Shown here in pieces: positions 1 through 64,000 of a stretch of DNA of 64,000 nt. This DNA comes from Tautonia marina. GTDB taxonomy: Bacteria; Planctomycetota; Planctomycetia; Isosphaerales; Isosphaeraceae. The number at the start of each line of letters is the position of its first letter. Position 1 is the first letter of the stretch. A program made the position numbers and the translations under genes. The stretch is from the NCBI RefSeq assembly GCF_009177065.1, contig NZ_WEZF01000023.1, positions 1 to 64,000 on the forward strand, read 5' to 3'. The notes below the pieces were generated by a model. It was not told the DNA's origin. It did not search any database and worked only from the letters and a program-made list of their open reading frames with translations.

Positions 1-25
1 TGCGCGGAACCCGGGCCACCCGGTC

Positions 26-110
26 CTGACGCCTGCAATCAGGAGCGAAGGAAGAAGGCGGAAGAAGGAAACGACCTGTCACACGGGTTCAGGTCGCTGA
101 CGCCTGCAAT
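26..110. repeat. 14-bp direct repeat beside the DUF5131 gene
   Basis: The 14-mer CTGACGCCTGCAAT occurs at 26-39 and again at 97-110. The second copy covers the last sense codons of the DUF5131 gene and the first lies just beyond its stop, so a short 3' end duplication is the simplest explanation. The DNA between the copies is rich in GAAGAAGG words. No coding sequence is visible from base 1 to 88. Confidence 0.5.
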
Positions 111-889
111 TCCCAGGCACGGATCAAGGCCGTCCGTTCCTCGAGCGTTGCCATCGCCACCCTGCTCGGCTCGGGCCGATCGTCGTGGCTCCGCCCATCA
201 AGTTCCCGCCCCGCCGCCTTCTTCCTTACGCCGCCCCACTGCTTGAAGAAGAACGGCACCCCCGCCGCCTCACACTGATCGCGCAGGCTCCGCACCCAAT
301 CCGCCTGCATCGGCCGGGCTCCATGCCCACTCTCTCCGCCGACGATCACCCACGCGATCCCCGACAGGTCCACCTCTCCCAGGTCTTCCAGCAACGGTTC
401 CACCGATAAGAACCTGACCGCGGCCGGCGCCTCCCTCAAATGCTCAATCCTCGGCAAGCCGTGCTTCCTGTTCTCGACACTCACCCCCCACCAGATGTGC
501 GACTCGGCCGCGAGGTCCTTCAAGCTCGTCCCCAACATCTCCCTCAATCGTTCCGACCGTTTCGTCAACACCTGAAACGTATGCCACTTCGCCTTCCTCA
601 TCACCTCCGCGACCGCCATCACGTAATCCTCGGGCACCTCCTTGTGAAACAGGTCGCTCATCGAGTTCACAAACACCATCTTCGGCTTCGACCACCTCAG
701 CGGTTCCAGCAACTTCCCCGGAATGAGCTTCAAATCAAACCCCTGCTCATACGGATGCCCCTGCACCCCCCGAAACCGCTCCGCAAACGTCTCCGCATAG
801 CAATGTGCGCACCCCGGGCTGATCTTCGTGCACCCCCTCACCGGGTTCCACGTCGCATCCGTCCATTCGATCTTCGAGTGATCCGCCAT
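89..889 (-). CDS. DUF5131 (phage Gp37/Gp68-like) protein
   Basis: This 266-aa protein fits the DUF5131 family, once named phage Gp37/Gp68. The N-terminus has the family motif TDATWNPVRGCTKISPGC followed by HCYAE, a three-cysteine cluster resembling that of radical SAM proteins. Further hallmarks are FVNSMSDLFH near residue 75, a VLTKR motif near 107, VGGESG near 183 and FFKQWGG near 213. The length is normal and the motifs are intact. Family members are found in phages and in bacteria, often beside three-Cys-motif partner proteins; any such partner would lie left of the window. The reaction is unknown. The ATG is chosen because the family begins at this point. The gene stands alone, with a repeat tract upstream. 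Confidence 0.85.
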   Translation of the reverse strand: MADHSKIEWTDATWNPVRGCTKISPGCAHCYAETFAERFRGVQGHPYEQGFDLKLIPGKLLEPLRWSKPKMVFVNSMSDLFHKEVPEDYVMAVAEVMRKAKWHTFQVLTKRSERLREMLGTSLKDLAAESHIWWGVSVENRKHGLPRIEHLREAPAAVRFLSVEPLLEDLGEVDLSGIAWVIVGGESGHGARPMQADWVRSLRDQCEAAGVPFFFKQWGGVRKKAAGRELDGRSHDDRPEPSRVAMATLEERTALIRAWELQASAT

Positions 890-1460
890 CCCGCCTTACC
901 TTTGCAGAGCACAACGAGGCTTGGTGAACCGGTGATCTCAAAGCACCTCAGCTCGGAATTCCCGCCAAGGGAACCGACTCATTCAGCCCCCCACCGAGCC
1001 TCGCTTTTCGTTGGCTCGTTCATCCCCTTTGTCGTCTCCTCAGATTTTCCCACAAATCAAGCTTATTCCCCCTCATTTTCCCGATCATATCAAGGGAGTG
1101 ACCTTTCGCGTTCCGACCCAGACCCCACCGCCGAGCCGGCCAACCGGTCGTGCCCCCCCAACATCAACCACTCGTCCGTTGCCCAGTCCTCCGCACAACC
1201 GACCTTTTCCCGAAACGAACACCCCGTTCTTTGATAACCTGAAATTTGACAGTAACTTGCGCGATTCCTCCAAAGCGCACCAGGCAGCGCAACGCCTGGC
1301 GCACCTGCCACCCCCTCGTTCGGTTTCGCCCCTGGCACCCGCCCAACACGTCGGACCAGCGCACCGTGACGGAGCGAACCCATTTTTGCGACGTAAGTCC
1401 TTTCCAGGACACAAAGTCGCTCGGCGCACCGAAGCGCACCGATCCCGTTCCCAGCCCCGT
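890..1460. repeat. Intergenic tract with degenerate dispersed repeats
   Basis: About 570 bases with no convincing gene; the open frames here have skewed composition and no family resemblance. The section from about 1206 to 1440 is built from short recurring words such as GCGCACC and CGAACCCATTT. Two of its words, TTTCCCGAAACGAAC at 1206-1220 and GACGGAGCGAACCCATTT at 1368-1385, recur in the same order on the opposite strand at 61772-61786 and 61555-61572, with one mismatch in the second. That makes it one member of a dispersed non-coding family. Confidence 0.55.
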
Positions 1461-2975
1461 TCACACCGACTCGTCGTTCGCGGCGGGAAGCTCGATCAGG
1501 AAACAGGCCCCGGAACCGTTGGACGGAGCGAGGCGGAGGGTGCCCCCCTGGGCTCGGATCGAGTCGGAGGCGATCGCCAGGCCTCGGCCGCGGCCAGCCC
1601 CTTTGGTCGAGATGCCGGGTTGGAAGAGGCGGGGGGCGACCGAATCGGGGACACCGGGGCCGTTGTCAAGGACGCCGATCCGGACGAGGGAGCCATCCCG
1701 ATCGCTCGACAGGGTGATCCGGGGAGGGTCGCCGGTCGGGGTCGTCGAGGTGGCTTCCAGCGCGTTCTTCAAGAGGTTGACCAGGGCGTGGACGAGCAAT
1801 CGGCGATCGGCCCGGACCCTCAAATCTAGCCCCTCGGCAGAAGGGCGATCGACCGTGGCCGAGGCCGATTCGATCCGGGGGCCGAGCAGGGTCAGAGCCT
1901 CGTCGATCGCCTCACCGACGAGCATCGGCACCGGCTCGACCGGAAGGGATGACTGCTTCAAGTAGCCGTCCAGCTCTCGAACCGTCAGGGCGATGTACTG
2001 CGAGCAAACGCTGATCTGCCGGGCCACGTCGCGAGCAATGGCCGAGCCGGTTCGCAGGTCCACCTCGGGGTCGAGCCCCTCATCGGCCAGGCGACGCTCG
2101 AAGGCGCGACGGACCCGGTTGACCTTCGACGACTCGATGCCGGCATCGGTCACGGCGTCGGCCAGGGCGTCGGGCAGGCGGTCGAGCAGGCGGTCGAACT
2201 GGTCCAGGTGATCCGCCAGATTCCGGCGCTCGTTGGCCAGCACGAAGACGACGTTCCCCAGTTCGTGACAGGTCCGGTCGGCCAGATCCAGCGTCGCTCG
2301 CTGGGCCGACTCGCGGGCCGCCCGGTCGCTGAGAATCCGGACCTGAAGCACCATTGCCAGCAGGCAAAGCAAGGAGTACCCGGACAACCCCAGCACCGCC
2401 AGCAGGAGCCTCCGATACGACGTTTCCAGTTCCGACAGCGCCTCCTCGACCAACGCCCCCGCCCGGTAGCCGACGATCAGGACCACCGCCGAGCCTGCCT
2501 CCGGGGTCCCGTCGAGCAGGATCAACCGACGCTCCTCGGCCTCGATCCCCGGCATCGAGGGGGTTTCGCTGACCCACGAAGCGACGACAGGGCCGTTCTC
2601 GAGCGACAGCTCCAAACGCTCCACCGACACGACGGCAAACCGAGGGTCGCGCAGCTCCGTCGACCCGCCAAGCGCGGCCAGGGCCTCGCGGACCCGACTG
2701 AGCAAGGTCGGGTCGTCCGGCTCCGATCGCCAGGCGTCGGCATAGTCGGGCAGGGTCCGGCCAACCTCATCGACCGGAGTCGCCCGGGCCCACGACTCGA
2801 TCGCCCGCTCCGAGACCTCCCGGCCGGTCCTCCGCAGCAGGTCGTACTCGCGGGCCAGGACGATCAGGCTGAACCCGAGGGCCGCGACCGAGACGACCCC
2901 CACGATCATCCCCGGCGCTCCGAGCGTCTCCACCGGTTTTCGGGTCGCGTCCGCCAGGCGTCGGGCTAGGGACAT
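1461..2975 (-). CDS. Membrane sensor histidine kinase
   Basis: A 504-aa transmembrane histidine kinase. One membrane segment lies near residues 24-41 and a second near 190-212, enclosing an extracytoplasmic sensor region of about 150 residues with no recognised fold. The dimerisation box carries CHELGN with the likely phospho-histidine at 237. The ATPase domain has an N box around N404 (LLKNALEAT), a G1 box DNGPG at 437-441 and a glycine-rich lid near 459-466. No receiver domain is fused and no response regulator is adjacent, so it is an orphan here. It lies downstream of, and on the same strand as, a periplasmic-binding-like protein, which may be its ligand-binding partner (inference). The ATG was preferred to a GTG five codons upstream; neither has a clear ribosome-binding site. 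Confidence 0.85.
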   Translation of the reverse strand: MSLARRLADATRKPVETLGAPGMIVGVVSVAALGFSLIVLAREYDLLRRTGREVSERAIESWARATPVDEVGRTLPDYADAWRSEPDDPTLLSRVREALAALGGSTELRDPRFAVVSVERLELSLENGPVVASWVSETPSMPGIEAEERRLILLDGTPEAGSAVVLIVGYRAGALVEEALSELETSYRRLLLAVLGLSGYSLLCLLAMVLQVRILSDRAARESAQRATLDLADRTCHELGNVVFVLANERRNLADHLDQFDRLLDRLPDALADAVTDAGIESSKVNRVRRAFERRLADEGLDPEVDLRTGSAIARDVARQISVCSQYIALTVRELDGYLKQSSLPVEPVPMLVGEAIDEALTLLGPRIESASATVDRPSAEGLDLRVRADRRLLVHALVNLLKNALEATSTTPTGDPPRITLSSDRDGSLVRIGVLDNGPGVPDSVAPRLFQPGISTKGAGRGRGLAIASDSIRAQGGTLRLAPSNGSGACFLIELPAANDESV

Positions 2976-3208
2976 CGGGCAAAGGTCCACACAACGCAGC
3001 CGTCATCGAGTTCCGCAAGATCACGATCACCTCGACCGAACCCAGGCAGACCCCGAGCAGAACCGCAACACCAATGAACCCTCACCAGTCTACTGGGTCG
3101 GCCCCCGTCGCGGGGCATGCTTCCCACCCTCAATCGCAGAATCCGGTCGCAACAGCGCTCCCCGTCCGGAGGCTTCGCCCCACCGACGATTCCGAGCCGA
3201 TCGGCGTT

Positions 3209-4618
3209 CTATCGGATTGTCCGAGCGTCGTCGGCCGGTCGGGCACCGGCCAGCGATCGACGGGATCGGGGCTCGCCGCCCAGGTCCTGCACACGAGGAG
3301 GGCCGAAGGCAAGCACCTCGGATCGGCCCGGAACGATTGCCAGGACATGACCGAGGTCGGCCGCCCGGCGCTCTCCCGAAGGCTCAAAGGCCAGCGATCG
3401 GCCGAAGGCTGCCGGGTCCTCGGCCGACACGTCCAGCTCGACCAGTGCCGAGGCCAGGTCCGGCGGCGGGCCGGGCTGATCGAGCACTCGGGCCAGGGCG
3501 GCGATGATTTCGGCCGGGATCTGCGAGGCCCCCAGGTCGGCCGGCTGCCCCTCATCCTCCGGCAGCGTGCCCGACGAGACGCACCAGACCGGCAGCGTGC
3601 AGCGCCCGGCCAGCGTATCCAGAGTCGTCCGGCCGATACCGTCGCCACACAGGACGTGCAACCGCCCCAGCACCCCAGGGCCGATCGGTCCGGAACGATC
3701 GACCAGGGCCCGGATCATCCGGCGGGTCGGGCTCCCTTGCAACGGCAAGACGGCCCAGACCGGTCCCTCTCCCGGCGCCTCGGCCACGAACCGCCAGATC
3801 AGGTCGGCCTCCTCCAGCTCGGCCGGCCCCGGTCGGTCGTCCGAGCCGACCAGACCGGGAGAGGACAGGTCGAGCCGTCGGATCAGCACCTTCGCCTCCG
3901 GAGCGACCAGGTCAATCGCCCGCTCGAACCCCTCGGCCAGATCCCGGGAGTACGGGTCGTTGCCATCGACCATCAAGACCGCGCCGACCGGCTCCCCCTC
4001 CTGATCGGAGACGACCCGGGAGACCAGCTCCGCCTCCTGCCGGTTGTTCGGGCAGAAGCGGAAGGTGCGCCCCGGATAGAGGTCGAGCAACGGCAAGGAC
4101 GCCGCCCCCGGCCGATCGACCCGAACCGTCGTCGCCCAGGGGACCAGCAAGACCGGGTCCGGCCGCTGACCCGCTCCTCGACGGTGATCCACCGCATCGT
4201 GCAGCGCCTCGGCCAGGCCAGCCGTCAGGACCGTGTTGCTGGAACCGATGAAGGCCATCGGCGCGATGGGCCGATCAATCAGGCGGTTGACCCGATCCCG
4301 AGTCGTGACCACGCCCCCCCCTTCGAACCAGGAAAGCCGGACCTCTCGGCCGTGCTCGGGGGTCCGGAAGGTGATCGTGTTCAGGTCCTCGACCACCTCG
4401 CCCAGCAATCCCCGGCGCTGGCAGACGAAGACCCCTGCGCGGAATTCGGCCCAGTCGGCCCGCTCGGGCAGGAAGACCGCCACGTCGGCCACGCCGCCGA
4501 CCCGGCGATCGGAGCCGGACGTGTCACCTCGGTAGGTCAGGGCGTAGCCCATCCAACCCACCAGGGCCAGTCCACCGATCAGCAGAAGCAGCGTGCCGGC
4601 TCGGCTTCTCAGGGGCAT
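3209..4618 (-). CDS. Periplasmic-binding-protein-like protein, membrane-anchored
   Basis: A 469-aa protein with a short basic N-terminus and one hydrophobic segment near residues 8-26, so it is probably exported or anchored outside the membrane. The body has the alternating strand-helix pattern of type 1 periplasmic binding proteins of the branched-chain amino acid transporter kind: a FIGSSNT segment near 125, a GAVLMVDGNDPYSRDLAEGF segment near 215, and a later VWAVLPLQGS segment. No permease or ATPase gene is nearby. The next gene on the strand is a histidine kinase, which suggests sensing rather than uptake (inference). The ATG with an upstream GAGG was chosen over a TTG six codons earlier. 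Confidence 0.55.
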   Translation of the reverse strand: MPLRSRAGTLLLLIGGLALVGWMGYALTYRGDTSGSDRRVGGVADVAVFLPERADWAEFRAGVFVCQRRGLLGEVVEDLNTITFRTPEHGREVRLSWFEGGGVVTTRDRVNRLIDRPIAPMAFIGSSNTVLTAGLAEALHDAVDHRRGAGQRPDPVLLVPWATTVRVDRPGAASLPLLDLYPGRTFRFCPNNRQEAELVSRVVSDQEGEPVGAVLMVDGNDPYSRDLAEGFERAIDLVAPEAKVLIRRLDLSSPGLVGSDDRPGPAELEEADLIWRFVAEAPGEGPVWAVLPLQGSPTRRMIRALVDRSGPIGPGVLGRLHVLCGDGIGRTTLDTLAGRCTLPVWCVSSGTLPEDEGQPADLGASQIPAEIIAALARVLDQPGPPPDLASALVELDVSAEDPAAFGRSLAFEPSGERRAADLGHVLAIVPGRSEVLAFGPPRVQDLGGEPRSRRSLAGARPADDARTIR

Positions 4619-5038
4619 GGCTCGGGCCTCGTTCAAAGGGACTCACCTCAATCGACGGTTCCGGTTCGATCGCTCCGTCGCGACCCACCCGAGAGATCCG
4701 TTCCCTTCGGCTCCGCAAGCATACGGCAGGAGTTGTGCCGAGCCACCCGGCCGCCAGTCTCCCCTCCTCAGGCGATCGCTCCAAACCCCTGGCCTTCCAG
4801 GAGGTTGGAGCCTCTTGAGCATTCCGAAGCCCTTCGGAACAATTCCTGGGGCCTTCGGACGTACGCAAGGTTTCTGGCGTCGGCACCCGAAACCTCACGG
4901 TGGACCAGCCAGGGACTTGCCCGGTCGAGTGCCCAAACCCATGATCGGCTTGCCCGGTGGGCTCTCTGTTTCTTAGAGTTTGACGAGTGGGTCCGACCGG
5001 GTCGGCTCGGCCCGCTTCTCATCGAAAGGCAGCACGGC
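4619..5038. promoter_or_regulatory. Divergent intergenic region with a palindromic operator-like site
   Basis: This 420-base gap separates the divergently read binding-protein and phosphohexose mutase genes and must hold both promoters. It contains the interrupted palindrome TTCCGAAGCCCTTCGGAA at 4822-4839. The half-site CCTTCGGA recurs at 4852-4859, 21 bases (two helical turns) from the copy at 4831, and CCTTCGG also occurs at 4704-4710. The two-base centre is too short for a hairpin loop, so a protein-binding site fits better than a terminator. No strong -35/-10 pair was found and no gene is visible. Confidence 0.4.
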
Positions 5039-6412
5039 ATGGGGACTCGGATTGCGAGCATCTCGGGACTTCGAGGGATCATCGGCGATGGGCTCGATCC
5101 GGTCGATGTAACGGCCTTCGCGGCGGCTTATGCGGCGGAGGTCGTCGCTCGGTCGGGGAAGGAGGCTCCCACGATCCTCGTCGGCCACGACGGCCGACGC
5201 TCGGCCGAGATGATGCTCGGCGCCGTCCTGTCTGGTCTCTCGGCCTCGGGCTGCCATGCTCAGTCGCTCGGCCCGACACCGACACCGACCGTTGGTTTCC
5301 TGGTCCGGGAGCAAGGGGCCGACGGCGGCATTCAGATCTCCGCCTCCCATAACCCGAGTGAGTACAACGGCTTGAAGTTCTTCCAGGCGAGCGGCTCGGT
5401 TCTCGGTCGGGACGAGGGGCGGGCCATGCTCGACCGTTTCGAACGGCGGGCGTTTCGCTGGGTTCCCTTCGACCGTCTCGGGACGATCGTTCGGGACGAG
5501 TCGATCAAGGTCGCTCACGCCGCGAAGGTTCTGGGCCTGGTCGATCTCCGAGCGATCCGCGGGGAACGGTTCCGGGTCGTCGTCGATGCCGGCCACGGGG
5601 CGGGCGGGCGGCTGGCCGACTGGCTGCTCCGGCAACTAAGATGCGATCTGCGCCTCCTGGGAGGCGAACCGGATGGCCTCTACGACCACATTCCTGAGCC
5701 GACCGAGGAGAACCTTCGTGAGCTGACGGCCATCATTCCGGCCATTGGAGCCGACATTGGCTTCGCGCTCGACCCCGACGCCGATCGGCTGGCGATCATC
5801 GACGAGACGGGCCGCTACATCGGCGAGGAACTGACGCTCGCCCTCTGCGTCCAGCACCGACTCGGCCAGCAGACCGGCCCGGTCGTGATGAACCTTTCGA
5901 CCTCCCGAACCGCCGAGGAGGTCGCCAAAGGCTTCGGCTGCGAGGTGATCCGCACCCCCGTGGGTGAGATCAATGTGGTCGAGGGGATGCAGGCGTCGAA
6001 CGCCGTGATCGGCGGCGAAGGGAATGGCGGAGTCATCGACCCTCGGATCGGCTGGGTTCGGGATAGCCTGGTCGGCATGGCGTTGGTCCTCGACCTGATG
6101 GCGACGAGCGGCAAACCCCTGTCGAGCCTCGTGGATGACCTTCCCCGGTTTGCCATGCTCAAAACGAAGTTCGCGACGGGATCAGAGCCGATCGCCACGA
6201 TGCTCGACCGCATCGCCGGTGCCCACCCCGAGGCATCGTCCGACCGTCGCGACGGCCTGCGGCTCGACTGGCCGGACGCCTGGGTCCACATCCGGGCGAG
6301 CAACACCGAGCCGATCATTCGGGTGATCGCTGAGGCCGCCGAGGCCGACCGCGCCCGGAGCCTGGCCGAGGCGATCGGCAGCCTTGCGGGCGGCGGGGGA
6401 GGGGCATCGTGA
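5039..6412 (+). CDS. Phosphohexose mutase (phosphoglucosamine mutase/phosphomannomutase family)
   Basis: A 457-aa alpha-D-phosphohexomutase. It moves a phosphate between C6 and C1 of a hexose phosphate; for GlmM the substrate is glucosamine phosphate, for peptidoglycan and lipopolysaccharide precursors. Family signatures are complete: the phospho-serine loop ISASHNP with S103, the metal site DPDADR at 245-250, the sugar-binding loop GGEGNGG near 325-331 and the phosphate-binding RASNTEP near 419-425. The ATG is preceded by AAAGG. The frame stays open far upstream, but that part is antisense to the binding-protein gene and is not family sequence. It overlaps the next gene through a GTGA junction. 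Motifs alone do not separate GlmM from phosphomannomutase, so no symbol is given. Confidence 0.9.
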   Translation: MGTRIASISGLRGIIGDGLDPVDVTAFAAAYAAEVVARSGKEAPTILVGHDGRRSAEMMLGAVLSGLSASGCHAQSLGPTPTPTVGFLVREQGADGGIQISASHNPSEYNGLKFFQASGSVLGRDEGRAMLDRFERRAFRWVPFDRLGTIVRDESIKVAHAAKVLGLVDLRAIRGERFRVVVDAGHGAGGRLADWLLRQLRCDLRLLGGEPDGLYDHIPEPTEENLRELTAIIPAIGADIGFALDPDADRLAIIDETGRYIGEELTLALCVQHRLGQQTGPVVMNLSTSRTAEEVAKGFGCEVIRTPVGEINVVEGMQASNAVIGGEGNGGVIDPRIGWVRDSLVGMALVLDLMATSGKPLSSLVDDLPRFAMLKTKFATGSEPIATMLDRIAGAHPEASSDRRDGLRLDWPDAWVHIRASNTEPIIRVIAEAAEADRARSLAEAIGSLAGGGGGAS

Positions 6413-7122
6413 ACTGGCCGAGCTTTGACGATCCCCCCTCGGTGGCCTTCCTTGATGTCGATGGCACCCTGCTGGCCGAAACCACGAGCTATCTCTACGG
6501 CAAGCTCCTTCGACGCCGGGGGATGATCGACCAGTCGCTCCTATTTCGAGCCGCCTTGCACGGGTTCCGGCACAAGTTCGGTCGGCTCGACTACGGCCGG
6601 TTGCTCGACTACGGCTTACGGATGATCCGGGACATTCCGCTGGTCGAACTGGAACGCGCGGCCTATGAGAACTTCAAGGATCATGTGAAGCCCAGGCTGT
6701 ACGAAGGCGTGGTCGAACATTTGAACGAGCTTCGCGCTTCCGGCACGCCGCTGATCCTCGTCTCGTCGTCTCCGGCCCCGGTGATCGCGCCGCTGAGCAT
6801 CTATCTAGGATGCACCGACCTCTTGACCACGCCGTTCCGAGTCGAGCACGGGAGGATCGCGGGCCTCGGCCCCGGCCCCCCCTGCTACGGCGAAGGAAAG
6901 CTGCACTGGGCCGAGCGTTGGGCCGAAGAACGGGGGATCGACATGGACTTGGCGGCCGCTTACGCGGATAATTGGAGCGACCGGGCCTTGCTGCAGCGCG
7001 TCGGACGCGCCGTGGTCGTGCATCCCGGGCGCAAGCTCAAGAAGCTCGCCCTGCAGCAAGGCTGGACGATCGTGACCCCCCGACGCCCCCGACTCGATCG
7101 TCAATCTCCTTCGGAAGATTGA
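6409..7122 (+). CDS. HAD-IB family hydrolase (phosphoserine-phosphatase-like)
   Basis: A 237-aa haloacid-dehalogenase superfamily phosphatase. Motif I is FLDVDGTLL near residue 14, with the nucleophile and acid aspartates. Motif II is ILVSSSPAPV near 115, motif III is the lysine in the GEGKLHW segment, and motif IV is AAAYADNWSD near 183. This resembles subfamily IB, which includes SerB and membrane-associated acyl-phosphate or lyso-lipid phosphatases; the substrate cannot be read from the sequence. The GTG start overlaps the stop of the mutase gene by four bases, so the two are translationally coupled and may act in one pathway (inference). Confidence 0.85.
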   Translation: MNWPSFDDPPSVAFLDVDGTLLAETTSYLYGKLLRRRGMIDQSLLFRAALHGFRHKFGRLDYGRLLDYGLRMIRDIPLVELERAAYENFKDHVKPRLYEGVVEHLNELRASGTPLILVSSSPAPVIAPLSIYLGCTDLLTTPFRVEHGRIAGLGPGPPCYGEGKLHWAERWAEERGIDMDLAAAYADNWSDRALLQRVGRAVVVHPGRKLKKLALQQGWTIVTPRRPRLDRQSPSED

Positions 7123-7201
7123 AGGCATTCGGGCAGTAAGCCCTTGAGTTCCGAACAAAACCCTGGACAAATCAAGCCAGATTGAGCGGTCAGGCCGTCC
7201 G

Positions 7202-7282
7202 ATGGATCCGAGGACGGCACAGGACCGCGACGGCCGCACGACGCGGCTCCTAGATCGGATCGAGGAGGAGTTCAGCGATTGA
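7202..7282 (+). CDS. Possible 26-aa leader peptide before the sigma factor
   Basis: A 26-codon frame starts with ATG and ends at a TGA whose last base is the first base of the sigma factor ATG. The peptide is charged (MDPRTAQDRDGRTTRLLDRI, then EEEFSD) and looks amphipathic. Its last codons carry the GAGGAGGAG that serves as ribosome-binding site for the sigma gene, so its translation would govern access to that site. It has no clear ribosome-binding site of its own, so it may be a chance frame. Confidence 0.3.
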   Translation: MDPRTAQDRDGRTTRLLDRIEEEFSD

Positions 7283-7962
7283 TGAGTGAATCACCCCACA
7301 GCCCTCCCGTGTCGAAGTCTTCGTCGGTGCCCCCCAGCCGAAGCATCCGCCAGTCGGCCCCGGCCGTCACGGCGCTGGTAATCGGCCTGGCCGCCTTCAC
7401 GGCGAACGCCCGGGAATCGGACCTGGTCCGCGACATCCAGCGGTATTGCACCGTTTGCTGGAAGAACGCGCACCTCGACCCGAGCCTCTGGGACGACTGC
7501 ACCCAGGAGGTCTGCGTCCGGTTGCTGGGCAAGGCCCGCGATGGGCAGCTTGACCTGAACCTCGTGCTGGCCGACGACACCCCCGAGCGTCGCGAGCTGG
7601 TTCGGGCCATCGACATGGTCCGCAAGCGCGTGCAACGCTCGAAGAAGTATCAACCGCTCGATGAGACCGCCTCGGCCTTCGCCTCCGACGACGACCGCAA
7701 TCGCCTGGAGCTGGGGGAGATTCTTGAAGCCGCCCGCCGAGCCGTGCTGTCTCCTCGACAGGATCGGATCGTCGAGTTGTGGACCCGCGGCTGGACCGTT
7801 CCCGAGATCGCCGAGACGCTCGCCCTGAATCCGGCCCGCGTCAGCGACGAGAAGTACAAGGCGCTCCGAAAGCTCGAACGCCACCTGGCCGGTCGTCGCG
7901 ACGAACTGGACCTGCCCGTTGCGCTCGACGAGGAAGACGAGTACGTCCGATTCGTCGGCTGA
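7282..7962 (+). CDS. Sigma-70 family (ECF-like) RNA polymerase sigma factor
   Basis: A 226-aa protein with a region 2-like segment around residues 45-90 (the DDCTQEVCVRLL stretch resembles the D-x-x-Q-E-V signature that binds core polymerase) and a region 4-like helix-turn-helix around 155-200 (SPRQDRIVELWTRG, then VPEIAETLALNPARVS). The N-terminus is a variable serine/proline-rich extension. It is followed 90 bases later by a DUF1559 prepilin-like gene on the same strand, a common pairing in planctomycetes. The ATG directly after a TTG was chosen because GAGGAGGAG is correctly spaced. Target promoters are unknown, and no anti-sigma gene is adjacent. Confidence 0.75.
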   Translation: MSESPHSPPVSKSSSVPPSRSIRQSAPAVTALVIGLAAFTANARESDLVRDIQRYCTVCWKNAHLDPSLWDDCTQEVCVRLLGKARDGQLDLNLVLADDTPERRELVRAIDMVRKRVQRSKKYQPLDETASAFASDDDRNRLELGEILEAARRAVLSPRQDRIVELWTRGWTVPEIAETLALNPARVSDEKYKALRKLERHLAGRRDELDLPVALDEEDEYVRFVG

Positions 7963-8052
7963 CGGACAGACAGATCGAACAAGGCCGGGCTCGCCCGAAG
8001 CCCCTCGCTGTTTTCGAATGGGCCGGCGAGGGGATCCCTTCGGGAGGTTAGC

Positions 8053-9006
8053 GTGATTCTCGTGCCCTTGCTCCCTCGCACCCCATGCCGGCGACGGCCG
8101 GGCTTCACCCTGATCGAGCTGCTGGTGGTCATCGCGATCATCGGCGTCTTGATCGCCCTGTTGCTGCCCGCCGTGCAGGCCGCCCGGGAGGCGGCGAATC
8201 GGATGCGGTGCGCGAACAATCTCAAGCAGATCGGCCTGGCGATCCACAACGGCGGGAAGTTCCCGGCCGGCTATTCCAGCAGGGTCGATCCGGCGACCAG
8301 CGAGGACCTCGGCCCCGGCTGGGCCTGGGGTGCGGGGATCCTCCAGCGGCTTGAGCAAGAGAATCTCTACAACGCGATGAACATGAGCCTGCTCCCGTCT
8401 GATCCGGTCAATCAGACGGCCGCCTCGGTGCCGATCTCGACGTTCCTCTGCCCCTCCGACGACATGCCGACCCTTGTGCCGGTCCGCGACGAGGGGAACA
8501 CGACAACGATTGCCTCGCTGCCGGGAGCGAACTACATCGGCGTTTATGGAATCGGCCGGATCGGCGATGCGCCCGGCGAGGGGACGGGAGTCTTCTACCG
8601 CAACAGCGGCATCCGCTTCCGAGACATCCGAGACGGGACGAGCCAGACGATCGCCGTCGGCGAGCGGAGCCAGGAACTGAGCTATGCCACCTGGGCCGCC
8701 CGCCAGCGGGGAGGCTGGCTGTACAAGACCTCGATGATCGTCGGAAGCGGTGGAGACACGTTTTCTCCCGAGCCCGAGGAAGCGTGGGCGATGGTCCTCG
8801 GCACGGCCGGGATTATCGACCCGCCCCGCACGCCGAATCACTCGAATCGTCATGTCGAGGACTTCGGGAGCCGACACCCCGGAGGGGCCAATTTCCTCTT
8901 TGCCGATGGCTCGGTTCGGTTCATCAAGGAAACGATTCGGCAACAGACGTTCCAGGCGCTCTGCACCCGGGATGGCAAGGAAGTCATCTCGGCCGATGAG
9001 TTCTGA
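8053..9006 (+). CDS. DUF1559 prepilin-like protein (H-X9-DG)
   Basis: A 317-aa pseudopilin-like protein of the DUF1559 family, which is greatly expanded in planctomycetes. The N-terminus has the type IV prepilin cleavage motif [17 protein letters not shown]: cleavage would fall after G17 and the conserved glutamate is at position 5 of the mature protein. The long hydrophobic helix follows, then [20 protein letters not shown] with [11 protein letters not shown], typical of the family. Near the C-terminus [12 protein letters not shown] gives the H-X9-DG motif. The product is probably exported by a type II secretion or pilus route and works at the cell surface; its role is unknown. The GTG start has GGGAGG five bases upstream. 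It is probably co-transcribed with the sigma factor. Confidence 0.92.
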
Positions 9007-9205
9007 GACCCCAGCCCAGGGTGATTCGACCTGAGGGGGGTGGTATCCCACGCTCCCAGGAGATCGAGCCGCCCGGAGGCAAGGGCCGACGGGGTGTTCT
9101 GTTGCTCTTTGGCTGCCCCTGGCCCAGACTGGGTCCTCGAACACTGCCGCCGTTGGCGTGACTCGGCAGTGAGAATTCGTGACTCGTCTCCCAAAAAGGG
9201 CCTTG

Positions 9206-10081
9206 ATGATGAGACGTTCGAGTTGGGCACCGATGCTCGGCATCCTGGGGCTATTTCTGTCCTCGACCGCGACCATTGCCGCCGAGCCGGCACAGCAAGG
9301 TGAGCGCTACCTGCGGTTTCAGGTGGGGGAAACCACGAGCTATGGCATTCTGGAGGGGGACCGCGTTCGAGCGCTGGACGGTGACCTGTTCGGTTCTTTC
9401 TCCAAGACCGACCGCACCTATGCACTCGAAGATGTGACGGTCTTGATCCCGACCGAGCCGACGCAGGTGCTCGCCCTGGCCGGCAACTACCGGAGCCACC
9501 TGGGAGACGAGGAAATCCCGCCGCTCTTCCGCATCCCGCAGCCGTTCTACAAGAGCCCGTCGAGCCTCGTGGCCGACGGCGGGAACATTGTCATTCCCAA
9601 GGATTCCCCCGGCCCGGTCCACTTCGAGGCCGAGCTGGTTATCGTCATCGGGAAGACGACCCGCAAGGTATCGAAGGAGAAGGCGCACGAGTACGTCTTC
9701 GGTGTGACCTGCGGCAACGACGTGAGCGAGCGTTACTGGCAGAACGATCCCGAGAACAAGGACGTGCAGTGGTGGCGAGCCAAGGGGGCCGACACCTTCG
9801 GGCCGGTCGGGCCTTTCATCGCCACGGGGCTGAACCCGGACGACCTGCTCATGACGCTGCGACTGAATGGCGAGGTGATGCAGCAAGAGCGAACCGACCA
9901 CCTGATCCACGATGTCGCCACCATGGTCAGCTACATCAGCCAGTACGTCACCTTGCAACCGGGCGACCTGATCTTCACCGGAACGCCAGGGGAAACCTCG
10001 GAGATCAAGCCGGGAGACGTGGTCGAGGTCGAGTTGGAAGGGGTCGGCGTACTCCGCAATCCCGTGGTGGGCGAAGAGTAA
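9206..10081 (+). CDS. Exported fumarylacetoacetate hydrolase family protein
   Basis: A 291-aa FAH-superfamily protein. Family features are a substrate-loop segment ALAGNYRSHL near residue 85, the metal ligands in HFEAELVIVIG near 133 (E-x-E), GVTCGNDVSERYWQ near 163, KGADTFGPVGPFI near 190, and the C-terminal LQPGDLIFTGTPGE. These fit the acylpyruvase/2-hydroxyhepta-dienedioate isomerase group that cleaves or isomerises 2,4-dioxo acids. Unusually, the first 26 residues form a classic signal peptide (MMRRSSW, hydrophobic core, then AAEPA), while most relatives are cytoplasmic. Two adjacent ATG codons follow AAAGGG; a GTG at 9179 is also possible. The gene stands alone between a DUF1559 gene and a convergent peroxiredoxin. 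Confidence 0.85.
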   Translation: MMRRSSWAPMLGILGLFLSSTATIAAEPAQQGERYLRFQVGETTSYGILEGDRVRALDGDLFGSFSKTDRTYALEDVTVLIPTEPTQVLALAGNYRSHLGDEEIPPLFRIPQPFYKSPSSLVADGGNIVIPKDSPGPVHFEAELVIVIGKTTRKVSKEKAHEYVFGVTCGNDVSERYWQNDPENKDVQWWRAKGADTFGPVGPFIATGLNPDDLLMTLRLNGEVMQQERTDHLIHDVATMVSYISQYVTLQPGDLIFTGTPGETSEIKPGDVVEVELEGVGVLRNPVVGEE

Positions 10082-10103
10082 CCGGATCGTGGCTCACACC
10101 AAG

Positions 10104-10127
10104 AGGCCGGGACTGGTCGCCCGGCCT
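10104..10127. terminator. Stem-loop after the FAH-family gene
   Basis: AGGCCGGG at 10104-10111 pairs perfectly with CCCGGCCT at 10120-10127 across an eight-base loop, 22 bases beyond the stop. There is no T run, so termination in either direction is only inferred from its place between convergent genes. Confidence 0.4.
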
Positions 10128-10310
10128 GATCAGGTCCCTGGATGACACGATTCCGAGAGGCAGCGGGAGCATGACGCCCGCTGCCGAGGCCCCAGAGGGC
10201 GACGCGAGGCCGCCGGCAGGACTTCGGTGGCCTCCTCGACCAGCGTCTCGGGCAAGCGGGCGGGTCCTCGGACCCTTCCTGCTGTTGCCGGATATGGCCC
10301 GGTGCCGGCC

Positions 10311-10772
10311 TCAGAGCGTCTGCAGGAGCTCCAGGACCTTCTCGCTGTGCCCGTCAACCCGGACCTTCGGGAAGATCTTGCGGATGATGCCCTTGCCGTC
10401 GATGACGACCGTCGTGCGCTCGACTCCCATCGACTTCTTGCCGTACATGTTCTTCTCTTTCCAGACGCCGTACGCCTGGATGACCTCCTTCTCGGGGTCG
10501 GCCAGAAGGGTGAATGGCAGCTCGTACTTCTCGGCAAATTTGAGGTGCGACTCGGCCGAGTCGGGACTGACGCCCAGCACGACCGCCCCGGCGGCCTCGT
10601 AATCGGCTCGGGCATCGCGGAAGGCGCAGGCTTCCTTGGTGCATCCGGGAGTGTCGTCTTTCGGGTAGAAATAGAGGACGACGACCTTCCCCTTGAGCTT
10701 TTTGAGCGAAACCTTCTTGCCGTGCTGGTCGGTGAGGGTGAAGTCGGGGGCGGGCTGGCCTGCTTCGATCAT
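10311..10772 (-). CDS. bcp: Thioredoxin-dependent peroxiredoxin, Bcp type
   Basis: A 153-aa peroxiredoxin of the BCP/PrxQ class that reduces hydrogen and organic peroxides at the expense of thioredoxin. The active-site loop YPKDDTPGCTKEACAFRD has the peroxidatic cysteine at 44 and the resolving cysteine at 49, the one-helix spacing typical of this class. GVSPDSAESHLKFAEKYELP and the FTLLADPEKEV segment are also canonical. Length and start match the family. A thioredoxin reductase that could feed it is encoded about 5 kb away on the same strand. The gene is convergent with the FAH-family gene and divergent from a Uma2 gene. Confidence 0.95.
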   Translation of the reverse strand: MIEAGQPAPDFTLTDQHGKKVSLKKLKGKVVVLYFYPKDDTPGCTKEACAFRDARADYEAAGAVVLGVSPDSAESHLKFAEKYELPFTLLADPEKEVIQAYGVWKEKNMYGKKSMGVERTTVVIDGKGIIRKIFPKVRVDGHSEKVLELLQTL

Positions 10773-10901
10773 CGGGATTCCTTCCGTGGTTGGGATTCGC
10801 CCGACGACTCGGGCCGACGTGACCCGTGTCGGGCTTGGGAGTTAATCTAGTCGGTCGACCGGTACTCGGAAAGCATCGGGACGATTCTCCGGAGGACGGA
10901 C

Positions 10902-11501
10902 ATGCCAAAGACAACGGTTCGGATTGGTCCGGCCGATCACGGCCAGCGCATGACGCTCGATGAGTTCGAGCCTGCCGAGGTGATGGAGGGCTATCATTAT
11001 GAGCTGGGGCGGGGGGAAATCGTCGTGACGGACGTTCCGAGGCCGAAACATCTCCGCGTCCTGACCGCGATCCGCCGGCAATTCGCGGCCTACGATCTTG
11101 CTCACCCGGGAGTCCTCGATACGATCGCCGGGGGAGGCGAATGCAAGATCCTGCTCGAAGCCCAGCAGTCGGAGCGACACCCGGATCTGGCGGTCTCCAT
11201 GACTCCCGCGCCGGTGGAAGGCAATGCGGTCTGGGGACTTTGGATCCCTGAGGTGGTTGTCGAGGTCGTCTCGCCCGGCTCGGAAGCTCGGGACTACCAG
11301 GAAAAGCGGGAGGAATATCTGGCGTTCGGAGTCAAGGAGTACTGGATCGTTGATCCGGGAAAACGGTCAATCCTCGTTCTCCGACGCAATCGGGGCCGCT
11401 GGGTCGAACAACGGTTCGGGCCGTCAGGGACAATCGAGTCTCCCTTCCTCCCTGGTTTTCAATTCGGGTGTGGGTCGGTCTTCGAGGCGGCAGGCACGTG
11501 A
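10902..11501 (+). CDS. Uma2 family (DUF820) putative endonuclease
   Basis: A 199-aa Uma2/DUF820 protein, a PD-(D/E)XK-fold family with many copies in cyanobacteria and planctomycetes and no settled function. Key elements are MTLDEFE near residue 17, a YELGRGEIV strand, HPDLAVSM near 92 carrying the catalytic-type aspartate, EVVVEVVSPGSEARDYQEK near 112-130 carrying the E-x(n)-K pair, and KEYWIVDPGKRSILVLRR. The family core is intact. It ends ten bases before the archease gene, so the two are probably in one transcript. Confidence 0.88.
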   Translation: MPKTTVRIGPADHGQRMTLDEFEPAEVMEGYHYELGRGEIVVTDVPRPKHLRVLTAIRRQFAAYDLAHPGVLDTIAGGGECKILLEAQQSERHPDLAVSMTPAPVEGNAVWGLWIPEVVVEVVSPGSEARDYQEKREEYLAFGVKEYWIVDPGKRSILVLRRNRGRWVEQRFGPSGTIESPFLPGFQFGCGSVFEAAGT

Positions 11502-11511
11502 GGGCCGAGAG

Positions 11512-11934
11512 ATGGGCACCGTCGAGCATTTCGAGCACACCGCCGACGTGGGGTTCCGGGTCCGGGCGGGTGATCTGACCGACCTGTTTCGCACCGCGGC
11601 GGAGGGGTTGTTCGACTACATCGTCGTGAACCGGAACGATGTCAAGGCCATCGAAACCGAGACCGTTTCCCTTCAGGCCGAGACACCGGGCGACCTGCTG
11701 ATCGACTGGCTCAACGAGTTGATCTTTCGGTGTGAGACGACGCATCGGCTTTACACACGGTTTGACCTGACCCTCTCGGAGGACGGTCGGAAGCTTGACG
11801 CCTCGATCGCCGGAGAAGCGATCGACCGTGACCGGCACATGCTGGATCACGAGGTGAAGGCCGTGACCCAGCACGGGGCATCGCTCAGGCACGAGGGAGA
11901 CGCCTGGATCGCCGAGCTGATTCTGGATATTTGA
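11512..11934 (+). CDS. Archease
   Basis: A 140-aa archease. The N-terminal EHTADVGFRVRAGDL motif and the DLLIDWLNELIF segment near residue 66 are diagnostic; the C-terminal HEVKAVTQHGASLRHEGDAW segment holds the other conserved metal-binding region. Archease activates the RNA ligase RtcB by promoting its guanylylation and multiple turnover. No rtcB gene is visible in the window. The ATG has a GAGAG upstream and lies ten bases past the Uma2 stop. The frame is open further upstream inside the Uma2 gene, but that part is not archease-like. Confidence 0.9.
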   Translation: MGTVEHFEHTADVGFRVRAGDLTDLFRTAAEGLFDYIVVNRNDVKAIETETVSLQAETPGDLLIDWLNELIFRCETTHRLYTRFDLTLSEDGRKLDASIAGEAIDRDRHMLDHEVKAVTQHGASLRHEGDAWIAELILDI

Positions 11935-11971
11935 ATCGGAGCCGATGGCAGGCACGTTGGGTTCGATCGCG

Positions 11972-12946
11972 TCAGATCGTCTCGACGGGCAAATCGTGCT
12001 CGGCGATGAAGCGGTCGGCCTCGGTGCGGGTGAAGATGCCCGCGGTCGTGCCGACGGCCCGAACGCAACTGGCACCGAGGGCGCTGGCGAGCTTCAGGCA
12101 ACCGGGCTCGTCGAGGCCGGAGATGAGCGCGGCGATGTAGCCGGCATCGAAGGCGTCGCCGCTGCCGGTGCCGTCGACGTAATCGACCGGGTAAACGCCG
12201 AGCTTCAGACGGTGGGATTCGGAAAGGGAGATCGAGCCGTGTTCGCCTCGGGTGATGACGACTCGAGCGGCCCCGAGGGCTCGGAAGGCCTCGGCCTGGC
12301 GGATGGCGTCGGTTTCTCCGCCGAGGATCAAGGCCGCCTCGTCGGTGTTCGGCAGGAAGACGTCGGTGTGGGGGAGGACCGGCTTGAGCTTCGAGAGGTA
12401 GTCGGCCGGGCCGGGGCAGGCGACGTCGAGAACGGTGGTGATCCCCTGGGATCGGGCTCGGGCAAAGCGATCGGCGAGGGCGTCGGGGTCGAGGCCGGGA
12501 AGGATCAGGTAGCCGCCGACATAGAGCACACGAGCCTCGGGGGTGATCGCCGCGTCGAGGTCGGCGGCCGAAAGGGCGGCATTGGCCCCGAAGCTGTGGA
12601 TGAACCGGCGGTCCTCCCCCTTGACGTTGACGATGAGAGTCTGGCTCGTATCGCGGTCGGGATCGACGATGAGGCTCGACGTCTCGACACCGGCCGCTTC
12701 GAGGGATTCCGCGACGAACCGGCCGAAGGCGTCGCCGCCGACCCGGCAGCAAATACGGGCCCCCACGCCCAGCTTCGACAGGACCACGGCCACGTTCGCG
12801 GCCAGGCCGCCAATATTCAGCACAAGCTCGTCAACCTTGACGAGTTCTCCCGGCTGGGGGAAGCGGTCGATCGGCGGGGTGAGGTGATCGGCAACGATCA
12901 CCCCGGCGCAAACCACCGGGGTGCCCTTCGGAGCGGTAGCGGACAT
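11972..12946 (-). CDS. PfkB family carbohydrate kinase
   Basis: A 324-aa ribokinase/PfkB-type sugar or nucleoside kinase. PfkB signature 1 is present as NIGGLAANVAVVLSKLG near residue 45, where the glycine pair hinges the lid. Signature 2 is DYVDGTGSGDAFDAGYIAAL near 259, with the catalytic aspartate in GDAF and the anion hole in GTGSG. Length is normal. Transfer of ATP phosphate to a sugar hydroxyl is well supported, but the substrate cannot be told. It is convergent with archease, and ftsH follows upstream on the same strand with a gap of about 140 bases. Confidence 0.9.
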   Translation of the reverse strand: MSATAPKGTPVVCAGVIVADHLTPPIDRFPQPGELVKVDELVLNIGGLAANVAVVLSKLGVGARICCRVGGDAFGRFVAESLEAAGVETSSLIVDPDRDTSQTLIVNVKGEDRRFIHSFGANAALSAADLDAAITPEARVLYVGGYLILPGLDPDALADRFARARSQGITTVLDVACPGPADYLSKLKPVLPHTDVFLPNTDEAALILGGETDAIRQAEAFRALGAARVVITRGEHGSISLSESHRLKLGVYPVDYVDGTGSGDAFDAGYIAALISGLDEPGCLKLASALGASCVRAVGTTAGIFTRTEADRFIAEHDLPVETI

Positions 12947-13085
12947 CGTAAACTCGGACCTCGCACGGTGCGGGAGGGTCGGGGGAGGAGCAGGCCAATG
13001 CTCCCAAGGCTACCGCGCGGGGTCGGAGTCGGGAAGCGTCTGGCCCGGCCCCAGAGATCGATCAACGGGGCCAATCGTGGTTCGA

Positions 13086-15167
13086 TTAGCCTGCCGCTCC
13101 ATTCTGATCAACGGTCTGAGAAGGAAGGTTGCCGGGCTGAGCGTCCGTCGAGACGACAACCTCGTCGGGATGAGGGTCGGAGGGATCAAGGGCCCGCTTG
13201 CCGATCATCTCCTGGATCTCGACATCGGTGATGACCTCGCGTTCGATGAGGGCATCGGTCATGCGTTCGAGCTGCTCGCGATTCTCTTCGAGAAGACGGA
13301 AGGCTCGGGTGTCGGCCTCTCGGAGAATCCGGGCGACTTCCTCATCGATGACCTGCTGGGTGTGTTCGGAGTGGTCACGGGCCTCGGTCATCTCGCGACC
13401 GAGGAAGGGGTGCTCCTCGGCCCCTTGGACGTAGACGGGGCCGACCCGGGGGCTCATGCCCCACTGGGTGACCATCATGCGGGCCAGTCGGGTGGCTTGC
13501 TTCAGGTCTTCGGCCGCGCCGGTGGAGAGATCATCGTAGATGAGCTTCTCGGCGGCTCGACCGCCGAGAAGGACATCGAGCCGGGCCTTGATCTGGCTCT
13601 CGGAGTAGCCGAGGCGGTCTTCCTCAGGGATAAACTGGGTGACGCCGAGCGATCGACCGCGGGGAATGATCGTGACCTTGTGGACGGGGTCGGTCTTGGG
13701 GGTCATCCAGGCGACCAGGGCGTGACCGGCCTCGTGGTAGGCGGTGGCTCGCTTGTCTTTCTGGGTGATGAATTCCTCGCGCTTGGCCCCCATCATGACC
13801 TTGTCGCGGGCGGCCTCGAAGTCCTGCATATCGACCTTGTCTTTGTTTTCCCGGGTGGCGATGAGCGCCGCCTCGTTGACAAGGTTGGCCAGGTCGGCGC
13901 CCGACATGCCGACAGAACCGCGGGCGATGGAGTCGAGATCGACCTCATCGGCCAGGGGAACGTTGCGGGTGTGGACCTTGAGGATTTCGAAGCGGCCCTT
14001 ACGGGTCGGCCGGTCGACGGTGACGTGACGATCGAAGCGGCCGGGGCGCAGGAGGGCCGGGTCGAGCACGTCGGGGCGATTGGTGGCGGCCAGCACGATG
14101 ACGGTTTCGCTCGGGGTGAAGCCGTCCATCTCGGTGAGGATCTGGTTGAGCGTCTGCTCGCGTTCGTCGTGTCCGCCGCCGAGGCCGGCCCCTCGGACGC
14201 GACCGACGGCGTCGATCTCGTCAATAAAGAGGATGCAGGGGGAGTTTTCCTTGGCCGTCTTGAACATGTCCCGGACGCGGCTGGCACCGACGCCGACGAA
14301 CATCTGGATGAATTCCGAGCCGGAAATCGAGAAGAACGGCGCACCGGCCTCGCCGGCGACGGCTCGGGCGAGCAGGGTCTTACCCGAGCCGGGAGGGCCG
14401 ATCAGGAGAACTCCCTTGGGAATCCGACCGCCGAGGCGCTGAAACTTGTCGGGAGTCTTGAGGAACTCGACGATTTCTTGCAGCTCGGCCTTGGCGTTCT
14501 CCAGGCCGGCGACCTCATCGAAGGTGGTGCGCTGCTTGGACTTATCGTGCCGCTTGGCCTGGCTCTTGGTGAAGTTGCCGAGAATGCCGCCGTCGAACTG
14601 ATCGCGGGCCCGGCGCATCATGAAGAAGATCAGACCACCGATCAGGAGCATGGGCAGGAGGAAGCTGAGCCAGAGCAAGGTGGTCGGCGCCTGGGGCTCA
14701 AGCACCTCGATCCGAGGGGGAGGACTTGAGCGAGCCTCACCGGTGGCTGGGACGGTTTCTCCCTGGAGCAAGGCCATCACCCGATCGAGTGCGTCTTCGG
14801 TCGGGATGGTGGTGGTGAACTGGGAAACGGTTGTGGCCTTGGCGCTGTCGGAGGCCTTGTACTCCTGGTCGGGGGTACGAAGCTTGCCGCGAACGTCGCG
14901 TCCCTGAAAGGTGATCGACTCGATGTTGTCGGTGTTGACCTGATCGAGGAACCAGGGGTAGTAGCTGACACGGATCTCGGACTTGAACGGGTTCCACATC
15001 AGGAAGACGAGGACCATCGCCGCGATCAGGAACAGGAGCGACCACGGGGGGGTCGGCGTGCCGGTCGATCCGCCACCGCTGCCGCCGCTTTGTTGACTGC
15101 CGGGTTTGCGGCGATCGGCGGGCTTGCGATCGGGGTCGCCGTCTTTGGGGGCTCGCGGATTCTCCAT
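13086..15167 (-). CDS. ftsH: ATP-dependent zinc metalloprotease FtsH
   Basis: A 693-aa membrane-bound AAA+ protease that extracts and degrades damaged membrane proteins and short-lived regulators. Order of parts: a long charged, glycine-rich cytoplasmic N-terminus (1-40), TM1 near 42-58, a periplasmic domain, TM2 near 164-184, the AAA module with Walker A GPPGSGKT at 257-264, Walker B FIDEID at 314-319 and the pore motif FVG near 290, a second region of homology ATNRP near 361, and the M41 zinc site HEAGH at 478-482. All catalytic residues are intact. The N-terminal tail is longer than in E. coli FtsH. The first ATG fits. A small gap separates it from trxB upstream. Confidence 0.97.
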
Positions 15168-15333
15168 CGGCTCGTTGTTCCGTCCTTAAATTGGGCAGCC
15201 CGACGGGGGCACTTCGGGCGAGTGGCTGGCGTGCAAATCGATTGCCAGCCGGTCCTCGATCTCACAATTGTAGACCGGGCGGCGTTCCAGGTCGACCGCC
15301 ACCGGGTCTCCGAATCAGAATCAGCACCACGGA

Positions 15334-16368
15334 TTAATGACCGGCACCAGTGGCTTCGAGCCATTTCTCCGCGTCGATGGCCGCGGCACATCCGGAGCCG
15401 GCGGCGGTGATGGCCTGGCGATAGTGGGTATCCACCACGTCGCCGCAGGCAAACACGCCCTCGACATCAGTTGCGGAACTGTAGTTGGGCATTCGATCGC
15501 GCAGATCGGCCGGGGCTTCGATCCCGTCCCAGGCAAGGGCGGCGCGGGTCAGGAGGTAGCCCTCGGGGGTCATCGCAAGCTTCCCCTTGAAGATACCGGT
15601 GTTCGGGATGTGGCCGATTGCCAGGAAAAGACCGGAGAGGTTCAGATCGGTGAGAGTCTCGTTGTCCTCGGTCGATCGGAGCTTGACCCCTTTGAGGATC
15701 GGCCGGGGGTCGGTGTCGCCGTAAACCTCGTCGACGACGGAGTTCCAGGCGAAAGCGATCTTCTCGTTGGCGAAGAGCTTGTCCTGCATGATCTTCGAGG
15801 CGCGCAGCTCCTCGCGGCGGTGGATCAAGGTGACCTTGGAAGCAAACCGGGTGAGGAAGGTGGCTTCCTCAACCGCCGAGTCGCCGCCGCCGACCACGGC
15901 GATTTCCTTCCCCTTATAGAAGTGGCCGTCGCAGGTGGCACAGGTGCTCACGCCGGCCCCCTTGAAGGGGCCTTCGTTGCCGAGCCATCGGGCCGAAGCG
16001 CCGGTGGCAACGATCAGGGCATCGGCGGTGTACTCGGTGATGGTGCCGCTTTCGGGGTCGCCGCTGGGGTCGTCGGTCGTCTTGACGCGGAAGGGGCGTT
16101 GCGAGAGATCGACACCGACGACGGTTTCCCAGCGGGTGTCGGCCCCGAATCGCTGGGCCTGCTCGCGCATCTTGTTCATCAGGTCGGGGCCATTGATGGC
16201 CTCGGGGAAGCCGGGAAAGTTCTCGACGTCGGTCGTCAGGGTGAGCTGGCCGCCGGGCTCTCGGCCTTCGAAGACGATCGGGGAGAGGTTGGCGCGGGCC
16301 GAGTAGAGCGCGGCGGTCAGGCCGGCGGAGCCCGAACCGATGATGATCACGGCGGAGTGCTGCGGCAT
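15334..16368 (-). CDS. trxB: Thioredoxin reductase
   Basis: A 344-aa FAD/NADPH flavoenzyme that reduces thioredoxin. The FAD-binding IIGSGSAGLTAALYSARANL is near residues 9-28, the redox pair is STCATCDG with C143 and C146, the NADPH-binding VVGGGDSAVEEA lies near 158, and the C-terminal GVFACGDV with its FAD contact is near 305. The ATG was chosen because GAGGAAACG lies just upstream and the family begins MPQH-like; a longer open frame adds 25 basic residues that are not family sequence. It could support the Bcp peroxiredoxin encoded about 5 kb away. csrA is read divergently from it. Confidence 0.95.
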   Translation of the reverse strand: MPQHSAVIIIGSGSAGLTAALYSARANLSPIVFEGREPGGQLTLTTDVENFPGFPEAINGPDLMNKMREQAQRFGADTRWETVVGVDLSQRPFRVKTTDDPSGDPESGTITEYTADALIVATGASARWLGNEGPFKGAGVSTCATCDGHFYKGKEIAVVGGGDSAVEEATFLTRFASKVTLIHRREELRASKIMQDKLFANEKIAFAWNSVVDEVYGDTDPRPILKGVKLRSTEDNETLTDLNLSGLFLAIGHIPNTGIFKGKLAMTPEGYLLTRAALAWDGIEAPADLRDRMPNYSSATDVEGVFACGDVVDTHYRQAITAAGSGCAAAIDAEKWLEATGAGH

Positions 16369-16740
16369 CGTTTCCTCACCTTGAATCGATCGATCGACGA
16401 GCCATCGTTGGCCCGACCTTGCGTCACCGGGTCTTCGACGCAAACGCCTTTAGACCGCCTGGATCGGCCCGGCGAGCCACGACCGGCCCACACGCGAGTC
16501 GACCCAGTTGCAGCGATCCGGCAGGATCGCACCAGTGGGCATTATACGAGAGTTTGAGGCTCGCCGCCCAGAGATGCTCGGCAAGAGTTGCAGAAGTGGT
16601 CGAACAGCGCGATTGGGTCGACCAAGTGTGACCTAAGGTTCCTGAAGACCCACCTCGACCCAGCGAGCACGAACCACGATCAGCCCTTGCCGCGAGGGTG
16701 GCAGGGCGGCCGGTTCGAGGCTCCCAGGAGCATGCCAACG
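16369..16740. promoter_or_regulatory. Divergent trxB/csrA intergenic region
   Basis: A 372-base gap that must contain promoters for trxB (minus) and csrA (plus). On the minus strand a perfect TATAAT (reads ATTATA at 16541-16546) would start a trxB leader of about 165 bases; its -35 region is poor. No good plus-strand promoter was found. A stretch near 16590-16625 vaguely recalls a tRNA D-arm but does not fold as a tRNA. No gene is visible. Confidence 0.35.
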
Positions 16741-17088
16741 ATGCTCGTTCTGACGCGCAAACGCATGGAAAAACTCTACATTGGCCGCGACATCTGTGTC
16801 ACGGTGGTCCGGCTCGAAGGCGGTCAGGTCCGTCTCGGGATCGACGCACCGAGACACGTCCCCGTCGTGCGGGCCGAGTTGCGGCAGCGTGATGAAGCCG
16901 AGGCGGCCCTGGCTCGCCTCAGCGGCGAGATGGTCTCGGTTGAAGAACCGACGGCCATCCCGGCGACAGCGGCAGCGACGGAATGCTGGCAGACGATCGA
17001 AGCCCCCCTGGGACATCGGCTCAGGGCCGAACCGGGACCGGTCAGCACTCAGTCTTGCGCCACAAGATCCGCCTCTCGGAAACGGTAA
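16741..17088 (+). CDS. csrA: CsrA-type RNA-binding regulator with long C-terminal tail
   Basis: The first 55 residues are a clear CsrA: MLVLTRKRMEKLYIG, then VVRLEGGQVRLGIDAPRHVP with the RNA-contacting VRAEL strand. CsrA dimers bind GGA motifs in mRNA leaders and change translation and stability. The product is 115 aa, against the usual 60-75, because of an alanine-rich tail without known motifs. The ATG at this position has AGGAG ten bases upstream; an ATG three codons earlier is too close to it. The last 40 bases overlap the 3' end of the convergent response regulator gene, which limits how that tail can evolve and could allow mRNA pairing. Confidence 0.88.
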   Translation: MLVLTRKRMEKLYIGRDICVTVVRLEGGQVRLGIDAPRHVPVVRAELRQRDEAEAALARLSGEMVSVEEPTAIPATAAATECWQTIEAPLGHRLRAEPGPVSTQSCATRSASRKR

Positions 17089-17759
17089 CCGACACCCCGG
17101 ACCGTTTCGATCAATTCGGAGCCGGCACCGAGCTTCTTCCGAAGGCTCTTGATATGGACATCGATGGTCCGCTCCAAGACCATGGCATCCTCGCCAATCG
17201 CGGCGTCCATCAATTCGTGACGGGTGAAGGCCCGACCGGCCTGACGTAGCAAGACCTCAAGAAGCCGGAACTCGGTGGGGGTCAGGGGAAGCTCCGCGCC
17301 TTGAAACAAGGCGCGGTGACGATGCTTGTCGATCGTCACCCCCTGGACCTCGAAGACAACGGCCGAGGCGGTCTCCGCGTGGCTGGCCCGTCGGCGGAGG
17401 ACGTTCTTGATGCGCTGGATCAGGACCTTGAGGCTGTAGGGCTTGGTGACGTAGTCGTCGGCACCAACGGCCAGGCCGATCAGCTCGTCGCTCTCCTCGG
17501 CCTTGGCCGTGAGCATGAGAATGGGGATGTCTCGGGTCTGGGACCCGGCTCGGAGTTCTCGGCAGACCTCCAGGCCGGGTTTGACCGGGAGCATGAGGTC
17601 GAGCACGATCAGGTCGGGCAAGCGAAGCTGGGCCTGGCGGAGCCCGTCCTGGCCATCGTAAGCGATCAGGACATCAAAGCCTTCGCGGCGAAGGTTCATC
17701 GCCAGCGTGTCGGCCAGGTGATGTTCGTCTTCGACGATCAGAATTTGCGTGTTGGCCAT
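17049..17759 (-). CDS. OmpR/PhoB-type response regulator
   Basis: A 236-aa two-domain regulator. The receiver has acidic residues VEDEHH near 9-14, phospho-acceptor D54 in LIVLDLMLP, T84 in MLTAKAEE and K106 in VTKPYS. The C-terminal winged helix (about 135-228) shows LTPTEFRLLEVLLRQAG, a RTIDVHIKSLRKKLG recognition helix and ETVRGVGYRF, as in PhoB and OmpR. The ATG matches the family; the open frame upstream adds 23 unrelated residues. No kinase is adjacent. The pst operon lies 4 kb further on the same strand, so a PhoB role is possible but unproven. Confidence 0.9.
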   Translation of the reverse strand: MANTQILIVEDEHHLADTLAMNLRREGFDVLIAYDGQDGLRQAQLRLPDLIVLDLMLPVKPGLEVCRELRAGSQTRDIPILMLTAKAEESDELIGLAVGADDYVTKPYSLKVLIQRIKNVLRRRASHAETASAVVFEVQGVTIDKHRHRALFQGAELPLTPTEFRLLEVLLRQAGRAFTRHELMDAAIGEDAMVLERTIDVHIKSLRKKLGAGSELIETVRGVGYRFREADLVAQD

Positions 17760-17964
17760 GAGGGAATCCGTCGCCCGGAGGTTGCGGACCGGAGGAATTG
17801 AGCGGCTTCGGATCGATCGGACGGCCATCGCTCGTTCCGGTACTCCGGGAACGAGGGGGCTCCGTCCCGTTGATCGGGGCCGAATCGTCCCCGTCGGCTC
17901 CGGTCAATCCAAACGTATCGTACCCAGAGACGACCAGACATTTTATGAAAAAGGCAAGAAGAAC

Positions 17965-19107
17965 TCATGAAGTCGTGAGCGGCTCGAACGGGCGACGATC
18001 GAGCATCTGGCGGACGACTTGATGGAGGTCGCCGGTCTGTTCGAAGATGGCGACCTGGCGTTCGGAGCCGGTCGGTTGCTCGGCCATGTCGAGGACCGTC
18101 TCGAGTTCTCGGAGGCAGCCGAGTTCCTCGGGCACCCCTCGCCTGATGAGCGTTTCGACCAGATCGGCGACGATCCGGCGCACGGGGCGGGCCTCGGCGG
18201 TAAAGGGATCGACCAGCTCGGCGGCCATGCCATAGCGGCAGGCGCGCCACTTGTTCTGGCGGTTCATAAACGGGTGGCCGTCGGGCAGATAGGTTCCCTC
18301 GTCGATTTGCCGGGAGAGATCGCGGACGAGACATTGAATCAAGGCTGCCAGGCCCACGACGGTCGGCAGGTCGGGCGGCATGTCGCAGACGCGCACCTCG
18401 ACGGTGCCGAAGTTGTGGTGCGGGCGGATGTCCCACCAGACTTCCCGAAGGCTGCGAATGAAGCCGGTGTCGATCAGGTGGTTCAGGAGCCAGACATACT
18501 CGCTCCAGTTCCGCATCACGGGAGGAAGTCCGGCGGTGGGAAGGTCGTCCATGACCTTGCTGCGCTGCGAGTGCAGGCCGGTATTGCGTCCGGACCAGAA
18601 GGGGCTATTGGCCGAGAGGGCAAGTAAGGTCGGCAAGTGTCGGAGCATCCGGTCGCAGATCATGATGGCCTTGTCGCCGGAATCGACCCCGACGTGAACG
18701 TGAAGGCCGAAGGTGACAAGGCGCCGGGCCGTTTCCTGAAGCAAGTCGACGAGTCCGTGGTAACGGTCGTCGGGAGAGATTTGCTGTTCGTGCCAGTGCG
18801 AGAAGGGATGCGTGGCGGCCCAGAACAGGCGAAGGCCGTGACGCTCGACGATTTGCTCGACAACGCTGAGCTTTTCCGAAAGGTCGCGGCTGACGTCGGC
18901 GGCGGTCTGGCAGATCTCGGTATTGATCTCCAGATAACATTGCATGATCTCTGGCTTGACCCGCTCGGTCAGAGCCGAGGGAACCTCAGGGAGAATGTCG
19001 CCGATGGCATTGCGCAGGGCGAGCGTTTGCGCATCGACGAGTTGAAGCTCGATCTCGACGCCGAGGCTTGGCCAGTTGTTGCGAACGAATTCCAGACGCT
19101 CGGCCAT
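17965..19107 (-). CDS. GCS2-family carboxylate-amine ligase (YbdK-like)
   Basis: A 380-aa member of the glutamate-cysteine ligase 2 family. Marks are GVEIELQLVD near residue 16, where the glutamate binds metal, the EINTEICQTAADV segment near 60, HVHVGVDSGDKAIMICDRML near 136, ANSPFWSGRNTGLHSQRS near 164 and the RPHHNFGTVEVRVCD segment near 228. YbdK has weak glutamate-cysteine ligase activity in vitro; the natural substrate is unsettled. The ATG follows AAGGGGTGAGG. The stop of the M20 amidohydrolase lies only four bases upstream, so the pair forms an operon that might make and break an amide-linked product (inference). Confidence 0.88.
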   Translation of the reverse strand: MAERLEFVRNNWPSLGVEIELQLVDAQTLALRNAIGDILPEVPSALTERVKPEIMQCYLEINTEICQTAADVSRDLSEKLSVVEQIVERHGLRLFWAATHPFSHWHEQQISPDDRYHGLVDLLQETARRLVTFGLHVHVGVDSGDKAIMICDRMLRHLPTLLALSANSPFWSGRNTGLHSQRSKVMDDLPTAGLPPVMRNWSEYVWLLNHLIDTGFIRSLREVWWDIRPHHNFGTVEVRVCDMPPDLPTVVGLAALIQCLVRDLSRQIDEGTYLPDGHPFMNRQNKWRACRYGMAAELVDPFTAEARPVRRIVADLVETLIRRGVPEELGCLRELETVLDMAEQPTGSERQVAIFEQTGDLHQVVRQMLDRRPFEPLTTS

Positions 19108-19111
19108 GACC

Positions 19112-20308
19112 TCACCCCTTTTCCCAGAGCAGAACTACGGAACGGGCCAGGATCTTGGCCCCCAGAACCAGAGCCCGCTCGTCGATGTCGAAGCGGGGAG
19201 AGTGCAACGAGGGCCATCCCGAAGCCCCTGCCACGCCCAGGCGAAGCAGCGCGCCGGGGGCAAGTGCCAGGTAGGCGGCGAAATCCTCGCCGCCAAGGCT
19301 GGGATGCGGGATCGATCCGACTCGATCCGCTCCGAGGATTTCGGCCGAGGCATGGGCCATAACGGCAATGATCGAAGGATCGTTAATGACCGGATCAATA
19401 CCCTGGAGGAATTCGACCAGCACTTCGGCGCCGGTGGCGACGCCCACGGCCCGGGCGATACTCTGAATCGCGGAGCAGGCACGTTCTCGGGCCGACTGAC
19501 TGAGCGATCGAATGGTGCCTTCGAGCTCGACGTGATCAGGAATCACATTGTTCGCTTCGCCGCCGTGGATGGAGCCGAAGCTGACGACGACCGGCTCTCG
19601 GACATCGACGGCTCGGGGTACACCCTGATAGACACCGGTCACGAACTGGGCCGCCGCGGCAATCGGATCGATGGACAGGTGAGGCCGAGCGGCGTGGCCG
19701 CCTCGTCCTCGGATGATGATCCGAACATCTCGGCAATCGGCCGTCAGGACTCCGGCCCGTTGGGCCACGCGGCCGACTTCCAGCTCGGGATCGACGTGCA
19801 GGGCGATGATGGCGCCGACCCCTTCCATCGCGCCGGCCCGGATCATCTCAACGGCCCCTTCGGCGGTTTCCTCAGCGGGCTGGAAGATGGCTCGCCAGGC
19901 AATCGGCCGGGGCAGGTACTCCCGGCACCGATGCAAGGCCAGGGCGGCGCCAAGCGCCATGGCTGAATGCGCATCATGCCCACAGGCGTGCATGACGCCG
20001 TCTCGGGTCGAGCGGTAGGGGACGGCGAGCTTTCCTTCCTGCAAGGGAAGGGCGTCCATATCAGCCCGAAAGGCGATGCGGGGCTGGCCGTCGATCCCGA
20101 CGTTCGGACCGGCGATGATGCCCCGGCCTGTCGGAGCGATTTCGAGTGGAATTCCGGCGTCGGTCAGATGGCGAGCGAGTTCCAGGGTGGTCTGAAACTC
20201 TTCGCGGCTGAGTTCGGGGTGCGCATGAAAATGCCGCCGGACGGACCGGAGGAACTCTCCCATTTCGTCGATGGAGGCGTCGAGGGCCTCGCTGAGCGTC
20301 TTGACCAT
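19112..20308 (-). CDS. M20 family metal-dependent amidohydrolase
   Basis: A 398-aa M20D-type amidohydrolase related to N-acyl-amino-acid deacylases, hippurate hydrolase and N-acetyldiaminopimelate deacetylase. Metal-binding segments are RADMDALPLQE near 80, HACGHDAHSAMALGAA near 107 with the Cys-Gly-His-Asp ligand set, QPAEETAEGAVEMI near 142 with the catalytic glutamate pair, HVDPELEVG near 170, and the C-terminal HPSLGGEDFAAYL near 348. The dimerisation domain contains GRGGHAARPH. All key residues are intact; the amide substrate is unknown. It is coupled to the GCS2-family gene downstream. Confidence 0.9.
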   Translation of the reverse strand: MVKTLSEALDASIDEMGEFLRSVRRHFHAHPELSREEFQTTLELARHLTDAGIPLEIAPTGRGIIAGPNVGIDGQPRIAFRADMDALPLQEGKLAVPYRSTRDGVMHACGHDAHSAMALGAALALHRCREYLPRPIAWRAIFQPAEETAEGAVEMIRAGAMEGVGAIIALHVDPELEVGRVAQRAGVLTADCRDVRIIIRGRGGHAARPHLSIDPIAAAAQFVTGVYQGVPRAVDVREPVVVSFGSIHGGEANNVIPDHVELEGTIRSLSQSARERACSAIQSIARAVGVATGAEVLVEFLQGIDPVINDPSIIAVMAHASAEILGADRVGSIPHPSLGGEDFAAYLALAPGALLRLGVAGASGWPSLHSPRFDIDERALVLGAKILARSVVLLWEKG

Positions 20309-20513
20309 GAGTCCATGTTAACCGCGAATCTGGTGAGGACGGAAGCGGACCGAGCCGCGAGATCCTCCCGAAGGTTGCCTTCGGACCTCGATCGAGCAAT
20401 CATCGGAGAGTCCGATGAACCGGAACCGTCGCCCCGGCCGAACCGAAAGGGAAGAGGGAGTCTTGTAGCGTCCGGATGTTCCGATCGGCCCTCGACCTGC
20501 ACGAGATGCGACG

Positions 20514-20807
20514 ATGACCGAGATCACCTACTTCGAGGAAGTTCGTTGCGAGCTTTCTCCCGGCCTGCGGGACGACCACCTGACGGCCTGCGTGACCGAC
20601 GAGGAGGGGCGGACCCAGTATCTTGACGTCACCCCGACCTTGATCAACCGGCATGAGGGGGTTCCGTTTCTTCCGGTCGGGTTCGTGCAGATCGACCGAG
20701 ACCGGCGCCGGGTGCTGGTCGAATTTCCGTGCGAGGCGTATTCGGGGGCCAATCGGGCCTGGATCGCCTTCGAACACCTGAGGCATGTGGACAGGCCCAT
20801 CCCATGA
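20514..20807 (+). CDS. Small conserved-looking protein coupled to dCTP deaminase
   Basis: A 97-aa protein that I do not recognise. It is acidic, has no membrane segment and looks like a compact mostly beta fold, with VRCELSPGLRDDHLTACVTD at the N-terminus and VGFVQIDRDRRRVLVEFP near residue 55. The stop overlaps the dCTP deaminase start through an ATGA junction, which strongly supports that it is translated. A weak GAGATG lies upstream of its ATG. A role in nucleotide metabolism would be inference from position only. Confidence 0.7.
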   Translation: MTEITYFEEVRCELSPGLRDDHLTACVTDEEGRTQYLDVTPTLINRHEGVPFLPVGFVQIDRDRRRVLVEFPCEAYSGANRAWIAFEHLRHVDRPIP

Positions 20808-21397
20808 TCCTTTCGGACCGGGAGATCGAGGCGGCGATCCGGCATGGGTTCCTGACCATCGACCCGGTTCCTGCCGAGCATCTCTGGACCTCGACGGCGG
20901 TCGATCTGACACTCGATGCCACCCTCGTCCGCTGGAAGCCGGGAGGCCCGGCCGTGCGACCGGGAATGCCGGGGTTCAACATCCGTCGGTTGCTCGAAGA
21001 CCCGGATCGGGCAGAGCGCGTGCCGATCACAGGCGAAGGGTACGAGCTGCAACCGGGACAATTTGTCCTCGGATACACTCAGCAGGCCATTCACCTGCCC
21101 AAAGGCTCTCGGCTGGCGGCCCGGGTCGAGGGCAAGAGCAGCCTGGCAAGGCTTGGCGTCGGGGTTCACGTGACCGCTCCGACGATTCACGCCGGGTTCG
21201 GCGACAACCCGGACGACCCGAACGACCGCGGCTTGCCCATCCAGCTTGAGATCTTCAACCTCGGCAATCTGACCGTTGCGCTGGACGTGGGAATGTCAAT
21301 CTGCCAGCTCATCCTGGAGGAGGTCCGAGAGGCCCCGGTCAAAGGATATGCGGGGCAATTCTCGGGGCAGAAAAGTTTCACCGAACTGAGGCCGTGA
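20804..21397 (+). CDS. dcd: dCTP deaminase
   Basis: A 197-aa deoxycytidine triphosphate deaminase that turns dCTP into dUTP for thymidylate synthesis. MILSDREIEAAI at the start is typical. LDATLVRWKPG lies near 37, VLGYTQQAIHLPKGSRLAAR near 88, the nucleotide-binding EGKSSLARLGVGVHVTAP near 109, and LEIFNLGNLTVALDVGMSICQL near 146. The GKSSLARLG form is like that of enzymes that also act as dUTPases in Gram-positive bacteria and archaea, so bifunctionality is possible. The loop IHAGFGDNPDDPNDRGLPI is longer than the usual IDAGFEG segment. The ATG is fixed by its overlap with the upstream stop. Confidence 0.88.
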   Translation: MILSDREIEAAIRHGFLTIDPVPAEHLWTSTAVDLTLDATLVRWKPGGPAVRPGMPGFNIRRLLEDPDRAERVPITGEGYELQPGQFVLGYTQQAIHLPKGSRLAARVEGKSSLARLGVGVHVTAPTIHAGFGDNPDDPNDRGLPIQLEIFNLGNLTVALDVGMSICQLILEEVREAPVKGYAGQFSGQKSFTELRP

Positions 21398-21422
21398 GAA
21401 GGGACCGGGACCGGCTGCCGAC

Positions 21423-22259
21423 TCAGCCGATGCGGCCGGTGATGTACGCTTCGGTCCGGCGATCCTTGGGGGTGGTGAACAGGAGATCGGTCGGGCTGAA
21501 CTCGGCAAGAACGCCGGGGCGGTGAGAGTTGCCGCGGTCCTCGTCGAGCATCAGGCAGGCGGTCATGTCGCTCGTGCGGCGAGCCTGCTGCATGTTGTGG
21601 GTGACGATGACGATGGTGTAGTCGTCCTTGAGGTCTTCCATCAGGTCTTCGACGCGGGCCGTCGAGATGGGGTCGAGCGCTGAGCAGGGTTCGTCCATGA
21701 GGATCACCTCGGGCTCGACCGCCAGGGTCCGGGCGATGCAGAGGCGCTGCTGCTGGCCTCCGGAAAGATCGAGACCGGAGCGATGGAGCTTGTCCTTAAC
21801 CTCGTCCCAGAGGGCGGCTCGCCGGAGGGACCGCTCGACGAGTTCGTCCATGTCTCCGGCGTAGCCGTTGATGCGGGCTCCCCAGGCGACGTTCTGATAG
21901 ACGGTCTTCGGGAACGGGTTGGGCTTCTGGAAGACCATTCCCACCCGGCGGCGCAGGGCGACCGGATCAACCTGATCGCCGGTGATCTCCTCGCCGTCGA
22001 ATTCCAGGTGGCCTTCCATGCGGAAGGTCGGAATCAGGTCGTTCATCCGGTTGAAGCAACGGAGCAAGGTGCTCTTGCCACAGCCGGACGGACCGATCAG
22101 GGCGGTGATCCGGTTGCGAGGAATGGCGATATTGATCTGGTGGAGGGCCTCGGTCGAGCCGTACCAGACGGTCAGATCGCGTGCTTCAAGAACCACGGCC
22201 GACGTCTCGGGCGCGGGAAGGTCGACCGAGGGGGGTTGCGACTGTTGATCAATGCTCAT
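21423..22259 (-). CDS. pstB: Phosphate ABC transporter ATP-binding protein PstB
   Basis: A 278-aa ABC ATPase. Walker A GPSGCGKS is at 56-63, the Q loop in [19 protein letters not shown] near 109, the signature LSGGQQQR at 165-172, Walker B VILMDEP at 185-191 and the switch histidine in [13 protein letters not shown] near 217. [12 protein letters not shown] and [13 protein letters not shown] are typical of PstB. It energises phosphate uptake through PstC-PstA. It is the last gene of pstSCAB; its ATG overlaps the pstA stop by four bases. No phoU follows; the next gene is the convergent dcd. Confidence 0.96.
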
Positions 22260-23368
22260 TTCGAATGCGGATCCCCGGGGTTGGTGATCGAGGGATTCGA
22301 AGGAGGTCCGGGGACGCCGACCTGGGAGTCACCGTTCGCAAGGGCGCGGGTTCGATGCGAGGGGAACACGGTCTGGCTCACGGCCCAGCCCATCCGGCTG
22401 ATTTGCGAAATCCCCCGTCCCGCGAGCCGACGGCCGGTCGGCGTTCGCAGGAAGATGGCCACCGCGTTCATCGAGAGCAAGAGGGCGAGCAAGATCAAAA
22501 TGCCACCGGCGGCGACCGTCCGGAACTCCTCGCGGGGGAGCGTGGCGAAATTGTAAATCTCGACCGGCAAGGCCGTGTAGTAGTCCGACGGACTCGACGG
22601 GGTGTAGAGGATCGAATTGGCGGCACCGACCATCAAGAGCGGGGCCGTCTCGCCGATGGCTCGGGAGAGGGAAAGAATCGTGCCGGTGAGAATGCCCGGC
22701 AAGGCCGAGGGCAAGACGTGATCGCGGATCACCTGCCATCGCGTTGCCCCAAGCGCCAGGGCCGCCTGGCGAAGCGACGGCGGCACGGCCCGGAGCGACT
22801 CCTGCGTGGCAATGACCACGATCGGCAAGACGAGGAGGCTGAGCGTTAAGGCTCCGGACCAGAGCATCTTGCCCAGCGCAAGCGGATCGAACCCGAACGC
22901 CCGGCTGAAGACGACCAGGCCGAGGATGCCATAGACAATCGAGGGCACTCCGGCCAGGTTGGCGATGTTCGTCTGGATGATCCGCCGAATTCGGCCGGGA
23001 GGGGCGTATTCCTCCAGGTAAAGCCCGGCACCGACTCCGGTAGGAATCGCGATCAGGGCCACCAGGACAAGGAGCCAGAGACTGCCGACGATCCCGGCCT
23101 TGAAGCCGGCCTCGCTCGGCTCGGGAGAGTTCGTCGAGGTGGCGATCCGGGTCATGAAGCGCGAGAACTCGCGAACGTGCTGCCCGACTTCGTACCAAGG
23201 GGGGTTTGGCGGATAGGACAGCGCTTTGGCCAGCACCGAGCCGAGCAGGACGGCCAGAATCACCACCCCGCTGAGCGTGGCCACCAGGCAAAGCCCAGCG
23301 AACAACACGCCAAACACGCGGCGGCGGACCTGGCGGGGCCGGTACATCCGATCGCTCGGCCGGCTCAC
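22256..23368 (-). CDS. pstA: Phosphate ABC transporter permease PstA
   Basis: A 370-aa inner-membrane permease. TM segments are visible near residues 16-38, 90-115, 130-160, 175-205 and 285-310. The cytoplasmic coupling segment is [31 protein letters not shown] near 195-230, in which the EAA-type motif contacts PstB. The C-terminus is extended beyond the last TM by a proline-rich tail of about 50 residues. The GTG start overlaps the pstC stop by four bases and has a strong GGAGG upstream, which settles the start. Confidence 0.95.
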
Positions 23369-24306
23369 TGGTACTCCTCCCGGAAGTGCCGCAAGATGAT
23401 CCCCGAGATGATGTTCATCACCAGTGTGACCACGAACAGCGCCAATCCCACGGCATAAAGTGAAAGATGTTCAGGGGTTCCGACCGCGGCTTCACCCTTC
23501 ATCGTGTTGACGATGTAGGCGGTCATCGTCTCGACCGATCGCAAGGGGTTGAGGACGATCTGAGGTTTCACGCCCGCGGCCAGCAAGACGGCCATCGTCT
23601 CACCGACGGCCCGGCTAATCGCCAGAATGAACGAGGCGAGAACCCCCGAAAGTCCGGCCGGCAAGACGACCCGCGTCGAGACCTCGAACTTGGTGGCTCC
23701 AAGACCGTAAGCCGCCTCGCGCAACCCCCGAGGGACAGCCGACAGGACGTCTTCAGAGAGGGACGAGACCATCGGAATGATCATCACCCCCACGACGATG
23801 CTTGCGCTGAGGGCGTTGTAGAACTCGACCCGAACCATCGGCTCCAAAACGGCTTTGAGCACCGGAGTCACCAGCAGCAAGGCGAGGTAACCATAAACGA
23901 TCGACGGCACCCCGGCCAGGAGTTCGAGGGTTGGCTTGAGCACGGCCCGGAGCCGAGCGGGAGCGTATTCGCTCAGATAGATCGCGCTGAGCAGGCCGAT
24001 CGGCAAGGCCACCAGCGAGGAGCCGAAGGCGATGACAAATGTTCCCCAGATCAAGGGGAGGACGCCGAACTTCGGCGGGTCGGCCTTGGGATTGAGAGTG
24101 GTTCCGGTCAGGAAGTCGAGGACGCTGACACCGGAACTCTGAAAGAACCGGAACGACTCGACACCGAGGACCGCGACGATGCCGATGGTCGTCAAAACGG
24201 TGATGAGGGCACAGAGGAAGATCAAGGGGGGGATGACGAATTCCTGGCCTCTCTGGAACCAGGACTGCCCCATCCAGAAGCGTCTGGGGGGCACGTCGGG
24301 AGCCAT
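23365..24306 (-). CDS. pstC: Phosphate ABC transporter permease PstC
   Basis: A 313-aa permease, partner of PstA. Six membrane segments are visible, with [20 protein letters not shown] near 130 and the coupling segment PRGLREAAYGLGATKFEVST near 200. The FILAISRAVGETMAVLLAAG stretch near 230 is typical of PstC. The start is uncertain: this ATG lacks a good ribosome-binding site, and a GTG at 24363, 25 bases past pstS, would add 19 residues. The gene lies between pstS and pstA in one operon. Confidence 0.92.
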   Translation of the reverse strand: MAPDVPPRRFWMGQSWFQRGQEFVIPPLIFLCALITVLTTIGIVAVLGVESFRFFQSSGVSVLDFLTGTTLNPKADPPKFGVLPLIWGTFVIAFGSSLVALPIGLLSAIYLSEYAPARLRAVLKPTLELLAGVPSIVYGYLALLLVTPVLKAVLEPMVRVEFYNALSASIVVGVMIIPMVSSLSEDVLSAVPRGLREAAYGLGATKFEVSTRVVLPAGLSGVLASFILAISRAVGETMAVLLAAGVKPQIVLNPLRSVETMTAYIVNTMKGEAAVGTPEHLSLYAVGLALFVVTLVMNIISGIILRHFREEYQ

Positions 24307-24387
24307 TGGAGTGGTCTGTGGCAATTGGGTCACGGCCAGCCTACAGGGAAAAAAGGATCTCACGCGGAGGATGGGGAGTGAGTTGGG

Positions 24388-25419
24388 TCAATCCGCCACG
24401 GAGGAGGTCGTCTCGGCCACGGTGATCGTGGCCTTCACCCGACCGAGGGTGGCCAGGTTCTCGGATCGTTCCTGGAGATTCGGAGAAACGTAACCCGCTT
24501 GTTCGGCAAGTTCAGCGACATGATCGAGGTAAAAGGTGACAAACTCGGCGGTGACGGGGCGTTTCATCGCCTCGTCCTTGACATAGATGAACAGGGGGCG
24601 GGAAAGCGGCACATACGAGCCATCGTAGATCGTTTCAATCGAGGGAGGGACCGGTTCGGCGTCGTCAGACCTGCGAATGGGCACGGCCCGGAGGCGGTCC
24701 TGATTGGCCATGTAATAGGCAAATCCGAAGTAACCGAGCGAATTCAAATCACCGGCGATCCCATTGACCAGGACGTTGTCATCGGCGCTCGGCTGGATGT
24801 CTTCACGTTGTTCGGACAGGTCGAGGGCTTCATGCACGAAGGTGTCGTACGTGCCCGAATCGGGATCAGGAGTGTAGAAGGAGATCGGCTGATCGGGCCA
24901 CTCGGGGTTCAGATCTCGCCAGGTGGTGATGGTGCTGTCGCGCTCGAACAAGGCTTGAAGCTGAGTAATGGACAGGGAATCGACGAAGGTATTCTCGGGG
25001 TTGACCGCGACGGTGATCCCGTCGTGACCCACCAGATAGCGGGACCAGGTGTATCCTCTGGCCCAGGCCCGTTCTTCCTCGATGGCCTTGGCGGGGCGGG
25101 AGGCATTAACAATGTCAACCTCACCCTCGATGTAGCGTCCGAAACCGCCCCCAGTCCCGTGATAATCAACCGTGATTTTCGGAACTCCCTCGACGGCCCG
25201 AGTATACGCCACCTGGGCGGCCACGCTGATCGGAAAGACCGTGCTCGAACCGTCGACGACGACCGGGCGTTCTCCCTCGCATCCGGCTGCAAGTCCCAGG
25301 GACACCGTCACAACCACCAGAGCCAAGCGCGCGGGGAAGCTTCGACGCAAGCAGGCGAGACGGCCCTTGAAGATCGCCGACGCTTGCAAGGGGAGAGAGG
25401 GAGAGGCGATCGTCGCCAT
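24388..25419 (-). CDS. pstS: Phosphate-binding lipoprotein PstS
   Basis: A 343-aa periplasmic phosphate receptor. An N-terminal signal ends in the lipobox LAAGC, so the mature protein is probably lipid-anchored. Phosphate-binding loops are VDGSSTVFPIS just after the signal, GTGGGFGRYIEGEVDIVNASRP, and DPDSGTYDTF near residue 195. The C-terminal half ends with the usual FYLDHVAELAEQAGYVSPN segment. The ATG here is preferred to a frame opening 28 codons earlier, because the signal peptide then has a sensible length. It heads the pstSCAB operon. A Pho-box-like repeat lies about 115 bases upstream. Confidence 0.95.
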   Translation of the reverse strand: MATIASPSLPLQASAIFKGRLACLRRSFPARLALVVVTVSLGLAAGCEGERPVVVDGSSTVFPISVAAQVAYTRAVEGVPKITVDYHGTGGGFGRYIEGEVDIVNASRPAKAIEEERAWARGYTWSRYLVGHDGITVAVNPENTFVDSLSITQLQALFERDSTITTWRDLNPEWPDQPISFYTPDPDSGTYDTFVHEALDLSEQREDIQPSADDNVLVNGIAGDLNSLGYFGFAYYMANQDRLRAVPIRRSDDAEPVPPSIETIYDGSYVPLSRPLFIYVKDEAMKRPVTAEFVTFYLDHVAELAEQAGYVSPNLQERSENLATLGRVKATITVAETTSSVAD

Positions 25420-25780
25420 GGAGGACTCACTCGGGACAAGACAGGGATCTTCCAGACTGTCGATTCTCAGCGAACAGAGGGCCGGAACGCATCGGAAACC
25501 CACACCGATGAGTTCAGGCTAACAGACGATCTTAACGAAAGACGGTGAATATCTTATGAAGTTCCGGCCCGCTTTGGAAAACTTCGTCGCCCTCTGAGCC
25601 GGTCAATCCAGGCAATCCGGCCGCGGCTCGGCTTGCCAAGCGGCAATGGGTCGCGATAATCGGTCGAATGCTGGAGAGGTTCCGGGACGAACGTCCTGGT
25701 CTCGCCAGAAATTGAGGCGGAGAGGGGCGGATCGGTGATGCCGTCCTGGCTTCACCGCCGACGATCAGGGAGGTGATCTG
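25420..25780. promoter_or_regulatory. Divergent region between pstS and the TPR gene
   Basis: A 361-base gap with promoters for pstS (minus) and the TPR gene (plus). The segment 25505-25575 is markedly AT-richer than the flanks and contains the Pho-box-like repeat annotated separately. A good ribosome-binding site CAGGGAGG lies directly before the TPR gene. No gene is visible. Confidence 0.4.
25535..25560 (-). promoter_or_regulatory. Pho-box-like direct repeats upstream of pstS
   Basis: Read on the minus strand, TTCAT (25556-25560), TTCAC (25545-25549) and TTCGT (25535-25539) follow each other at 11 and 10 bases, one helical turn apart, separated by AT-rich spacers. This matches the layout of PhoB sites (TGTCA-type half-sites every 11 bases with AT-rich gaps), though the half-site sequence differs from E. 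coli. Position and spacing are seen; PhoB binding is inferred. Confidence 0.4.
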
Positions 25781-28700
25781 GTGCGCGTTGAACTCCGATC
25801 CTCCGACCGGCAGCGACCGTCGGTGGCGGGCTCCGCCTTCGTGGTCGTGCTGCTGGCCGGATCGGTCTTGATGGAACCGTCGGCCGAAGCCCTTGGCCAG
25901 ACATCAGGCGATCGGACCGAGGCCGAGGCGGTGCCCGAGGCGCTAAACTTCGCCAACGGCCTGTTCCGAGCCCGTCGGTTTGATCTGGCGGTCCAGGAAT
26001 ATCAAGGATTTCTCGCCACCAATCCGTCCCCAACGTATCGGGCCGAGGCCCTTTACGGTCTGGCCAACGCTCACCACTTTCTCCAGGAATACGCCGAGGC
26101 CCGCGCCGCGTTCGAGCAGTTTCTGGAGGTCGCGCCCCCGGACCACCCGAGCGTGCCGACGGCGTTGTTCCGGGTCGGTGAACTCGCCTACGTCCTTGGT
26201 GATCTGCCCGCTGCGCTTCAGGCTCTGGAATCGTACACCCAGGGCTCCGAGAACCACCGCTACCAGGAGCTTGCCTGGCCCTACCTTGGCGATGTTCGGT
26301 TCCAGCGAGGGGATCTTCCGGGGGCGAGAGCAGCCTACGAACACGCCCTGAGCCGCTTCCCAGAGGGTCGGCTGTCGGACCGAGCCCGGCTGTATCTGGG
26401 GCGTGTGCTGGTCCGTCAGGGAGACCCGAAGCTCGCCTTGATTCGGTTCCGAGAGCTGCTCGACCGTCCCGAGGCCCCCCAGCGGGACGAGGCGTTCTAT
26501 CAGGTCGGACGGCTCGAACTGGAGGCCGGGGCCTTTGAGCAGGCCCTCGAAGCCTTTTCAGCCCTTGAGCAAGCCATCCCGCAAAGCGCTTTTGTCAGTC
26601 GGAGCCGTCTGGGAAAGGCTGAGGCGCTGCTGGCGCTCGAACGGTTCGACGAGATGGTCGAGGTGCTTGAGCCGCTTCGAAACGATCCGTCTCCCGAACT
26701 GGCCGCGAGGGCCTCGTACACGATCGGTCTTGGCGCGATGAAGCAGGGCCGCCTGGACGAGGCGATGACCGTCTTTGACGAGGCCCTGGAACGCTTCCCG
26801 GACACCTCGACCGCCCCCGCCCTGCTCTTTCGATCGGCCGAGGCCTCGGAGCGATCCGGCGAACTGGCCGAAGCTCTGGCACGGTTCGAGCGGCTGGTGG
26901 CAACCTATCCCGACGACCGTTGGGTCGATGATGCCTTGCTCCAGGCCGCCTCCCTGGCCTTGAAGCTCTCCCAGCAAGACCGGGCAATCGAGTTGGCTCG
27001 CCAGATCCGGCAGGGGTCGAGTGACAGCCCACTGCACTCCCCTGCGCTCTTGATCGAAGCCCGAGCCTCGCTCGACGCGCAGCAGCCTGAGGAGGCGATT
27101 CGGTTACTCGACGAACTCCTGGCACGTCCCGAGGCGGCCCCGGAAACGACCCAGGCCGCTCGCTATTACCTCGGGCTGGCATACAAGGCGGCCGGTCGGG
27201 AGGAGGAGGCGATCCGGCAACTTGACGAGCTGGCCAACCTTCCCGACGCCCCTTACGCGGTGGATGCGCTGTATCTGGTTGGGCAAGGTCACTTCGACGC
27301 TGGTCGGTTCGACGAGGCCATCGCGGCCCTGACCCGGTTCGTCGAGGCTCGGCCTGATGGCGACGCGGCCGATCACGCCCTGGCTCGGATTGCCCTGGGT
27401 CTGGCTGAAACGGGCCAGGAGGATCGAGCGGACGAGACGATCGCCCAGTTGGCCGACCGATTTCCGGAGAGTCCGGTCCTCGGGCCAACCCGCCTCCGGC
27501 TGGCGGAGAAGACGCTGGCCGCCGAGCAATGGGACCGGGCCAAGCGTCATTTCCGCGCCCTGACCGAAGCAGAGAACGGTGATCCGGATCAGCGAGTAAG
27601 GGCCTGGTCTGGTCTCGGATGGGCCTTGATGGGTTCGGAGCGTCCGGAACTGGCCGTCGAGTCGTTTGCCAAGGTCGTTGCAGAGGCACCAGGCGACCCG
27701 CTGGCGGCGGAAGCGTCGTATGTGCAAGGGCGAGCGCTGCAGGAACTTGATCGGACCGACGAGGCAATTGCGGCGTTCGCCTGGGTGGCCACCCATCATC
27801 CCGATTCGATCGAGGCCCCGAAGGCCGACCTGGCCCGGGCTCGATTACTGGTCGAGACCGGCCAGCCGGATGAGGCCGTGCCCATCTTCGAGACCTTGCT
27901 TGCCTCCGAGCGTCCCGAACCGGTGGAAGCGGTGGATCTTCTGCTCGCGGAACTGGCATGGGCCTACCTGGACAGTGATCGAATCGAGGAGGCCGATCAG
28001 GTCTTTCTCCGTTTGCTTGAGGAGTACCCGGAATCTCCCCAGGCCGACGATGCCCGCTTGAACCTGGCGGAATCGGCCTTCCAGGCAGGCCGGTTCGAGG
28101 AGGTCATCACCCGGCTCGAACTATTGACGGACGAGGGCGCGGAGACGGAGCCTCGGATTCTTCAGGCCGCCCTGTATCGGACAGGTCGGGCTCGGGCCGA
28201 GCGGCAGGAGTGGGACGAGGCGAGCAGGGCCTTCGACCGGCTCGTCAGCGATTTCCCGGATGGCAGCTACGTCCGAGAAGCGGGGTTCTGGTCGGCCGAG
28301 GTCGCCTTCCGCAAGGGTAATCCCGAGGCGGCCGAAGCCGGATTCCGAGCCTTGATCGACGCCACTCCGGAGGATCGGGAGGCGGAATCGTGGCTACCGA
28401 CTGCCCGGTTGCGACTCATTCAGGCCCTGGTGCAGCAGGAACGCTGGTCGGACGTCTTGGCCCTGGCCGACGCCCTCAAGGCCGAGGTCCCCGACCTGCC
28501 CCAGATGGCCGACCTCGACTATGCCCGAGGCCGAGCCTTGCAAAGTCAAGCTCCCCCGCAGTTTGAGGAGGCCCGAACGGCCTATCAGGCTGTCATCGAC
28601 GCTCGCAGGGGGGGAGAACTGGCTGCGATGGCTCAGTTCATGAGGGGAGAAACCTTCTTCCACCAAAAGCAATACGAGGAAGCCCTCCGCGAATTCCTCA

Positions 28701-28945
28701 AGGTTGATATTCTGCCGTCGTACAATGATGCGCCGAAATGGCAGGCCCTGGCCTTGCTCGAAGCAGGGAAAGTTTACGAACAACTCGATCGCTGGGCCGA
28801 CGCCGCCGACATTTATGAGAGGCTCCGCTCGCGATTTCCGGACGAACCGGCCTCCGCCGAGGCGAATCGCCGGCTGTCCGTGGCGCGGCGGCGGGTCTCA
28901 GGAGAGGCGGTCGGTGCGGGTTCGGGATCGGGTCGGCGTGGCTGA
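25781..28945 (+). CDS. Exported tetratricopeptide-repeat protein
   Basis: A 1054-aa protein made almost wholly of TPR units. The N-terminus has a signal-like hydrophobic segment (about residues 17-35) ending near ALGQ. From about residue 50 to 1035 there are many 34-37 residue repeats with the helix pattern A-x(2)-Y/F...A-x(2)-F-x(2)-L...P and the phrases ARAAFEQFLE, EALARFERLV and EADQVFLRLLEEYPES. Spacing and the P-x-S/D ends resemble YbgF/BamD-type outer-membrane-assembly TPRs. It is expected in the periplasm as a scaffold. GTG is preceded by GGGAGG. It is followed on the same strand by a TolQ-like gene and a toroid gene, which suggests one envelope machine. Confidence 0.85.
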   Translation: MRVELRSSDRQRPSVAGSAFVVVLLAGSVLMEPSAEALGQTSGDRTEAEAVPEALNFANGLFRARRFDLAVQEYQGFLATNPSPTYRAEALYGLANAHHFLQEYAEARAAFEQFLEVAPPDHPSVPTALFRVGELAYVLGDLPAALQALESYTQGSENHRYQELAWPYLGDVRFQRGDLPGARAAYEHALSRFPEGRLSDRARLYLGRVLVRQGDPKLALIRFRELLDRPEAPQRDEAFYQVGRLELEAGAFEQALEAFSALEQAIPQSAFVSRSRLGKAEALLALERFDEMVEVLEPLRNDPSPELAARASYTIGLGAMKQGRLDEAMTVFDEALERFPDTSTAPALLFRSAEASERSGELAEALARFERLVATYPDDRWVDDALLQAASLALKLSQQDRAIELARQIRQGSSDSPLHSPALLIEARASLDAQQPEEAIRLLDELLARPEAAPETTQAARYYLGLAYKAAGREEEAIRQLDELANLPDAPYAVDALYLVGQGHFDAGRFDEAIAALTRFVEARPDGDAADHALARIALGLAETGQEDRADETIAQLADRFPESPVLGPTRLRLAEKTLAAEQWDRAKRHFRALTEAENGDPDQRVRAWSGLGWALMGSERPELAVESFAKVVAEAPGDPLAAEASYVQGRALQELDRTDEAIAAFAWVATHHPDSIEAPKADLARARLLVETGQPDEAVPIFETLLASERPEPVEAVDLLLAELAWAYLDSDRIEEADQVFLRLLEEYPESPQADDARLNLAESAFQAGRFEEVITRLELLTDEGAETEPRILQAALYRTGRARAERQEWDEASRAFDRLVSDFPDGSYVREAGFWSAEVAFRKGNPEAAEAGFRALIDATPEDREAESWLPTARLRLIQALVQQERWSDVLALADALKAEVPDLPQMADLDYARGRALQSQAPPQFEEARTAYQAVIDARRGGELAAMAQFMRGETFFHQKQYEEALREFLKVDILPSYNDAPKWQALALLEAGKVYEQLDRWADAADIYERLRSRFPDEPASAEANRRLSVARRRVSGEAVGAGSGSGRRG

Positions 28946-28991
28946 TTTTCGTGACTCGCGACGCCCCGCGCATAGAAAAAGGACGTTCGCC

Positions 28992-29930
28992 ATGCGTCGG
29001 ATTGCGATCGAAAGCCGCCTGGTGTCGCGTCGAAGGCTGGTCGGCCCGGCGCTGGCGATGGGCTTGGTGGTGCTGCTGGGAGGTGCCGATCGACCGTCGA
29101 ACCTGGAGCAAGCCTCGACGGTCGCGTCGGAGCAACTTCAGTGGTTCGCCCGACAGGCCCGGTCGTGGTATCAGAACACCCCCCCCGCCGACCGGATGAC
29201 CTGGGGAGGGCTGGCGGCGTGCGGATTGCTTGGTCTCAGCGTTCTGGGAGAGCGATCGCTTCGATTGCGAACAGCTCGCGTATTGCCGACTCGCTTTGTC
29301 GATCGGTTCCGCGACCGCCTGGAAGACGGGCAACTCGACAAGGGGAAAGGGACCGACCTTTGCGAGATGAACCCGAGCCCGGCGTCCCGGATTGCCCTCG
29401 CGGCCATCCGCCGCTGGGGACGCCCCGCAGCGGACCTGGAACGGGCCGTGAGCCTGGCCCGACAGGTTGAGGTCGATCGACTGAGGCGGAACGTCGGGAC
29501 CTTGCGTCGGATCGCGGCGCTGGCTCCGCTGGTGGGATTGCTGGGCACGCTCCTGGCCGCGGGTCGGGCTCTGGCAAGCCTGGACGGGGCGGCAACCTCG
29601 GCCGCGTGGGGTCCTGCGCTGGCGGGATCGCTGGCCCCGTTGACGGCGGGCGTTGCGCTGGCCATCCTGGCACTGGTCGCCTACGACGGCTTGATGGGCC
29701 GGGTCGAATCGCTCGAAAACGCCCTCGATCGGCTTGGAGCCGAGACGGTGGACGCCATCGCCGTGCTCGCGGCCGCTCAGGCGAGCCGGGCCGAAAAGGG
29801 TACAACAGCGGCTCAAGCAACGTCGTCCCCTCGTAATGCTTCGGCCGGTCCCCACTTCGGGATCGGAGGCCAGTCCCGGGGCTCGCAGCCGATCCGGGTC
29901 GAGATTCCTGACTCCTTGCGAAACTTCTGA
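28992..29930 (+). CDS. TolQ/ExbB/MotA-like proton channel protein
   Basis: A 312-aa membrane protein. Hydrophobic segments lie near residues 18-33, 71-86, 174-194 and 208-232. The last two frame the family core, with RIAALAPLVGLLGTLLAAGRAL and then GSLAPLTAGVALAILALVAYDG, matching the MotA/TolQ/ExbB domain whose TM helices form a proton path. The first hydrophobic segment may be a signal anchor. The C-terminal 60 residues are polar. No ExbD/TolR partner follows. The ATG has AAAGGA upstream, and the longer frame is antisense-like. It lies 46 bases after the TPR gene, so co-transcription is likely. Confidence 0.78.
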   Translation: MRRIAIESRLVSRRRLVGPALAMGLVVLLGGADRPSNLEQASTVASEQLQWFARQARSWYQNTPPADRMTWGGLAACGLLGLSVLGERSLRLRTARVLPTRFVDRFRDRLEDGQLDKGKGTDLCEMNPSPASRIALAAIRRWGRPAADLERAVSLARQVEVDRLRRNVGTLRRIAALAPLVGLLGTLLAAGRALASLDGAATSAAWGPALAGSLAPLTAGVALAILALVAYDGLMGRVESLENALDRLGAETVDAIAVLAAAQASRAEKGTTAAQATSSPRNASAGPHFGIGGQSRGSQPIRVEIPDSLRNF

Positions 29931-30032
29931 CGCACCCCCTGGCGGGGAGTGATCCAACCCGGTTCACTCTCCCGCCGGCGTCCTTTGACCCGGAGGGTCG
30001 GGGGACTTCTTGAATGGACGACCGGAGGAGAA

Positions 30033-32693
30033 ATGACCGGCCTGAATCTGGAACCGTTCCTCCGATTGCTTCAGGCCGACGTCGGCGCCTGGACGACCCT
30101 GGGCGTGATTGGCCTGCTCCTGGCCCTGATCGTCTGGACCGGCTGGGGATCTCGACGGGTGCTGAGAAAGTGCCTCGTGCTGTCGATCCTCGCTCACATG
30201 GGCGTGGTCTTCTACAGTGGCGAGGAACTCTCGAAGCTGATCACACCCGGCATGCCGGATGGTCAGGTGATCGACGGGCCGGGCATCCGAGAAATCCGGG
30301 TTACCATGCCCCCCCTTTCAGCTGGTGGAGGAGCGAAAGACCTCGACACCTCCGCTACCGGGCCGAACGGCCAGGGAGGTGGACTTGCGGCCGACCGAGA
30401 CCTGGCGTCGCTCGCCTTGCTCGACACGATCGATCCGGAAGTCCGAGGGGCGACCCGCCCCGACGTGACGCCGGACGATTGGCCCCAGCCGCCGGCCCTC
30501 GATCGGCCCGCGGCTCCCGAGATTTCCGACGTCCAGCTCGCTCCCGAGCCGAGCCTCCCCAGCAATCTGGCGGCGCGGGATCGGGGCTTCGAGCCGGCAC
30601 CGGATTCCCCTCCGATGATCGAGCCATCGGCGATCGACCAGGCCGACGTGGCCGCGGTGATCGGCAACAATCGTCCTGCCGATCGACCCGCCGCGGTCCC
30701 CCTGCCCGATCTCGATCGGCTGGCGACTCGCCCAGGCCTTCGTGACGATCGGGTCGGACTCCGCCCGTCACCTCGATCCGAGATTGCTCCCCCGTTGCCC
30801 GACCTCGATCAGCCCGACCCGATCCTCGGATCGGTTCCTGATCGCCTCGACAATCAGACCGAACCGGCTCCAATGGCTCCTCGGGCTGCCGCCGAGACGG
30901 CTCCGGAAACGACGGACGTGGCCGACGCTCGTCCCCGCCCTCGGCCGGATGCTCGAACCTCGATTCCGAGCCCCGAACTTCCCGAAGCTCCCGGTCGAGG
31001 AGGATTCCGCCCTGTGCCGGAGCCACGAGACTCCTCCGATTTGCCTTCTCTGGACTCACGGGCCGGGGCCGAACCGGTTCCCCTTCCCGACCGGAATCGT
31101 CAGGAGTCCGAGCCGTTTCCGCTCCCAGTCGCCGAGGCAAGGCCCGGAAGCGTCGAGGGATTCGTTCCCGAGGCGGAGCCCCCCTCGGAGGCTGACCCGG
31201 AGGCGGTCGTGGGACCGGATCGCCGCCCGGTGGCCCGTCAGGCCGAGGAGTCACCGCTCGATGTGCCCGAGGCGGATCTTCGGGTCGCGGCCCGTCCCGC
31301 TCCCGATCGCTCCCCGGCCCGGATCGCCGACCGATCAGCGCCTGTCGCGGCCCTGGATCTGGATCGCCTGATTCCCAGAACGTTGCCGGAGTTGCCCGGC
31401 ATGCAAGGAGCCGTCGAACGGCGAACCCTGGACGACGTGCCCGAGGTCTATCGTCCCCGACTCGACCCGAACCGCCCCGAACTCGCTCGTCGAGCCGGGG
31501 CGAGCGCCGCCAGTGAGGAAGCGGTGGAACTGGCCCTCGACTGGCTCGCCCGGCATCAGGATGCCGACGGCCGCTGGAATGCCGGGACGGCGCGGTATCG
31601 AGACGGTTCCCCCGCCTCAGGAGACACCAGTTTCACGAGCCACTGCCCCCCCGGAGACATCTGCCACGGCGAATGCTTCTACTGGGAGGCGGATACGGCC
31701 GTCACCGGCCTGGCCTTGCTGGCGTTTTTGGGCTCCGGTTACACGCATCTCGATGGCAAATATGCCCCGGTCGTCGGCCGGGGGATCGACTTTTTGCTGA
31801 CCATTCAAAAGGCGGACGGCGACCTGAGAGGCCCCAGTCGGGCCGTGGGAATGTACTGCCATACGATGGCGAGCCTGGCCCTCTCGGAAGCCTACGCCCT
31901 GAGCGGCGACCCGAAGCTCGAAGCGCCGGTCGAGCGGGCTGTCGCCTTTCTGGTGGAGAGCCAGTACCCGGGCCTGATGGGCTGGCGCTACTCCCCTCGT
32001 GGCGAGATCCGACGGACTCCGGCCGAAGGGGGTCGAGGTTGGAATTACGAACCCCATCCTCCGGTCGGCGATACGAGCGTACTCGGCTGGGTGGTGATGG
32101 TGCTCAAGTCGGCGTCGGAAGTGGGGATCGAGGTTCCTTCGAATGCAGTGCAATCGGCACGGAACTGGTTGCAGCGGGTCGCGGACGGCGACGCGGAGGG
32201 GCTTGCCCGGTATCAGCCGTCTCGACCGTCCGATCCGGTCATGTCGGCCGAAGCCTGGGTTTGCCGTCAGTTTCTCGGCTTCGGCGGCCCTGGAGCGGCC
32301 AGTACAGAAGCGGCCTCGTACCTGCTCCAGCATCCCCCCTCAGCAGACGCGTTCAACAGTTATTACTGGTATTATGCGACTCTGGCGATGTATCAGAGCG
32401 GCGGCCCGGCCTGGGATCGCTGGAATCCGCTCGTCCGAGACACCCTGGTGAGCCTTCAGCATCGCGAGGGGCACAAGGCCGGAAGCTGGGACCCCGACCC
32501 GACACGCTACGGCACGCACGGCGGCCGGGTGTATGCGACCGCCCTGGCCGCGATGACCCTGGAGGTTTACTACCGATACCTCCGGCTCTACGTCTCTGAG
32601 GCAGGAGTGGCGGGAGGCTCTCCCCTTGCTCCCCGATCATTACGGTCGGGAGACGACGGTCTGAGACGAGCCTCGGGAGACGATTTCCCCTGA
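30033..32693 (+). CDS. Membrane protein with disordered linker and terpene-cyclase-like toroid
   Basis: An 886-aa protein in three parts. Residues 1-65 hold two membrane segments (about 19-36 and 45-61). Residues 80-460 are low-complexity, rich in Pro, Asp, Arg and Ala (phrases such as PLPDLDR and APEPS), likely a periplasmic spacer. From about 490 to 870 come alpha-alpha toroid repeats as in squalene cyclases and prenyltransferases: ALDWLARHQDADGRWN, FLLTIQKADGDLR, GLAYYW-like and WDPDPTRYGTHGGRVYATAL segments. The catalytic DxDD motif of squalene cyclase was not seen, so a structural or binding role is more likely than cyclisation. ATG follows GGAGGAGAA. It sits in a cluster with the TPR and TolQ-like genes. 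Confidence 0.75.
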   Translation: MTGLNLEPFLRLLQADVGAWTTLGVIGLLLALIVWTGWGSRRVLRKCLVLSILAHMGVVFYSGEELSKLITPGMPDGQVIDGPGIREIRVTMPPLSAGGGAKDLDTSATGPNGQGGGLAADRDLASLALLDTIDPEVRGATRPDVTPDDWPQPPALDRPAAPEISDVQLAPEPSLPSNLAARDRGFEPAPDSPPMIEPSAIDQADVAAVIGNNRPADRPAAVPLPDLDRLATRPGLRDDRVGLRPSPRSEIAPPLPDLDQPDPILGSVPDRLDNQTEPAPMAPRAAAETAPETTDVADARPRPRPDARTSIPSPELPEAPGRGGFRPVPEPRDSSDLPSLDSRAGAEPVPLPDRNRQESEPFPLPVAEARPGSVEGFVPEAEPPSEADPEAVVGPDRRPVARQAEESPLDVPEADLRVAARPAPDRSPARIADRSAPVAALDLDRLIPRTLPELPGMQGAVERRTLDDVPEVYRPRLDPNRPELARRAGASAASEEAVELALDWLARHQDADGRWNAGTARYRDGSPASGDTSFTSHCPPGDICHGECFYWEADTAVTGLALLAFLGSGYTHLDGKYAPVVGRGIDFLLTIQKADGDLRGPSRAVGMYCHTMASLALSEAYALSGDPKLEAPVERAVAFLVESQYPGLMGWRYSPRGEIRRTPAEGGRGWNYEPHPPVGDTSVLGWVVMVLKSASEVGIEVPSNAVQSARNWLQRVADGDAEGLARYQPSRPSDPVMSAEAWVCRQFLGFGGPGAASTEAASYLLQHPPSADAFNSYYWYYATLAMYQSGGPAWDRWNPLVRDTLVSLQHREGHKAGSWDPDPTRYGTHGGRVYATALAAMTLEVYYRYLRLYVSEAGVAGGSPLAPRSLRSGDDGLRRASGDDFP

Positions 32694-32860
32694 GGAGCCC
32701 TGATTCGTCCCGGAGATCCGCCGCTTGCGAATCTGGCCGGGCTGCCCCATGCCCGGAACGCTCAGGGCCGTTACAATTGTCGTCGACCTGACGATGCGTC
32801 TCCGATCGAGACGGATCGCCGCCGCCCCCCCGAACACCGCTGCGCTCGGGAGACGACGCC

Positions 32861-34189
32861 TTGAATCCGTTGCTGCTGCGCTTTCCGATCTTCTGGGCAC
32901 AGACCGTCCCCGACGAGTTCGAGATGCCCTTGCTGGCGCTTCGTCGCTGGTTCTGGGGCCAGACCCTCTCCTCGGCCTGGGCGGTTCCCGGATCCGAGGG
33001 ATTCTGGGCCTGGATGCTCGGGCTGCTGGTGCTCTTACTGGTGGCATTGGTCCTTCAGGGACCGGTTCGAGCCCTGGGACAATTGCTCGATCTGCCGGGG
33101 CATATTCGGTTGCTCGGCGCGGCGGTGGAACGGCTGCGGGCGTCGGCCCGGTTGGTGATGATCTTGCTGGGAGCGTCGGTAATCTCGTGGACCTCGGCGC
33201 TGTTGCTGCGCTACAGGAGGCCGTCGGGCCTGGCAGATCTTTCGTTGCTCACTCGGACCCGATCCGTCCCCGAGGCGGCTGTGGAACAGGGGATTCTGGC
33301 AGGACTGACCCCACTGCGCGACCTGTTCAGCCTGGCGGATCTCCTGGTGTTGCTCGGAATCGCCATCTTTGTGGCGTTCCGGTTCTCGGGCGATCGTTGG
33401 CGAACCAACGAGACGGACGAGCACGTCGAGGTCAAACCGGGGTGGGTGACCGTCTCTTGGATTGCGGCCTCGGTGTATGGGCTCTACCGGCTGGTTGCGA
33501 TGGTGGCGTCTGGCGACGATCTGCCGATCGTCGGCGGGTTGTACATCGAGCCCCTGGTGGTTCCGGTCGTCATGCTGATCTCCGACGGTCTCCTCGCATC
33601 CTGGGTCCTGGTTGAGCTGCGCCGAGCCGAGCGTTCGAGCGATGTCGAGCCGATCGAGGTCGCGGCCATCTTCGCCCTGCTCCCGGCGGCGATCCTGGGA
33701 TGTCTGGTCGTGATGCCGGCTCGCTATCTGGCCACGATGGGATATCTGTCGCTTCCGTATGTCCCCGATGGCATTGCTCGATCGGTACTTGCCCCGGTTC
33801 TGGGAGGCTGGGGCCTGTTGACGATGCAGGGGGCAGCCGTCGCCCTGGTGGGTCTGGTCGGCGCGGCTCCCTGGTGTCGAGGCGGGTGGCGAGGCGCGCT
33901 GAGAGGGTACGGCCGCCTGCTCCGAGCGGAGGGAGGACACCTGGTCGCAACGCTCTTTCTGGGAGGGCTTGCGGCGGCTTTTCCAGTGGGTCTGGCCTAC
34001 GTGCTGGTCCTGTCCTTGCCCCCCCAACCCTGGGTGTTGCCAGCGGCCGACAGCTACGCGCACTACGTCACGCTGGTGGTTGGCCTGGGCCTGCTCGCGG
34101 CCCTGGTCGAGCTTGGAAATCGCTCGGTGGTGGTGTCGAAATCGACGTCCTCCGGGGAGGTTTCCGAAGCGCTGCCGATGGTCTCGTGA
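32861..34189 (+). CDS. Polytopic membrane protein of unknown function
   Basis: A 442-aa protein that I do not recognise. About eight to nine hydrophobic helices are visible, near residues 48-68, 88-110, 145-168, 195-213, 222-245, 262-285, 305-335, 360-385 and 395-420. A charged loop RFSGDRWRTNETDEHVEVKPG lies near 175-195. It starts with TTG; GGGAG is correctly spaced upstream and the next ATG would remove 21 residues before the first helix. It follows the toroid gene by 167 bases on the same strand and may belong to the same envelope cluster. Confidence 0.7.
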   Translation: MNPLLLRFPIFWAQTVPDEFEMPLLALRRWFWGQTLSSAWAVPGSEGFWAWMLGLLVLLLVALVLQGPVRALGQLLDLPGHIRLLGAAVERLRASARLVMILLGASVISWTSALLLRYRRPSGLADLSLLTRTRSVPEAAVEQGILAGLTPLRDLFSLADLLVLLGIAIFVAFRFSGDRWRTNETDEHVEVKPGWVTVSWIAASVYGLYRLVAMVASGDDLPIVGGLYIEPLVVPVVMLISDGLLASWVLVELRRAERSSDVEPIEVAAIFALLPAAILGCLVVMPARYLATMGYLSLPYVPDGIARSVLAPVLGGWGLLTMQGAAVALVGLVGAAPWCRGGWRGALRGYGRLLRAEGGHLVATLFLGGLAAAFPVGLAYVLVLSLPPQPWVLPAADSYAHYVTLVVGLGLLAALVELGNRSVVVSKSTSSGEVSEALPMVS

Positions 34190-34562
34190 TCATCACGGTC
34201 GACGTGTTGCGCTTGACATGAACGCCACCGGGTGTGAGGATTAGAGGAGTCGATCAGGCCCGGGCCTGACAACCGAGCAGCCTGTCTTGTTCCCGCTGCT
34301 CCGGCTGTTTTGCCCGCCAACGTGACCAGCTTTTGCGTTTCATCATTCGTCGATTGTCGCCCGGGCCGGGCCCATCCCCCACGACACATTTGACAATTCG
34401 GAATCGCCTCAGTTCGAGGTTCATCGCCCCCTGCGCAGGCGCCGGTTGGCTCGTGGGAGAAGGCTCGCGCTGCCTCCCCGACGCGTTCGTGCGCCCCAAA
34501 TGCGTCGTCCAACGCGTCGCCCGTCGCGTCCGGAGGCACCGAGCAGTCAGGAGGGACACCGC
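34190..34562 (+). promoter_or_regulatory. Long leader region of the prkA operon
   Basis: A 373-base stretch without a visible gene. It holds a perfect 16-base palindrome TCAGGCCCGGGCCTGA at 34254-34269, a TTGACA at 34213-34218 with a weak -10 candidate GAGGAT 17 bases on, and a second TTGACA at 34390-34395 without a good -10. AGGAGG stands just before the prkA ATG. The palindrome may end transcription from the preceding membrane-protein gene or act as an operator; the sequence does not decide. Confidence 0.35.
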
Positions 34563-36623
34563 ATGACGGCCGGATCGGACTTGATTGCCAAGATCGCTCG
34601 CCGCCAGAACCTGGCGGAATACCAGAAGAAGCACTGGACAGGGACGTTTTCGGAATATCTTGAGATCGTCGCCCAGGACCCCAAGGTCACGCGCAACGCG
34701 TACCAGCGGGTCTATGATATGATTTTGAGTTTCGGCACCGAAGAGATCATCATCCACAAGGAGAAGTTTGTCCGTTACAGGTTCTTCGATGACCCGATCG
34801 AAGACGGACACGACGCCATTTTCGGACTCGAAAAACCGTTGATGAATCTGGTCAACGTGCTTAAGAGTGCCGCCCTGGGTTATGGAACCGAACGTCGCGT
34901 GCTCTTGCTCCACGGACCGGTCGGCAGTTCCAAGAGCACCATTGCCCGGTTGCTCAAGAAAGGGCTGGAGTTCTACTCTCAAACCGACGACGGAGCGCTC
35001 TATACGTTCGACTGGAAAGAGGATGGCCCCGAAGGCGAGCTTCACTGGGTTCCCTGTCCGATGCACGAGGAACCCTTGCACCTGATTCCTCCCGAGTATC
35101 GGGCCGATCTCCTGGCGGAATTGAACGCCGGCCGCGGCCCGGACGACTTCCAGGTTCGGATCGTCGGTGAGCTGGATCCGTATTGCCGGCAGATGTTCAA
35201 GGAACGTCTGGAGCGATATGGAGGCGATTGGACCCGGGTCCTGGAGGATATTCGCGTGCGTCGAGTCCTGCTCTCGGAGCAGGACCGTGTGGGCATCGGC
35301 ACCTTCCAGCCGAAGGACGAGAAGAACCAGGACGCCACCGAACTGACCGGCGATATCAACTACCGCAAGATCGCCGAATATGGTTCGGATTCGGACCCAA
35401 GAGCCTTCAACTTTGATGGCGAGTTCAACATCGCCAACCGGGGAATCATCGAGTTCATCGAGGTCTTAAAACTCGATGTGGCGTTCCTCTACGATCTGCT
35501 TGGCGCGAGTCAGGAACACAAGATCAAGCCGAAGAAGTTCGCGCAGACAGACATCGACGAGGTGATCGTCGGGCATACGAACGAGCCCGAATATCGGAAG
35601 CTTCAGTCAAACGAGTTCATGGAAGCCCTGCGCGACCGAACCGTCAAGATCGACGTGCCGTACGTCACGAAGCTGTCCGACGAGATCAAGATTTACGAAA
35701 AGGATTACAACAGCCGCCGCGTCACCGGCAAGCGCATCGCGCCTCACACGCTGGAAGTGGCGGCCATGTGGGCCATCCTCACTCGCTTGGAGGAACCGAA
35801 GAACGCCGGCCTGACCTTGATGCAAAAGCTGAAGCTCTACAACGGCAAGACCCTGCCGGGCTTCACCGAAGACAACATCAAGGAACTGAAGGAAGAGGCC
35901 GAACGCGAAGGGATGCTCGGCATCAGTCCTCGATACGTTCAGGACAAGATCTCCAACGCCCTGGTCGCCCACGCCGAGGAGCGTTCCGTCAACCCGTTCA
36001 TGGTGCTGAACGAGCTTGAGTCGGGTCTGAGGCACCACTCGTTGATCAACAACGAGGAAGTCCGCAAACATTACAAGCATCTGCTGGCGGTCGTGAAGGA
36101 AGAATATGAGGATGTCGTCAAGAACGAGGTCCAGCGTGCCATCGCCGCCGACGAGGAGGCCCTGACGAGGCTCTGCGGCAACTACATCGACAACGTAAAA
36201 GCCTACACCCAGCGGGAGAAGGTCAAGAACAAGTACACCGGCCAGCCGGAGGAACCCGACGAGCGCCTGATGCGGTCGATCGAGGAGAAAATCGATATTC
36301 CCGAGAGCCGCAAGGACGACTTCCGGCGGGAGATCATGAATTACATCGGTGCCCTGGCACTCGATGGCAAGACGTTCGACTACAAGACGAACGAACGACT
36401 TCAAAAGGCCCTGGAACTGAAACTGTTCCAGGACCAGAAGGATACGATCAAGCTGACGAGTCTTGTCTCCAGCGTGGTGGACAAGGACACGCAGGAGAAG
36501 ATCGACATCGTCAAGGGTCGCCTGATCCGAGACTACGGCTACGACGAAGATTCAGCCACCGACGTCTTGAACTACGTGGCCAGCATCTTCGCCCGAGGAG
36601 ACGTGAAGCGCGGCGGCGGCTAA
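34563..36623 (+). CDS. prkA: PrkA-type serine protein kinase
   Basis: A 686-aa PrkA (YeaG in E. coli), an AAA+ ATPase with a C-terminal kinase-like domain. The P-loop is HGPVGSSKS (GPVGSSKS at 118-125). The N-terminal [12 protein letters not shown] is typical, as are [12 protein letters not shown] near 180, [15 protein letters not shown] near 205, [15 protein letters not shown] near 290 and a [16 protein letters not shown] segment near 325. The C-terminal domain is rich in charged helices. The family works in stress and starvation responses and in sporulation of Bacillus. ATG with AGGAGG upstream is certain. It heads prkA-yeaH-spoVR, a widely conserved trio. Confidence 0.95.
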
Positions 36624-36640
36624 GCCGGCCAGACCTTCCC

Positions 36641-36682
36641 CGAGATGGCCCCCGGTGCAGGCCAAGACCGTGGGCCATCTCG
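36641..36682 (+). terminator. Intercistronic hairpin between prkA and yeaH
   Basis: CGAGATGGCCC at 36641-36651 pairs perfectly with GGGCCATCTCG at 36672-36682 across 20 bases. It begins 17 bases after the prkA stop and lacks a T run, so partial termination or 3' end protection of the prkA message is more likely than full termination. Confidence 0.5.
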
Positions 36683-36834
36683 ACCGATCGGCGGTGGATG
36701 TCAGCTCCCCGGTTCTTTCGCATCGTGCAGGCAGGGCGGGTTGTCCCGGCATGGGGCGGCTCCTGCCGCGCCGACGGGTTCGTCGCGCCGGCGGGCAACC
36801 CACCCGATCTCAACAGTGGCGAGGGGCGTGGGCC

Positions 36835-37941
36835 TTGGTACGGAAAATCGAGCGGGACCAGAACCGCTTCCGACAGATTGTCCGCGGCAAGATCAAGGCG
36901 GACCTGAAGAAGTACATCACGCACGGCGAGATGATCGGCAAGACCGGCGGCGAGCTGGTCTCGATCCCGATGCCGTCGATTGACCTGCCCGAATTCCGCT
37001 ACGGCCCGAAGGGGTCTGGCGGGGTCGGCCAGGGTCCCGGCGACGTCGGTCAGCCGATCGGTCGATCCGGAGACGGCGAGGAAGGGGCCGGCCAGGCGGG
37101 CGACAGCCCTGGCCAGCACATCCTCGAAGTCGAACTGACCATGGACGAACTGGCCGAGATCCTCGGCGAGGAACTGGAGCTTCCCCGCATCCAGCCCAAA
37201 GGACAAGCCAATATCATCGAGGAGAAGGATCGCTACACCGGCATCCGACAGGCTGGTCCCGAGAGCCTTCGGCACTTCAAGCGCACCTACAAGAAGGCCC
37301 TGAAGCGACAAATCGCCTCGAACACCTACAACCCAGACGATCCGATCGTCATTCCGGTCCGAGAGGACAAGCTCTATCGCTCCTGGAACCCGATCTACCT
37401 GCCGCAAACCAACGCCGTCGTCCTCTACCTGATGGACGTCTCCGGCAGCATGACGGACGACCAGAAGGAGATTGTCCGGATCGAGGCCTTCTGGATCGAC
37501 ACCTGGCTCCGAAGCCAGTACGACGGCGTGACCACCCGCTACATCATTCACGACGCGGGAGCCAAGGAGGTCGACGAGCACACCTTCTACCACACGAGAG
37601 AGTCCGGCGGCACGCGAATCAGCTCGGCCTACCGCCTGGCCCACAAGATCATCGAGGCCGACCACCCGCCGGCCGACTGGAATATTTACGTCCTGCATTT
37701 CTCCGACGGCGACAACTGGGGAGAAGACAATCGTCATTGCGTGGAACTCTTGCGCAAAGGTCTGCTTCCCAAGTGCAACCTCTTCGGCTATGGCCAGGTT
37801 GAGAGCCCCTATGGTTCGGGCGAGTTCATTCGAGAACTGGAGGACGCCTTCGAGAACGAGCCGAACCTGGCCCTCTCGGAGATTCGCGACAAGGAAGGAA
37901 TCTACGACTCGATCAAGGAGTTTCTCGGCCGAGGCCGCTGA
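36835..37941 (+). CDS. yeaH: YeaH/DUF444 family protein with VWA domain
   Basis: A 368-aa DUF444 protein, partner of PrkA. The basic N-terminus [20 protein letters not shown] is typical; a glycine-rich linker follows at about 58-95, then a von Willebrand A-type domain with the MIDAS start YLMDVSGSM (D201 onwards) and [11 protein letters not shown] near 262. The C-terminal segment includes [20 protein letters not shown]. coli YeaH is co-expressed with YeaG under starvation. The start is inferred: TTG after GAGGGGCG, since upstream residues in the open frame are not family-like and no ATG fits. It lies 211 bases after prkA, with a hairpin between. Confidence 0.9.
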
Positions 37942-38108
37942 ACGCCGGCCTGACCAGTCTCTCGGCCTTCGATCGTAGACATGCCCCGTTTGCCGACCCG
38001 GCTCACCCTGTTGCAGTCCCCGGACGCGTGTGAATCAGATCATCTTCCGATCGGCCGAGCCACCCGACGCTGCTTTCGACCGGAACGTCTCGCGGAGCGC
38101 GACTCATC

Positions 38109-39659
38109 ATGTCTTTCGTCAGTACTCAGCACGACTTGCCGGCGGACCTCCGGGCCTTACAGGTAGAGATCGAGGAACACGCCCGCTCCTTTGGCCTCGA
38201 TTTCTACGACACCATCTTCGAGGTACTGGACTACGACGAGCTTTCCGAAATCGCCGCCCTGGGAGGATTCCCAACCCGATACCCGCACTGGCGGTTCGGC
38301 ATGGAATATGAACAACTCTCCAAAGGATACCGCTACGGCTTGCAGAAGATATACGAAATGGTCATCAACAATGACCCTTGCTACGCCTATCTGCTGCGAT
38401 GCAATATGCCGGTTGATCAAAAACTCGTGATGGCACACGTCTACGGACATAACGACTTTTTCAAAAACAACATCTGCTTCGCGCCGACGAATCGCAAGAT
38501 GATGGACGAGATGGCCAACCACGGCAATCGCATCCGATCGTTCATGGAACGATTCGGCGAGGAGACAGTCGAAAACTTCATCGACAGTTGCCTTTGCCTG
38601 GACAGCCTGATCGACATTCACTCGCCATTCATCAAGCGGCGCGACGCACCGAATCGTTACGACTTCTCGAACGAGGCCGATCAGACGCCGCCCTCGGATA
38701 AGTTCCGCAGCAAGGATTACATGGACAGTTTCGTCAACCCCCCGGAGGCCCTCAAGGAAGCCGCCCGTCAGCGCGAGGCGGAACATGCCAAGGCCCGACG
38801 ATTCCCGGAGCAACCGGAACGAGACATCCTGCTCTTTCTCCTTGAGCATGCCCCTTTGAATGCCTGGCAGCAAGACGTGCTGGCGATCATCCGGGAGGAA
38901 GCCTACTACTTCGCTCCCCAGGGTCAGACGAAGATCATGAACGAGGGCTGGGCCTCTTACTGGCACTCGACCATGATGACGACCCGCCTGCTCGACGGCT
39001 CGGAGCTGGTTGATTATGCCGACCACCACTCCGGCACCATGGCCACCCAGCCCGGCCGCCTCAACCCGTACAAGCTGGGCATTGAGCTGTTACGCGACAT
39101 CGAAGAACGCTGGGATAAAGGTCAGTTCGGGCCCGAGTACGAGTCGTGCGACGATTACGAAACGCGACGCACCTGGGATACCGGCGCCGGCCTCGGCCGT
39201 CAGAAGATTTTTGAAGTGCGGCGCATTCATAGCGACGTGACCTTCATCGACACCTTCCTCACGCCCGACTTTTGCCGAAGGCATCAAATGTTCAGCTTCC
39301 GGCACAACGATCAGGCCGAGCTTTACGAGATCGAGAGCCGCGAATTCAAGAAGATTAAGGAGCGTCTCCTCTTTGGCCTGACCAATTTCGGTCGGCCCAT
39401 CATCCGCATCAAGGACGGCAACTACCGGAACCGAGGTGAACTGTACCTGGAACAAGAGTATTTCGGCGTCGACCTGAAGCTTGACCACGCCCAGGACACG
39501 CTTCGGCACTTGCATCGCCTCTGGACGCGCCCGGTCCAGTTGGAGACCTGCGTCGAGGGGCGTCCCACCCTTCTCTCATTCGACGGGACGGATCACACGA
39601 TCCGACCCCTGGGAGGCCAGTCCCATGAGCCTGAGCACCGCGATCGCCGCCGAGCTTGA
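38109..39659 (+). CDS. SpoVR family protein
   Basis: A 516-aa SpoVR (YcgB in E. coli) protein, the third member of the PrkA-YeaH-SpoVR group. Conserved blocks include [21 protein letters not shown] near residue 50, [12 protein letters not shown] near 110, [14 protein letters not shown] near 275, [20 protein letters not shown] near 300, and a C-terminal [19 protein letters not shown] near 435. Histidine-rich motifs suggest metal binding, but no activity is proven. In Bacillus it affects spore cortex formation; in non-spore-formers the trio is linked to stress survival. Its last 35 bases overlap the next gene. Confidence 0.95.
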
Positions 39660-40110
39660 TGCCCGGCCCGACCAGCCCGGCATCGTCTCGGCCCAGGACG
39701 GGCCGGACGCGCTGACGCTGCACGTCGTTTCCAATACCCCGGTCGGCGTGAACCTCGAACACCTCGACTTCGCGCTGATCGACCCCGGTCGACCAGAATG
39801 GACCATTGACGATCTGAGGGACTGGGGAGATCGGCTCGCCAAGAAGGTCACCTACCTGATGGAACCGCTGGTCGTCATCGAGGTGGACGCTCAGGGAGGC
39901 GAGGTCGAGTTGCGTAGCCAGACCCCAACCCCCAGGGGCCAGTTGCGCTCCTACTACGAGGTCCGGCTGAACAAGACCGGGACCCTTCGGCTCGATCGCC
40001 TTTCGTTCGATGCCCAGACCCGGAAACGGCAGGCAAGCCCGTTTCAATTGACCCGGGAAGTCCTTGAACGTCTGGCGGACGACCTGGCGGACACCGCTCA
40101 TAACCGTTGA
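39625..40110 (+). CDS. Small unknown protein overlapping spoVR
   Basis: A 161-aa soluble protein that I do not recognise. Its predicted fold alternates helices and strands (LTLHVVSNTPVGVNLEHLDF near residue 30, LVVIEVDAQGGEVELRSQTP near 83, YYEVRLNKTGTLRLDRLSFD near 110). The ATG lies within the spoVR 3' end, and GGGAGG stands at the right distance, so translation coupled to spoVR is likely. That places it as a fourth member of the PrkA group in this lineage (inference). Confidence 0.7.
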   Translation: MSLSTAIAAELDARPDQPGIVSAQDGPDALTLHVVSNTPVGVNLEHLDFALIDPGRPEWTIDDLRDWGDRLAKKVTYLMEPLVVIEVDAQGGEVELRSQTPTPRGQLRSYYEVRLNKTGTLRLDRLSFDAQTRKRQASPFQLTREVLERLADDLADTAHNR

Positions 40111-40278
40111 CCGAACCGAACGGTTCGCCGTCGGTTTCGAACATCAGGGGAGGAGATTGGCAGACATCGGCCTTCGGATGGCTCCTTTGCGCGGAGCTTC
40201 CTGGTATGATGGGCTCGATCCGGTCGGGCCGAAGGAGCCCGACCATTTCGGTTCGATCTCCGGAGGCCCTTCTCGCCG

Positions 40279-40824
40279 ATGCTCCACCCCTGGCACGACG
40301 TGACCCCAGGCGAAGATCTGCCCATGGTCTTTAACGCCATCGTCGAGATTCCGACGGGGGCGAACATCAAATACGAGCTGGACAAGCGCACGGGCTTGCT
40401 CCGCATGGACCGAGTCCTCTACTCGGCCGTCTATTATCCCGCCAACTATGGCTTCATTCCCCAGACCTATGCCGAAGATGACGACCCGCTCGACGTCCTC
40501 GTGCTTTGCCAGGAGTCTCTGGCCCCGATGACCCTGGTCACCGCCCGGGCCATCGGCTTGATGACGATGATCGACTCGGGCAAGAAAGATCACAAGATTC
40601 TTGCCGTGGCGGTTGGTGACCCCGAGTTCAACAGCTTCCGAGAGGCCGACGAACTGCCTCCTCATCGGCTTCAAATGCTCCGCCGGTTCTTCCAGGACTA
40701 CAAGTACCTGGAGGGCAAGGCCGTCGAGGTCGATGAATTCCAGCCGGCGGCAACGACCTCACCCATCATCGAGGACTCGCTCCAGCGTTATAGCTTCCTG
40801 CGCCGCAAAGGGTTCCGATCGTAA
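40279..40824 (+). CDS. ppa: Inorganic pyrophosphatase, family I
   Basis: A 181-aa soluble pyrophosphatase that hydrolyses diphosphate and so pulls biosynthetic reactions forward. Family I marks are VEIPTGANIKYELDK near residue 22, YPANYGFIPQTYAEDDDPLDVLVL near 54 (including the D-x-D-P-x-D-V-L metal site) and DSGKKDHKILAVAVGDPEF near 98. The C-terminus carries HRLQMLRRFFQDYKYLEGK. The start MLHPWHDV is the common one. Its stop overlaps the ATG of the next gene by one base. Confidence 0.95.
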   Translation: MLHPWHDVTPGEDLPMVFNAIVEIPTGANIKYELDKRTGLLRMDRVLYSAVYYPANYGFIPQTYAEDDDPLDVLVLCQESLAPMTLVTARAIGLMTMIDSGKKDHKILAVAVGDPEFNSFREADELPPHRLQMLRRFFQDYKYLEGKAVEVDEFQPAATTSPIIEDSLQRYSFLRRKGFRS

Positions 40825-41741
40825 TGAAGGCGATTGTCATTGGCGGCTCGGGTCAGATCGGCGGCTGGCTGCTCCGGCACCTGGCCGATCGCGGCCACGA
40901 CGCGGTGGGCACTTTTGCCACGGTCGCTTACCCGGGCCTCTACCCGCTGAAGGCCTCGGACCGAGAGGCGGCCGTGGCCTGGGTGCGCCAAGAGCGTCCG
41001 CAGGTTGTCTTCTACCCGGCCGGGTTTACCTGGGTGGACGGTTGCGAACACGACCCGGCCACGGCCCGAGCGTCGAACCTGGACGAGCCGCTCAATCTGG
41101 CTCGGGTGACGGCTGATCTGGGGGGTCGGTTCGTCTACTTTTCCACGGATTATGTCTTCCGCGGGACCAACGGGCCGGATTCTGAGGAATCTCCCCCCGA
41201 TCCTCCCAACGTCTACGGCCTTGCCAAGCTCGACGCCGAACGCGCGATCGCCCGGGAACTGGGAGATCGCGCGCTCATCGCTCGCACAAGCTGGGTCTAC
41301 GGTCCGGAACGTCAGGGGAAGAATTTCGCCTATCAGGTCATCCGGCGCCTGATCGCCGGAGAGCCGGTCATGGTCCCTTCCGATCAACGCTCAAGCCCGA
41401 GCTACGGACCCGACGTTGCCCTGGCCGTCATTCGACTGATCGAGGACGGTCACTCCGGCCTCTTTCATGTGGCCGGCCCCGAGGTCTTGAGCCGTCCCGA
41501 CTTCGCGAAAGCGATCGCCGAGGGCTTTGGACTCGACCCGTCCCCGATCGCCTCAAAGCCCACGGCGGAGCTGGGTCAAGGCGCCCCGCGCCCCTTGCAA
41601 GGAGGGTTGTTGACTCCCCGGCTCAATGCGGTCCTGCCCGGCCTGATGCGCCCCGTTTCGCTCTCCATCGACGATTTTCTTCGACGACTCAACCTGGGCG
41701 AAGCATGGAGCGATCCAAGGGTCGCTCCCGGGTTGGGATGA
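40824..41741 (+). CDS. RmlD-like NAD(P)-dependent reductase (SDR superfamily)
   Basis: A 305-aa extended short-chain dehydrogenase resembling dTDP-4-dehydrorhamnose reductase and the MAT2B family. The nucleotide-binding VIGGSGQIGGWLLRHL lies at 5-20, FYPAGFTWVDGCEHDP near 63, FVYFSTDYVFRG near 97 and the catalytic Y-x3-K as VYGLAKLDAERA near 128. ARTSWVYGPERQGKNF and YGPDVALAVIRLI are typical RmlD positions. It lies in a TAATG overlap with pyrophosphatase. No other rhamnose genes are near, so the sugar substrate is open. Confidence 0.85.
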   Translation: MKAIVIGGSGQIGGWLLRHLADRGHDAVGTFATVAYPGLYPLKASDREAAVAWVRQERPQVVFYPAGFTWVDGCEHDPATARASNLDEPLNLARVTADLGGRFVYFSTDYVFRGTNGPDSEESPPDPPNVYGLAKLDAERAIARELGDRALIARTSWVYGPERQGKNFAYQVIRRLIAGEPVMVPSDQRSSPSYGPDVALAVIRLIEDGHSGLFHVAGPEVLSRPDFAKAIAEGFGLDPSPIASKPTAELGQGAPRPLQGGLLTPRLNAVLPGLMRPVSLSIDDFLRRLNLGEAWSDPRVAPGLG

Positions 41742-41856
41742 GGTGTCCTCGTCCTCCGCAATCGCAAGCTTGCCTTCCTCCCTGGACAGCGCCCGGATAG
41801 GATGAAGCCTGAGGGCGATGGACGTTCGATCGGAAACCGGAGCACGGAGGGTCCGG

Positions 41857-42579
41857 ATGACACCTTATGATTTTGCCATGGTGGGAGTGATCATCGCCGG
41901 AATGATCTGGGGAGCCTGGCGAGGGATTACCTGGCAACTGGCGAGTATCCTTTCGCTCGGGCTGGGCTATGCGGTCGCTGTTCCCGTGTCGTCGCAACTC
42001 GCTCCTCAGTTTCCGGGCCAACCGATTGTGGCCCGGGCTCTGGCGATGCTCGTGCTTTACGTGGCGGTTTCGGCCGGAGTGTTCGGGGTCGCCTGGTCGA
42101 TCCGGGCGACCCTGAGGCGATGGAAGTTCGAAGCCTACGACCGGCATCTGGGAATGCTTCTCGGAGGGATCGAGGGGGCGGTCCTGGGAATCGTGGTGAC
42201 CGTGTTCATCGTGAGCCTTGCTCCCCAGAGTCGGACCCCGATCTTGACCAGTCGCGCCGGGCAGGCGGTCGATCACACCTTGAAGCTCGCCCAACCCGCC
42301 CTTCCTGACGAACTCCGGACAATGCTTCAACCGTACTGGGACGCCCTCGACCGCGGAACGCCGCAGGACGTGACGCCGGACTGGGAGATCGCAACCGACA
42401 CCTCGCAGGATCAGCCCGGCTTCGGCGCACTGTCCCTCGATGCCAAGAGTGATCCGGACTTGCTACGGAGCATGTTCGATCGGGCCGGGGCGGAAGCCGG
42501 GAAAGCCTTTGCCGACCATTTGCAAGGCGGCTGGAATGGAGAATCGGGCCTCGGCCATGAACGAACTTCCCGTCGGTGA
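41857..42579 (+). CDS. CvpA family membrane protein
   Basis: A 240-aa protein whose first 135 residues form four membrane helices with the CvpA-like pattern YDFAMVGVIIAGMIWGAWRG and LGMLLGGIEGAVLGIVVTVF. CvpA was named for colicin V production and has been tied to envelope integrity and purine regulation; the molecular role is unknown. The C-terminal 100 residues are polar and probably cytoplasmic or periplasmic. The ATG has GGAGGG upstream and lacks the 13 polar residues of the longer frame. Its 3' end overlaps the S4 gene. Confidence 0.8.
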   Translation: MTPYDFAMVGVIIAGMIWGAWRGITWQLASILSLGLGYAVAVPVSSQLAPQFPGQPIVARALAMLVLYVAVSAGVFGVAWSIRATLRRWKFEAYDRHLGMLLGGIEGAVLGIVVTVFIVSLAPQSRTPILTSRAGQAVDHTLKLAQPALPDELRTMLQPYWDALDRGTPQDVTPDWEIATDTSQDQPGFGALSLDAKSDPDLLRSMFDRAGAEAGKAFADHLQGGWNGESGLGHERTSRR

Positions 42580-42775
42580 TCGACCGATCAATCTGACTCA
42601 GGTCCTCAAGCGTGTCGGTTGGGTCGACAACGGCGGTCAGGCCAAGGCCCTGATCGCCGAGGGCCTGGTTCGTGTCAACGGCGAGGTCGAATTTCGCAAA
42701 CGCCGTCAGATGTCGGTCGGAGACTCGGTCCAGCTCGACATTGATGAGCCTCCCCCCCCCGTCCATCTGGTCTGA
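42536..42775 (+). CDS. Small S4-domain RNA-binding protein
   Basis: A 79-aa protein with an S4 fold: LTQVLKRVGWVDNGGQAKALIAEGLVRVNG followed by KRRQMSVGD, as in the YbcJ/YaaA/RlbA group linked to ribosome assembly or tRNA and rRNA binding. A short PPPP tail ends the protein. The start is either this ATG, preceded by AAGGCGG, or one seven codons on. It overlaps the cvpA 3' end by 44 bases, so it is likely co-translated. Confidence 0.8.
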   Translation: MENRASAMNELPVGDRPINLTQVLKRVGWVDNGGQAKALIAEGLVRVNGEVEFRKRRQMSVGDSVQLDIDEPPPPVHLV

Positions 42776-42910
42776 CGGCGTCGAGCCGTCGCCCGCTCCT
42801 TGCCTCGATCGAGGCCCCTCCTCTCGCTCGCCGATCACGTCGGCCCGCGGAACCTTCTCCCGCCAGCGGGTCAGCTTTCACCAACTGCCACGCCGACCGG
42901 AGCAGGAATC

Positions 42911-44299
42911 ATGAAACGGATCGGAATCTTGACCGCCGGAGGGGACACCCCCGCCCTCAATGCGACAATTGCGGGCGCCGTGACCCGGGCCAATCAACTC
43001 CGCATTGAAATCGTCGGCCTGATCAAGGGCTATGGGGGCCTTCTCAACCCGGAAGTGCCTCACGTTCACCTGAACCCCCTGTTCCAGACCATTCCGGAGC
43101 TTGACCCGGCGCGGGGAGGTACGATCCTTGGGGCGTCGCGCGACTACGTCTCAGCCAACGATCGGGAGATGATCGAACGCGTCGTCAATCGCCTCCATCG
43201 GCTCGGAATCGAAGGTCTCGTCTGCATTGGCGGCGATGGAACCCTCAACGGCATGCAGGCCCTCTGCGACTACCTTCCCGTGGTCCTGGCACCCAAGACC
43301 ATCGACAACGATCTCGGCCTGAATTACCCGGACGAGCCTTACGAATTCGTTCGGGAACCCGACCCCGACACCGCCGTCGGGTTCCGCTACTCGAAGCGGC
43401 CGGGGCGTGCCTTCGATCTGGAGGAGATGGTCAACTTCGCCACTCCCGGCTACGCCACCTCTGTCTTTGTCTCGGTTCAGAATGTGCTCCGAATCCGGAC
43501 CACCGCTGAAAGCCACCGGCGCATTGCCATCATCGAAGTCATGGGTCGCGATTGTGGCATGATCGCTCTGGGGACGGCCTTCGGCCAGCCCGACATGATC
43601 CTGGTCCCCGAGGTCGCGGTGGACCCCGAGGCCGTGGTGGCTCGCGTCACCGAGATTCTCGATCGTCAGAAACACGCCTTGATTTGCGTTTCCGAAGGGA
43701 TCAAAGACGCACAGGGAAACAACTTCGGCGCCGTCCGACAGGTCAAAGACCCGGCAGGCAATCTGCAATATTCAGGGGCAGCCGAGGCCGTCAAGCAGAT
43801 CCTGGTCGATCACCTGGGAGACGCCTTCTTCACCCGCAAGCGCCGCAACGAAAGTGCCGACGCAGCGATCTTCTGCCGGAAAATCGGCCATACCCAGCGC
43901 GGCGGCCGCCCCATCCTGTTCGACCGCTTCCAGGCGTCGCAACTCGGCGGAGAGGCAGTGGATTTGCTGGTCGAGGGCCGACACAACCACATTGCGACCC
44001 TGCAATATCGCAATGGCGGGTTCGTTCATGAAGGAATCGACGCGAACCGCCTCCGAGATCGCTGGGGGATCATCCACGCTCGGCCCCTCTCCGGATGCTT
44101 CTACGACGAGAAGCGATTTCAGCCCTCGCCGAAGGGGGTTGCTTACCTTCAGGCCATTTTCTCCGAAGCCCTCGGATCCGAGGACCTGGAAAGCCAACGT
44201 CCCCTCTTCGACACCGGGCATCTGGTTCGCCCCTACGATTCGGTCAACTTCCACATCAGCAAACGCATCCGACGCCTGGATCCAGATATCTCATCATGA
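42911..44299 (+). CDS. 6-phosphofructokinase
   Basis: A 462-aa PfkA-superfamily enzyme that phosphorylates fructose 6-phosphate in glycolysis. The ILTAGGDTPALNA start, the IGGDGT site at 106-111, PKTIDNDL at 128-135, the sugar-binding EVMGRDCG near 216, SEGIKD near 262 and GHTQRGG near 333 are clear. The donor signature is mixed: glycine in GGDGT points to ATP, while lysine in PKTIDND is what PPi-dependent enzymes have. The same pair occurs in ATP-dependent PFKs of trypanosomes and plants, so ATP is favoured. The length fits that long group. It starts 135 bases after the S4 gene. Confidence 0.92.
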   Translation: MKRIGILTAGGDTPALNATIAGAVTRANQLRIEIVGLIKGYGGLLNPEVPHVHLNPLFQTIPELDPARGGTILGASRDYVSANDREMIERVVNRLHRLGIEGLVCIGGDGTLNGMQALCDYLPVVLAPKTIDNDLGLNYPDEPYEFVREPDPDTAVGFRYSKRPGRAFDLEEMVNFATPGYATSVFVSVQNVLRIRTTAESHRRIAIIEVMGRDCGMIALGTAFGQPDMILVPEVAVDPEAVVARVTEILDRQKHALICVSEGIKDAQGNNFGAVRQVKDPAGNLQYSGAAEAVKQILVDHLGDAFFTRKRRNESADAAIFCRKIGHTQRGGRPILFDRFQASQLGGEAVDLLVEGRHNHIATLQYRNGGFVHEGIDANRLRDRWGIIHARPLSGCFYDEKRFQPSPKGVAYLQAIFSEALGSEDLESQRPLFDTGHLVRPYDSVNFHISKRIRRLDPDISS

Positions 44300-44568
44300 C
44301 ATTTTGAAAATGCACATTCCCTTGATTTCTTCACCTCTCCCACACAAATATAGATCAAGCAATTGTCTGATTCTTGAGCCGAGCACTTGCCCCTGGGACA
44401 TTGATTGCTTAGGTTCTAACGTGGTGTGCGATGGAGCGGACTTCCTGGAGACGAGTGATTTCAAGGTCTCAGCCGGGTCGTGGTTCCGACGTTCGTCGGG
44501 AGCACTATCATGCCGGTGGGATGTTGTTCTACTCATCGTCATCAGCCGCCTGAAGCATTCGTGACCCA

Positions 44569-45657
44569 ATGACATGTTGGGACAACGGCCGCTCCATCAA
44601 CGACTTTGCTGACGAACGATTGCAACGTTCTTCGAGGTTCATTTTGTCGATTCAGACTTCACATCCGAAGCAACACCGTCTGGAATTAATCCGCGTCAAA
44701 CCGTCCGAGGTGTTTGAATCCGAAACACTGAATGAGACGGTCAAACGCGGCCTCACCCATCAACCCAAGTACTTACTCTGCCGATTTATTTACGACGCGA
44801 TCGGCTCGGAGTTGTTCGAACAGATCTGCGATCAACCGGAATATTACCTGACCCGCACCGAGGACGCGATTCTTCGAGACCACGCCGAGAACATGGTCGA
44901 TGGCTGGGACGAACCGCCCACCATGATCGAACTGGGGAGCGGAAGTTCCACGAAAACGCGCCGATTGATCGAGGCCGCTCTCGAACGCTACGGCTCCCTT
45001 CATTACGTTCCGATCGACATTTCGGAAACCATTCTCGAAGAATCGGCCCGGACTCTGATCGACGATTATTCCTCAGCATTGCACGTCACCGGTATCGTGT
45101 CGGATTACGACTCTGCTCTGCGTGTTGTGGCCGATCGCATCAAAGGCCCCAAGCTTCTCGTTTTCCTTGGCTCAAGTCTCGGCAACTTTGACGATGAGGA
45201 TGCCGTCGAACTTCTGCGACGGATTCAGACAACCCTCTCGACCGATGACCGATTTCTGTTCGGCACGGATCTGGTCAAGGATGCGAAGGTTCTCGAAGCG
45301 GCTTACGACGATTCCGCAGGTGTGACGGCCCGATTTGGGAAGAACATTCTCACGCGGATCAACCGAGAACTCGGCGGCAACTTCGATCTCGACTGCTTTC
45401 GCTATGAAGCTCGGTTCTCTGCCGAGCATCATCGCGTTGAGATGCGTCTGATCAGCGAGGCCGATCAGATCGTTACCATTCCAAAGCTTGATCTTGTCGT
45501 GCCATTCAGATCAGGAGAATCGATTCATATCGAGAATTCTCACAAGTACACACCGACTCTTCTCGATCAACTTGCCAAGCGATCTCGATTTGTCGAGGAA
45601 ACGTCATGGACTGATCCGGATGGATATTATCGCGTCCAGCGATGGCATGTGTCTTGA
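44569..45657 (+). CDS. egtD: L-histidine N-alpha-methyltransferase EgtD
   Basis: A 362-aa SAM-dependent enzyme that trimethylates histidine to hercynine, the first step of ergothioneine synthesis. Typical features are LTHQPKYLLCRFIYDAIGSELFEQI near residue 60, PEYYLTRTEDAIL near 90, the SAM-binding MIELGSGSSTKTRRLIEA near 118 and FLGSSLGNFDDEDA near 198, and GTDLVKDAKVLEAAYDD near 236. The C-terminus has HIENSHKYT and TSWTDPDGYYRVQRW. The first 35 residues lack family similarity, so a downstream start is possible. The gene is visibly less GC-rich than its neighbours and faces egtB tail to tail. Confidence 0.93.
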   Translation: MTCWDNGRSINDFADERLQRSSRFILSIQTSHPKQHRLELIRVKPSEVFESETLNETVKRGLTHQPKYLLCRFIYDAIGSELFEQICDQPEYYLTRTEDAILRDHAENMVDGWDEPPTMIELGSGSSTKTRRLIEAALERYGSLHYVPIDISETILEESARTLIDDYSSALHVTGIVSDYDSALRVVADRIKGPKLLVFLGSSLGNFDDEDAVELLRRIQTTLSTDDRFLFGTDLVKDAKVLEAAYDDSAGVTARFGKNILTRINRELGGNFDLDCFRYEARFSAEHHRVEMRLISEADQIVTIPKLDLVVPFRSGESIHIENSHKYTPTLLDQLAKRSRFVEETSWTDPDGYYRVQRWHVS

Positions 45658-45679
45658 CGTGCCCACGCAAAGCACACCG

Positions 45680-45707
45680 ATGAGGGACGACATTGACCGT
45701 CCCTCAT
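45680..45707. terminator. Bidirectional terminator between egtD and egtB
   Basis: ATGAGGGACG at 45680-45689 pairs perfectly with CGTCCCTCAT at 45698-45707 across an eight-base loop. It stands 23 bases after the egtD stop. AT-rich DNA follows on the plus side, and the minus strand downstream of egtB also has T-rich stretches, so it probably serves both convergent genes. Confidence 0.65.
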
Positions 45708-45759
45708 TCTCACAATAACACACACGCACCAATAAATATCAACACATAAATATTTGTTT

Positions 45760-47067
45760 TTAGATCAGCTGAGCAAGCCGGATTCCGGAAAACTGCCAGC
45801 GAGCATCTGTGTAGAAGAAATTGCGATAGGTCGGGCGAAGGTGATCTCGGGGAGAAACACAGGATCCTCCCCGAAGCACCTGCTGATTACACATGAATTT
45901 TCCATTATATTCTCCAACAGCTCCCGAGGCGGGACGGAACCCGGGGTAGGGAAGATAAGCGCTTGCCGTCCATTCCCAGACATCCCCGAAAAACTGGTCC
46001 GGTTCGGTGTCCGTACCGGAGATGGTGGGAGCGGGATGATAGCGGCGCGAGTCCAGGAAATTCCCGGAGATGGCGACATCAGCCGCTGTCTCCCACTCAG
46101 CCTCGGTGGGCAATCGAGCGCCTGCCCATCGGGCAAACGCATCGGCCTCGTAATAGCTGACGTGGCAGACCGGTTCAGCGGGATTGACTGGCAGCATTCC
46201 CGCAAGTGTGAAGGTCCACCACTCGTCCCCCTCACGCTCCCAGTACAGAGGTGCAACCCATCCTTGCTGCTGGACGGTGGCCCAGCCATCTGAGAGCCAG
46301 GCATCAGGCCGGGAGTAGCCGCCATCTGCCATGAATGCCAGGTACTCACCATTTGTGACCGGTCGTGATGCGATACGGAAGCCGTTGACGAATTCCCGAT
46401 GCCGGGGACCTTCATTGTCGTAGGCGAATCCGTCTCCCTCATAACCCACCCATCGAACGCCTTCGGGATAGGCCAACCACCGCAGTGCGGGGGCGTTTTC
46501 CATCGAAGCCGGATCTCGGTGTTTGTAGACCGGGCGAAGCGGATTATGCCACAGAGCGTGCTTCAGATCGGTCAGCAAGAGCTCTTGATGTTGTTGTTCG
46601 TGGTTCAGGCCAAGGGTCAGCAAGGGGCGAATACGATGAAGCAGGTCCAGGTCAGCGCCGTCCAGGAATTCCGTCATGCTTCGGTCGACCGCGGCGCGAT
46701 ACTCGAAAACCTCCTGGACCGAGGGGCGTGTGATGAGTCCTCGTTGCGCACGGGAAAGCCGTTGACCGACCGCGTTATAATAAGAATTAAACAGATATGA
46801 AAATTGAGGATGATGAACGCGATAGCCTGGTGCAAACGCAGCCAGAATGAATTCCTCGAAGAACCAGGTCGTGTGCGCCAGGTGCCATTTGACAGGGCTG
46901 GCGTCCGGCATCGACTGCACGACGAAATCCTCGGGATTCAGCGGCTCACAGAGGGCAATCGAGGTGTGTCGGACTGAGGTGAAGTTTTGGATCAGGACAT
47001 CTGATGCAGGGAGATTGTCCGTCGAGCCGCCAGCTGCCGGAAGCGAGGTGTGGGGCGATGACGTCAT
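45760..47067 (-). CDS. egtB: Ergothioneine biosynthesis sulfoxide synthase EgtB
   Basis: A 435-aa non-haem iron enzyme that joins hercynine to a thiol donor (gamma-glutamylcysteine or cysteine) using oxygen. The N-terminal DinB-like domain carries KWHLAHTTWFFEEF near residue 60 and the iron site NHEQQHQE at 155-162 (H156, H160, E162). The C-terminal formylglycine-generating-enzyme-like domain shows RWVGYEGDGFAYDNEGPRH, GDVWEWTASAYLPYPGF near 360 and LRGGSCVSPRDHLRPTYRNF near 395. All iron ligands are present. The ATG without the 13-residue extension has GGAG upstream. It converges on egtD. No egtA, egtC or egtE is visible. Confidence 0.94.
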   Translation of the reverse strand: MTSSPHTSLPAAGGSTDNLPASDVLIQNFTSVRHTSIALCEPLNPEDFVVQSMPDASPVKWHLAHTTWFFEEFILAAFAPGYRVHHPQFSYLFNSYYNAVGQRLSRAQRGLITRPSVQEVFEYRAAVDRSMTEFLDGADLDLLHRIRPLLTLGLNHEQQHQELLLTDLKHALWHNPLRPVYKHRDPASMENAPALRWLAYPEGVRWVGYEGDGFAYDNEGPRHREFVNGFRIASRPVTNGEYLAFMADGGYSRPDAWLSDGWATVQQQGWVAPLYWEREGDEWWTFTLAGMLPVNPAEPVCHVSYYEADAFARWAGARLPTEAEWETAADVAISGNFLDSRRYHPAPTISGTDTEPDQFFGDVWEWTASAYLPYPGFRPASGAVGEYNGKFMCNQQVLRGGSCVSPRDHLRPTYRNFFYTDARWQFSGIRLAQLI

Positions 47068-47723
47068 TGCGAACTCCGGATGGCTGACCTTCGAGGAGAG
47101 TCTCACGACCTGTTCTAGAGCCCCCTCACGGAGGCGTCAAGCCGTCCACCATGACCGGCTGACTCGTCGCGACGGAAAAACTTGAGAAAGATTTTCAGAA
47201 AAACGCAATTAAGCCTGCCCTTTCTCACGATGATGAAGAATAGAACGCCACGACGGTTGCACCACTCACGAGGGCCGGGGCTGGTATCAATGAGTCCCTC
47301 CAAGGCTCTCAACCGACTCTTGCAACGACTGCTTGATCCCGTTCGACGATGATTGCCGAGCGGTACCCCGAAGAATCCGAACGTGCGGGAGCGTTTCACG
47401 TCAAGGCACAACCGAGGATTGTCGCGTCGCTGACGATGGGGATTCCTCAATTGACGTGCAGATGAGATGCCAACGGGTTGCGACGGAGTTGACCTGGTTC
47501 GACATCGGACCAGACGCAACACCACGATCACACCCTCTTGAAGTTCGGCCTTCGGTCATCGCTCGCTCAGGTGCAGCTCAAGACAGCCAACGGTTCTGGA
47601 ATTCCGCGTGTAAGACACCAAGATCAACCGCTCCGGCCCGGCTCGGGTCTGGGCCACGTCCACGATGCCCTATCGGTCGCCTCCCGTCGAAAGGGACGGT
47701 GCCCATTCGGCAAAGGTCCGACC
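47068..47723. other. Gap between egtB and the phage-like cassette
   Basis: A 656-base stretch. The part near 47175-47245 is AT-rich and probably holds the egtB promoter. From about 47330 on the open frames have poor composition and no family resemblance; in particular no small terminase gene is seen where one would be expected. No tRNA, attachment site or integrase is visible at this border of the cassette. Confidence 0.4.
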
Positions 47724-49265
47724 ATGCCGAAACGAACACGAGAAAAACCCGAATCGCTCGAGATCGGACTTGAGTCGCGCCCCGACTCTGAGCGGAGCTT
47801 GCGGCGATGGGTCCGAACCTATGCCGGCCTCTGGATTCCGCACCGAGCGGTTTGTCGCGGGCATCAGTCACCCTGGCGTTTTTTCGCCGACGTCTTCCTC
47901 AATCGCCCTCCGGTCGCGTTGGTTCTGGGTCCCAGAGGAGGAGGGAAGTCGTACCTGTCAGCCCTTGAAACCCACCTGACGAGCCGGTTCGATCCCGAGC
48001 ATGGAACGCGACTCCTGGGCGGCAGTCTCGCTCAGTCGCAACAGGCCCACGAAGCGCTCGCCCACCTGGCCCAAGACGACCCGGCTCTGGAGAAACTCAC
48101 TGAATCCAAGGCGATTTATGCAAACGGCTCTGAGGTTCGCGTGCTGGCCGCTTCACCCACCAGCGTCAGAGGGCCTCATGTGCCGAGCCTGAAGCTCGAC
48201 GAGGTCGATGAGATCGACCCTGATTGCCGAGACGCCGCGCTAGGCATGTGCATGAATCGAGGATCAACCTCTGCCTCGGTTCTGATGACCTCGACCTGGC
48301 ACCGTGTCGATGGCCCGATGTCGAAACTCATCGAGCGAGCCCGAGCCGGCGAATTCCCGTTGTATTCCTTCTGCATCTTCGAGGTCTTGCAACGCTGCCC
48401 CGAGGAACGAAGCGGCCCCAACCTGGAAAAATGCCACGAATGTCCGCTCGTCTCCTGGTGCCACGAAGACCGCGACGACGACCCGCTCAACCGACCGAAA
48501 GCCAAGCGAGCGACCGGGCACTACGGAATCGACTCCCTGATCCAGAAGGCTCGCGTGGTCAGCCGACGGACCTTCGAAGCCGACTACCTTTGCCGCGGCC
48601 CCAAGGCCGATGGCCTCTGGTTCGCCGAGTTCGACCCCGTGGTCAACGTCTGCACGTCAGCGGAATACGACCCGAACTGGCCGGTGCATCTGGCCGTCGA
48701 TTCGGGTGTCTACACCGGCGCAGTCTTCTTCCAGGTCGTGCCGAAACCGACTCCCACCGGCATGGTCGACGAGGTGCACGTCTTCGCCGAATACCTTCAA
48801 GACAACACCCCTGCCGAGCACGACGCGAGGGCCATCCTCGAAGTCGCCCGACAGCATTGCAACGGCCGAATCGCCATCGCCTCCACGGATCCGGCAGGCA
48901 ATTCCAGAACCGCCGTCGGGCCCACGGTCCTGGGTGAATACGAACGAGGGGGGTTAAAAAACCTTCAGTTCTGGCCAAGCGGCGCGTCCGTCACCGACGG
49001 TCTGGCCCTGGTCGAATCTTTCCTGAGACCGGCCGACGGCGGAACCCGGTTGCTCGTTCACCCGCGTTGCGAGGACACCATTCGAGCCTTCCAGCACTAT
49101 CGTCGAGCCAAGCGGGCCGGCCAATGGACCGATCAGCCCGAAGACCCCCAGCATCCTCACGAGGACCTTCTCGACGCCTTGCGAGGAGGGCTCCGAATTC
49201 GATACCCGCAGGGCCGCTGCCCACCACCGACGATGAACCGCGTTCCCGCCCGCAATGTGTTCTGA
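47724..49265 (+). CDS. Phage-type terminase large subunit
   Basis: A 513-aa DNA-packaging motor. The ATPase domain has Walker A VLGPRGGGKS (69-76) and Walker B LKLDE (158-160), with the MTSTWHR coupling motif near 188. The nuclease domain has acidic residues in HLAVDSGVYTG (D326), STDPAGNS (D389) and PHEDLLDALRGG (E480, D481, D484), so both activities look intact. A four-cysteine insert at C225, C237, C240 and C246 joins the domains; some phage terminases of this type share it. The ATG fits the family; the longer frame is not similar. It opens a same-strand cassette with portal and capsid genes. No small subunit is visible. Confidence 0.9.
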   Translation: MPKRTREKPESLEIGLESRPDSERSLRRWVRTYAGLWIPHRAVCRGHQSPWRFFADVFLNRPPVALVLGPRGGGKSYLSALETHLTSRFDPEHGTRLLGGSLAQSQQAHEALAHLAQDDPALEKLTESKAIYANGSEVRVLAASPTSVRGPHVPSLKLDEVDEIDPDCRDAALGMCMNRGSTSASVLMTSTWHRVDGPMSKLIERARAGEFPLYSFCIFEVLQRCPEERSGPNLEKCHECPLVSWCHEDRDDDPLNRPKAKRATGHYGIDSLIQKARVVSRRTFEADYLCRGPKADGLWFAEFDPVVNVCTSAEYDPNWPVHLAVDSGVYTGAVFFQVVPKPTPTGMVDEVHVFAEYLQDNTPAEHDARAILEVARQHCNGRIAIASTDPAGNSRTAVGPTVLGEYERGGLKNLQFWPSGASVTDGLALVESFLRPADGGTRLLVHPRCEDTIRAFQHYRRAKRAGQWTDQPEDPQHPHEDLLDALRGGLRIRYPQGRCPPPTMNRVPARNVF

Positions 49266-49343
49266 TGCGAGGCGATGCCGATCGGACGGAGCCGGAACCC
49301 CAGAGGACTCACCACCATCGCGTTCGCTAGCCCAAAGACTCCC

Positions 49344-50969
49344 ATGATGCACCATCGTGAATCACTCGAACTGATCAGCCGCAGACACGTGGAATGGCAA
49401 GAGCACCACCAGCGCTGGCGCTGGCTGCTCGACTCACTCGAAGGGGGTGAGCGTTACCGCCACGCCGTCTATGGCTACGACCGACGCGGGTTGCCCGTCC
49501 GCAACCTGATTCGTCACAAACGTGAATACCCCGATCCGAGAGAGGCCGATAGCTTCGCTCCCCTCCCGGGAACCGACCCGTTCACGCCGCTCTCCGGATT
49601 CGGAACCGATCCCGCCACCCTGGCCACCGATGACGATTACGAACTCCGGCGCGCCCGGACTCCCGTCCCGACCTTCCTGGCCGAGGCCATTGAAACCCAT
49701 CTGGCCCGCCTGTTTGCCCGGGAGGTCAAGCGATCCGGACCAGACGCCTTGATGGACTGGTGGCAAGATGTGGATGGATGCGGCACCACCATTGATCAGT
49801 GGATGGCCGAAACCGTCGCGCCGCTCTTGCTGACCCTGGGGCAGCTCGACATCTGCTTCGATCATCCCCCCGCCCCTGCCGGCGAGTCGATCGAAACCGG
49901 AGCCGATGTCGTTCGACTCGGGCTCGACACCTGCGTTGCCTCCTGCATCTTGCCGGAGAACATGCTCTGGTGGCGGCTCGATGACCAGGGGAAACGCTAC
50001 CTCGAATGCCTCGTCCTCGAACGTCACGACTCCGGCGAAACGATCAACACCTGCTATCGTCACTGGACGAGTGAAGGTTCCACACTCTATGCCGAGGATG
50101 GAGAGGTTCTTGCCAAAACGCCCCACCCATTCGGTCAGGTGCCCATCATCCGGCTCTTTGATCGACGCAAACCCCGCTGCCGCAACATCGGACAGTCTCG
50201 ATATGAAGGGATCGCCGAACGTCAGCGCGAATATTACAACCGCGACTCCGAGCTGATCCTCTCCGACACGACCCAGGCTCACCCCTTGCTCCAGGGGCCC
50301 GAAGACTACGTCCAGCCGGACGGTTCGGTGCCGATTGGGCCGGGCTGGCTCCTGCCGAAGAAGAAAAACTCCCAGGGCGGTCAGACGACTTACGAAGGAT
50401 TCGACATCGTTGAATTTCCAAAGGATAGCGCCGAGTCGATCCGACGGAACAAGGCCGACCTGCGCGACGACGTCGATCGGGATGCCTCATTAATCCGTAC
50501 TCCCGTTCGAGAGGCCGGTGCCCAGTCGGGGCTGGCCAAGATGCTCGATCAGGCCGACGGCAACAACCGCCTGGCCAAGATTGCCCGGGTCCTCGCTCAG
50601 GCCGAACGCGTGGTGGCCGAGTTCGCGCTGACGGTCCTGAGCGATGGTCCCCCCCCTGTCTCGACGGTGGCCGCGATTGAAATCGTGTATCCCGCCGAGT
50701 TCGACCTCTACACCGCCGATGCGGTGGCACGGGCTACGGCCGACTTCCAGGCCCTTGCCACCCGGGCTGGTACCCTGCCCACCTGCGAAGGCCTGATGCT
50801 GGCCCGCCTGCTTCGCCTCTGCCTCCCGGGTCTGAGCGACCCTCAATATGCCGAGTGCGAACAGGAGATTGCCAACTACCTTGCCTGCAAAGCTCAGAGG
50901 CAAGATACGGGCCTCCCTTCCGACCAGATCGACCCTCGCGACGTTTTCCAGGACATCAATGTTCTCTGA
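49344..50969 (+). CDS. Portal-like protein
   Basis: A 541-aa protein in portal position, between terminase and scaffold. The N-terminal half is globular and mixed. A middle segment RNIGQSRYEGIAERQREYYNRDSELI, LDQADGNNRLAKIARVLAQAERVVAEFAL near residues 395-425 and a polar C-terminus fit portal proteins, whose long helix lines the DNA channel. Length (500-600) and gene order agree with the family. Two ATG codons stand side by side. The role as dodecameric DNA gate is inferred from order and pattern; no catalytic motif is expected. Confidence 0.7.
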   Translation: MMHHRESLELISRRHVEWQEHHQRWRWLLDSLEGGERYRHAVYGYDRRGLPVRNLIRHKREYPDPREADSFAPLPGTDPFTPLSGFGTDPATLATDDDYELRRARTPVPTFLAEAIETHLARLFAREVKRSGPDALMDWWQDVDGCGTTIDQWMAETVAPLLLTLGQLDICFDHPPAPAGESIETGADVVRLGLDTCVASCILPENMLWWRLDDQGKRYLECLVLERHDSGETINTCYRHWTSEGSTLYAEDGEVLAKTPHPFGQVPIIRLFDRRKPRCRNIGQSRYEGIAERQREYYNRDSELILSDTTQAHPLLQGPEDYVQPDGSVPIGPGWLLPKKKNSQGGQTTYEGFDIVEFPKDSAESIRRNKADLRDDVDRDASLIRTPVREAGAQSGLAKMLDQADGNNRLAKIARVLAQAERVVAEFALTVLSDGPPPVSTVAAIEIVYPAEFDLYTADAVARATADFQALATRAGTLPTCEGLMLARLLRLCLPGLSDPQYAECEQEIANYLACKAQRQDTGLPSDQIDPRDVFQDINVL

Positions 50970-51112
50970 TCACCCTTGAGTCACCGGCCCGGACGGTGAC
51001 ATCACGCTCGAATCTGTTCTTCACCGTGAAATCAACCATCAAAACACGTCCGGATGACCCGACTCGGGCCAGAGCCGGAGCCATTCCGGAACCTCAAAAC
51101 GAGGGGACTGTC

Positions 51113-51232
51113 ATGGCTCACGAAATGATTCCGCAATTGCTCGCCGCCATGGTCGTCAGTCTGTTCCTGCTGTCGGCCCTGACCACCGTGGTCATCCCCA
51201 TGGCGTTTGGACTCTTCGACCGCCGCCCCTGA
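51113..51232 (+). CDS. 39-aa single-span membrane protein
   Basis: A tiny protein with one hydrophobic helix (about residues 8-32) and the end FGLFDRRP. GAGGGG is correctly spaced upstream of the ATG. It lies between portal and scaffold genes. Its size and single span recall small holin-like or particle membrane proteins, but nothing proves a lysis role. Confidence 0.6.
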   Translation: MAHEMIPQLLAAMVVSLFLLSALTTVVIPMAFGLFDRRP

Positions 51233-51256
51233 TTTCTCGACCTCCGAGTATGGATC

Positions 51257-51886
51257 ATGACGATGTATCGCATCCTGTTGAATCCAGACACCACTGACGA
51301 AGGGACGCCGGTCGCCGACGAGATGGTCAGCATCTCTGCGTCGGATCTGGAAGCCCTTCGGGCGGCCGCCGCAAGTGCGAAGAAGATCTCCGAGGCGAAT
51401 GATCGAGCCGCCGAGCGATCCCTCGCCAATGATCGCCTGCGAGAGGAGGAGATCGCCCGTTGGTCGAAGAAGGCCGAGGACTGGGAACGAGCCTTCAAGA
51501 CCGCCACCAAGGAAAAAGAACTGGCCACCGTCCTGGCCAGCCGTCCCCTGGTTCAGGGGGCCGCCTCTCAGCTCATCAAGCTTTGGCGAGATGAGCTGGA
51601 GGTCATCGACGACGCCGGCCAGATTCGTGTCGCAACCCGAGACGGGCGTTCCGTCTCCGACGCCGTCAACGCCTGGCTGGCCAGTTCCGAGTATGCCCAC
51701 TTCTCCCGGCCGAGTTCTCGGGGAGGGACCACGCCACCCGGCGATTCCCGATCCACCGCGACCGCGCCGGCCGCCCCCCCACCGAAGAACCTGGGGGAAG
51801 CGGTCTTGATGCGATGGCGAGAGGCACTCCAGGGCAATCGCCAGGACCCCGATGCCCCCATCGGGCTTGGCCGCCGTCGCTTCTGA
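51257..51886 (+). CDS. Scaffold-like protein
   Basis: A 209-aa charged protein immediately before the capsid gene. Residues 28-85 are helical and coiled-coil-like (ALRAAAASAKKISEANDRAA, then RLREEEIARWSKKAEDWERA), and the C-terminal third is a proline/serine-rich linker ending in a basic RRRF tail. This is the usual design of capsid scaffolding proteins, which bind the coat by a basic C-terminus and leave before packaging. No protease gene is seen. The function is inferred from position and architecture. Confidence 0.6.
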   Translation: MTMYRILLNPDTTDEGTPVADEMVSISASDLEALRAAAASAKKISEANDRAAERSLANDRLREEEIARWSKKAEDWERAFKTATKEKELATVLASRPLVQGAASQLIKLWRDELEVIDDAGQIRVATRDGRSVSDAVNAWLASSEYAHFSRPSSRGGTTPPGDSRSTATAPAAPPPKNLGEAVLMRWREALQGNRQDPDAPIGLGRRRF

Positions 51887-51959
51887 AGGATGATCCCACC
51901 GACCGTTTGTTCCTTCGATTCCATGGTTTCCTTGAACTTCACTTGAGAAAGACAGACCA

Positions 51960-53102
51960 ATGTCCACCACGTTCCTGCAAGGCATTCAGCGCGCGTCCGA
52001 CCACCAGGCCCAGATCCGCAACGACGTTCACGTCGTCGCCACCAACTGGTTCGTCAACCGATGCCCCCTGGTCACCCGCTTGCCACGTCTGCCGGTCGGT
52101 TCCACCACGTTCTCGATGGTCAACCGGGCGTTCCGGAAACGGCTCGCAACCCTGACCGCCGCCGTGGCGGTTGGCGACGAACAGATCGCGTTCGATGATG
52201 CCAGCTCGTTCATGATCGGCGACGTGCTGGAACTGCCGTCGGGCGAACGCGTCGAGGTCCTCGAATTCCCGGAAGGCTCGACCGTCATCGTCAAGGTCCG
52301 CCGCGCCGTGGAGGGAACGACCGCGGCCACTGCGGCCATCGACGACGAGGTCCGACTCATCGGCAACAGCCGATCCGGCTCCGAGATCAACCAGAGCGCC
52401 GTTGCCTTGCAGCCGACCGGCATCGCCCAGTACTGCCAGACCTGGCAGCACCCGGTTCAGGTCGGTGGCTCGCTCCAGTCGAGCCTCGGCTATCAGACCT
52501 CGCCCGGCATCCAGACCCCGTTCGACCAGCACCGAATGGACGCCCTGCAGAACCTGCTCGATGACATGGAAGTCTCCTGCTACTACGGCCTCGGCGAGTC
52601 TCCCACCGTCTCCGGTCGGCCGAAGCAGCGCGGCCTGCGAGCCTTGCTCACGACCAACCGGATCACCGCGCCGACCAGCGGCAGCGGCTACAAGCCGAGC
52701 GACCTGGTCCGAGACACGCTGGAACGCTGCCGGGCCAACGGCGGCTCGCCCGACGTTCTGATGGTCTCGACCAACTTCATGACCGGCCTGGCCATCTGGG
52801 GGCACGCGGCCCAGCGAATCGACGCCGGTGTCAACGTCTTCGGGTTGCCGATCGACGTCTTCGAGGCTCCCTTCCTCGGCGGCATCTCGCTCATCGAAGC
52901 CCCCTTGCTCCGCCCCTTCACGGCCATCGCCCTGACCAGCTCCGAGGTCCGGCTCCGCATGAAGCGCAACGAGTACTGGAATCCTCGCGGGAGCCGGGGC
53001 GACGCCCTCGAAGGCGACTGGATCGCCGAAGGGGCCATCGAGGTCGAGAACGAGGCTCATCACGCCTGGCTCGAAGGCATCACCGCCTTCTCGGCAAGCT
53101 AA
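51960..53102 (+). CDS. Major capsid protein, SU10/DUF5309-like
   Basis: A 380-aa protein that fits the HK97-fold coat proteins of the SU10/DUF5309 type. NRCPLVTRLPRLPVGSTTFS near 33, an inserted beta domain VGDEQIAFDDASSFMIGDVLELP near residues 73-125 and QYCQTWQHPVQVGGSLQSSL near 157, with the LDDMEVSCYYG helix near 200, follow that family's pattern. The C-terminal half contains MVSTNFMTGLAIWG and RMKRNEYWNPRG. It should form the particle shell. A strong hairpin follows it. Confidence 0.78.
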   Translation: MSTTFLQGIQRASDHQAQIRNDVHVVATNWFVNRCPLVTRLPRLPVGSTTFSMVNRAFRKRLATLTAAVAVGDEQIAFDDASSFMIGDVLELPSGERVEVLEFPEGSTVIVKVRRAVEGTTAATAAIDDEVRLIGNSRSGSEINQSAVALQPTGIAQYCQTWQHPVQVGGSLQSSLGYQTSPGIQTPFDQHRMDALQNLLDDMEVSCYYGLGESPTVSGRPKQRGLRALLTTNRITAPTSGSGYKPSDLVRDTLERCRANGGSPDVLMVSTNFMTGLAIWGHAAQRIDAGVNVFGLPIDVFEAPFLGGISLIEAPLLRPFTAIALTSSEVRLRMKRNEYWNPRGSRGDALEGDWIAEGAIEVENEAHHAWLEGITAFSAS

Positions 53103-53133
53103 CGCCACGCCAATCCGCCAGGTAAACGCTTTC

Positions 53134-53162
53134 GCTGGGGACCCGATTTCCGGGTCCCCAGC
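53134..53162 (+). terminator. Strong hairpin after the capsid gene
   Basis: GCTGGGGACCCG (53134-53145) and CGGGTCCCCAGC (53151-53162) pair perfectly with a five-base loop, 32 bases after the coat gene stop. No T run follows. It may end or attenuate transcription so that capsid mRNA exceeds that of the downstream genes. Confidence 0.6.
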
Positions 53163-53205
53163 ATTCGCTCGCATCGCGACGTGCGATCACGCAAAGGACG
53201 CAGTC

Positions 53206-53577
53206 ATGACTCCACCCCGATTCCATTTCCGTGGCTACCCGGAATTCCTCGCCGCCGCCGCCGAACACGCCGGCCGCCCCGACCTCGCTGGTCCTGCCGG
53301 ACGGGTCGAAGCACTGGCCGCTCTTGCGGTTCTTTGCTCCCAGGCGGTCGAGGCCGACCGCGACCGAGCCACGGCCATCCTCCAGCAGGCGGCCGAGTTC
53401 CGCCACCAGCTCAAAATCTCGTTCGACGCCGCGGACGCCATGCTTCGTGCCGTGGCAACCGCCTGTGGCGCCGACAGCATCATCGCAACCCCGCAGGATC
53501 CGTCCAGGCAATCGTCCGGGAAACGATCTCGACGCCGAAAACCGTCACCCGATTCGACCCCCCACGAGGCACCATGA
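53206..53577 (+). CDS. Cassette protein, unknown (123 aa)
   Basis: A 123-aa alanine-rich helical protein (VEALAALAVLCSQAVEADRD, ATAILQQAAEFRHQLKISFD) with a basic serine/proline tail containing GKRSRRRKP. I do not recognise it. It is coupled to the next gene by an ATGA overlap and lies just after the coat gene, where head-decoration or connector proteins are often found. Confidence 0.6.
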   Translation: MTPPRFHFRGYPEFLAAAAEHAGRPDLAGPAGRVEALAALAVLCSQAVEADRDRATAILQQAAEFRHQLKISFDAADAMLRAVATACGADSIIATPQDPSRQSSGKRSRRRKPSPDSTPHEAP

Positions 53578-54230
53578 ACACCACGTACACCAACTATGCA
53601 AGCGACGAAGAAGTCGCCTTGCTTTCCCCCTCCGACGTGGGTCCTCTGTTCCCTGACGATCAGCGCATCGCGTCTGGCGTCGATGGCAGCTTCGATCCCT
53701 CGGATCGCTGGACCCTCCACTGCAGTTCCGTCACCTTTACCGACTCGGGACTCCACCCGGGTCATGTGGTTCGGTTACTCGCCCCCGTCGACCGATTCCC
53801 TCACCCTGGAGCCCTTTTTGGGGTGGCCGAGGTGGGGGAACACTTTGTGAAACTTCGCCGTCTCGGCATGGCTCCAGGGTTAGGTGAACCCGTCGCCCCC
53901 CCTGAGGGATTGGCCGACGTTTCGTTCGTAATCATGACACTCGACCCGCAGATCAGTCAGGCCAGCCGAGAGGTCGACGGGTTGCTTGGCATCCGGACCA
54001 CCACTCCCTCCCTGCCTGGTCTCGACGGGATCTCTCTGCGCGATGCCGTCGTCCGATTGGTCCTGGCCCGTCGCTATGCGGCCATCATGCGAGACGGCGA
54101 CACGGCCTTCGCAATCCGGGCCAGGCTTTTCGAAGCCAGCTTCGAACGATTGATGACTCGGTTATTCATCAGTGAAAACCTTATCCATCCCGACCGGATC
54201 CCTCGACTGGGTACTCGCCTGACACGATGA
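53574..54230 (+). CDS. Cassette protein, possible head-tail connector (218 aa)
   Basis: A 218-aa acidic protein. The N-terminal YASDEEVALLSPSDVGPLFP is followed by a beta-rich region and a helical C-terminus VVRLVLARRYAAIMRDGDTA, with IRARLFEASFERLMTRLF. Position after the coat gene and the N-terminal D-x-x-V pattern resemble connector or neck proteins, but similarity is weak. Both its start and its stop sit in ATGA overlaps. Confidence 0.6.
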   Translation: MNTTYTNYASDEEVALLSPSDVGPLFPDDQRIASGVDGSFDPSDRWTLHCSSVTFTDSGLHPGHVVRLLAPVDRFPHPGALFGVAEVGEHFVKLRRLGMAPGLGEPVAPPEGLADVSFVIMTLDPQISQASREVDGLLGIRTTTPSLPGLDGISLRDAVVRLVLARRYAAIMRDGDTAFAIRARLFEASFERLMTRLFISENLIHPDRIPRLGTRLTR

Positions 54231-54367
54231 CCCGAGCCGTGGCCATGACTCCGTTCCGCGTTGCCCCCCCTCCCTGTTCCGAACCATCGTTTTCTGACGT
54301 ACCCGAGGCTCGCCGCCTCGGGAGCGTCGCAGTTCACAGGTTGACTCATGAGCGTATCCGACTGTAA
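54227..54367 (+). CDS. Possible 46-aa protein in the neck region
   Basis: A short frame whose ATG overlaps the stop of the preceding gene (ATGA) and whose end overlaps the next gene by 20 bases. The peptide (MTRAVAMTPFRVAPPPCSEP and on, ending HERIRL) is basic and shows no known motif. The repeated ATGA coupling in this cassette supports translation; low complexity argues against it. Confidence 0.35.
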   Translation: MTRAVAMTPFRVAPPPCSEPSFSDVPEARRLGSVAVHRLTHERIRL

Positions 54368-54797
54368 TGCTTACGACACGATCGTTTCGTGTCTGGCGGC
54401 AACTCGTCTCTTCGGCACCGTTCTGCTCGACGACGTCGACCGCTCCCTCGGAGAGCCACACGCCAACCCCCTTGCCATCGTCTCGCCCGGTTCATGGACG
54501 GAATCGATGACCGACGATCCCTCGCGAGCGGTTCGTCTCGTCCATTACCGGGTCACAATTCGGGTCCGAGCCAATCATCCCCGAGCCCGATTGCTCGAAG
54601 CCGACCGCCTCACCCGGGAAGTCATCGCCCGATTGAACGGGGCAAACGTTGGGGAAGGGTGTGTCACTCGCCTGTCTTCCATTCATCGCGGCGAGTCGCG
54701 CCTCTCTTCGGGCAGCGGAGAAGCCATCTGCGAACTCAAAGGGAGCTTTTCCGTCCTGGTTCCCTCCTCATTCGCCTCTTCAATCACAACCGAGTAA
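54348..54797 (+). CDS. Cassette protein, tail-terminator/neck-like (149 aa)
   Basis: A 149-aa alpha/beta protein: VHYRVTIRVRANHPRARLLE near residue 65, EADRLTREVIARLNG near 84 and a final strand pair around EAICELKGSFSVLV. The order long strand - helix - strand with an R-x-L-E-x-D helix is like small tail-terminator and tail-completion proteins (DUF3168-type), which cap the tail tube. The match is by pattern only. If right, it is the only tail-related gene in the cassette. Confidence 0.5.
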   Translation: MSVSDCNAYDTIVSCLAATRLFGTVLLDDVDRSLGEPHANPLAIVSPGSWTESMTDDPSRAVRLVHYRVTIRVRANHPRARLLEADRLTREVIARLNGANVGEGCVTRLSSIHRGESRLSSGSGEAICELKGSFSVLVPSSFASSITTE

Positions 54798-54912
54798 CCC
54801 GATCTTCAACCCGCCTTCGAGCCGACCCCGACCGTGACCTCACGACGGATCAGGCCTTCTTCGATCCGTCTGCGACGTCCCCGGGCCGTGGCTCACCACT
54901 GGGAGGATTCTC

Positions 54913-55125
54913 ATGAATCTGGTCCGAATCGGTTCGATCTATGTGAATTTTGATCGCGTGGCAATGATCCGGAACCTGACCCCCGATCCCGACGACCCCC
55001 AACCGCTCGTCCGCCTCGAATTTGGCGAGGGGCATCATGTTGACGTGACCAACCATGCCACCGAGCTCCTGCAATGGGTCGAACAGCGCATGACCGATGT
55101 GACCGACCCTCCCGTTCTTCCTTGA
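54913..55125 (+). CDS. 70-aa protein closing the cassette
   Basis: A 70-aa acidic, beta-rich protein (VRIGSIYVNFDRVAMIRNL, then LVRLEFGEGHHVDVTNHATE). GGGAGG with good spacing precedes the ATG. I do not recognise it. After it come hairpin-forming GC-rich DNA (GCGGGT/ACCCGC at 55182-55196) and conserved host genes, so it marks the right border of the phage-like cassette. Confidence 0.6.
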   Translation: MNLVRIGSIYVNFDRVAMIRNLTPDPDDPQPLVRLEFGEGHHVDVTNHATELLQWVEQRMTDVTDPPVLP

Positions 55126-55251
55126 GCCGCGAGGGTCGTAGCGGCATCGGTCGCCAATCGACCCACAACGGGCGTCGGCGGGCGGGTTCGACCCGCGGGA
55201 GGGAACGAAGGACGAGTCTCCCGCCCTCGCGTCCTGAAATGGCAGCGTGGG

Positions 55252-55476
55252 TTAGGACGGATCGACCTTGGCATCGCCCGCCTTCACGCAGGCAAGATCC
55301 GAGAGCGAATGACACCCTTCGGGTAATTCGGCCTCCTCGATCAGCATGTTCGGAATATCATCTTTGACGGCGAACCGAACTCCGCACCGGGAGCAGACCA
55401 GCGTCTGATCTTCCAGCCGCAACGGAGCTTTGCCCATCGGGCAAACAAGCAGAGACAGCAATTCCTCGCTGATCAT
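55252..55476 (-). CDS. Trm112 family zinc-ribbon protein
   Basis: A 74-aa protein of the Trm112/YcaR group. LLSLLVCPMGKAPLRL and LVCSRCGVRFAVKDDIPNML near residues 8-44 are the family core, with C12, C28 and C31 as metal or structural cysteines; the second position of the N-terminal pair (CPMG for CPxC) is not a cysteine. Eukaryotic Trm112 activates methyltransferases; bacterial roles are unclear. The start is set by family length; the longer open frame is not similar. It is divergent from the ketoacyl synthase gene. Confidence 0.82.
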   Translation of the reverse strand: MISEELLSLLVCPMGKAPLRLEDQTLVCSRCGVRFAVKDDIPNMLIEEAELPEGCHSLSDLACVKAGDAKVDPS

Positions 55477-55660
55477 CGGAGCCTCGTTCCTCTTTGGCTG
55501 GCGACTCCCCTTCGGGCGGTCGTCGCTTCCCGTCGATGGCGTCTGGCCGTCATTATGGAAGACGAGGCCAGGAGACGGAAGTCGAATCTGGCTGGTGAGC
55601 AGGCTGAACACGTTCGGCCTCCCGTCCCAATCGCCCAGGTCCGTCATCAAGCGAGCAGCG

Positions 55661-56932
55661 ATGCGCAACGTGCCGATTCGGCGAGTGGTCGTCACAGGAT
55701 TGGGTGCCCTCAGCCCCAACGGCGTCGGAATCGACGCCTTCCGAAGCGCCCTGCGAGCGGGCCGCAGCGGAGTGACGACCGTCCAGGAGTTCGACACCTC
55801 CGGTCTTGGCAGCCGGATTGCCGGCGCGATCCGAGGCATCGACCTCCGCGACGCCATGGACCCGAAACAACTCAAGGTCGTCAGTCGAGCCGTCCCCCTC
55901 GGGATCCTCGCCGCCCGAGAGGCCATGACCGATGCCGGATTCCCCCCGAGCGACCTCGAACTCGAGACCCGTCGCCAAATTGGAGTCTTGCTCGGCACCG
56001 GCGGCGGTGGAATCGCCTTCGTCGAAGAGCTGTACGGCTACTACTACAACGGGCAGCTCGAAAAGGCCACCGCCCTGGCCGTTCCGGCGGGAACGCCCGG
56101 CAACATCTCGTCGGAGCTGTCCATCCAGCTCGGCGTCCGGGGGCCGTCTCACGTCATCTCGACCGGCTGCACCTCCAGCACCGACGCCATCGGCTACGCC
56201 TTCCGTCGCATCCAGTACGGCGAAACCCCACTCATGCTCACCGGAGGCGCCGATGCCCCGATCGCGCCGGCCATCATGCTCGGCTTCGATGTCATGGGGA
56301 TCATCTCGCGCAACTGGAACGACCAGCCCGAGCGTGCCTCCCGCCCCTTCAGCCGCGACCGCGACGGCTTCGTGCTGGGCGAAGGTTCGTGGATGCTCGT
56401 GCTGGAGGAGCGTGAACACGCCCTGGCCCGGGGCGCCCGGATCTACGGCGAACTGCTCGGCTACGCGAGCACCTGCGACGCCTGGCACCGCGTCTCGATG
56501 TCGAGCGACCTCGATGAGCCCGTCCGGGCCGTCCAGCTCGCCTTGCAAGACGCTGAGCTCTCGCCGGCCGACATCGACTATGCCAACCTCCACGGCACCG
56601 CCACCCCCCTGAACGACCGGGTCGAAACCGCCGCTCTGAAGCGGGCGCTCGGCTCGCATGCCTCGGCGATCCCGATGTCCAGCACCAAGAGTATGATCGG
56701 CCACCCACAAGGAGCCTGCGGAGCCGCCGGTCTGGTCGCCACCTTGCTCGGCCTCGATGCCGGATTCCTTCCACCGACGATCAACTGCGAGGAGGCCGAC
56801 CCCGAGTGCGATCTCGACTACATCCCCCACCAGTCGCGCCCCGCCAACGGCGCCCGGATCGCCCTTTGCAATTGCATGGGATTCGGATCAAAAAACTCGG
56901 TTTTGATCATCCGTCAAGGAGACGAATCCTGA
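55661..56932 (+). CDS. Beta-ketoacyl-ACP synthase II-like (FabF family)
   Basis: A 423-aa condensing enzyme. The active-site cysteine is C170 in ISTGCTSSTDA, with the catalytic histidines H311 in NLHGTATPLND and H348 in MIGHPQGACGA and the lysine at 343. The C-terminal CNCMGFGSKNSVLII is standard. It performs decarboxylating condensation of malonyl-ACP. No acyl carrier protein, FabG or FabZ is adjacent, so it is probably not the housekeeping copy and may serve a special lipid or polyketide with the methyltransferase and FAD enzyme downstream (inference). The ATG excludes 77 non-family residues of the open frame. Confidence 0.9.
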   Translation: MRNVPIRRVVVTGLGALSPNGVGIDAFRSALRAGRSGVTTVQEFDTSGLGSRIAGAIRGIDLRDAMDPKQLKVVSRAVPLGILAAREAMTDAGFPPSDLELETRRQIGVLLGTGGGGIAFVEELYGYYYNGQLEKATALAVPAGTPGNISSELSIQLGVRGPSHVISTGCTSSTDAIGYAFRRIQYGETPLMLTGGADAPIAPAIMLGFDVMGIISRNWNDQPERASRPFSRDRDGFVLGEGSWMLVLEEREHALARGARIYGELLGYASTCDAWHRVSMSSDLDEPVRAVQLALQDAELSPADIDYANLHGTATPLNDRVETAALKRALGSHASAIPMSSTKSMIGHPQGACGAAGLVATLLGLDAGFLPPTINCEEADPECDLDYIPHQSRPANGARIALCNCMGFGSKNSVLIIRQGDES

Positions 56933-57108
56933 ACCCGGCTCCCCTGCTCCGCCCGACCCGATCGTCGGCAACGCTCGCTGCAATACACCACCTGTTCCCA
57001 GCAATCGCGCCACTTGCGACGATTCGAGAAGGGCCGCTGGCAGACGGGACAGACCTTCGACTCGCCCGGCTTCTCCGCTCGATCTCGCTTCCGAGGACGA
57101 TCGGGCAT
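56914..57108 (-). CDS. DUF2256 small cysteine-rich protein
   Basis: A 64-aa protein with the DUF2256 core KVCPVCQRPFSNRRKWRDCW then EQVVYCSERCRR. Cysteines C20, C23, C36, C43 and C47 could hold zinc. Function unknown. Its 3' end overlaps the ketoacyl synthase by 19 bases in convergent orientation. The ATG is chosen by family length; the longer frame adds 27 residues. Confidence 0.82.
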   Translation of the reverse strand: MPDRPRKRDRAEKPGESKVCPVCQRPFSNRRKWRDCWEQVVYCSERCRRSGRAEQGSRVQDSSP

Positions 57109-57265
57109 GGTCTTGACCTGGGCCAACGCAATAAACCACGAGCAGACCGCACACGAGCCGGTCCCCTCGCCTGCACGAATTTCGAACAATCTGCTAGACT
57201 ACCGCGTCTCGGTCCCTCGGGGAACGGACACCAGCGTGATCGGATCACAACCCAAGGGGGCGATC

Positions 57266-57697
57266 ATGAGTCTTCGCGAAGTGCTGGCTGGCGCGGTCGC
57301 CCGTGACCCTCGCTACAGCATCGACGCCTACGAGTTCGTCTTCGCCGCCCTCGACCTGGCCAAGGTCCGCAAGCGCAAGGCTCGCCGAGCCCGTAGCCGC
57401 GGCCGGAAGCCTCGGGGGAAAAGTGAGTCGCGGCACGTCTCGGGCCGAGAGCTGAGTGAGGCCGCCCGCGACCTGGCGCTCGACCTCTACGGTCGCCTTG
57501 CCCTGACGATCCTGTCGAGCTGGGGCCTCCGATCAACCTCGGACCTCGGCGAGATCGTCTACATCCTGATCGCTTCGGGCGACCTCGAACGCTCAGACGA
57601 AGACCAGCGCAGCGACTTCGACAACGTCTACGACTTCGAGGCCGCGCTCTGCCACGACTATGTGATTCCGATCGAGGAGCCGGAGGACGCCTCATGA
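57266..57697 (+). CDS. Minf_1886 family protein
   Basis: A 143-aa protein of the Minf_1886 family, named after a Methylacidiphilum gene and common in planctomycetes and verrucomicrobia. DPRYSIDAYEFVFAALD is near residue 14, HVSGRELSEAARDLALDLYG near 58, and WGLRSTSDLGEIVYILIASG near 86. A basic insert KVRKRKARRARSRGRKPRGK near 33 is unusually long. No function is known. CAAGGGGG precedes the ATG. It is coupled by ATGA to the next gene. Confidence 0.85.
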   Translation: MSLREVLAGAVARDPRYSIDAYEFVFAALDLAKVRKRKARRARSRGRKPRGKSESRHVSGRELSEAARDLALDLYGRLALTILSSWGLRSTSDLGEIVYILIASGDLERSDEDQRSDFDNVYDFEAALCHDYVIPIEEPEDAS

Positions 57698-57924
57698 CCA
57701 CCACTCAAGATCAAGGCCCGACCTCGCATTCCCCCGAGGCCCCCGAACCAACCGTCACCCGTGGCCAGCGACTTCGATTCGCGGCGGCCCTGGTCGTGTT
57801 CGTGGCCTGGGTGGCGGGGCTCGCCCTGCTCGCGATCCGATCCGATCCCCCTCCCCCGCTCTCGGCCGATGATCGAGCCTCCGAGCCTTCGGCGACAGCG
57901 GCTCCTGATCCCCGGGAGGGATAA
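57694..57924 (+). CDS. Small single-span membrane protein (76 aa)
   Basis: A 76-aa protein with a polar N-terminus, one membrane helix near residues 29-48 (AAALVVFVAWVAGLALLAI) and a proline-rich tail. Unknown function. The ATGA overlap with the Minf_1886 gene and the TAATG overlap with the methyltransferase support that it is expressed in one operon with both. Confidence 0.7.
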   Translation: MTTTQDQGPTSHSPEAPEPTVTRGQRLRFAAALVVFVAWVAGLALLAIRSDPPPPLSADDRASEPSATAAPDPREG

Positions 57925-58691
57925 TGCCCCGATCGCGTCCCTGGCTCGTTCCCGACCGCCGCTCCGACCCGGAGCTAATGGACGCCCCCGGCCTTCCTGC
58001 CGAGGAGGTGGCCGACGCCTACGCCGTCCTCCGCCGGGTCAACCGCCACCTCGGGAACAACCGGGTCATCGACCACCAGGTCGGCCGGTTCGTGGTCGAA
58101 GACCCGATCGGTCCGGTCGTCTCGATGCTTGACGTCGGCTCCGGTTCGGGCGACATCCCGAGGCGAATTGGCCGCCGCCTGCTTCATCGTCCGGAAGTTG
58201 ACCGCGTCGTTCCCATCGCCCTCGACCGCGACCCGGTCGCAACCGCAATCGCCGGCGCCTCGTCGTTCGAAGGTTCGCCCGTCCAGGTGGTTCGCGGAGA
58301 CGCCCTGAGGCTCCCCTTCGCCGATCGGTCGGTGGACCTCGTCACCGCGGTCAAGTTCGCCCACCACTTCGAAGGAGAAACGCTCGCAAGGCTCCTCTCG
58401 GAGATGGCTCGGGTCGCCCGATGCCGGGTGATCGTCCTCGACATCCGGCGGCACTGGCTGGCCTACTGGGGATTCGTCGCCTGGAGCCGTGTCTTCACCC
58501 GCAACCGCCTCGTTCGCTTCGACGGCCCTCTGTCGGTCCTCCGGGGATTCACCGATGAGGAACTGATCGAACTGGCCTCCCCCATTCACGAATTTCGATG
58601 GACGGTTCAACGGGATCTTGGATTTCAGATCTCTTTGATTGGAAAACGCAAACAATTGTCAAAGACGAGCACAAATAACAGGTCAACATGA
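57924..58691 (+). CDS. Class I SAM-dependent methyltransferase
   Basis: A 255-aa methyltransferase. Motif I is SMLDVGSGSGDIPRRIG near residue 68, the acidic strand end IALDRDPVA near 98, VVRGDALRLPFADRSVDLVT near 120 and a post-motif AHHF near 146. This resembles UbiE-like or O-methyltransferases acting on lipids or phenolics. The WLAYWGFVAWSRVF stretch near 174 is hydrophobic and may sit at a membrane. The gene converges on the FAD oxidoreductase with a 9-base overlap; the two usually occur together in planctomycete genomes (recalled, not checked). Confidence 0.85.
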   Translation: MPRSRPWLVPDRRSDPELMDAPGLPAEEVADAYAVLRRVNRHLGNNRVIDHQVGRFVVEDPIGPVVSMLDVGSGSGDIPRRIGRRLLHRPEVDRVVPIALDRDPVATAIAGASSFEGSPVQVVRGDALRLPFADRSVDLVTAVKFAHHFEGETLARLLSEMARVARCRVIVLDIRRHWLAYWGFVAWSRVFTRNRLVRFDGPLSVLRGFTDEELIELASPIHEFRWTVQRDLGFQISLIGKRKQLSKTSTNNRST

Positions 58692-59921
58692 GATTCGAAC
58701 CGGATCACGCGTTGCGGCAAACCCGAGGGACAGCAAGGTGTTCCCCCATCGCCCGAGCAGCGAGGCAACGTCGATCAGCGACGGCTGGACCAGGGCATGA
58801 TGAAACGCTCGGCAGAGGGTCACGCGGCGATCGAACCGGGCATGCCAGGCTCGTTGCGCGGCTCGGAGGGCGGCGGGCCCCTCGTCGTTCCGGGCAAGTG
58901 CCCGGAGGACGAAGGGGGCGATGACCTCGGCCCCGAGCATCGCCATCGTCAGCCCCTGACCGCCGAGCGGATCGACCGTGCCTCGGGCATCACCGCTGGA
59001 GAAGATGCCGGGCAATCGGGGTGATGAGGTTTCGACCCGGACCCCGGCGACGGTCTTCCAGGGGCCGGTCGGCTCGGCAGCCTGCCAGAGGGCCGAGAGG
59101 GTGCGATTGCCGGAAAAGGTGGCATCGGCGAGGGCGTCGAGATCGCCGCGATACTGCCGGGAAAGCCGTTCGGGAAGCAGGCCGCAGAGGTTCGTTCGCC
59201 CGCCTTCGACCCGGCAGGCTCCCACGTAGCCACCGGGCAAGAGGTGCAGTCCGACCGTCCCGGACGGTTCGTCACTCGCAGGGTCGGAGACGGTTAGGTG
59301 CCGCTTCAGTCCGAACAATCGGGGCCGAAGACCGGGCAGGCTCCGAGCGCGGGTGGTGCCCGATCGGCGGATCTGGGCCGAGTGGCGGCCGTCGGCAGCC
59401 ACGACGACCGAGGCCCGAGCGGCCACGGGCCTGCCCGACTCACCGCGTCCCGAGACGCCGACGACCCGACCGTCCTGCAGGATCGGCCCCGAGATGCGGG
59501 TCCCTTCGAAGACCGAAACTCCGAGCGACCTCGCCTCGTCGAGCAAGAGGGCGTCGAGGGCCGACCGACTGAGGCCGAGCCCGACGCGGCCATCGGGACC
59601 GGCGACCTCGGCTTCGAGGGTGCGACCGCGAGGGGTGGTCAGGCGGACGGATCGGATCGGTCGGCCGCCGGATCGAGCCAGGCGATCCCCCGGGACGAGC
59701 CGCTCGACCGCCTCGACCCCCTCGGGGCTGAGGTACTCGCCACAGAGCTTGTCTCTCGGGAATCGACCGGCGTCGATCAAGGCGACCCGAGCCCCCGCCC
59801 TTGCCAGCAGGATCGCCATGGCCGATCCCGACGGCCCCGCCCCCACGATCGCCGCGTCGAACGGGCGGCCGGCGTCGAGGGAATTGGTATCAAAGGCGAG
59901 CTCGGTGGGGTCGAATCGCAT
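58683..59921 (-). CDS. FAD-dependent oxidoreductase (geranylgeranyl-reductase-like)
   Basis: A 412-aa flavoprotein of the p-hydroxybenzoate hydroxylase/geranylgeranyl reductase group. The FAD-binding DAAIVGAGPSGSAMAILLARAG is near residue 22, the CGEYLSPEGVEAVERL segment near 60, VVAADGRHSAQIRR near 175 and the GD motif SSGDARGTVDPLGGQGLTMA near 308. It could hydroxylate a ring or reduce an isoprenoid chain; the substrate is open. It overlaps the methyltransferase 3' end by nine bases and is read toward it. Confidence 0.87.
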   Translation of the reverse strand: MRFDPTELAFDTNSLDAGRPFDAAIVGAGPSGSAMAILLARAGARVALIDAGRFPRDKLCGEYLSPEGVEAVERLVPGDRLARSGGRPIRSVRLTTPRGRTLEAEVAGPDGRVGLGLSRSALDALLLDEARSLGVSVFEGTRISGPILQDGRVVGVSGRGESGRPVAARASVVVAADGRHSAQIRRSGTTRARSLPGLRPRLFGLKRHLTVSDPASDEPSGTVGLHLLPGGYVGACRVEGGRTNLCGLLPERLSRQYRGDLDALADATFSGNRTLSALWQAAEPTGPWKTVAGVRVETSSPRLPGIFSSGDARGTVDPLGGQGLTMAMLGAEVIAPFVLRALARNDEGPAALRAAQRAWHARFDRRVTLCRAFHHALVQPSLIDVASLLGRWGNTLLSLGFAATRDPVRISC

Positions 59922-59936
59922 CGGCGGGGGTGCCTC

Positions 59937-60644
59937 TCAGGCGGTGTCACGAGGGATGATGATTTCTCGAATCCGCTGATTCACGCCGAGCCCCCTGGCT
60001 TTCAGGGCGGTTCGAAGCAGGTTGAATCCGCCGTAGCAGCGCTGGGCGGTCGCATAACTGAGCCACCCCTTGAAGCTGGTCGGCCCTTGATCCTGCCAGC
60101 TACTGGTCGGCTGAGAGCGGACGAGGACGTCGTTGAAGGCCGCGGCGACCTTCGAGCCAAGGGTGGTGCGATCGGGTCCGGGGCCGGCGTCGTCGGGAAT
60201 CGTGATCGGCCAACTGACGTTCAGGCTGCAACTGAGGTTGCGTTCGGAGGCGGGTACGGCGATGACGTCGTACGGGTTTTCCAGTTCCATTCGGAGCAGC
60301 AGGAGTTCCACATCGACCAGCAAGGCGGGATGCTCGACCTGGTCGCGGACCCCCTTGCGGACCGAGGCGCCTTCGGAATCGGTCGATCGCGTCGTGACCG
60401 GATCGACGGTCGGGGCCGATCGAGGGGGGGGCGCGGCGGCCTCGGCGGCCAGTCGTCCCGAGACCCGGGCTCGGCTGAGGACCTCGTACGACCGGGCGAC
60501 CAGGCGAAAGGCCCACTCGTCTCCCCCAAGATCGGGGTGGTACTTCTTGCTCCGGGCCCGGTAGGCGTCTCGGATCTGCTCCAGCGACGCGTCGTTCCGG
60601 ACGCCGAGCACCTGGGCGGGATCGATCTCGAAAGTGTACGTCAT
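59937..60644 (-). CDS. J-domain protein
   Basis: A 235-aa protein with an N-terminal J domain: QVLGVRNDASLEQIRDAYRA, then KKYHPDLGG with HPD at 36-38, the motif that stimulates DnaK ATPase. The rest is not the zinc-finger DnaJ body; it carries an alanine/proline linker and an unknown C-terminal domain with VSWPITIPDD and the REIIIPRD end. It is probably a specialised co-chaperone. The ATG is set by the J domain start. It lies just upstream of the FAD oxidoreductase on the same strand. Confidence 0.88.
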   Translation of the reverse strand: MTYTFEIDPAQVLGVRNDASLEQIRDAYRARSKKYHPDLGGDEWAFRLVARSYEVLSRARVSGRLAAEAAAPPPRSAPTVDPVTTRSTDSEGASVRKGVRDQVEHPALLVDVELLLLRMELENPYDVIAVPASERNLSCSLNVSWPITIPDDAGPGPDRTTLGSKVAAAFNDVLVRSQPTSSWQDQGPTSFKGWLSYATAQRCYGGFNLLRTALKARGLGVNQRIREIIIPRDTA

Positions 60645-61018
60645 GGTGAGTTCGGGACGGATCGGACCACGAAAGAAGGTGAGGTGGATGCCGCGCAAAC
60701 CCGTCGGGAGATGCAACCGGGTTTCTGAGCATTCCCAGTGTACGCAAGCCCCGGGGCCTCGGGGAGAAGGAACCGATGAGCCACTGATTCAAGGGGGCCT
60801 CTGATCGACACGGTCGTCTTGCCTGATTGGTGAGCGGAACGGAACAATCGATCTGTCGCTGGCGGAACGCTCATGGTACAGTAACCCCTTTGCCAGAATG
60901 GCGATCCCCTCGCCCGAAGCGGCCCCGCCGTCGTGCCGGGCCGATCGTTGCGTGGGGTTGATCGCTGTTTGAAGAACCATCCCGAAGCCGAGCCGGATTC
61001 CTGAAGGAGTTGCCGACG
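60645..61018. other. Divergent gap between J-domain gene and 93-aa gene
   Basis: A 374-base gap that must hold two promoters. No convincing -35/-10 pair was found; GGTACAGTAA near 60876-60885 is a weak -10 candidate for the plus strand. Open frames here are short and skewed. AAGGAG at 61003-61008 is the ribosome-binding site of the next gene. Confidence 0.3.
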
Positions 61019-61300
61019 ATGGAGACGTTTGACCCGAAAGTCCTCCGCAAGCTGTTCCGCATGTCCCCCCGGACCAAGCGGCACTACGACGAGACCCGAG
61101 CCGCCTTGCGGGCCGAGCGCGTCGCCACCCCTCCCGGCCCCGGCAACCTCCGCGACCTGAAAGGCCAGGCCGACCGCGAAGCCTTCCAGAAGACCTACGA
61201 CGCCCTCACGTCCGAGCCGAGCCTGGCCGAAGACGCCAAGCTCTACGACCACCTGTTCACCAAGGCTCACGGCAACGTCGCCGTCCGCACCGGGGCCTGA
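61019..61300 (+). CDS. Small basic protein of unknown function (93 aa)
   Basis: A 93-aa helical, charged protein: FDPKVLRKLFRMSPRTKRHY near the start, RAALRAERVATPPGPGNLRD, then QKTYDALTSEPSLAEDAKLY. It has no membrane segment or cysteine pair. I do not recognise it. AAGGAG lies ten bases before the ATG and a strong hairpin follows the stop, both good signs of a real gene. Confidence 0.65.
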   Translation: METFDPKVLRKLFRMSPRTKRHYDETRAALRAERVATPPGPGNLRDLKGQADREAFQKTYDALTSEPSLAEDAKLYDHLFTKAHGNVAVRTGA

Positions 61301-62277
61301 CCCCTCGCGATGAGATTGCCCTCCGTCGGCCGGATGGCCCGATCGCCTTCCCTTCTCACGAGGGCGATCGGGGGTTTGATTGGCTGCGCCCTCCTTTTTG
61401 AATCCGGGTGCGTCTGAAGCAGTCTGGGAGTTCGCCGGCCCTCCGTAAGGTTCAGGATCAGCTTTCGACGTCGTGGCGAGCGGGTTCGGTACGCTCCGAA
61501 ACCGGGTGCGTCTTCAGGCGATTTCTGTGATTCCATAACGATTTGCGCCGATTTAAATGGGTTCGTTCCGTCAAACGGAGCAGCCCGGATTGGGTTCGAT
61601 TCGCGCCGGTCTCTCCGGGGTGATCGCTGCCGATCAGGACCGATCGAAGCCCCAGGGCGCCGTCGTGTGCGCCTCGGGGGCGCCATTCAGTGCGCTTCCG
61701 GTGCGCCTCGGCAGGGAGAACGCGGGAGCGTTTTCTCGTTTCCGAGTCAAGAGTTCCGTCGATCGACCTCGGTTCGTTTCGGGAAACGAGGCGAGGCTGA
61801 AACGGGTTCGTCTGGCAATGGGAACGGGAGGGTGAGGGGTTCCTCGAAACAGAATCGATCGAAGGGGACGTGTTGACACGAATCGGCGGATAACGGCGTC
61901 GGCCGCCTTCAGTTCCGTAGGGGCGAGGCAATCGTCGGGCGAGCCAGGAGTGCCAAGCAGTTCGAGTTGCCAAAGAGGCTCGACGCGCGAAGGTCCACCC
62001 GACGGTGCTCGTGTTCACCGCCGAACGTCGAGGAGGGGGAGCGGGACTTGGGGGCCGCTCACGAGATTCAACCCTTCCGTCCCTTTGAAATGATCGTGGA
62101 ATTGCGGGTCGGCAGTCACAGAAAATGCCAAGAACGCTCAGGAGTCGAGGCGGGACGCTCCCAAGGCGAGCCGACCGAGTCCAGGAGGGATGGCCCCGCG
62201 TGCCCGTCGAGCGACGTGCGACCGGGCGGTCGCGGCCCGGATCGACTCCATCCCTTTGTGTTGACGAGGCACCACCG
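61301..62277. repeat. Non-coding tract of degenerate short-word repeats
   Basis: Nearly 1 kb without a convincing gene; the long open frame on the minus strand has odd composition and consists of repeated words. CCGGGTGCGTCT occurs at 61404-61415 and 61502-61513. GACGGAACGAACCCATTT (minus, 61555-61572) and TTTCCCGAAACGAAC (minus, 61772-61786) match words at 1368-1385 and 1206-1220 in the same order. The section 61400-61860 is therefore a diverged, inverted relative of the tract at about 1.2 kb. The remainder, 61860-62277, shows nothing recognisable. Confidence 0.55.
61338..61372 (+). terminator. Terminator hairpin after the 93-aa gene
   Basis: CCCGATCGCC at 61338-61347 pairs perfectly with GGCGATCGGG at 61363-61372 over a 15-base loop, followed by GGTTTGATTGG. 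It starts 37 bases past the stop of the 93-aa gene. Confidence 0.6.
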
Positions 62278-62574
62278 ATGCAATGCCCCCACTGCCACAT
62301 CGACCTGGCGATTGCCGATCGCCAGGGGATCGAGATCGACGACTGCCCGCGCTGCCGGGGCGTCTGACTCGACCGCGGCGAGTTGGACAAGCTCATCGAC
62401 CGCTCCGTTGCCGCGATCGGCGGTGGAGCCAAGCCAATTGACCGCGATGACGACGACCGCCGACGGCCGCCTTCGTACCCCTCCGATCGGCCGAAAGAAT
62501 ATGACCGCGACGACGATTACGCGAAGCGGCGCCGGAAGAAGTCGTTCCTGGGCGAGCTGTTCGATTTCGACTGA
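62278..62574 (+). pseudogene. zf-TFIIB zinc-ribbon protein with in-frame TGA at the conserved Trp
   Basis: The frame encodes MQCPHCHIDLAIADRQGIEI, then DDCPRCRGV, a TGA, and LDRGELDKLIDRS with a charged tail ending FLGELFDFD. Zinc-ribbon cysteines C3, C6, C23 and C26 are intact. The family motif is CPRCRGVWLDRGELDKLI, so codon 30 (62365-62367) should be TGG for tryptophan; here it is TGA, one base different. Without it the protein would be 98 aa, a normal length. A nonsense mutation, a sequence error or UGA readthrough would all explain this; the rest of the frame is undamaged. Function of the family is unknown. Confidence 0.8.
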
Positions 62575-62663
62575 TGGATCGCCTGGCCGGGGCCCTTCGG
62601 AATCCCGAAGAGGGGGATGCCCCGCCCCATCGGGCCGCCGTGATCGTCCCCGATCGAGTCGTC

Positions 62664-62740
62664 GGGTGTGTCGAGTCCTCGAAGACACGCCATCCGGCGC
62701 CGTTCGCAGATCGGTGTGTCTTCGAGGACTCGACACACCC
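62664..62740. repeat. 25-bp perfect inverted repeat
   Basis: The arm at 62664-62688 (starting GGGTGTGTCGAGTCCTCGAA) is the exact reverse complement of the arm at 62716-62740, with a 27-base centre. It lies between two convergent genes. It could form a long hairpin and end transcription both ways, but has no T runs; a REP-like mobile or structural repeat is as likely. Confidence 0.85.
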
Positions 62741-62749
62741 CATGGGAAC

Positions 62750-64000
62750 TCACCCCGCCTCGCCCGTGGCCCGCGGCTCAGAACCCTGGGCACCCGGCGG
62801 CTCGGCCTTGTCGGAATCGGGAAGATCGAGTTCGAAGGGCCGACGCTCGGGTTCTGTCGGAGCGTTCTCGTCATCAGGGGGTGCGAGGATCTCGAAGAGG
62901 AGCTGACCTTCCCGAATCGTGACCCCCTCTCGGATCCCGACGGCAAGGGAGAGGATGCCATCGGCGGGGGCCTTGATCTGTGCTTTCTCGATCGTACGCC
63001 GGAGAAGTTCCTCGCGCTCTTTCTCCAGTTCGAAGCTCGATTTCCTGGCCCACTCTTCGGCCTTGGCCTTCTCGACGTCGCCTTCGAGCGACTTGATCCG
63101 GAGCTCGTAGGTGTATTGTTTGAGAACCTCAAGTGCCTTCTCGGCCCTCCCCAGAGCCAATTCGGCGCGCTGAACCCTGACCTTCGCCTTCAGGATGCGC
63201 ATCGCCCGCTCATCCTCCGGGGCGTTCCGCGCCACGCGAGCGAGGCGGGCGTTCGCCACGTCCAGCTCCGAATGCGCGAGCTTGACCTCCGCCATCGCCT
63301 CGAACTCCTCAAGGGGGAAGACGCCCTGGAGGTAGCGCCTCACCGTCACTTCTGCGATCTCGCGATCCTTGATGGCGTTCTGGTAGTCGGCCTCGGACCG
63401 TTCGGTGGCGATCTGCTGGGAGGCGAGCTGGTCCCGGAGACTCGTGGTGTCGAGTTCGCAGATGACCTGATCCCGGGAGACGACCGTGCCCTGGGGGAGG
63501 ATCGAGCGGATCTCCAGGGGCATTCTGATCTCGGCATGGACCCGCGCGGGGGCAATCTCCCAGGGGGTGTTCAACAAAGAAGGGGCGGTCTCATCCGTGC
63601 CGGGGTCGGCCTGATCCGGCCCCGGAGCCACTGGGTCCTGTTCGACGAGGACCGCACCGCCGGGGGGAGGGTCAGGCATCGGATCGGCATTGCCTGAGCC
63701 GCCCCAGGATGCCAATCCAGCGGCCCCGGCGCCAATGCCGAGAAGTGCAATGCCGCCGAGGGCGAGCGTCCGTAACGCGGAAATCATGAGCATACTCCGA
63801 AGGGTTGAGGAGGCCAGGGGGACCGAGAGCGAGGCGATCGAGACGCCTCGGGAGGCGACGGCGAGGCGGGAGGCGGCGGAGGCCCAGCCGATCGAGGCGA
63901 GGGAGGAGGCCGTCGAGGTGAGCGGGACGGGGGCGAGCAGCAGGGAGGAGGCGGACGAGGGGGTCAGGCCGCGGCGGAGGAGGCGGGGACGGAGGCGGTC
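62750..64000 (-). CDS. C-terminal part of a putative sigma factor fused to an HlyD-like domain (partial)
   Basis: The frame is open from the right edge to the stop at 62750 (at least 416 codons), so the Met at 63793 is probably internal. The first visible residues, RLRPRLLRRGLTPSS with alanine/serine-rich following, resemble the linker after region 4 in large planctomycete ECF sigma factors. Next come one membrane helix (LALGGIALLGIGAGAAGLAS), a proline-rich spacer and a membrane-fusion-protein domain: VVSRDQVICELDTTSLRDQL half-lipoyl, a long coiled coil (about 150 residues) and KAPADGILSLAVGIREGVTI second half. If confirmed, a cytoplasmic sigma factor is tied to an extracytoplasmic sensor. 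The alternative is a lone HlyD-like adaptor. The sigma domains lie outside the window. Confidence 0.6.
   Translation of the reverse strand, partial: DRLRPRLLRRGLTPSSASSLLLAPVPLTSTASSLASIGWASAASRLAVASRGVSIASLSVPLASSTLRSMLMISALRTLALGGIALLGIGAGAAGLASWGGSGNADPMPDPPPGGAVLVEQDPVAPGPDQADPGTDETAPSLLNTPWEIAPARVHAEIRMPLEIRSILPQGTVVSRDQVICELDTTSLRDQLASQQIATERSEADYQNAIKDREIAEVTVRRYLQGVFPLEEFEAMAEVKLAHSELDVANARLARVARNAPEDERAMRILKAKVRVQRAELALGRAEKALEVLKQYTYELRIKSLEGDVEKAKAEEWARKSSFELEKEREELLRRTIEKAQIKAPADGILSLAVGIREGVTIREGQLLFEILAPPDDENAPTEPERRPFELDLPDSDKAEPPGAQGSEPRATGEAG

Follow-up and report, generated by a model that had tools for sequence, protein, structure and literature searches.

The window, a 64,000-nucleotide stretch of Tautonia marina DNA, carries a phage-type head cassette at positions 47724-55125. 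It comprises nine open reading frames on the forward strand, without stops, in the order large terminase (TerL), portal, a 39-residue protein, a scaffold-like protein, an SU10-type major capsid protein, and four small proteins designated P5, P6, P7, and P8 (Table 1). The cassette is real and intact. An earlier note on this DNA had read terminase, portal, scaffold, and SU10-like capsid genes in this order and in an intact state, and the family matches bear this out; the capsid belongs to the SU10 major capsid family with a PF17236 score of 121.1 bits against a curated cut-off of 24.1. The several ATGA-coupled small genes described in the same note reduce to a single overlap (-4, at the P5/P6 junction), the remaining seven gaps being +24 to +143 bases, and the conserved 39-residue membrane protein was missing from that account. 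No tRNA was found in the window, nor any Rfam match in 44000-58000.

Table 1. Positions and supporting evidence of cassette genes and flanking features in the window.
Feature	Position	Strand	Evidence and context
5' flank: phosphofructokinase (+), EgtD (+), EgtB (-)	42911..47067		
TerL (large terminase), 513 aa	47724..49265	+	phrog_2, 1.1e-14; ATPase and nuclease residues complete
Portal protein, 540 aa	49347..50969	+	phrog_145, 4.6e-36
Hydrophobic one-TM protein, 39 aa, C-terminal GLFDRRP	51113..51232	+	Homologues at the portal-scaffold gap in 10 further genomes
Scaffold-like protein, 209 aa	51257..51886	+	phrog_206 (head scaffolding), 1.5e-4; portal-capsid position in relatives
SU10-type major capsid protein, 380 aa	51960..53102	+	PF17236, 8.5e-35; phrog_1328, 2.4e-10
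P5, 123 aa	53206..53577	+	ATGA overlap with P6; open in 4/4 genus genomes
P6, 218 aa	53574..54230	+	Kept in tailed and tail-less relatives
P7, 149 aa	54348..54797	+	Predicted tail-terminator fold (neck cap); last gene ahead of missing tail module
Putative tail-module loss site	54798..54912	.	115 bases, then P8, between P7 and the Trm112 flank
P8, 70 aa	54913..55125	+	Same place in 4/4 genus genomes and in tail-less G027; weaker homologues in other genomes
3' flank: Trm112-like (-), FabF (+), DUF2256 (-), Minf-like (+), methyltransferase (+)	55252..58691		

Judged from its predicted structure (pLDDT 84), P7 is a neck protein with a tail-terminator fold: Foldseek and VIA-align match the model to tail terminators including T5 p142 and lambda gpU, and it matches the RcGTA virion chain 6tba_4A with a Z of 13.3 and an rmsd of 2.8 over 127. 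P6 matched nothing in Pfam or PHROG and is, from its position, probably a head-tail adaptor, and at a guess the 39-residue protein is a candidate membrane tether or holin-like protein. The claim that tail, lysis, integration, and repressor genes are lacking stands for the gene calls and flanks, P7 with its predicted fold being the exception on the tail side.

Residues G69, R71, G72, G74, K75, and S76 of the TerL Walker A motif, the Walker B pair D159/E160, and the acidic residues D326, D389, D474, and D484 are identical in all 21 alignment rows. We take these to be the ATPase and nuclease sites of the family, and on that assignment both terminase active sites are complete, as previously claimed. 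Given that the translocase and nuclease residues are kept, DNA packing itself still seems to be selected. Searches of the organism's own genome returned one match to the TerL profile and one to the SU10 capsid family (the capsid of the window), and a separate capsid search of a genome-contig collection recovered five loci only; TerL matches to isolated phages were weak and partial (13 records, all short of 80% query coverage). No small terminase was recognised in the cassette, in line with the earlier reading. An HTH gene precedes TerL in seven relatives; within the genus only G040 has this gene. No homologue of it lies at 47068-47723, and a profile search found none in the genome. Short ORF stretches at 47068-47723 resemble those of G041, and hardly those of G040 or G042, and form no clear gene; a small terminase hidden upstream of TerL was rejected since neither an HTH homologue nor a clear gene lies there. 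A Terminase_6N search of the genome also gave no match, which says little because the model misses the window's own TerL.

As already noticed from the letters, ordinary host genes adjoin the cassette: the matches of 20 flanking proteins (32870-47067 and 55252-61300) are all to host families, four proteins being without any match. None of the 20 matched an integrase, excisionase, primase, repressor, regulator, lysin, or tail family, and the integrase, repressor, replication, lysis, and tail genes of an active prophage are absent from both the gene calls and these proteins. The slot between PFK/EgtD and Trm112/Minf is common to several genera. PFK and EgtD also lie upstream in G041, G040, G042, G004, and G043, PFK is found in G007 and G015, and EgtB is upstream only in the window's genus; on the other side, G004, G027, G043, G015, and G011 have Trm112 after the cassette, accompanied or not by Minf and the methyltransferase. 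Within the genus the slot is the same in all four genomes, with TerL identities of 83-95%. A search of relatives for the same cassette at the same locus, as suggested earlier, found it in 4/4 genus genomes and in other genera, and a clean empty site in close relatives did not turn up, the three genus relatives all carrying the cassette. A nearly empty slot was seen in another genus (G038 and G039, both near-complete genomes). On the rpoB tree this genus is placed together with G007, G043, and G044, which carry the cassette, at modest support (88/87), and the near-empty slot accordingly reads as a loss. The cassette can thus be missing, yet the head genes persist here.

Capsid-forming satellites (cf-PICIs) have head and packaging genes of their own and no tail, with integrase/excisionase and their own replication genes alongside. 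A satellite of this kind, taking its tails from a helper phage, would resemble the window in its packaging and head genes without a tail; however, no integration or replication genes stand beside the head genes in the scanned flanks, where integrase, excisionase, primase, and regulator are all missing, and a shared slot with a host-like tree over several genera is unlike a mobile satellite. We consider this explanation very unlikely.

All nine cassette ORFs are open in 4/4 genus genomes. In comparison with G041, the dN/dS values of TerL (0.056), portal (0.065), and capsid (0.059) are like those of neighbouring metabolic genes in the same pair (PFK 0.030, FabF 0.083, EgtB 0.109); YN00 values are limited to pairs with G041, those with G040 and G042 giving none, and one host-gene pair with G041 gave no value by either method. 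The comparison of terminase and capsid dN/dS proposed in the earlier note thus gave low values, and neither frameshifts nor relaxed selection in the packaging genes, for which it had allowed, were encountered in the sister strains. The small genes evolve faster (scaffold 0.17, P5 0.17, 39-residue protein 0.21, P7 0.32, all against G041), the 39-residue protein reaching 1.17 and 0.60 in farther pairs over only 39 codons.

Of 45 genomes of the host family, 30 carry a full-length-type TerL and five more have divergent C-terminal matches (the order-level search took in the same 45 genomes), and a sample of 302 other Planctomycetia genomes contained no full-length-type TerL and one 53-residue Walker-type match. 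A number of rpoB clades with good support reappear in the trees of TerL, portal, and capsid, and distances correlate with those of rpoB for TerL (r = 0.745 over 23 genomes, a value that none of 2000 permutations reached), portal (0.594, 22 genomes; 0/2000), and capsid (0.43, 22 genomes; 1/2000). These trees, largely the same as the host tree, suggest that the cassette has been mostly vertically inherited, with exceptions in G005, part of g18, and the backbone. G005 adjoins G004 in rpoB, but the portal, capsid, and joined trees place it away from there on a long branch. Where rpoB has a starred G030+G033, the TerL and joined trees have G029+G033, with a star in the joined tree; another starred rpoB pair, G011+G026, has weak support or is lost; and the backbone among group I genera has no settled branching. 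Prophage-type relatives are also present within the family (G030:C15, G031:C114, and G015:C221, plus five genomes with divergent matches only), indicating that related elements have also moved. A recent prophage was rejected on distribution and tree.

In G043 and G015, which belong to other genera, the same slot holds the cassette with a tail module directly after P7, and tail genes also start right after P7 in G011, G026, and G007. Across the family, c19, called hub-like from its size and position only, is found in 26/45 genomes, and the tube-like c13 in 22/45. Genome-wide profile searches detected neither in the four genomes of the window's genus, and both are absent from G004, G027, and genus g19 (0/4). 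The structure predicted for c13 has the fold of a tail tube, at modest confidence (pLDDT 70; four other models 38-43), and matches a chain of the RcGTA virion 6tba with a Z of 9.5. Ten proteins of the G032 element gave nothing convincing against PHROG and Pfam; as these databases do not recognise the module, the label "tail" rests on the c13 fold, the P7 fold, and gene order. Downstream, this longer relative encodes a sigma factor as well as a D5-like primase/helicase, and longer forms may for that reason be more prophage-like than a classical gene transfer agent (GTA). The conserved protein c11 had no match in the window's own genome with a single-protein query; it is named by neither Pfam nor PHROG, a lysis-like peptidase being a guess, and its absence therefore says little about lysis. 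Tail state changes at least twice on both trees, the counts giving no direction; the states of G007, G015, G021, G031, and G044 were assigned partly or entirely from matches that lie on other contigs, and none was assigned to G006, whose cassette contig ends in the capsid gene, or to G005. As to direction, we infer that the tail was lost.

These findings bear on both alternatives that the earlier note had offered. Its "remnant held by chance", a decaying prophage fragment, would fit the genome-wide lack of tail and c11 homologues, the lack of integration and regulation genes in the scanned flanks, and the raised dN/dS of the small genes, but is scarcely credible with nine ORFs open in 4/4 genomes at one slot, low packaging-gene dN/dS, closely similar TerL proteins there, largely host-like trees, and near-empty slots elsewhere. 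Its "remaining parts elsewhere in the genome", including the separate tail genes it had proposed to look for, did not appear: queries with the family's own c13, c19, c11, and HTH proteins drew no match in this genome. Another tail locus of the genome, unrelated to the family's, might still provide a tail in trans and make the particle tailed after all, and this would suit both the retention of P7, a head-tail joiner, and the scattering of GTA parts, often at several loci (PMC9662315, in excerpt). It is nevertheless rather unlikely, given that the family tube-like and hub-like profiles are blank throughout the genus and that the TerL profile and SU10 capsid family each match only once in the genome.

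In PMC9662315 (in excerpt), GTAs are defined by caudoviricete-derived proteins, caudovirion-like particles with mostly random host DNA inside, an endogenized genome too big for the head, vertical inheritance with host co-diversification, and DNA delivery; an extract of PMC11841831 describes the particles as a capsid with an associated tail. At this locus, PHROG and Pfam matches and the P7 fold indicate caudoviricete-derived proteins, the common slot within and beyond the genus and the lack of an integrase among the 20 flanking proteins indicate a fully endogenized genome, and inheritance is mostly vertical with the exceptions given above. As for head and tail, the head and neck genes are open, and the genome lacks the tail module known from the family.

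SU10-type phages, whose capsid family (VP1, 9in6) is common with the window, are tailed viruses. The P7 and c13 models connect the element with alphaproteobacterial GTAs through the chains of 6tba, and the RcGTA capsid and terminase presumably belong to other families than those of the window. Like the cassette, RcGTA (Rhodogtaviriformidae) and Caulobacter CcGTA are chromosome-fixed, vertical tailed-phage clusters that co-diversify with their hosts, whereas RcGTA belongs to another phylum and has a 49-nm tail (PMC9662315, in excerpt) and the window's genus has no tail module. Particles of B. henselae (BaGTA) were first reported as tail-less or short-tailed, but reports disagree, with long tails in another species (excerpts of PMC9662315). 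Another possible parallel is the GTA-like FpGTA I of Faecalibacterium, whose particles have no identifiable tail; its cluster, however, encodes short-tailed-phage-like proteins (PMC12946183, in part), and the window's genus keeps only a neck protein with a terminator fold. Another planctomycete, Zavarzinella formosa, has a predicted prophage whose TerL is related to RcGTA-like TerL proteins (PMC7947584, in part), and the open-licence PMC literature contained no report of a planctomycete GTA among the matches listed. The element of the window's genus, which looks GTA-like and reduced to its head, thus lies in a phylum for which we are aware of no GTA.

We consider it probable that the cassette is a family-wide, mostly vertical GTA-like element that has lost its tail here and whose DNA-packaging head is kept under selection. 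As far as sequence goes, namely for homology, intactness, selection, largely vertical descent, shared slot, and tail-module absence, this supports the domesticated DNA-packaging particle, GTA-like or tail-less, of the earlier note. Particle formation, host-DNA cargo, release, and benefit might then run as follows. An ancestor of the planctomycete family would have captured a tailed-phage structural cluster, which became a fixed part of the chromosome and was inherited with it. In the window's genus, a clean deletion after the tail-terminator gene P7 would have removed the tail module in full, with terminase, portal, scaffold, capsid, P5-P8, and the membrane microprotein staying intact under purifying selection. 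Capsid and scaffold would build a head on the portal, TerL, having no genome of its own to favour, would drive host DNA into it by headful packaging, and P6 and P7 would close the neck. The product would be a DNA-filled tail-less head, released by lysis of a minority of cells or retained in the cell, that protects or shares host DNA.

We know of no way in which a tail-less head could inject DNA, and "gene transfer" in the strict sense is for this reason doubtful. If the tail is dispensable while the packaging motor is under selection, injection-based gene transfer may not be the whole benefit. Tentatively, we suggest that the cell maintains a head-only particle for DNA packaging, that its tail was given up after domestication, probably by more than one of the family's lineages, and that selection now acts on the filling and sealing of a DNA-laden capsid. 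If true, this would be a kind of virus-derived particle whose selected function is packaging, not injection: it might be a protected parcel of DNA that cells share through lysis and uptake, or might serve to stow or destroy pieces of chromosome. Co-option for a task other than transfer, as a DNA-storing or DNA-discarding compartment or in interference with infecting phages, is unlikely: the conserved membrane microprotein within the cassette and the persistence of TerL, portal, and capsid through at least two changes of tail state (of inferred direction) would agree with it, but the retained TerL residues suggest that DNA packing is still selected, and eight proteins scanned gave no PADLOC defence match. 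A family-wide GTA-like element with tailed, tail-less, and near-empty versions of one slot in sister genera would allow the question of what such elements are kept for.

The idea that P8 marks the tail-less state is only partly borne out: its profile is strong in the genus (4/4) and in tail-less G027, and matches six further genomes weakly. One of these weak matches, of 25 residues, lies elsewhere in tail-less G004, where a 60-residue P8-like gene adjoining Trm112 is missed by the profile and is identified by a weak BLAST label.

The cassette of the Tautonia marina window (Table) is, by gene content, a head, packaging and neck gene set that is open, selected and largely vertically inherited, and that lacks the tail module of its family. 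As the earlier note proposed, the genes for the large terminase (TerL), portal, scaffold and capsid stand intact and in order, with open reading frames and the listed family matches, while the "several" ATGA-coupled small genes reduce to a single overlap at the P5/P6 junction. Host genes flank the cassette directly, as had been described: a Pfam scan of twenty flanking proteins, covering both sides, returned no phage family (4 of the twenty had no match), and identified phosphofructokinase (PFK), EgtD-like and EgtB-like proteins upstream and Trm112-like, ketoacyl synthase, DUF2256, methyltransferase, FAD oxidoreductase and DnaJ proteins downstream. A PrkA, DUF444 and SpoVR cluster (34563-39659), partly kept in relatives, lies ~8 kb 5' of the cassette. 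No tRNA was found in the window, and Rfam gave no match near the cassette.

Coordinates, strand and best evidence for the nine cassette genes.
Feature	Position	Strand	Evidence
TerL	47724-49265	+	phrog_2, 1.1e-14
Portal	49347-50969	+	phrog_145, 4.6e-36
39-aa hydrophobic protein	51113-51232	+	one TM; between portal and scaffold
Scaffold-like protein	51257-51886	+	phrog_206, 1.5e-4
SU10-type major capsid protein	51960-53102	+	PF17236, 8.5e-35
P5	53206-53577	+	no convincing sequence match
P6	53574-54230	+	no convincing sequence match
P7	54348-54797	+	sequence match not convincing; predicted tail-terminator fold in model
P8	54913-55125	+	no convincing sequence match

Frameshifts in sister strains, which the earlier note had named as a refuting result, were not seen: all nine reading frames are open in the three other genomes of the genus (G041, G040 and G042). 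Gene lengths differ slightly, and P7 is extended to 250 aa in G040 and to 432 aa in G042. NG86 dN/dS values against G041 were 0.056 for TerL, 0.065 for portal, 0.059 for capsid, 0.104 for P6, 0.141 for P8, 0.169 for scaffold, 0.174 for P5, 0.214 for the 39-aa protein and 0.319 for P7; host genes of the same pair gave 0.030 (PFK), 0.083 (FabF), 0.087 (EgtD), 0.106 (Trm112), 0.109 (EgtB) and 0.110 (Minf). Farther pairs yielded 1.17 and 0.60 for the 39-aa protein, values computed on 39 codons. In another genus, g18, dN/dS was 0.09-0.38 for head genes, 0.12-0.17 for c13 (tail tube-like by its modelled fold), 0.13-0.31 for c19 (hub-like by size and position) and 0.48-0.69 for the variable c51. In 21/21 aligned rows TerL has kept its Walker A and Walker B motifs together with four acidic residues, in line with the earlier reading of both active sites as complete.

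TerL searches matched 35/45 genomes of the host family, leaving ten without a match. Full-length-type TerL (≥55% identity over most of the protein) is present in 30/45, one being cut by a contig end, and five (G008, G014, G017, G018 and G023) have solely a divergent, prophage-type C-terminal match. Extra, more divergent copies occur at G030:C15, G031:C114 and G015:C221. When 347 genomes of the class, these 45 included, were screened with a profile and at most four candidates were scored per genome, one further match appeared, a 53-residue Walker-type hit outside the family. Capsid family PF17236 was detected in 31/45 family genomes, with a single match per genome in the window's genus (4/4), and in none of 14 control genomes. 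Among isolated phages, 13 records matched TerL, all weakly and all over less than 80% of the query. The IMG/VR search gave 31 loci with 28-58% identity to TerL, and the cassette genes stand in the same order at most of the nearer ones; part of these loci may be host DNA.

The same cassette was sought at the same locus in relatives, and was found there in 4/4 genus genomes, in the order PFK-EgtD-EgtB-TerL-portal-39-aa protein-scaffold-capsid-P5-P6-P7-P8-Trm112-FabF-Minf, with one or both flanks common to other genera. PFK and EgtD lie 5' of the cassette in G004 and G043, followed on the 3' side by P7, a P8-like gene, Trm112 and Minf in the former and by Trm112, Minf and a methyltransferase in the latter. 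G027 has P7, P8, Trm112, Minf and a methyltransferase on its 3' side; in G015, PFK lies 5' on one contig, and a second contig has Trm112 and Minf behind the tail genes; G007 has PFK 5', and G011 Trm112 3'. The element does not occupy one slot family-wide, since three genomes of genus g19 carry it beside genes that we take, from sequence, to be gyrB and dnaN, and g18/g2 genomes carry it at another place with upstream neighbours common to them. In G038 and G039, respectively, ~220 and ~135 bases separate EgtD from the host genes found past the cassette in other genomes; in G024, PFK and Trm112 are 2.4 kb apart with no cassette gene match between them.

Trees of TerL (34 rows), portal (32), capsid (31) and rpoB (30) were compared. 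Clades recurring in all or most of them include the four genus members (G000+G041 nested among them), G043+G044, G001+G002, g18 with G031+G032, g19, and the g13/g14 group; the rpoB of G034 falls with g19. Pairwise distances correlated with those of rpoB for TerL (r = 0.745, 23 genomes, 0/2000 permutations as high), portal (r = 0.594, 22 genomes, 0/2000) and capsid (r = 0.43, 22 genomes, 1/2000), after removal of five genomes, four of which had a partial rpoB (G006, G033, G036, G043 and G044), and of six rows that were prophage-like, cut or duplicated (G014, G016, G037 and second copies of G015, G030 and G031). These data show largely vertical inheritance, with three exceptions. G005 has G004 as its neighbour in rpoB and weakly so in TerL, but is a long branch elsewhere in the portal, capsid and joined trees. 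Within g18, rpoB gives a starred G030+G033, in place of which TerL and the joined tree have G029+G033, starred in the joined tree. G011+G026, starred in rpoB, is weak or missing in the other trees. The backbone among group I genera (those with the PFK/Trm112 slot and near relatives) is left unsettled by the trees.

The reported lack of tail genes holds for the family's tail module, but not entirely for the cassette, as the P7 model (pLDDT 84) resembles tail terminators (T5 p142, 8bcu, Z 13.8; lambda gpU, Z 12.7). In G043, G011, G015, G026 and G007, genes c13, c18 and c14 begin directly after P7, followed where the contig continues by c25, c31, c32, c19 and c9; the same genes follow a P7-like protein, c34, in g18/g2 genomes and in the prophage-like clusters of G030:C15 and G031:C114. 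PHROG and Pfam name none of the tail-module proteins. The c13 model (pLDDT 70; models of the others were poor) best matches tail tubes (8gtb, Z 11.8, rmsd 5.2 over 116; YSD1 tube 6xgr, Z 11.5, rmsd 2.7 over 112). Genome-wide profiles detected c19 in 26/45 and c13 in 22/45 family genomes, and neither in the window's genus (0/4 each), G004, G027, G006 or g19 (0/4). Some assemblies are less complete (G006, G027, G036 and G037, 64-85%); assembly gaps do not explain G004 or G040, because G004 is a single contig and the G040 locus sits within a contig of 8.7 Mb.

Other genes stand behind P6 in tail-less G027 and g19, including that of the large protein c49, which also occurs in some tailed genomes and is absent from the window's genus, the barest form of the element. 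The c49 C-terminus in tail-less G034 matches podophage fibre family PF23140 (4.5e-22); the large G034 protein with this C-terminus (L080:1991-5140) begins with a weakly pectate-lyase-like region and may be a spike of the capsid or neck. Both trees need two or more changes of tail state, and a tail terminator in tail-less members would indicate a tailed ancestor. Between c14 and c25, the tape-measure position (compared at L111 of G011, L102, L114, L105 and L108), the gene encodes 497-693 aa in prophage-like clusters and ~200-350 aa in longer elements, with an uncertain start (G029: 54 or 201 aa); in G011 there is no such gene, c14 and c25 being 8 bases apart. The tail may thus have shrunk stepwise.

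Under the definition of gene transfer agents (GTAs) in PMC9662315, three features are found in the sequence, namely phage-derived proteins, endogenization and mostly co-diversification. Because the others are experimental and the tail is in doubt, the element, known here from its genes, is called GTA-like and is not classed as a GTA. PMC11841831 describes the GTA particle as consisting of capsid and tail; tail-less or short-tailed particles are reported for Bartonella henselae (PMC9662315), and FpGTA has no identifiable particle tail, yet its cluster encodes short-tail proteins (PMC12946183). Models of P7 and c13 resemble chains of the RcGTA virion (6tba_4A, Z 13.3, and 6tba, Z 9.5, respectively). 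The available text of a comparative paper on four Isosphaeraceae genomes (PMC5352709) makes no mention of phage, capsid, terminase, virus or gene transfer agent.

In a working model, capsid and scaffold would assemble on the portal, TerL would pack host DNA to headful, P6/P7 would seal the neck, and the DNA-filled heads would be released or kept by a small number of cells. The 39-aa membrane protein might be holin-like, or might tether or release particles; relatives of 37-53 aa occupy the corresponding position between portal and scaffold in 10 other genomes, and most of them end in a glycine and RR motif. If neighbours take up DNA, a parcel freed by lysis could serve an end similar to that of Caulobacter GTAs, reported in PMC9632790 to aid stationary-phase survival and DNA repair.

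Relatives carry further genes. The conserved protein c11, 5' of TerL in longer elements, was found in 24/45 genomes and in 0/4 of the window's genus. A small HTH protein (five aligned rows, 42-70% identity to the first) lies just 5' of TerL in seven genomes, including L064:7581-7910, and could be a small terminase or activator; 3/4 genus genomes have no such gene, G040 being the exception. The longer element of G032 encodes a sigma-70-like factor and a D5-like primase/helicase (DUF5906, Pox_D5) 3' of its tail genes (L102:14101-18139), and some relatives have members of the same gene clusters at a downstream position.
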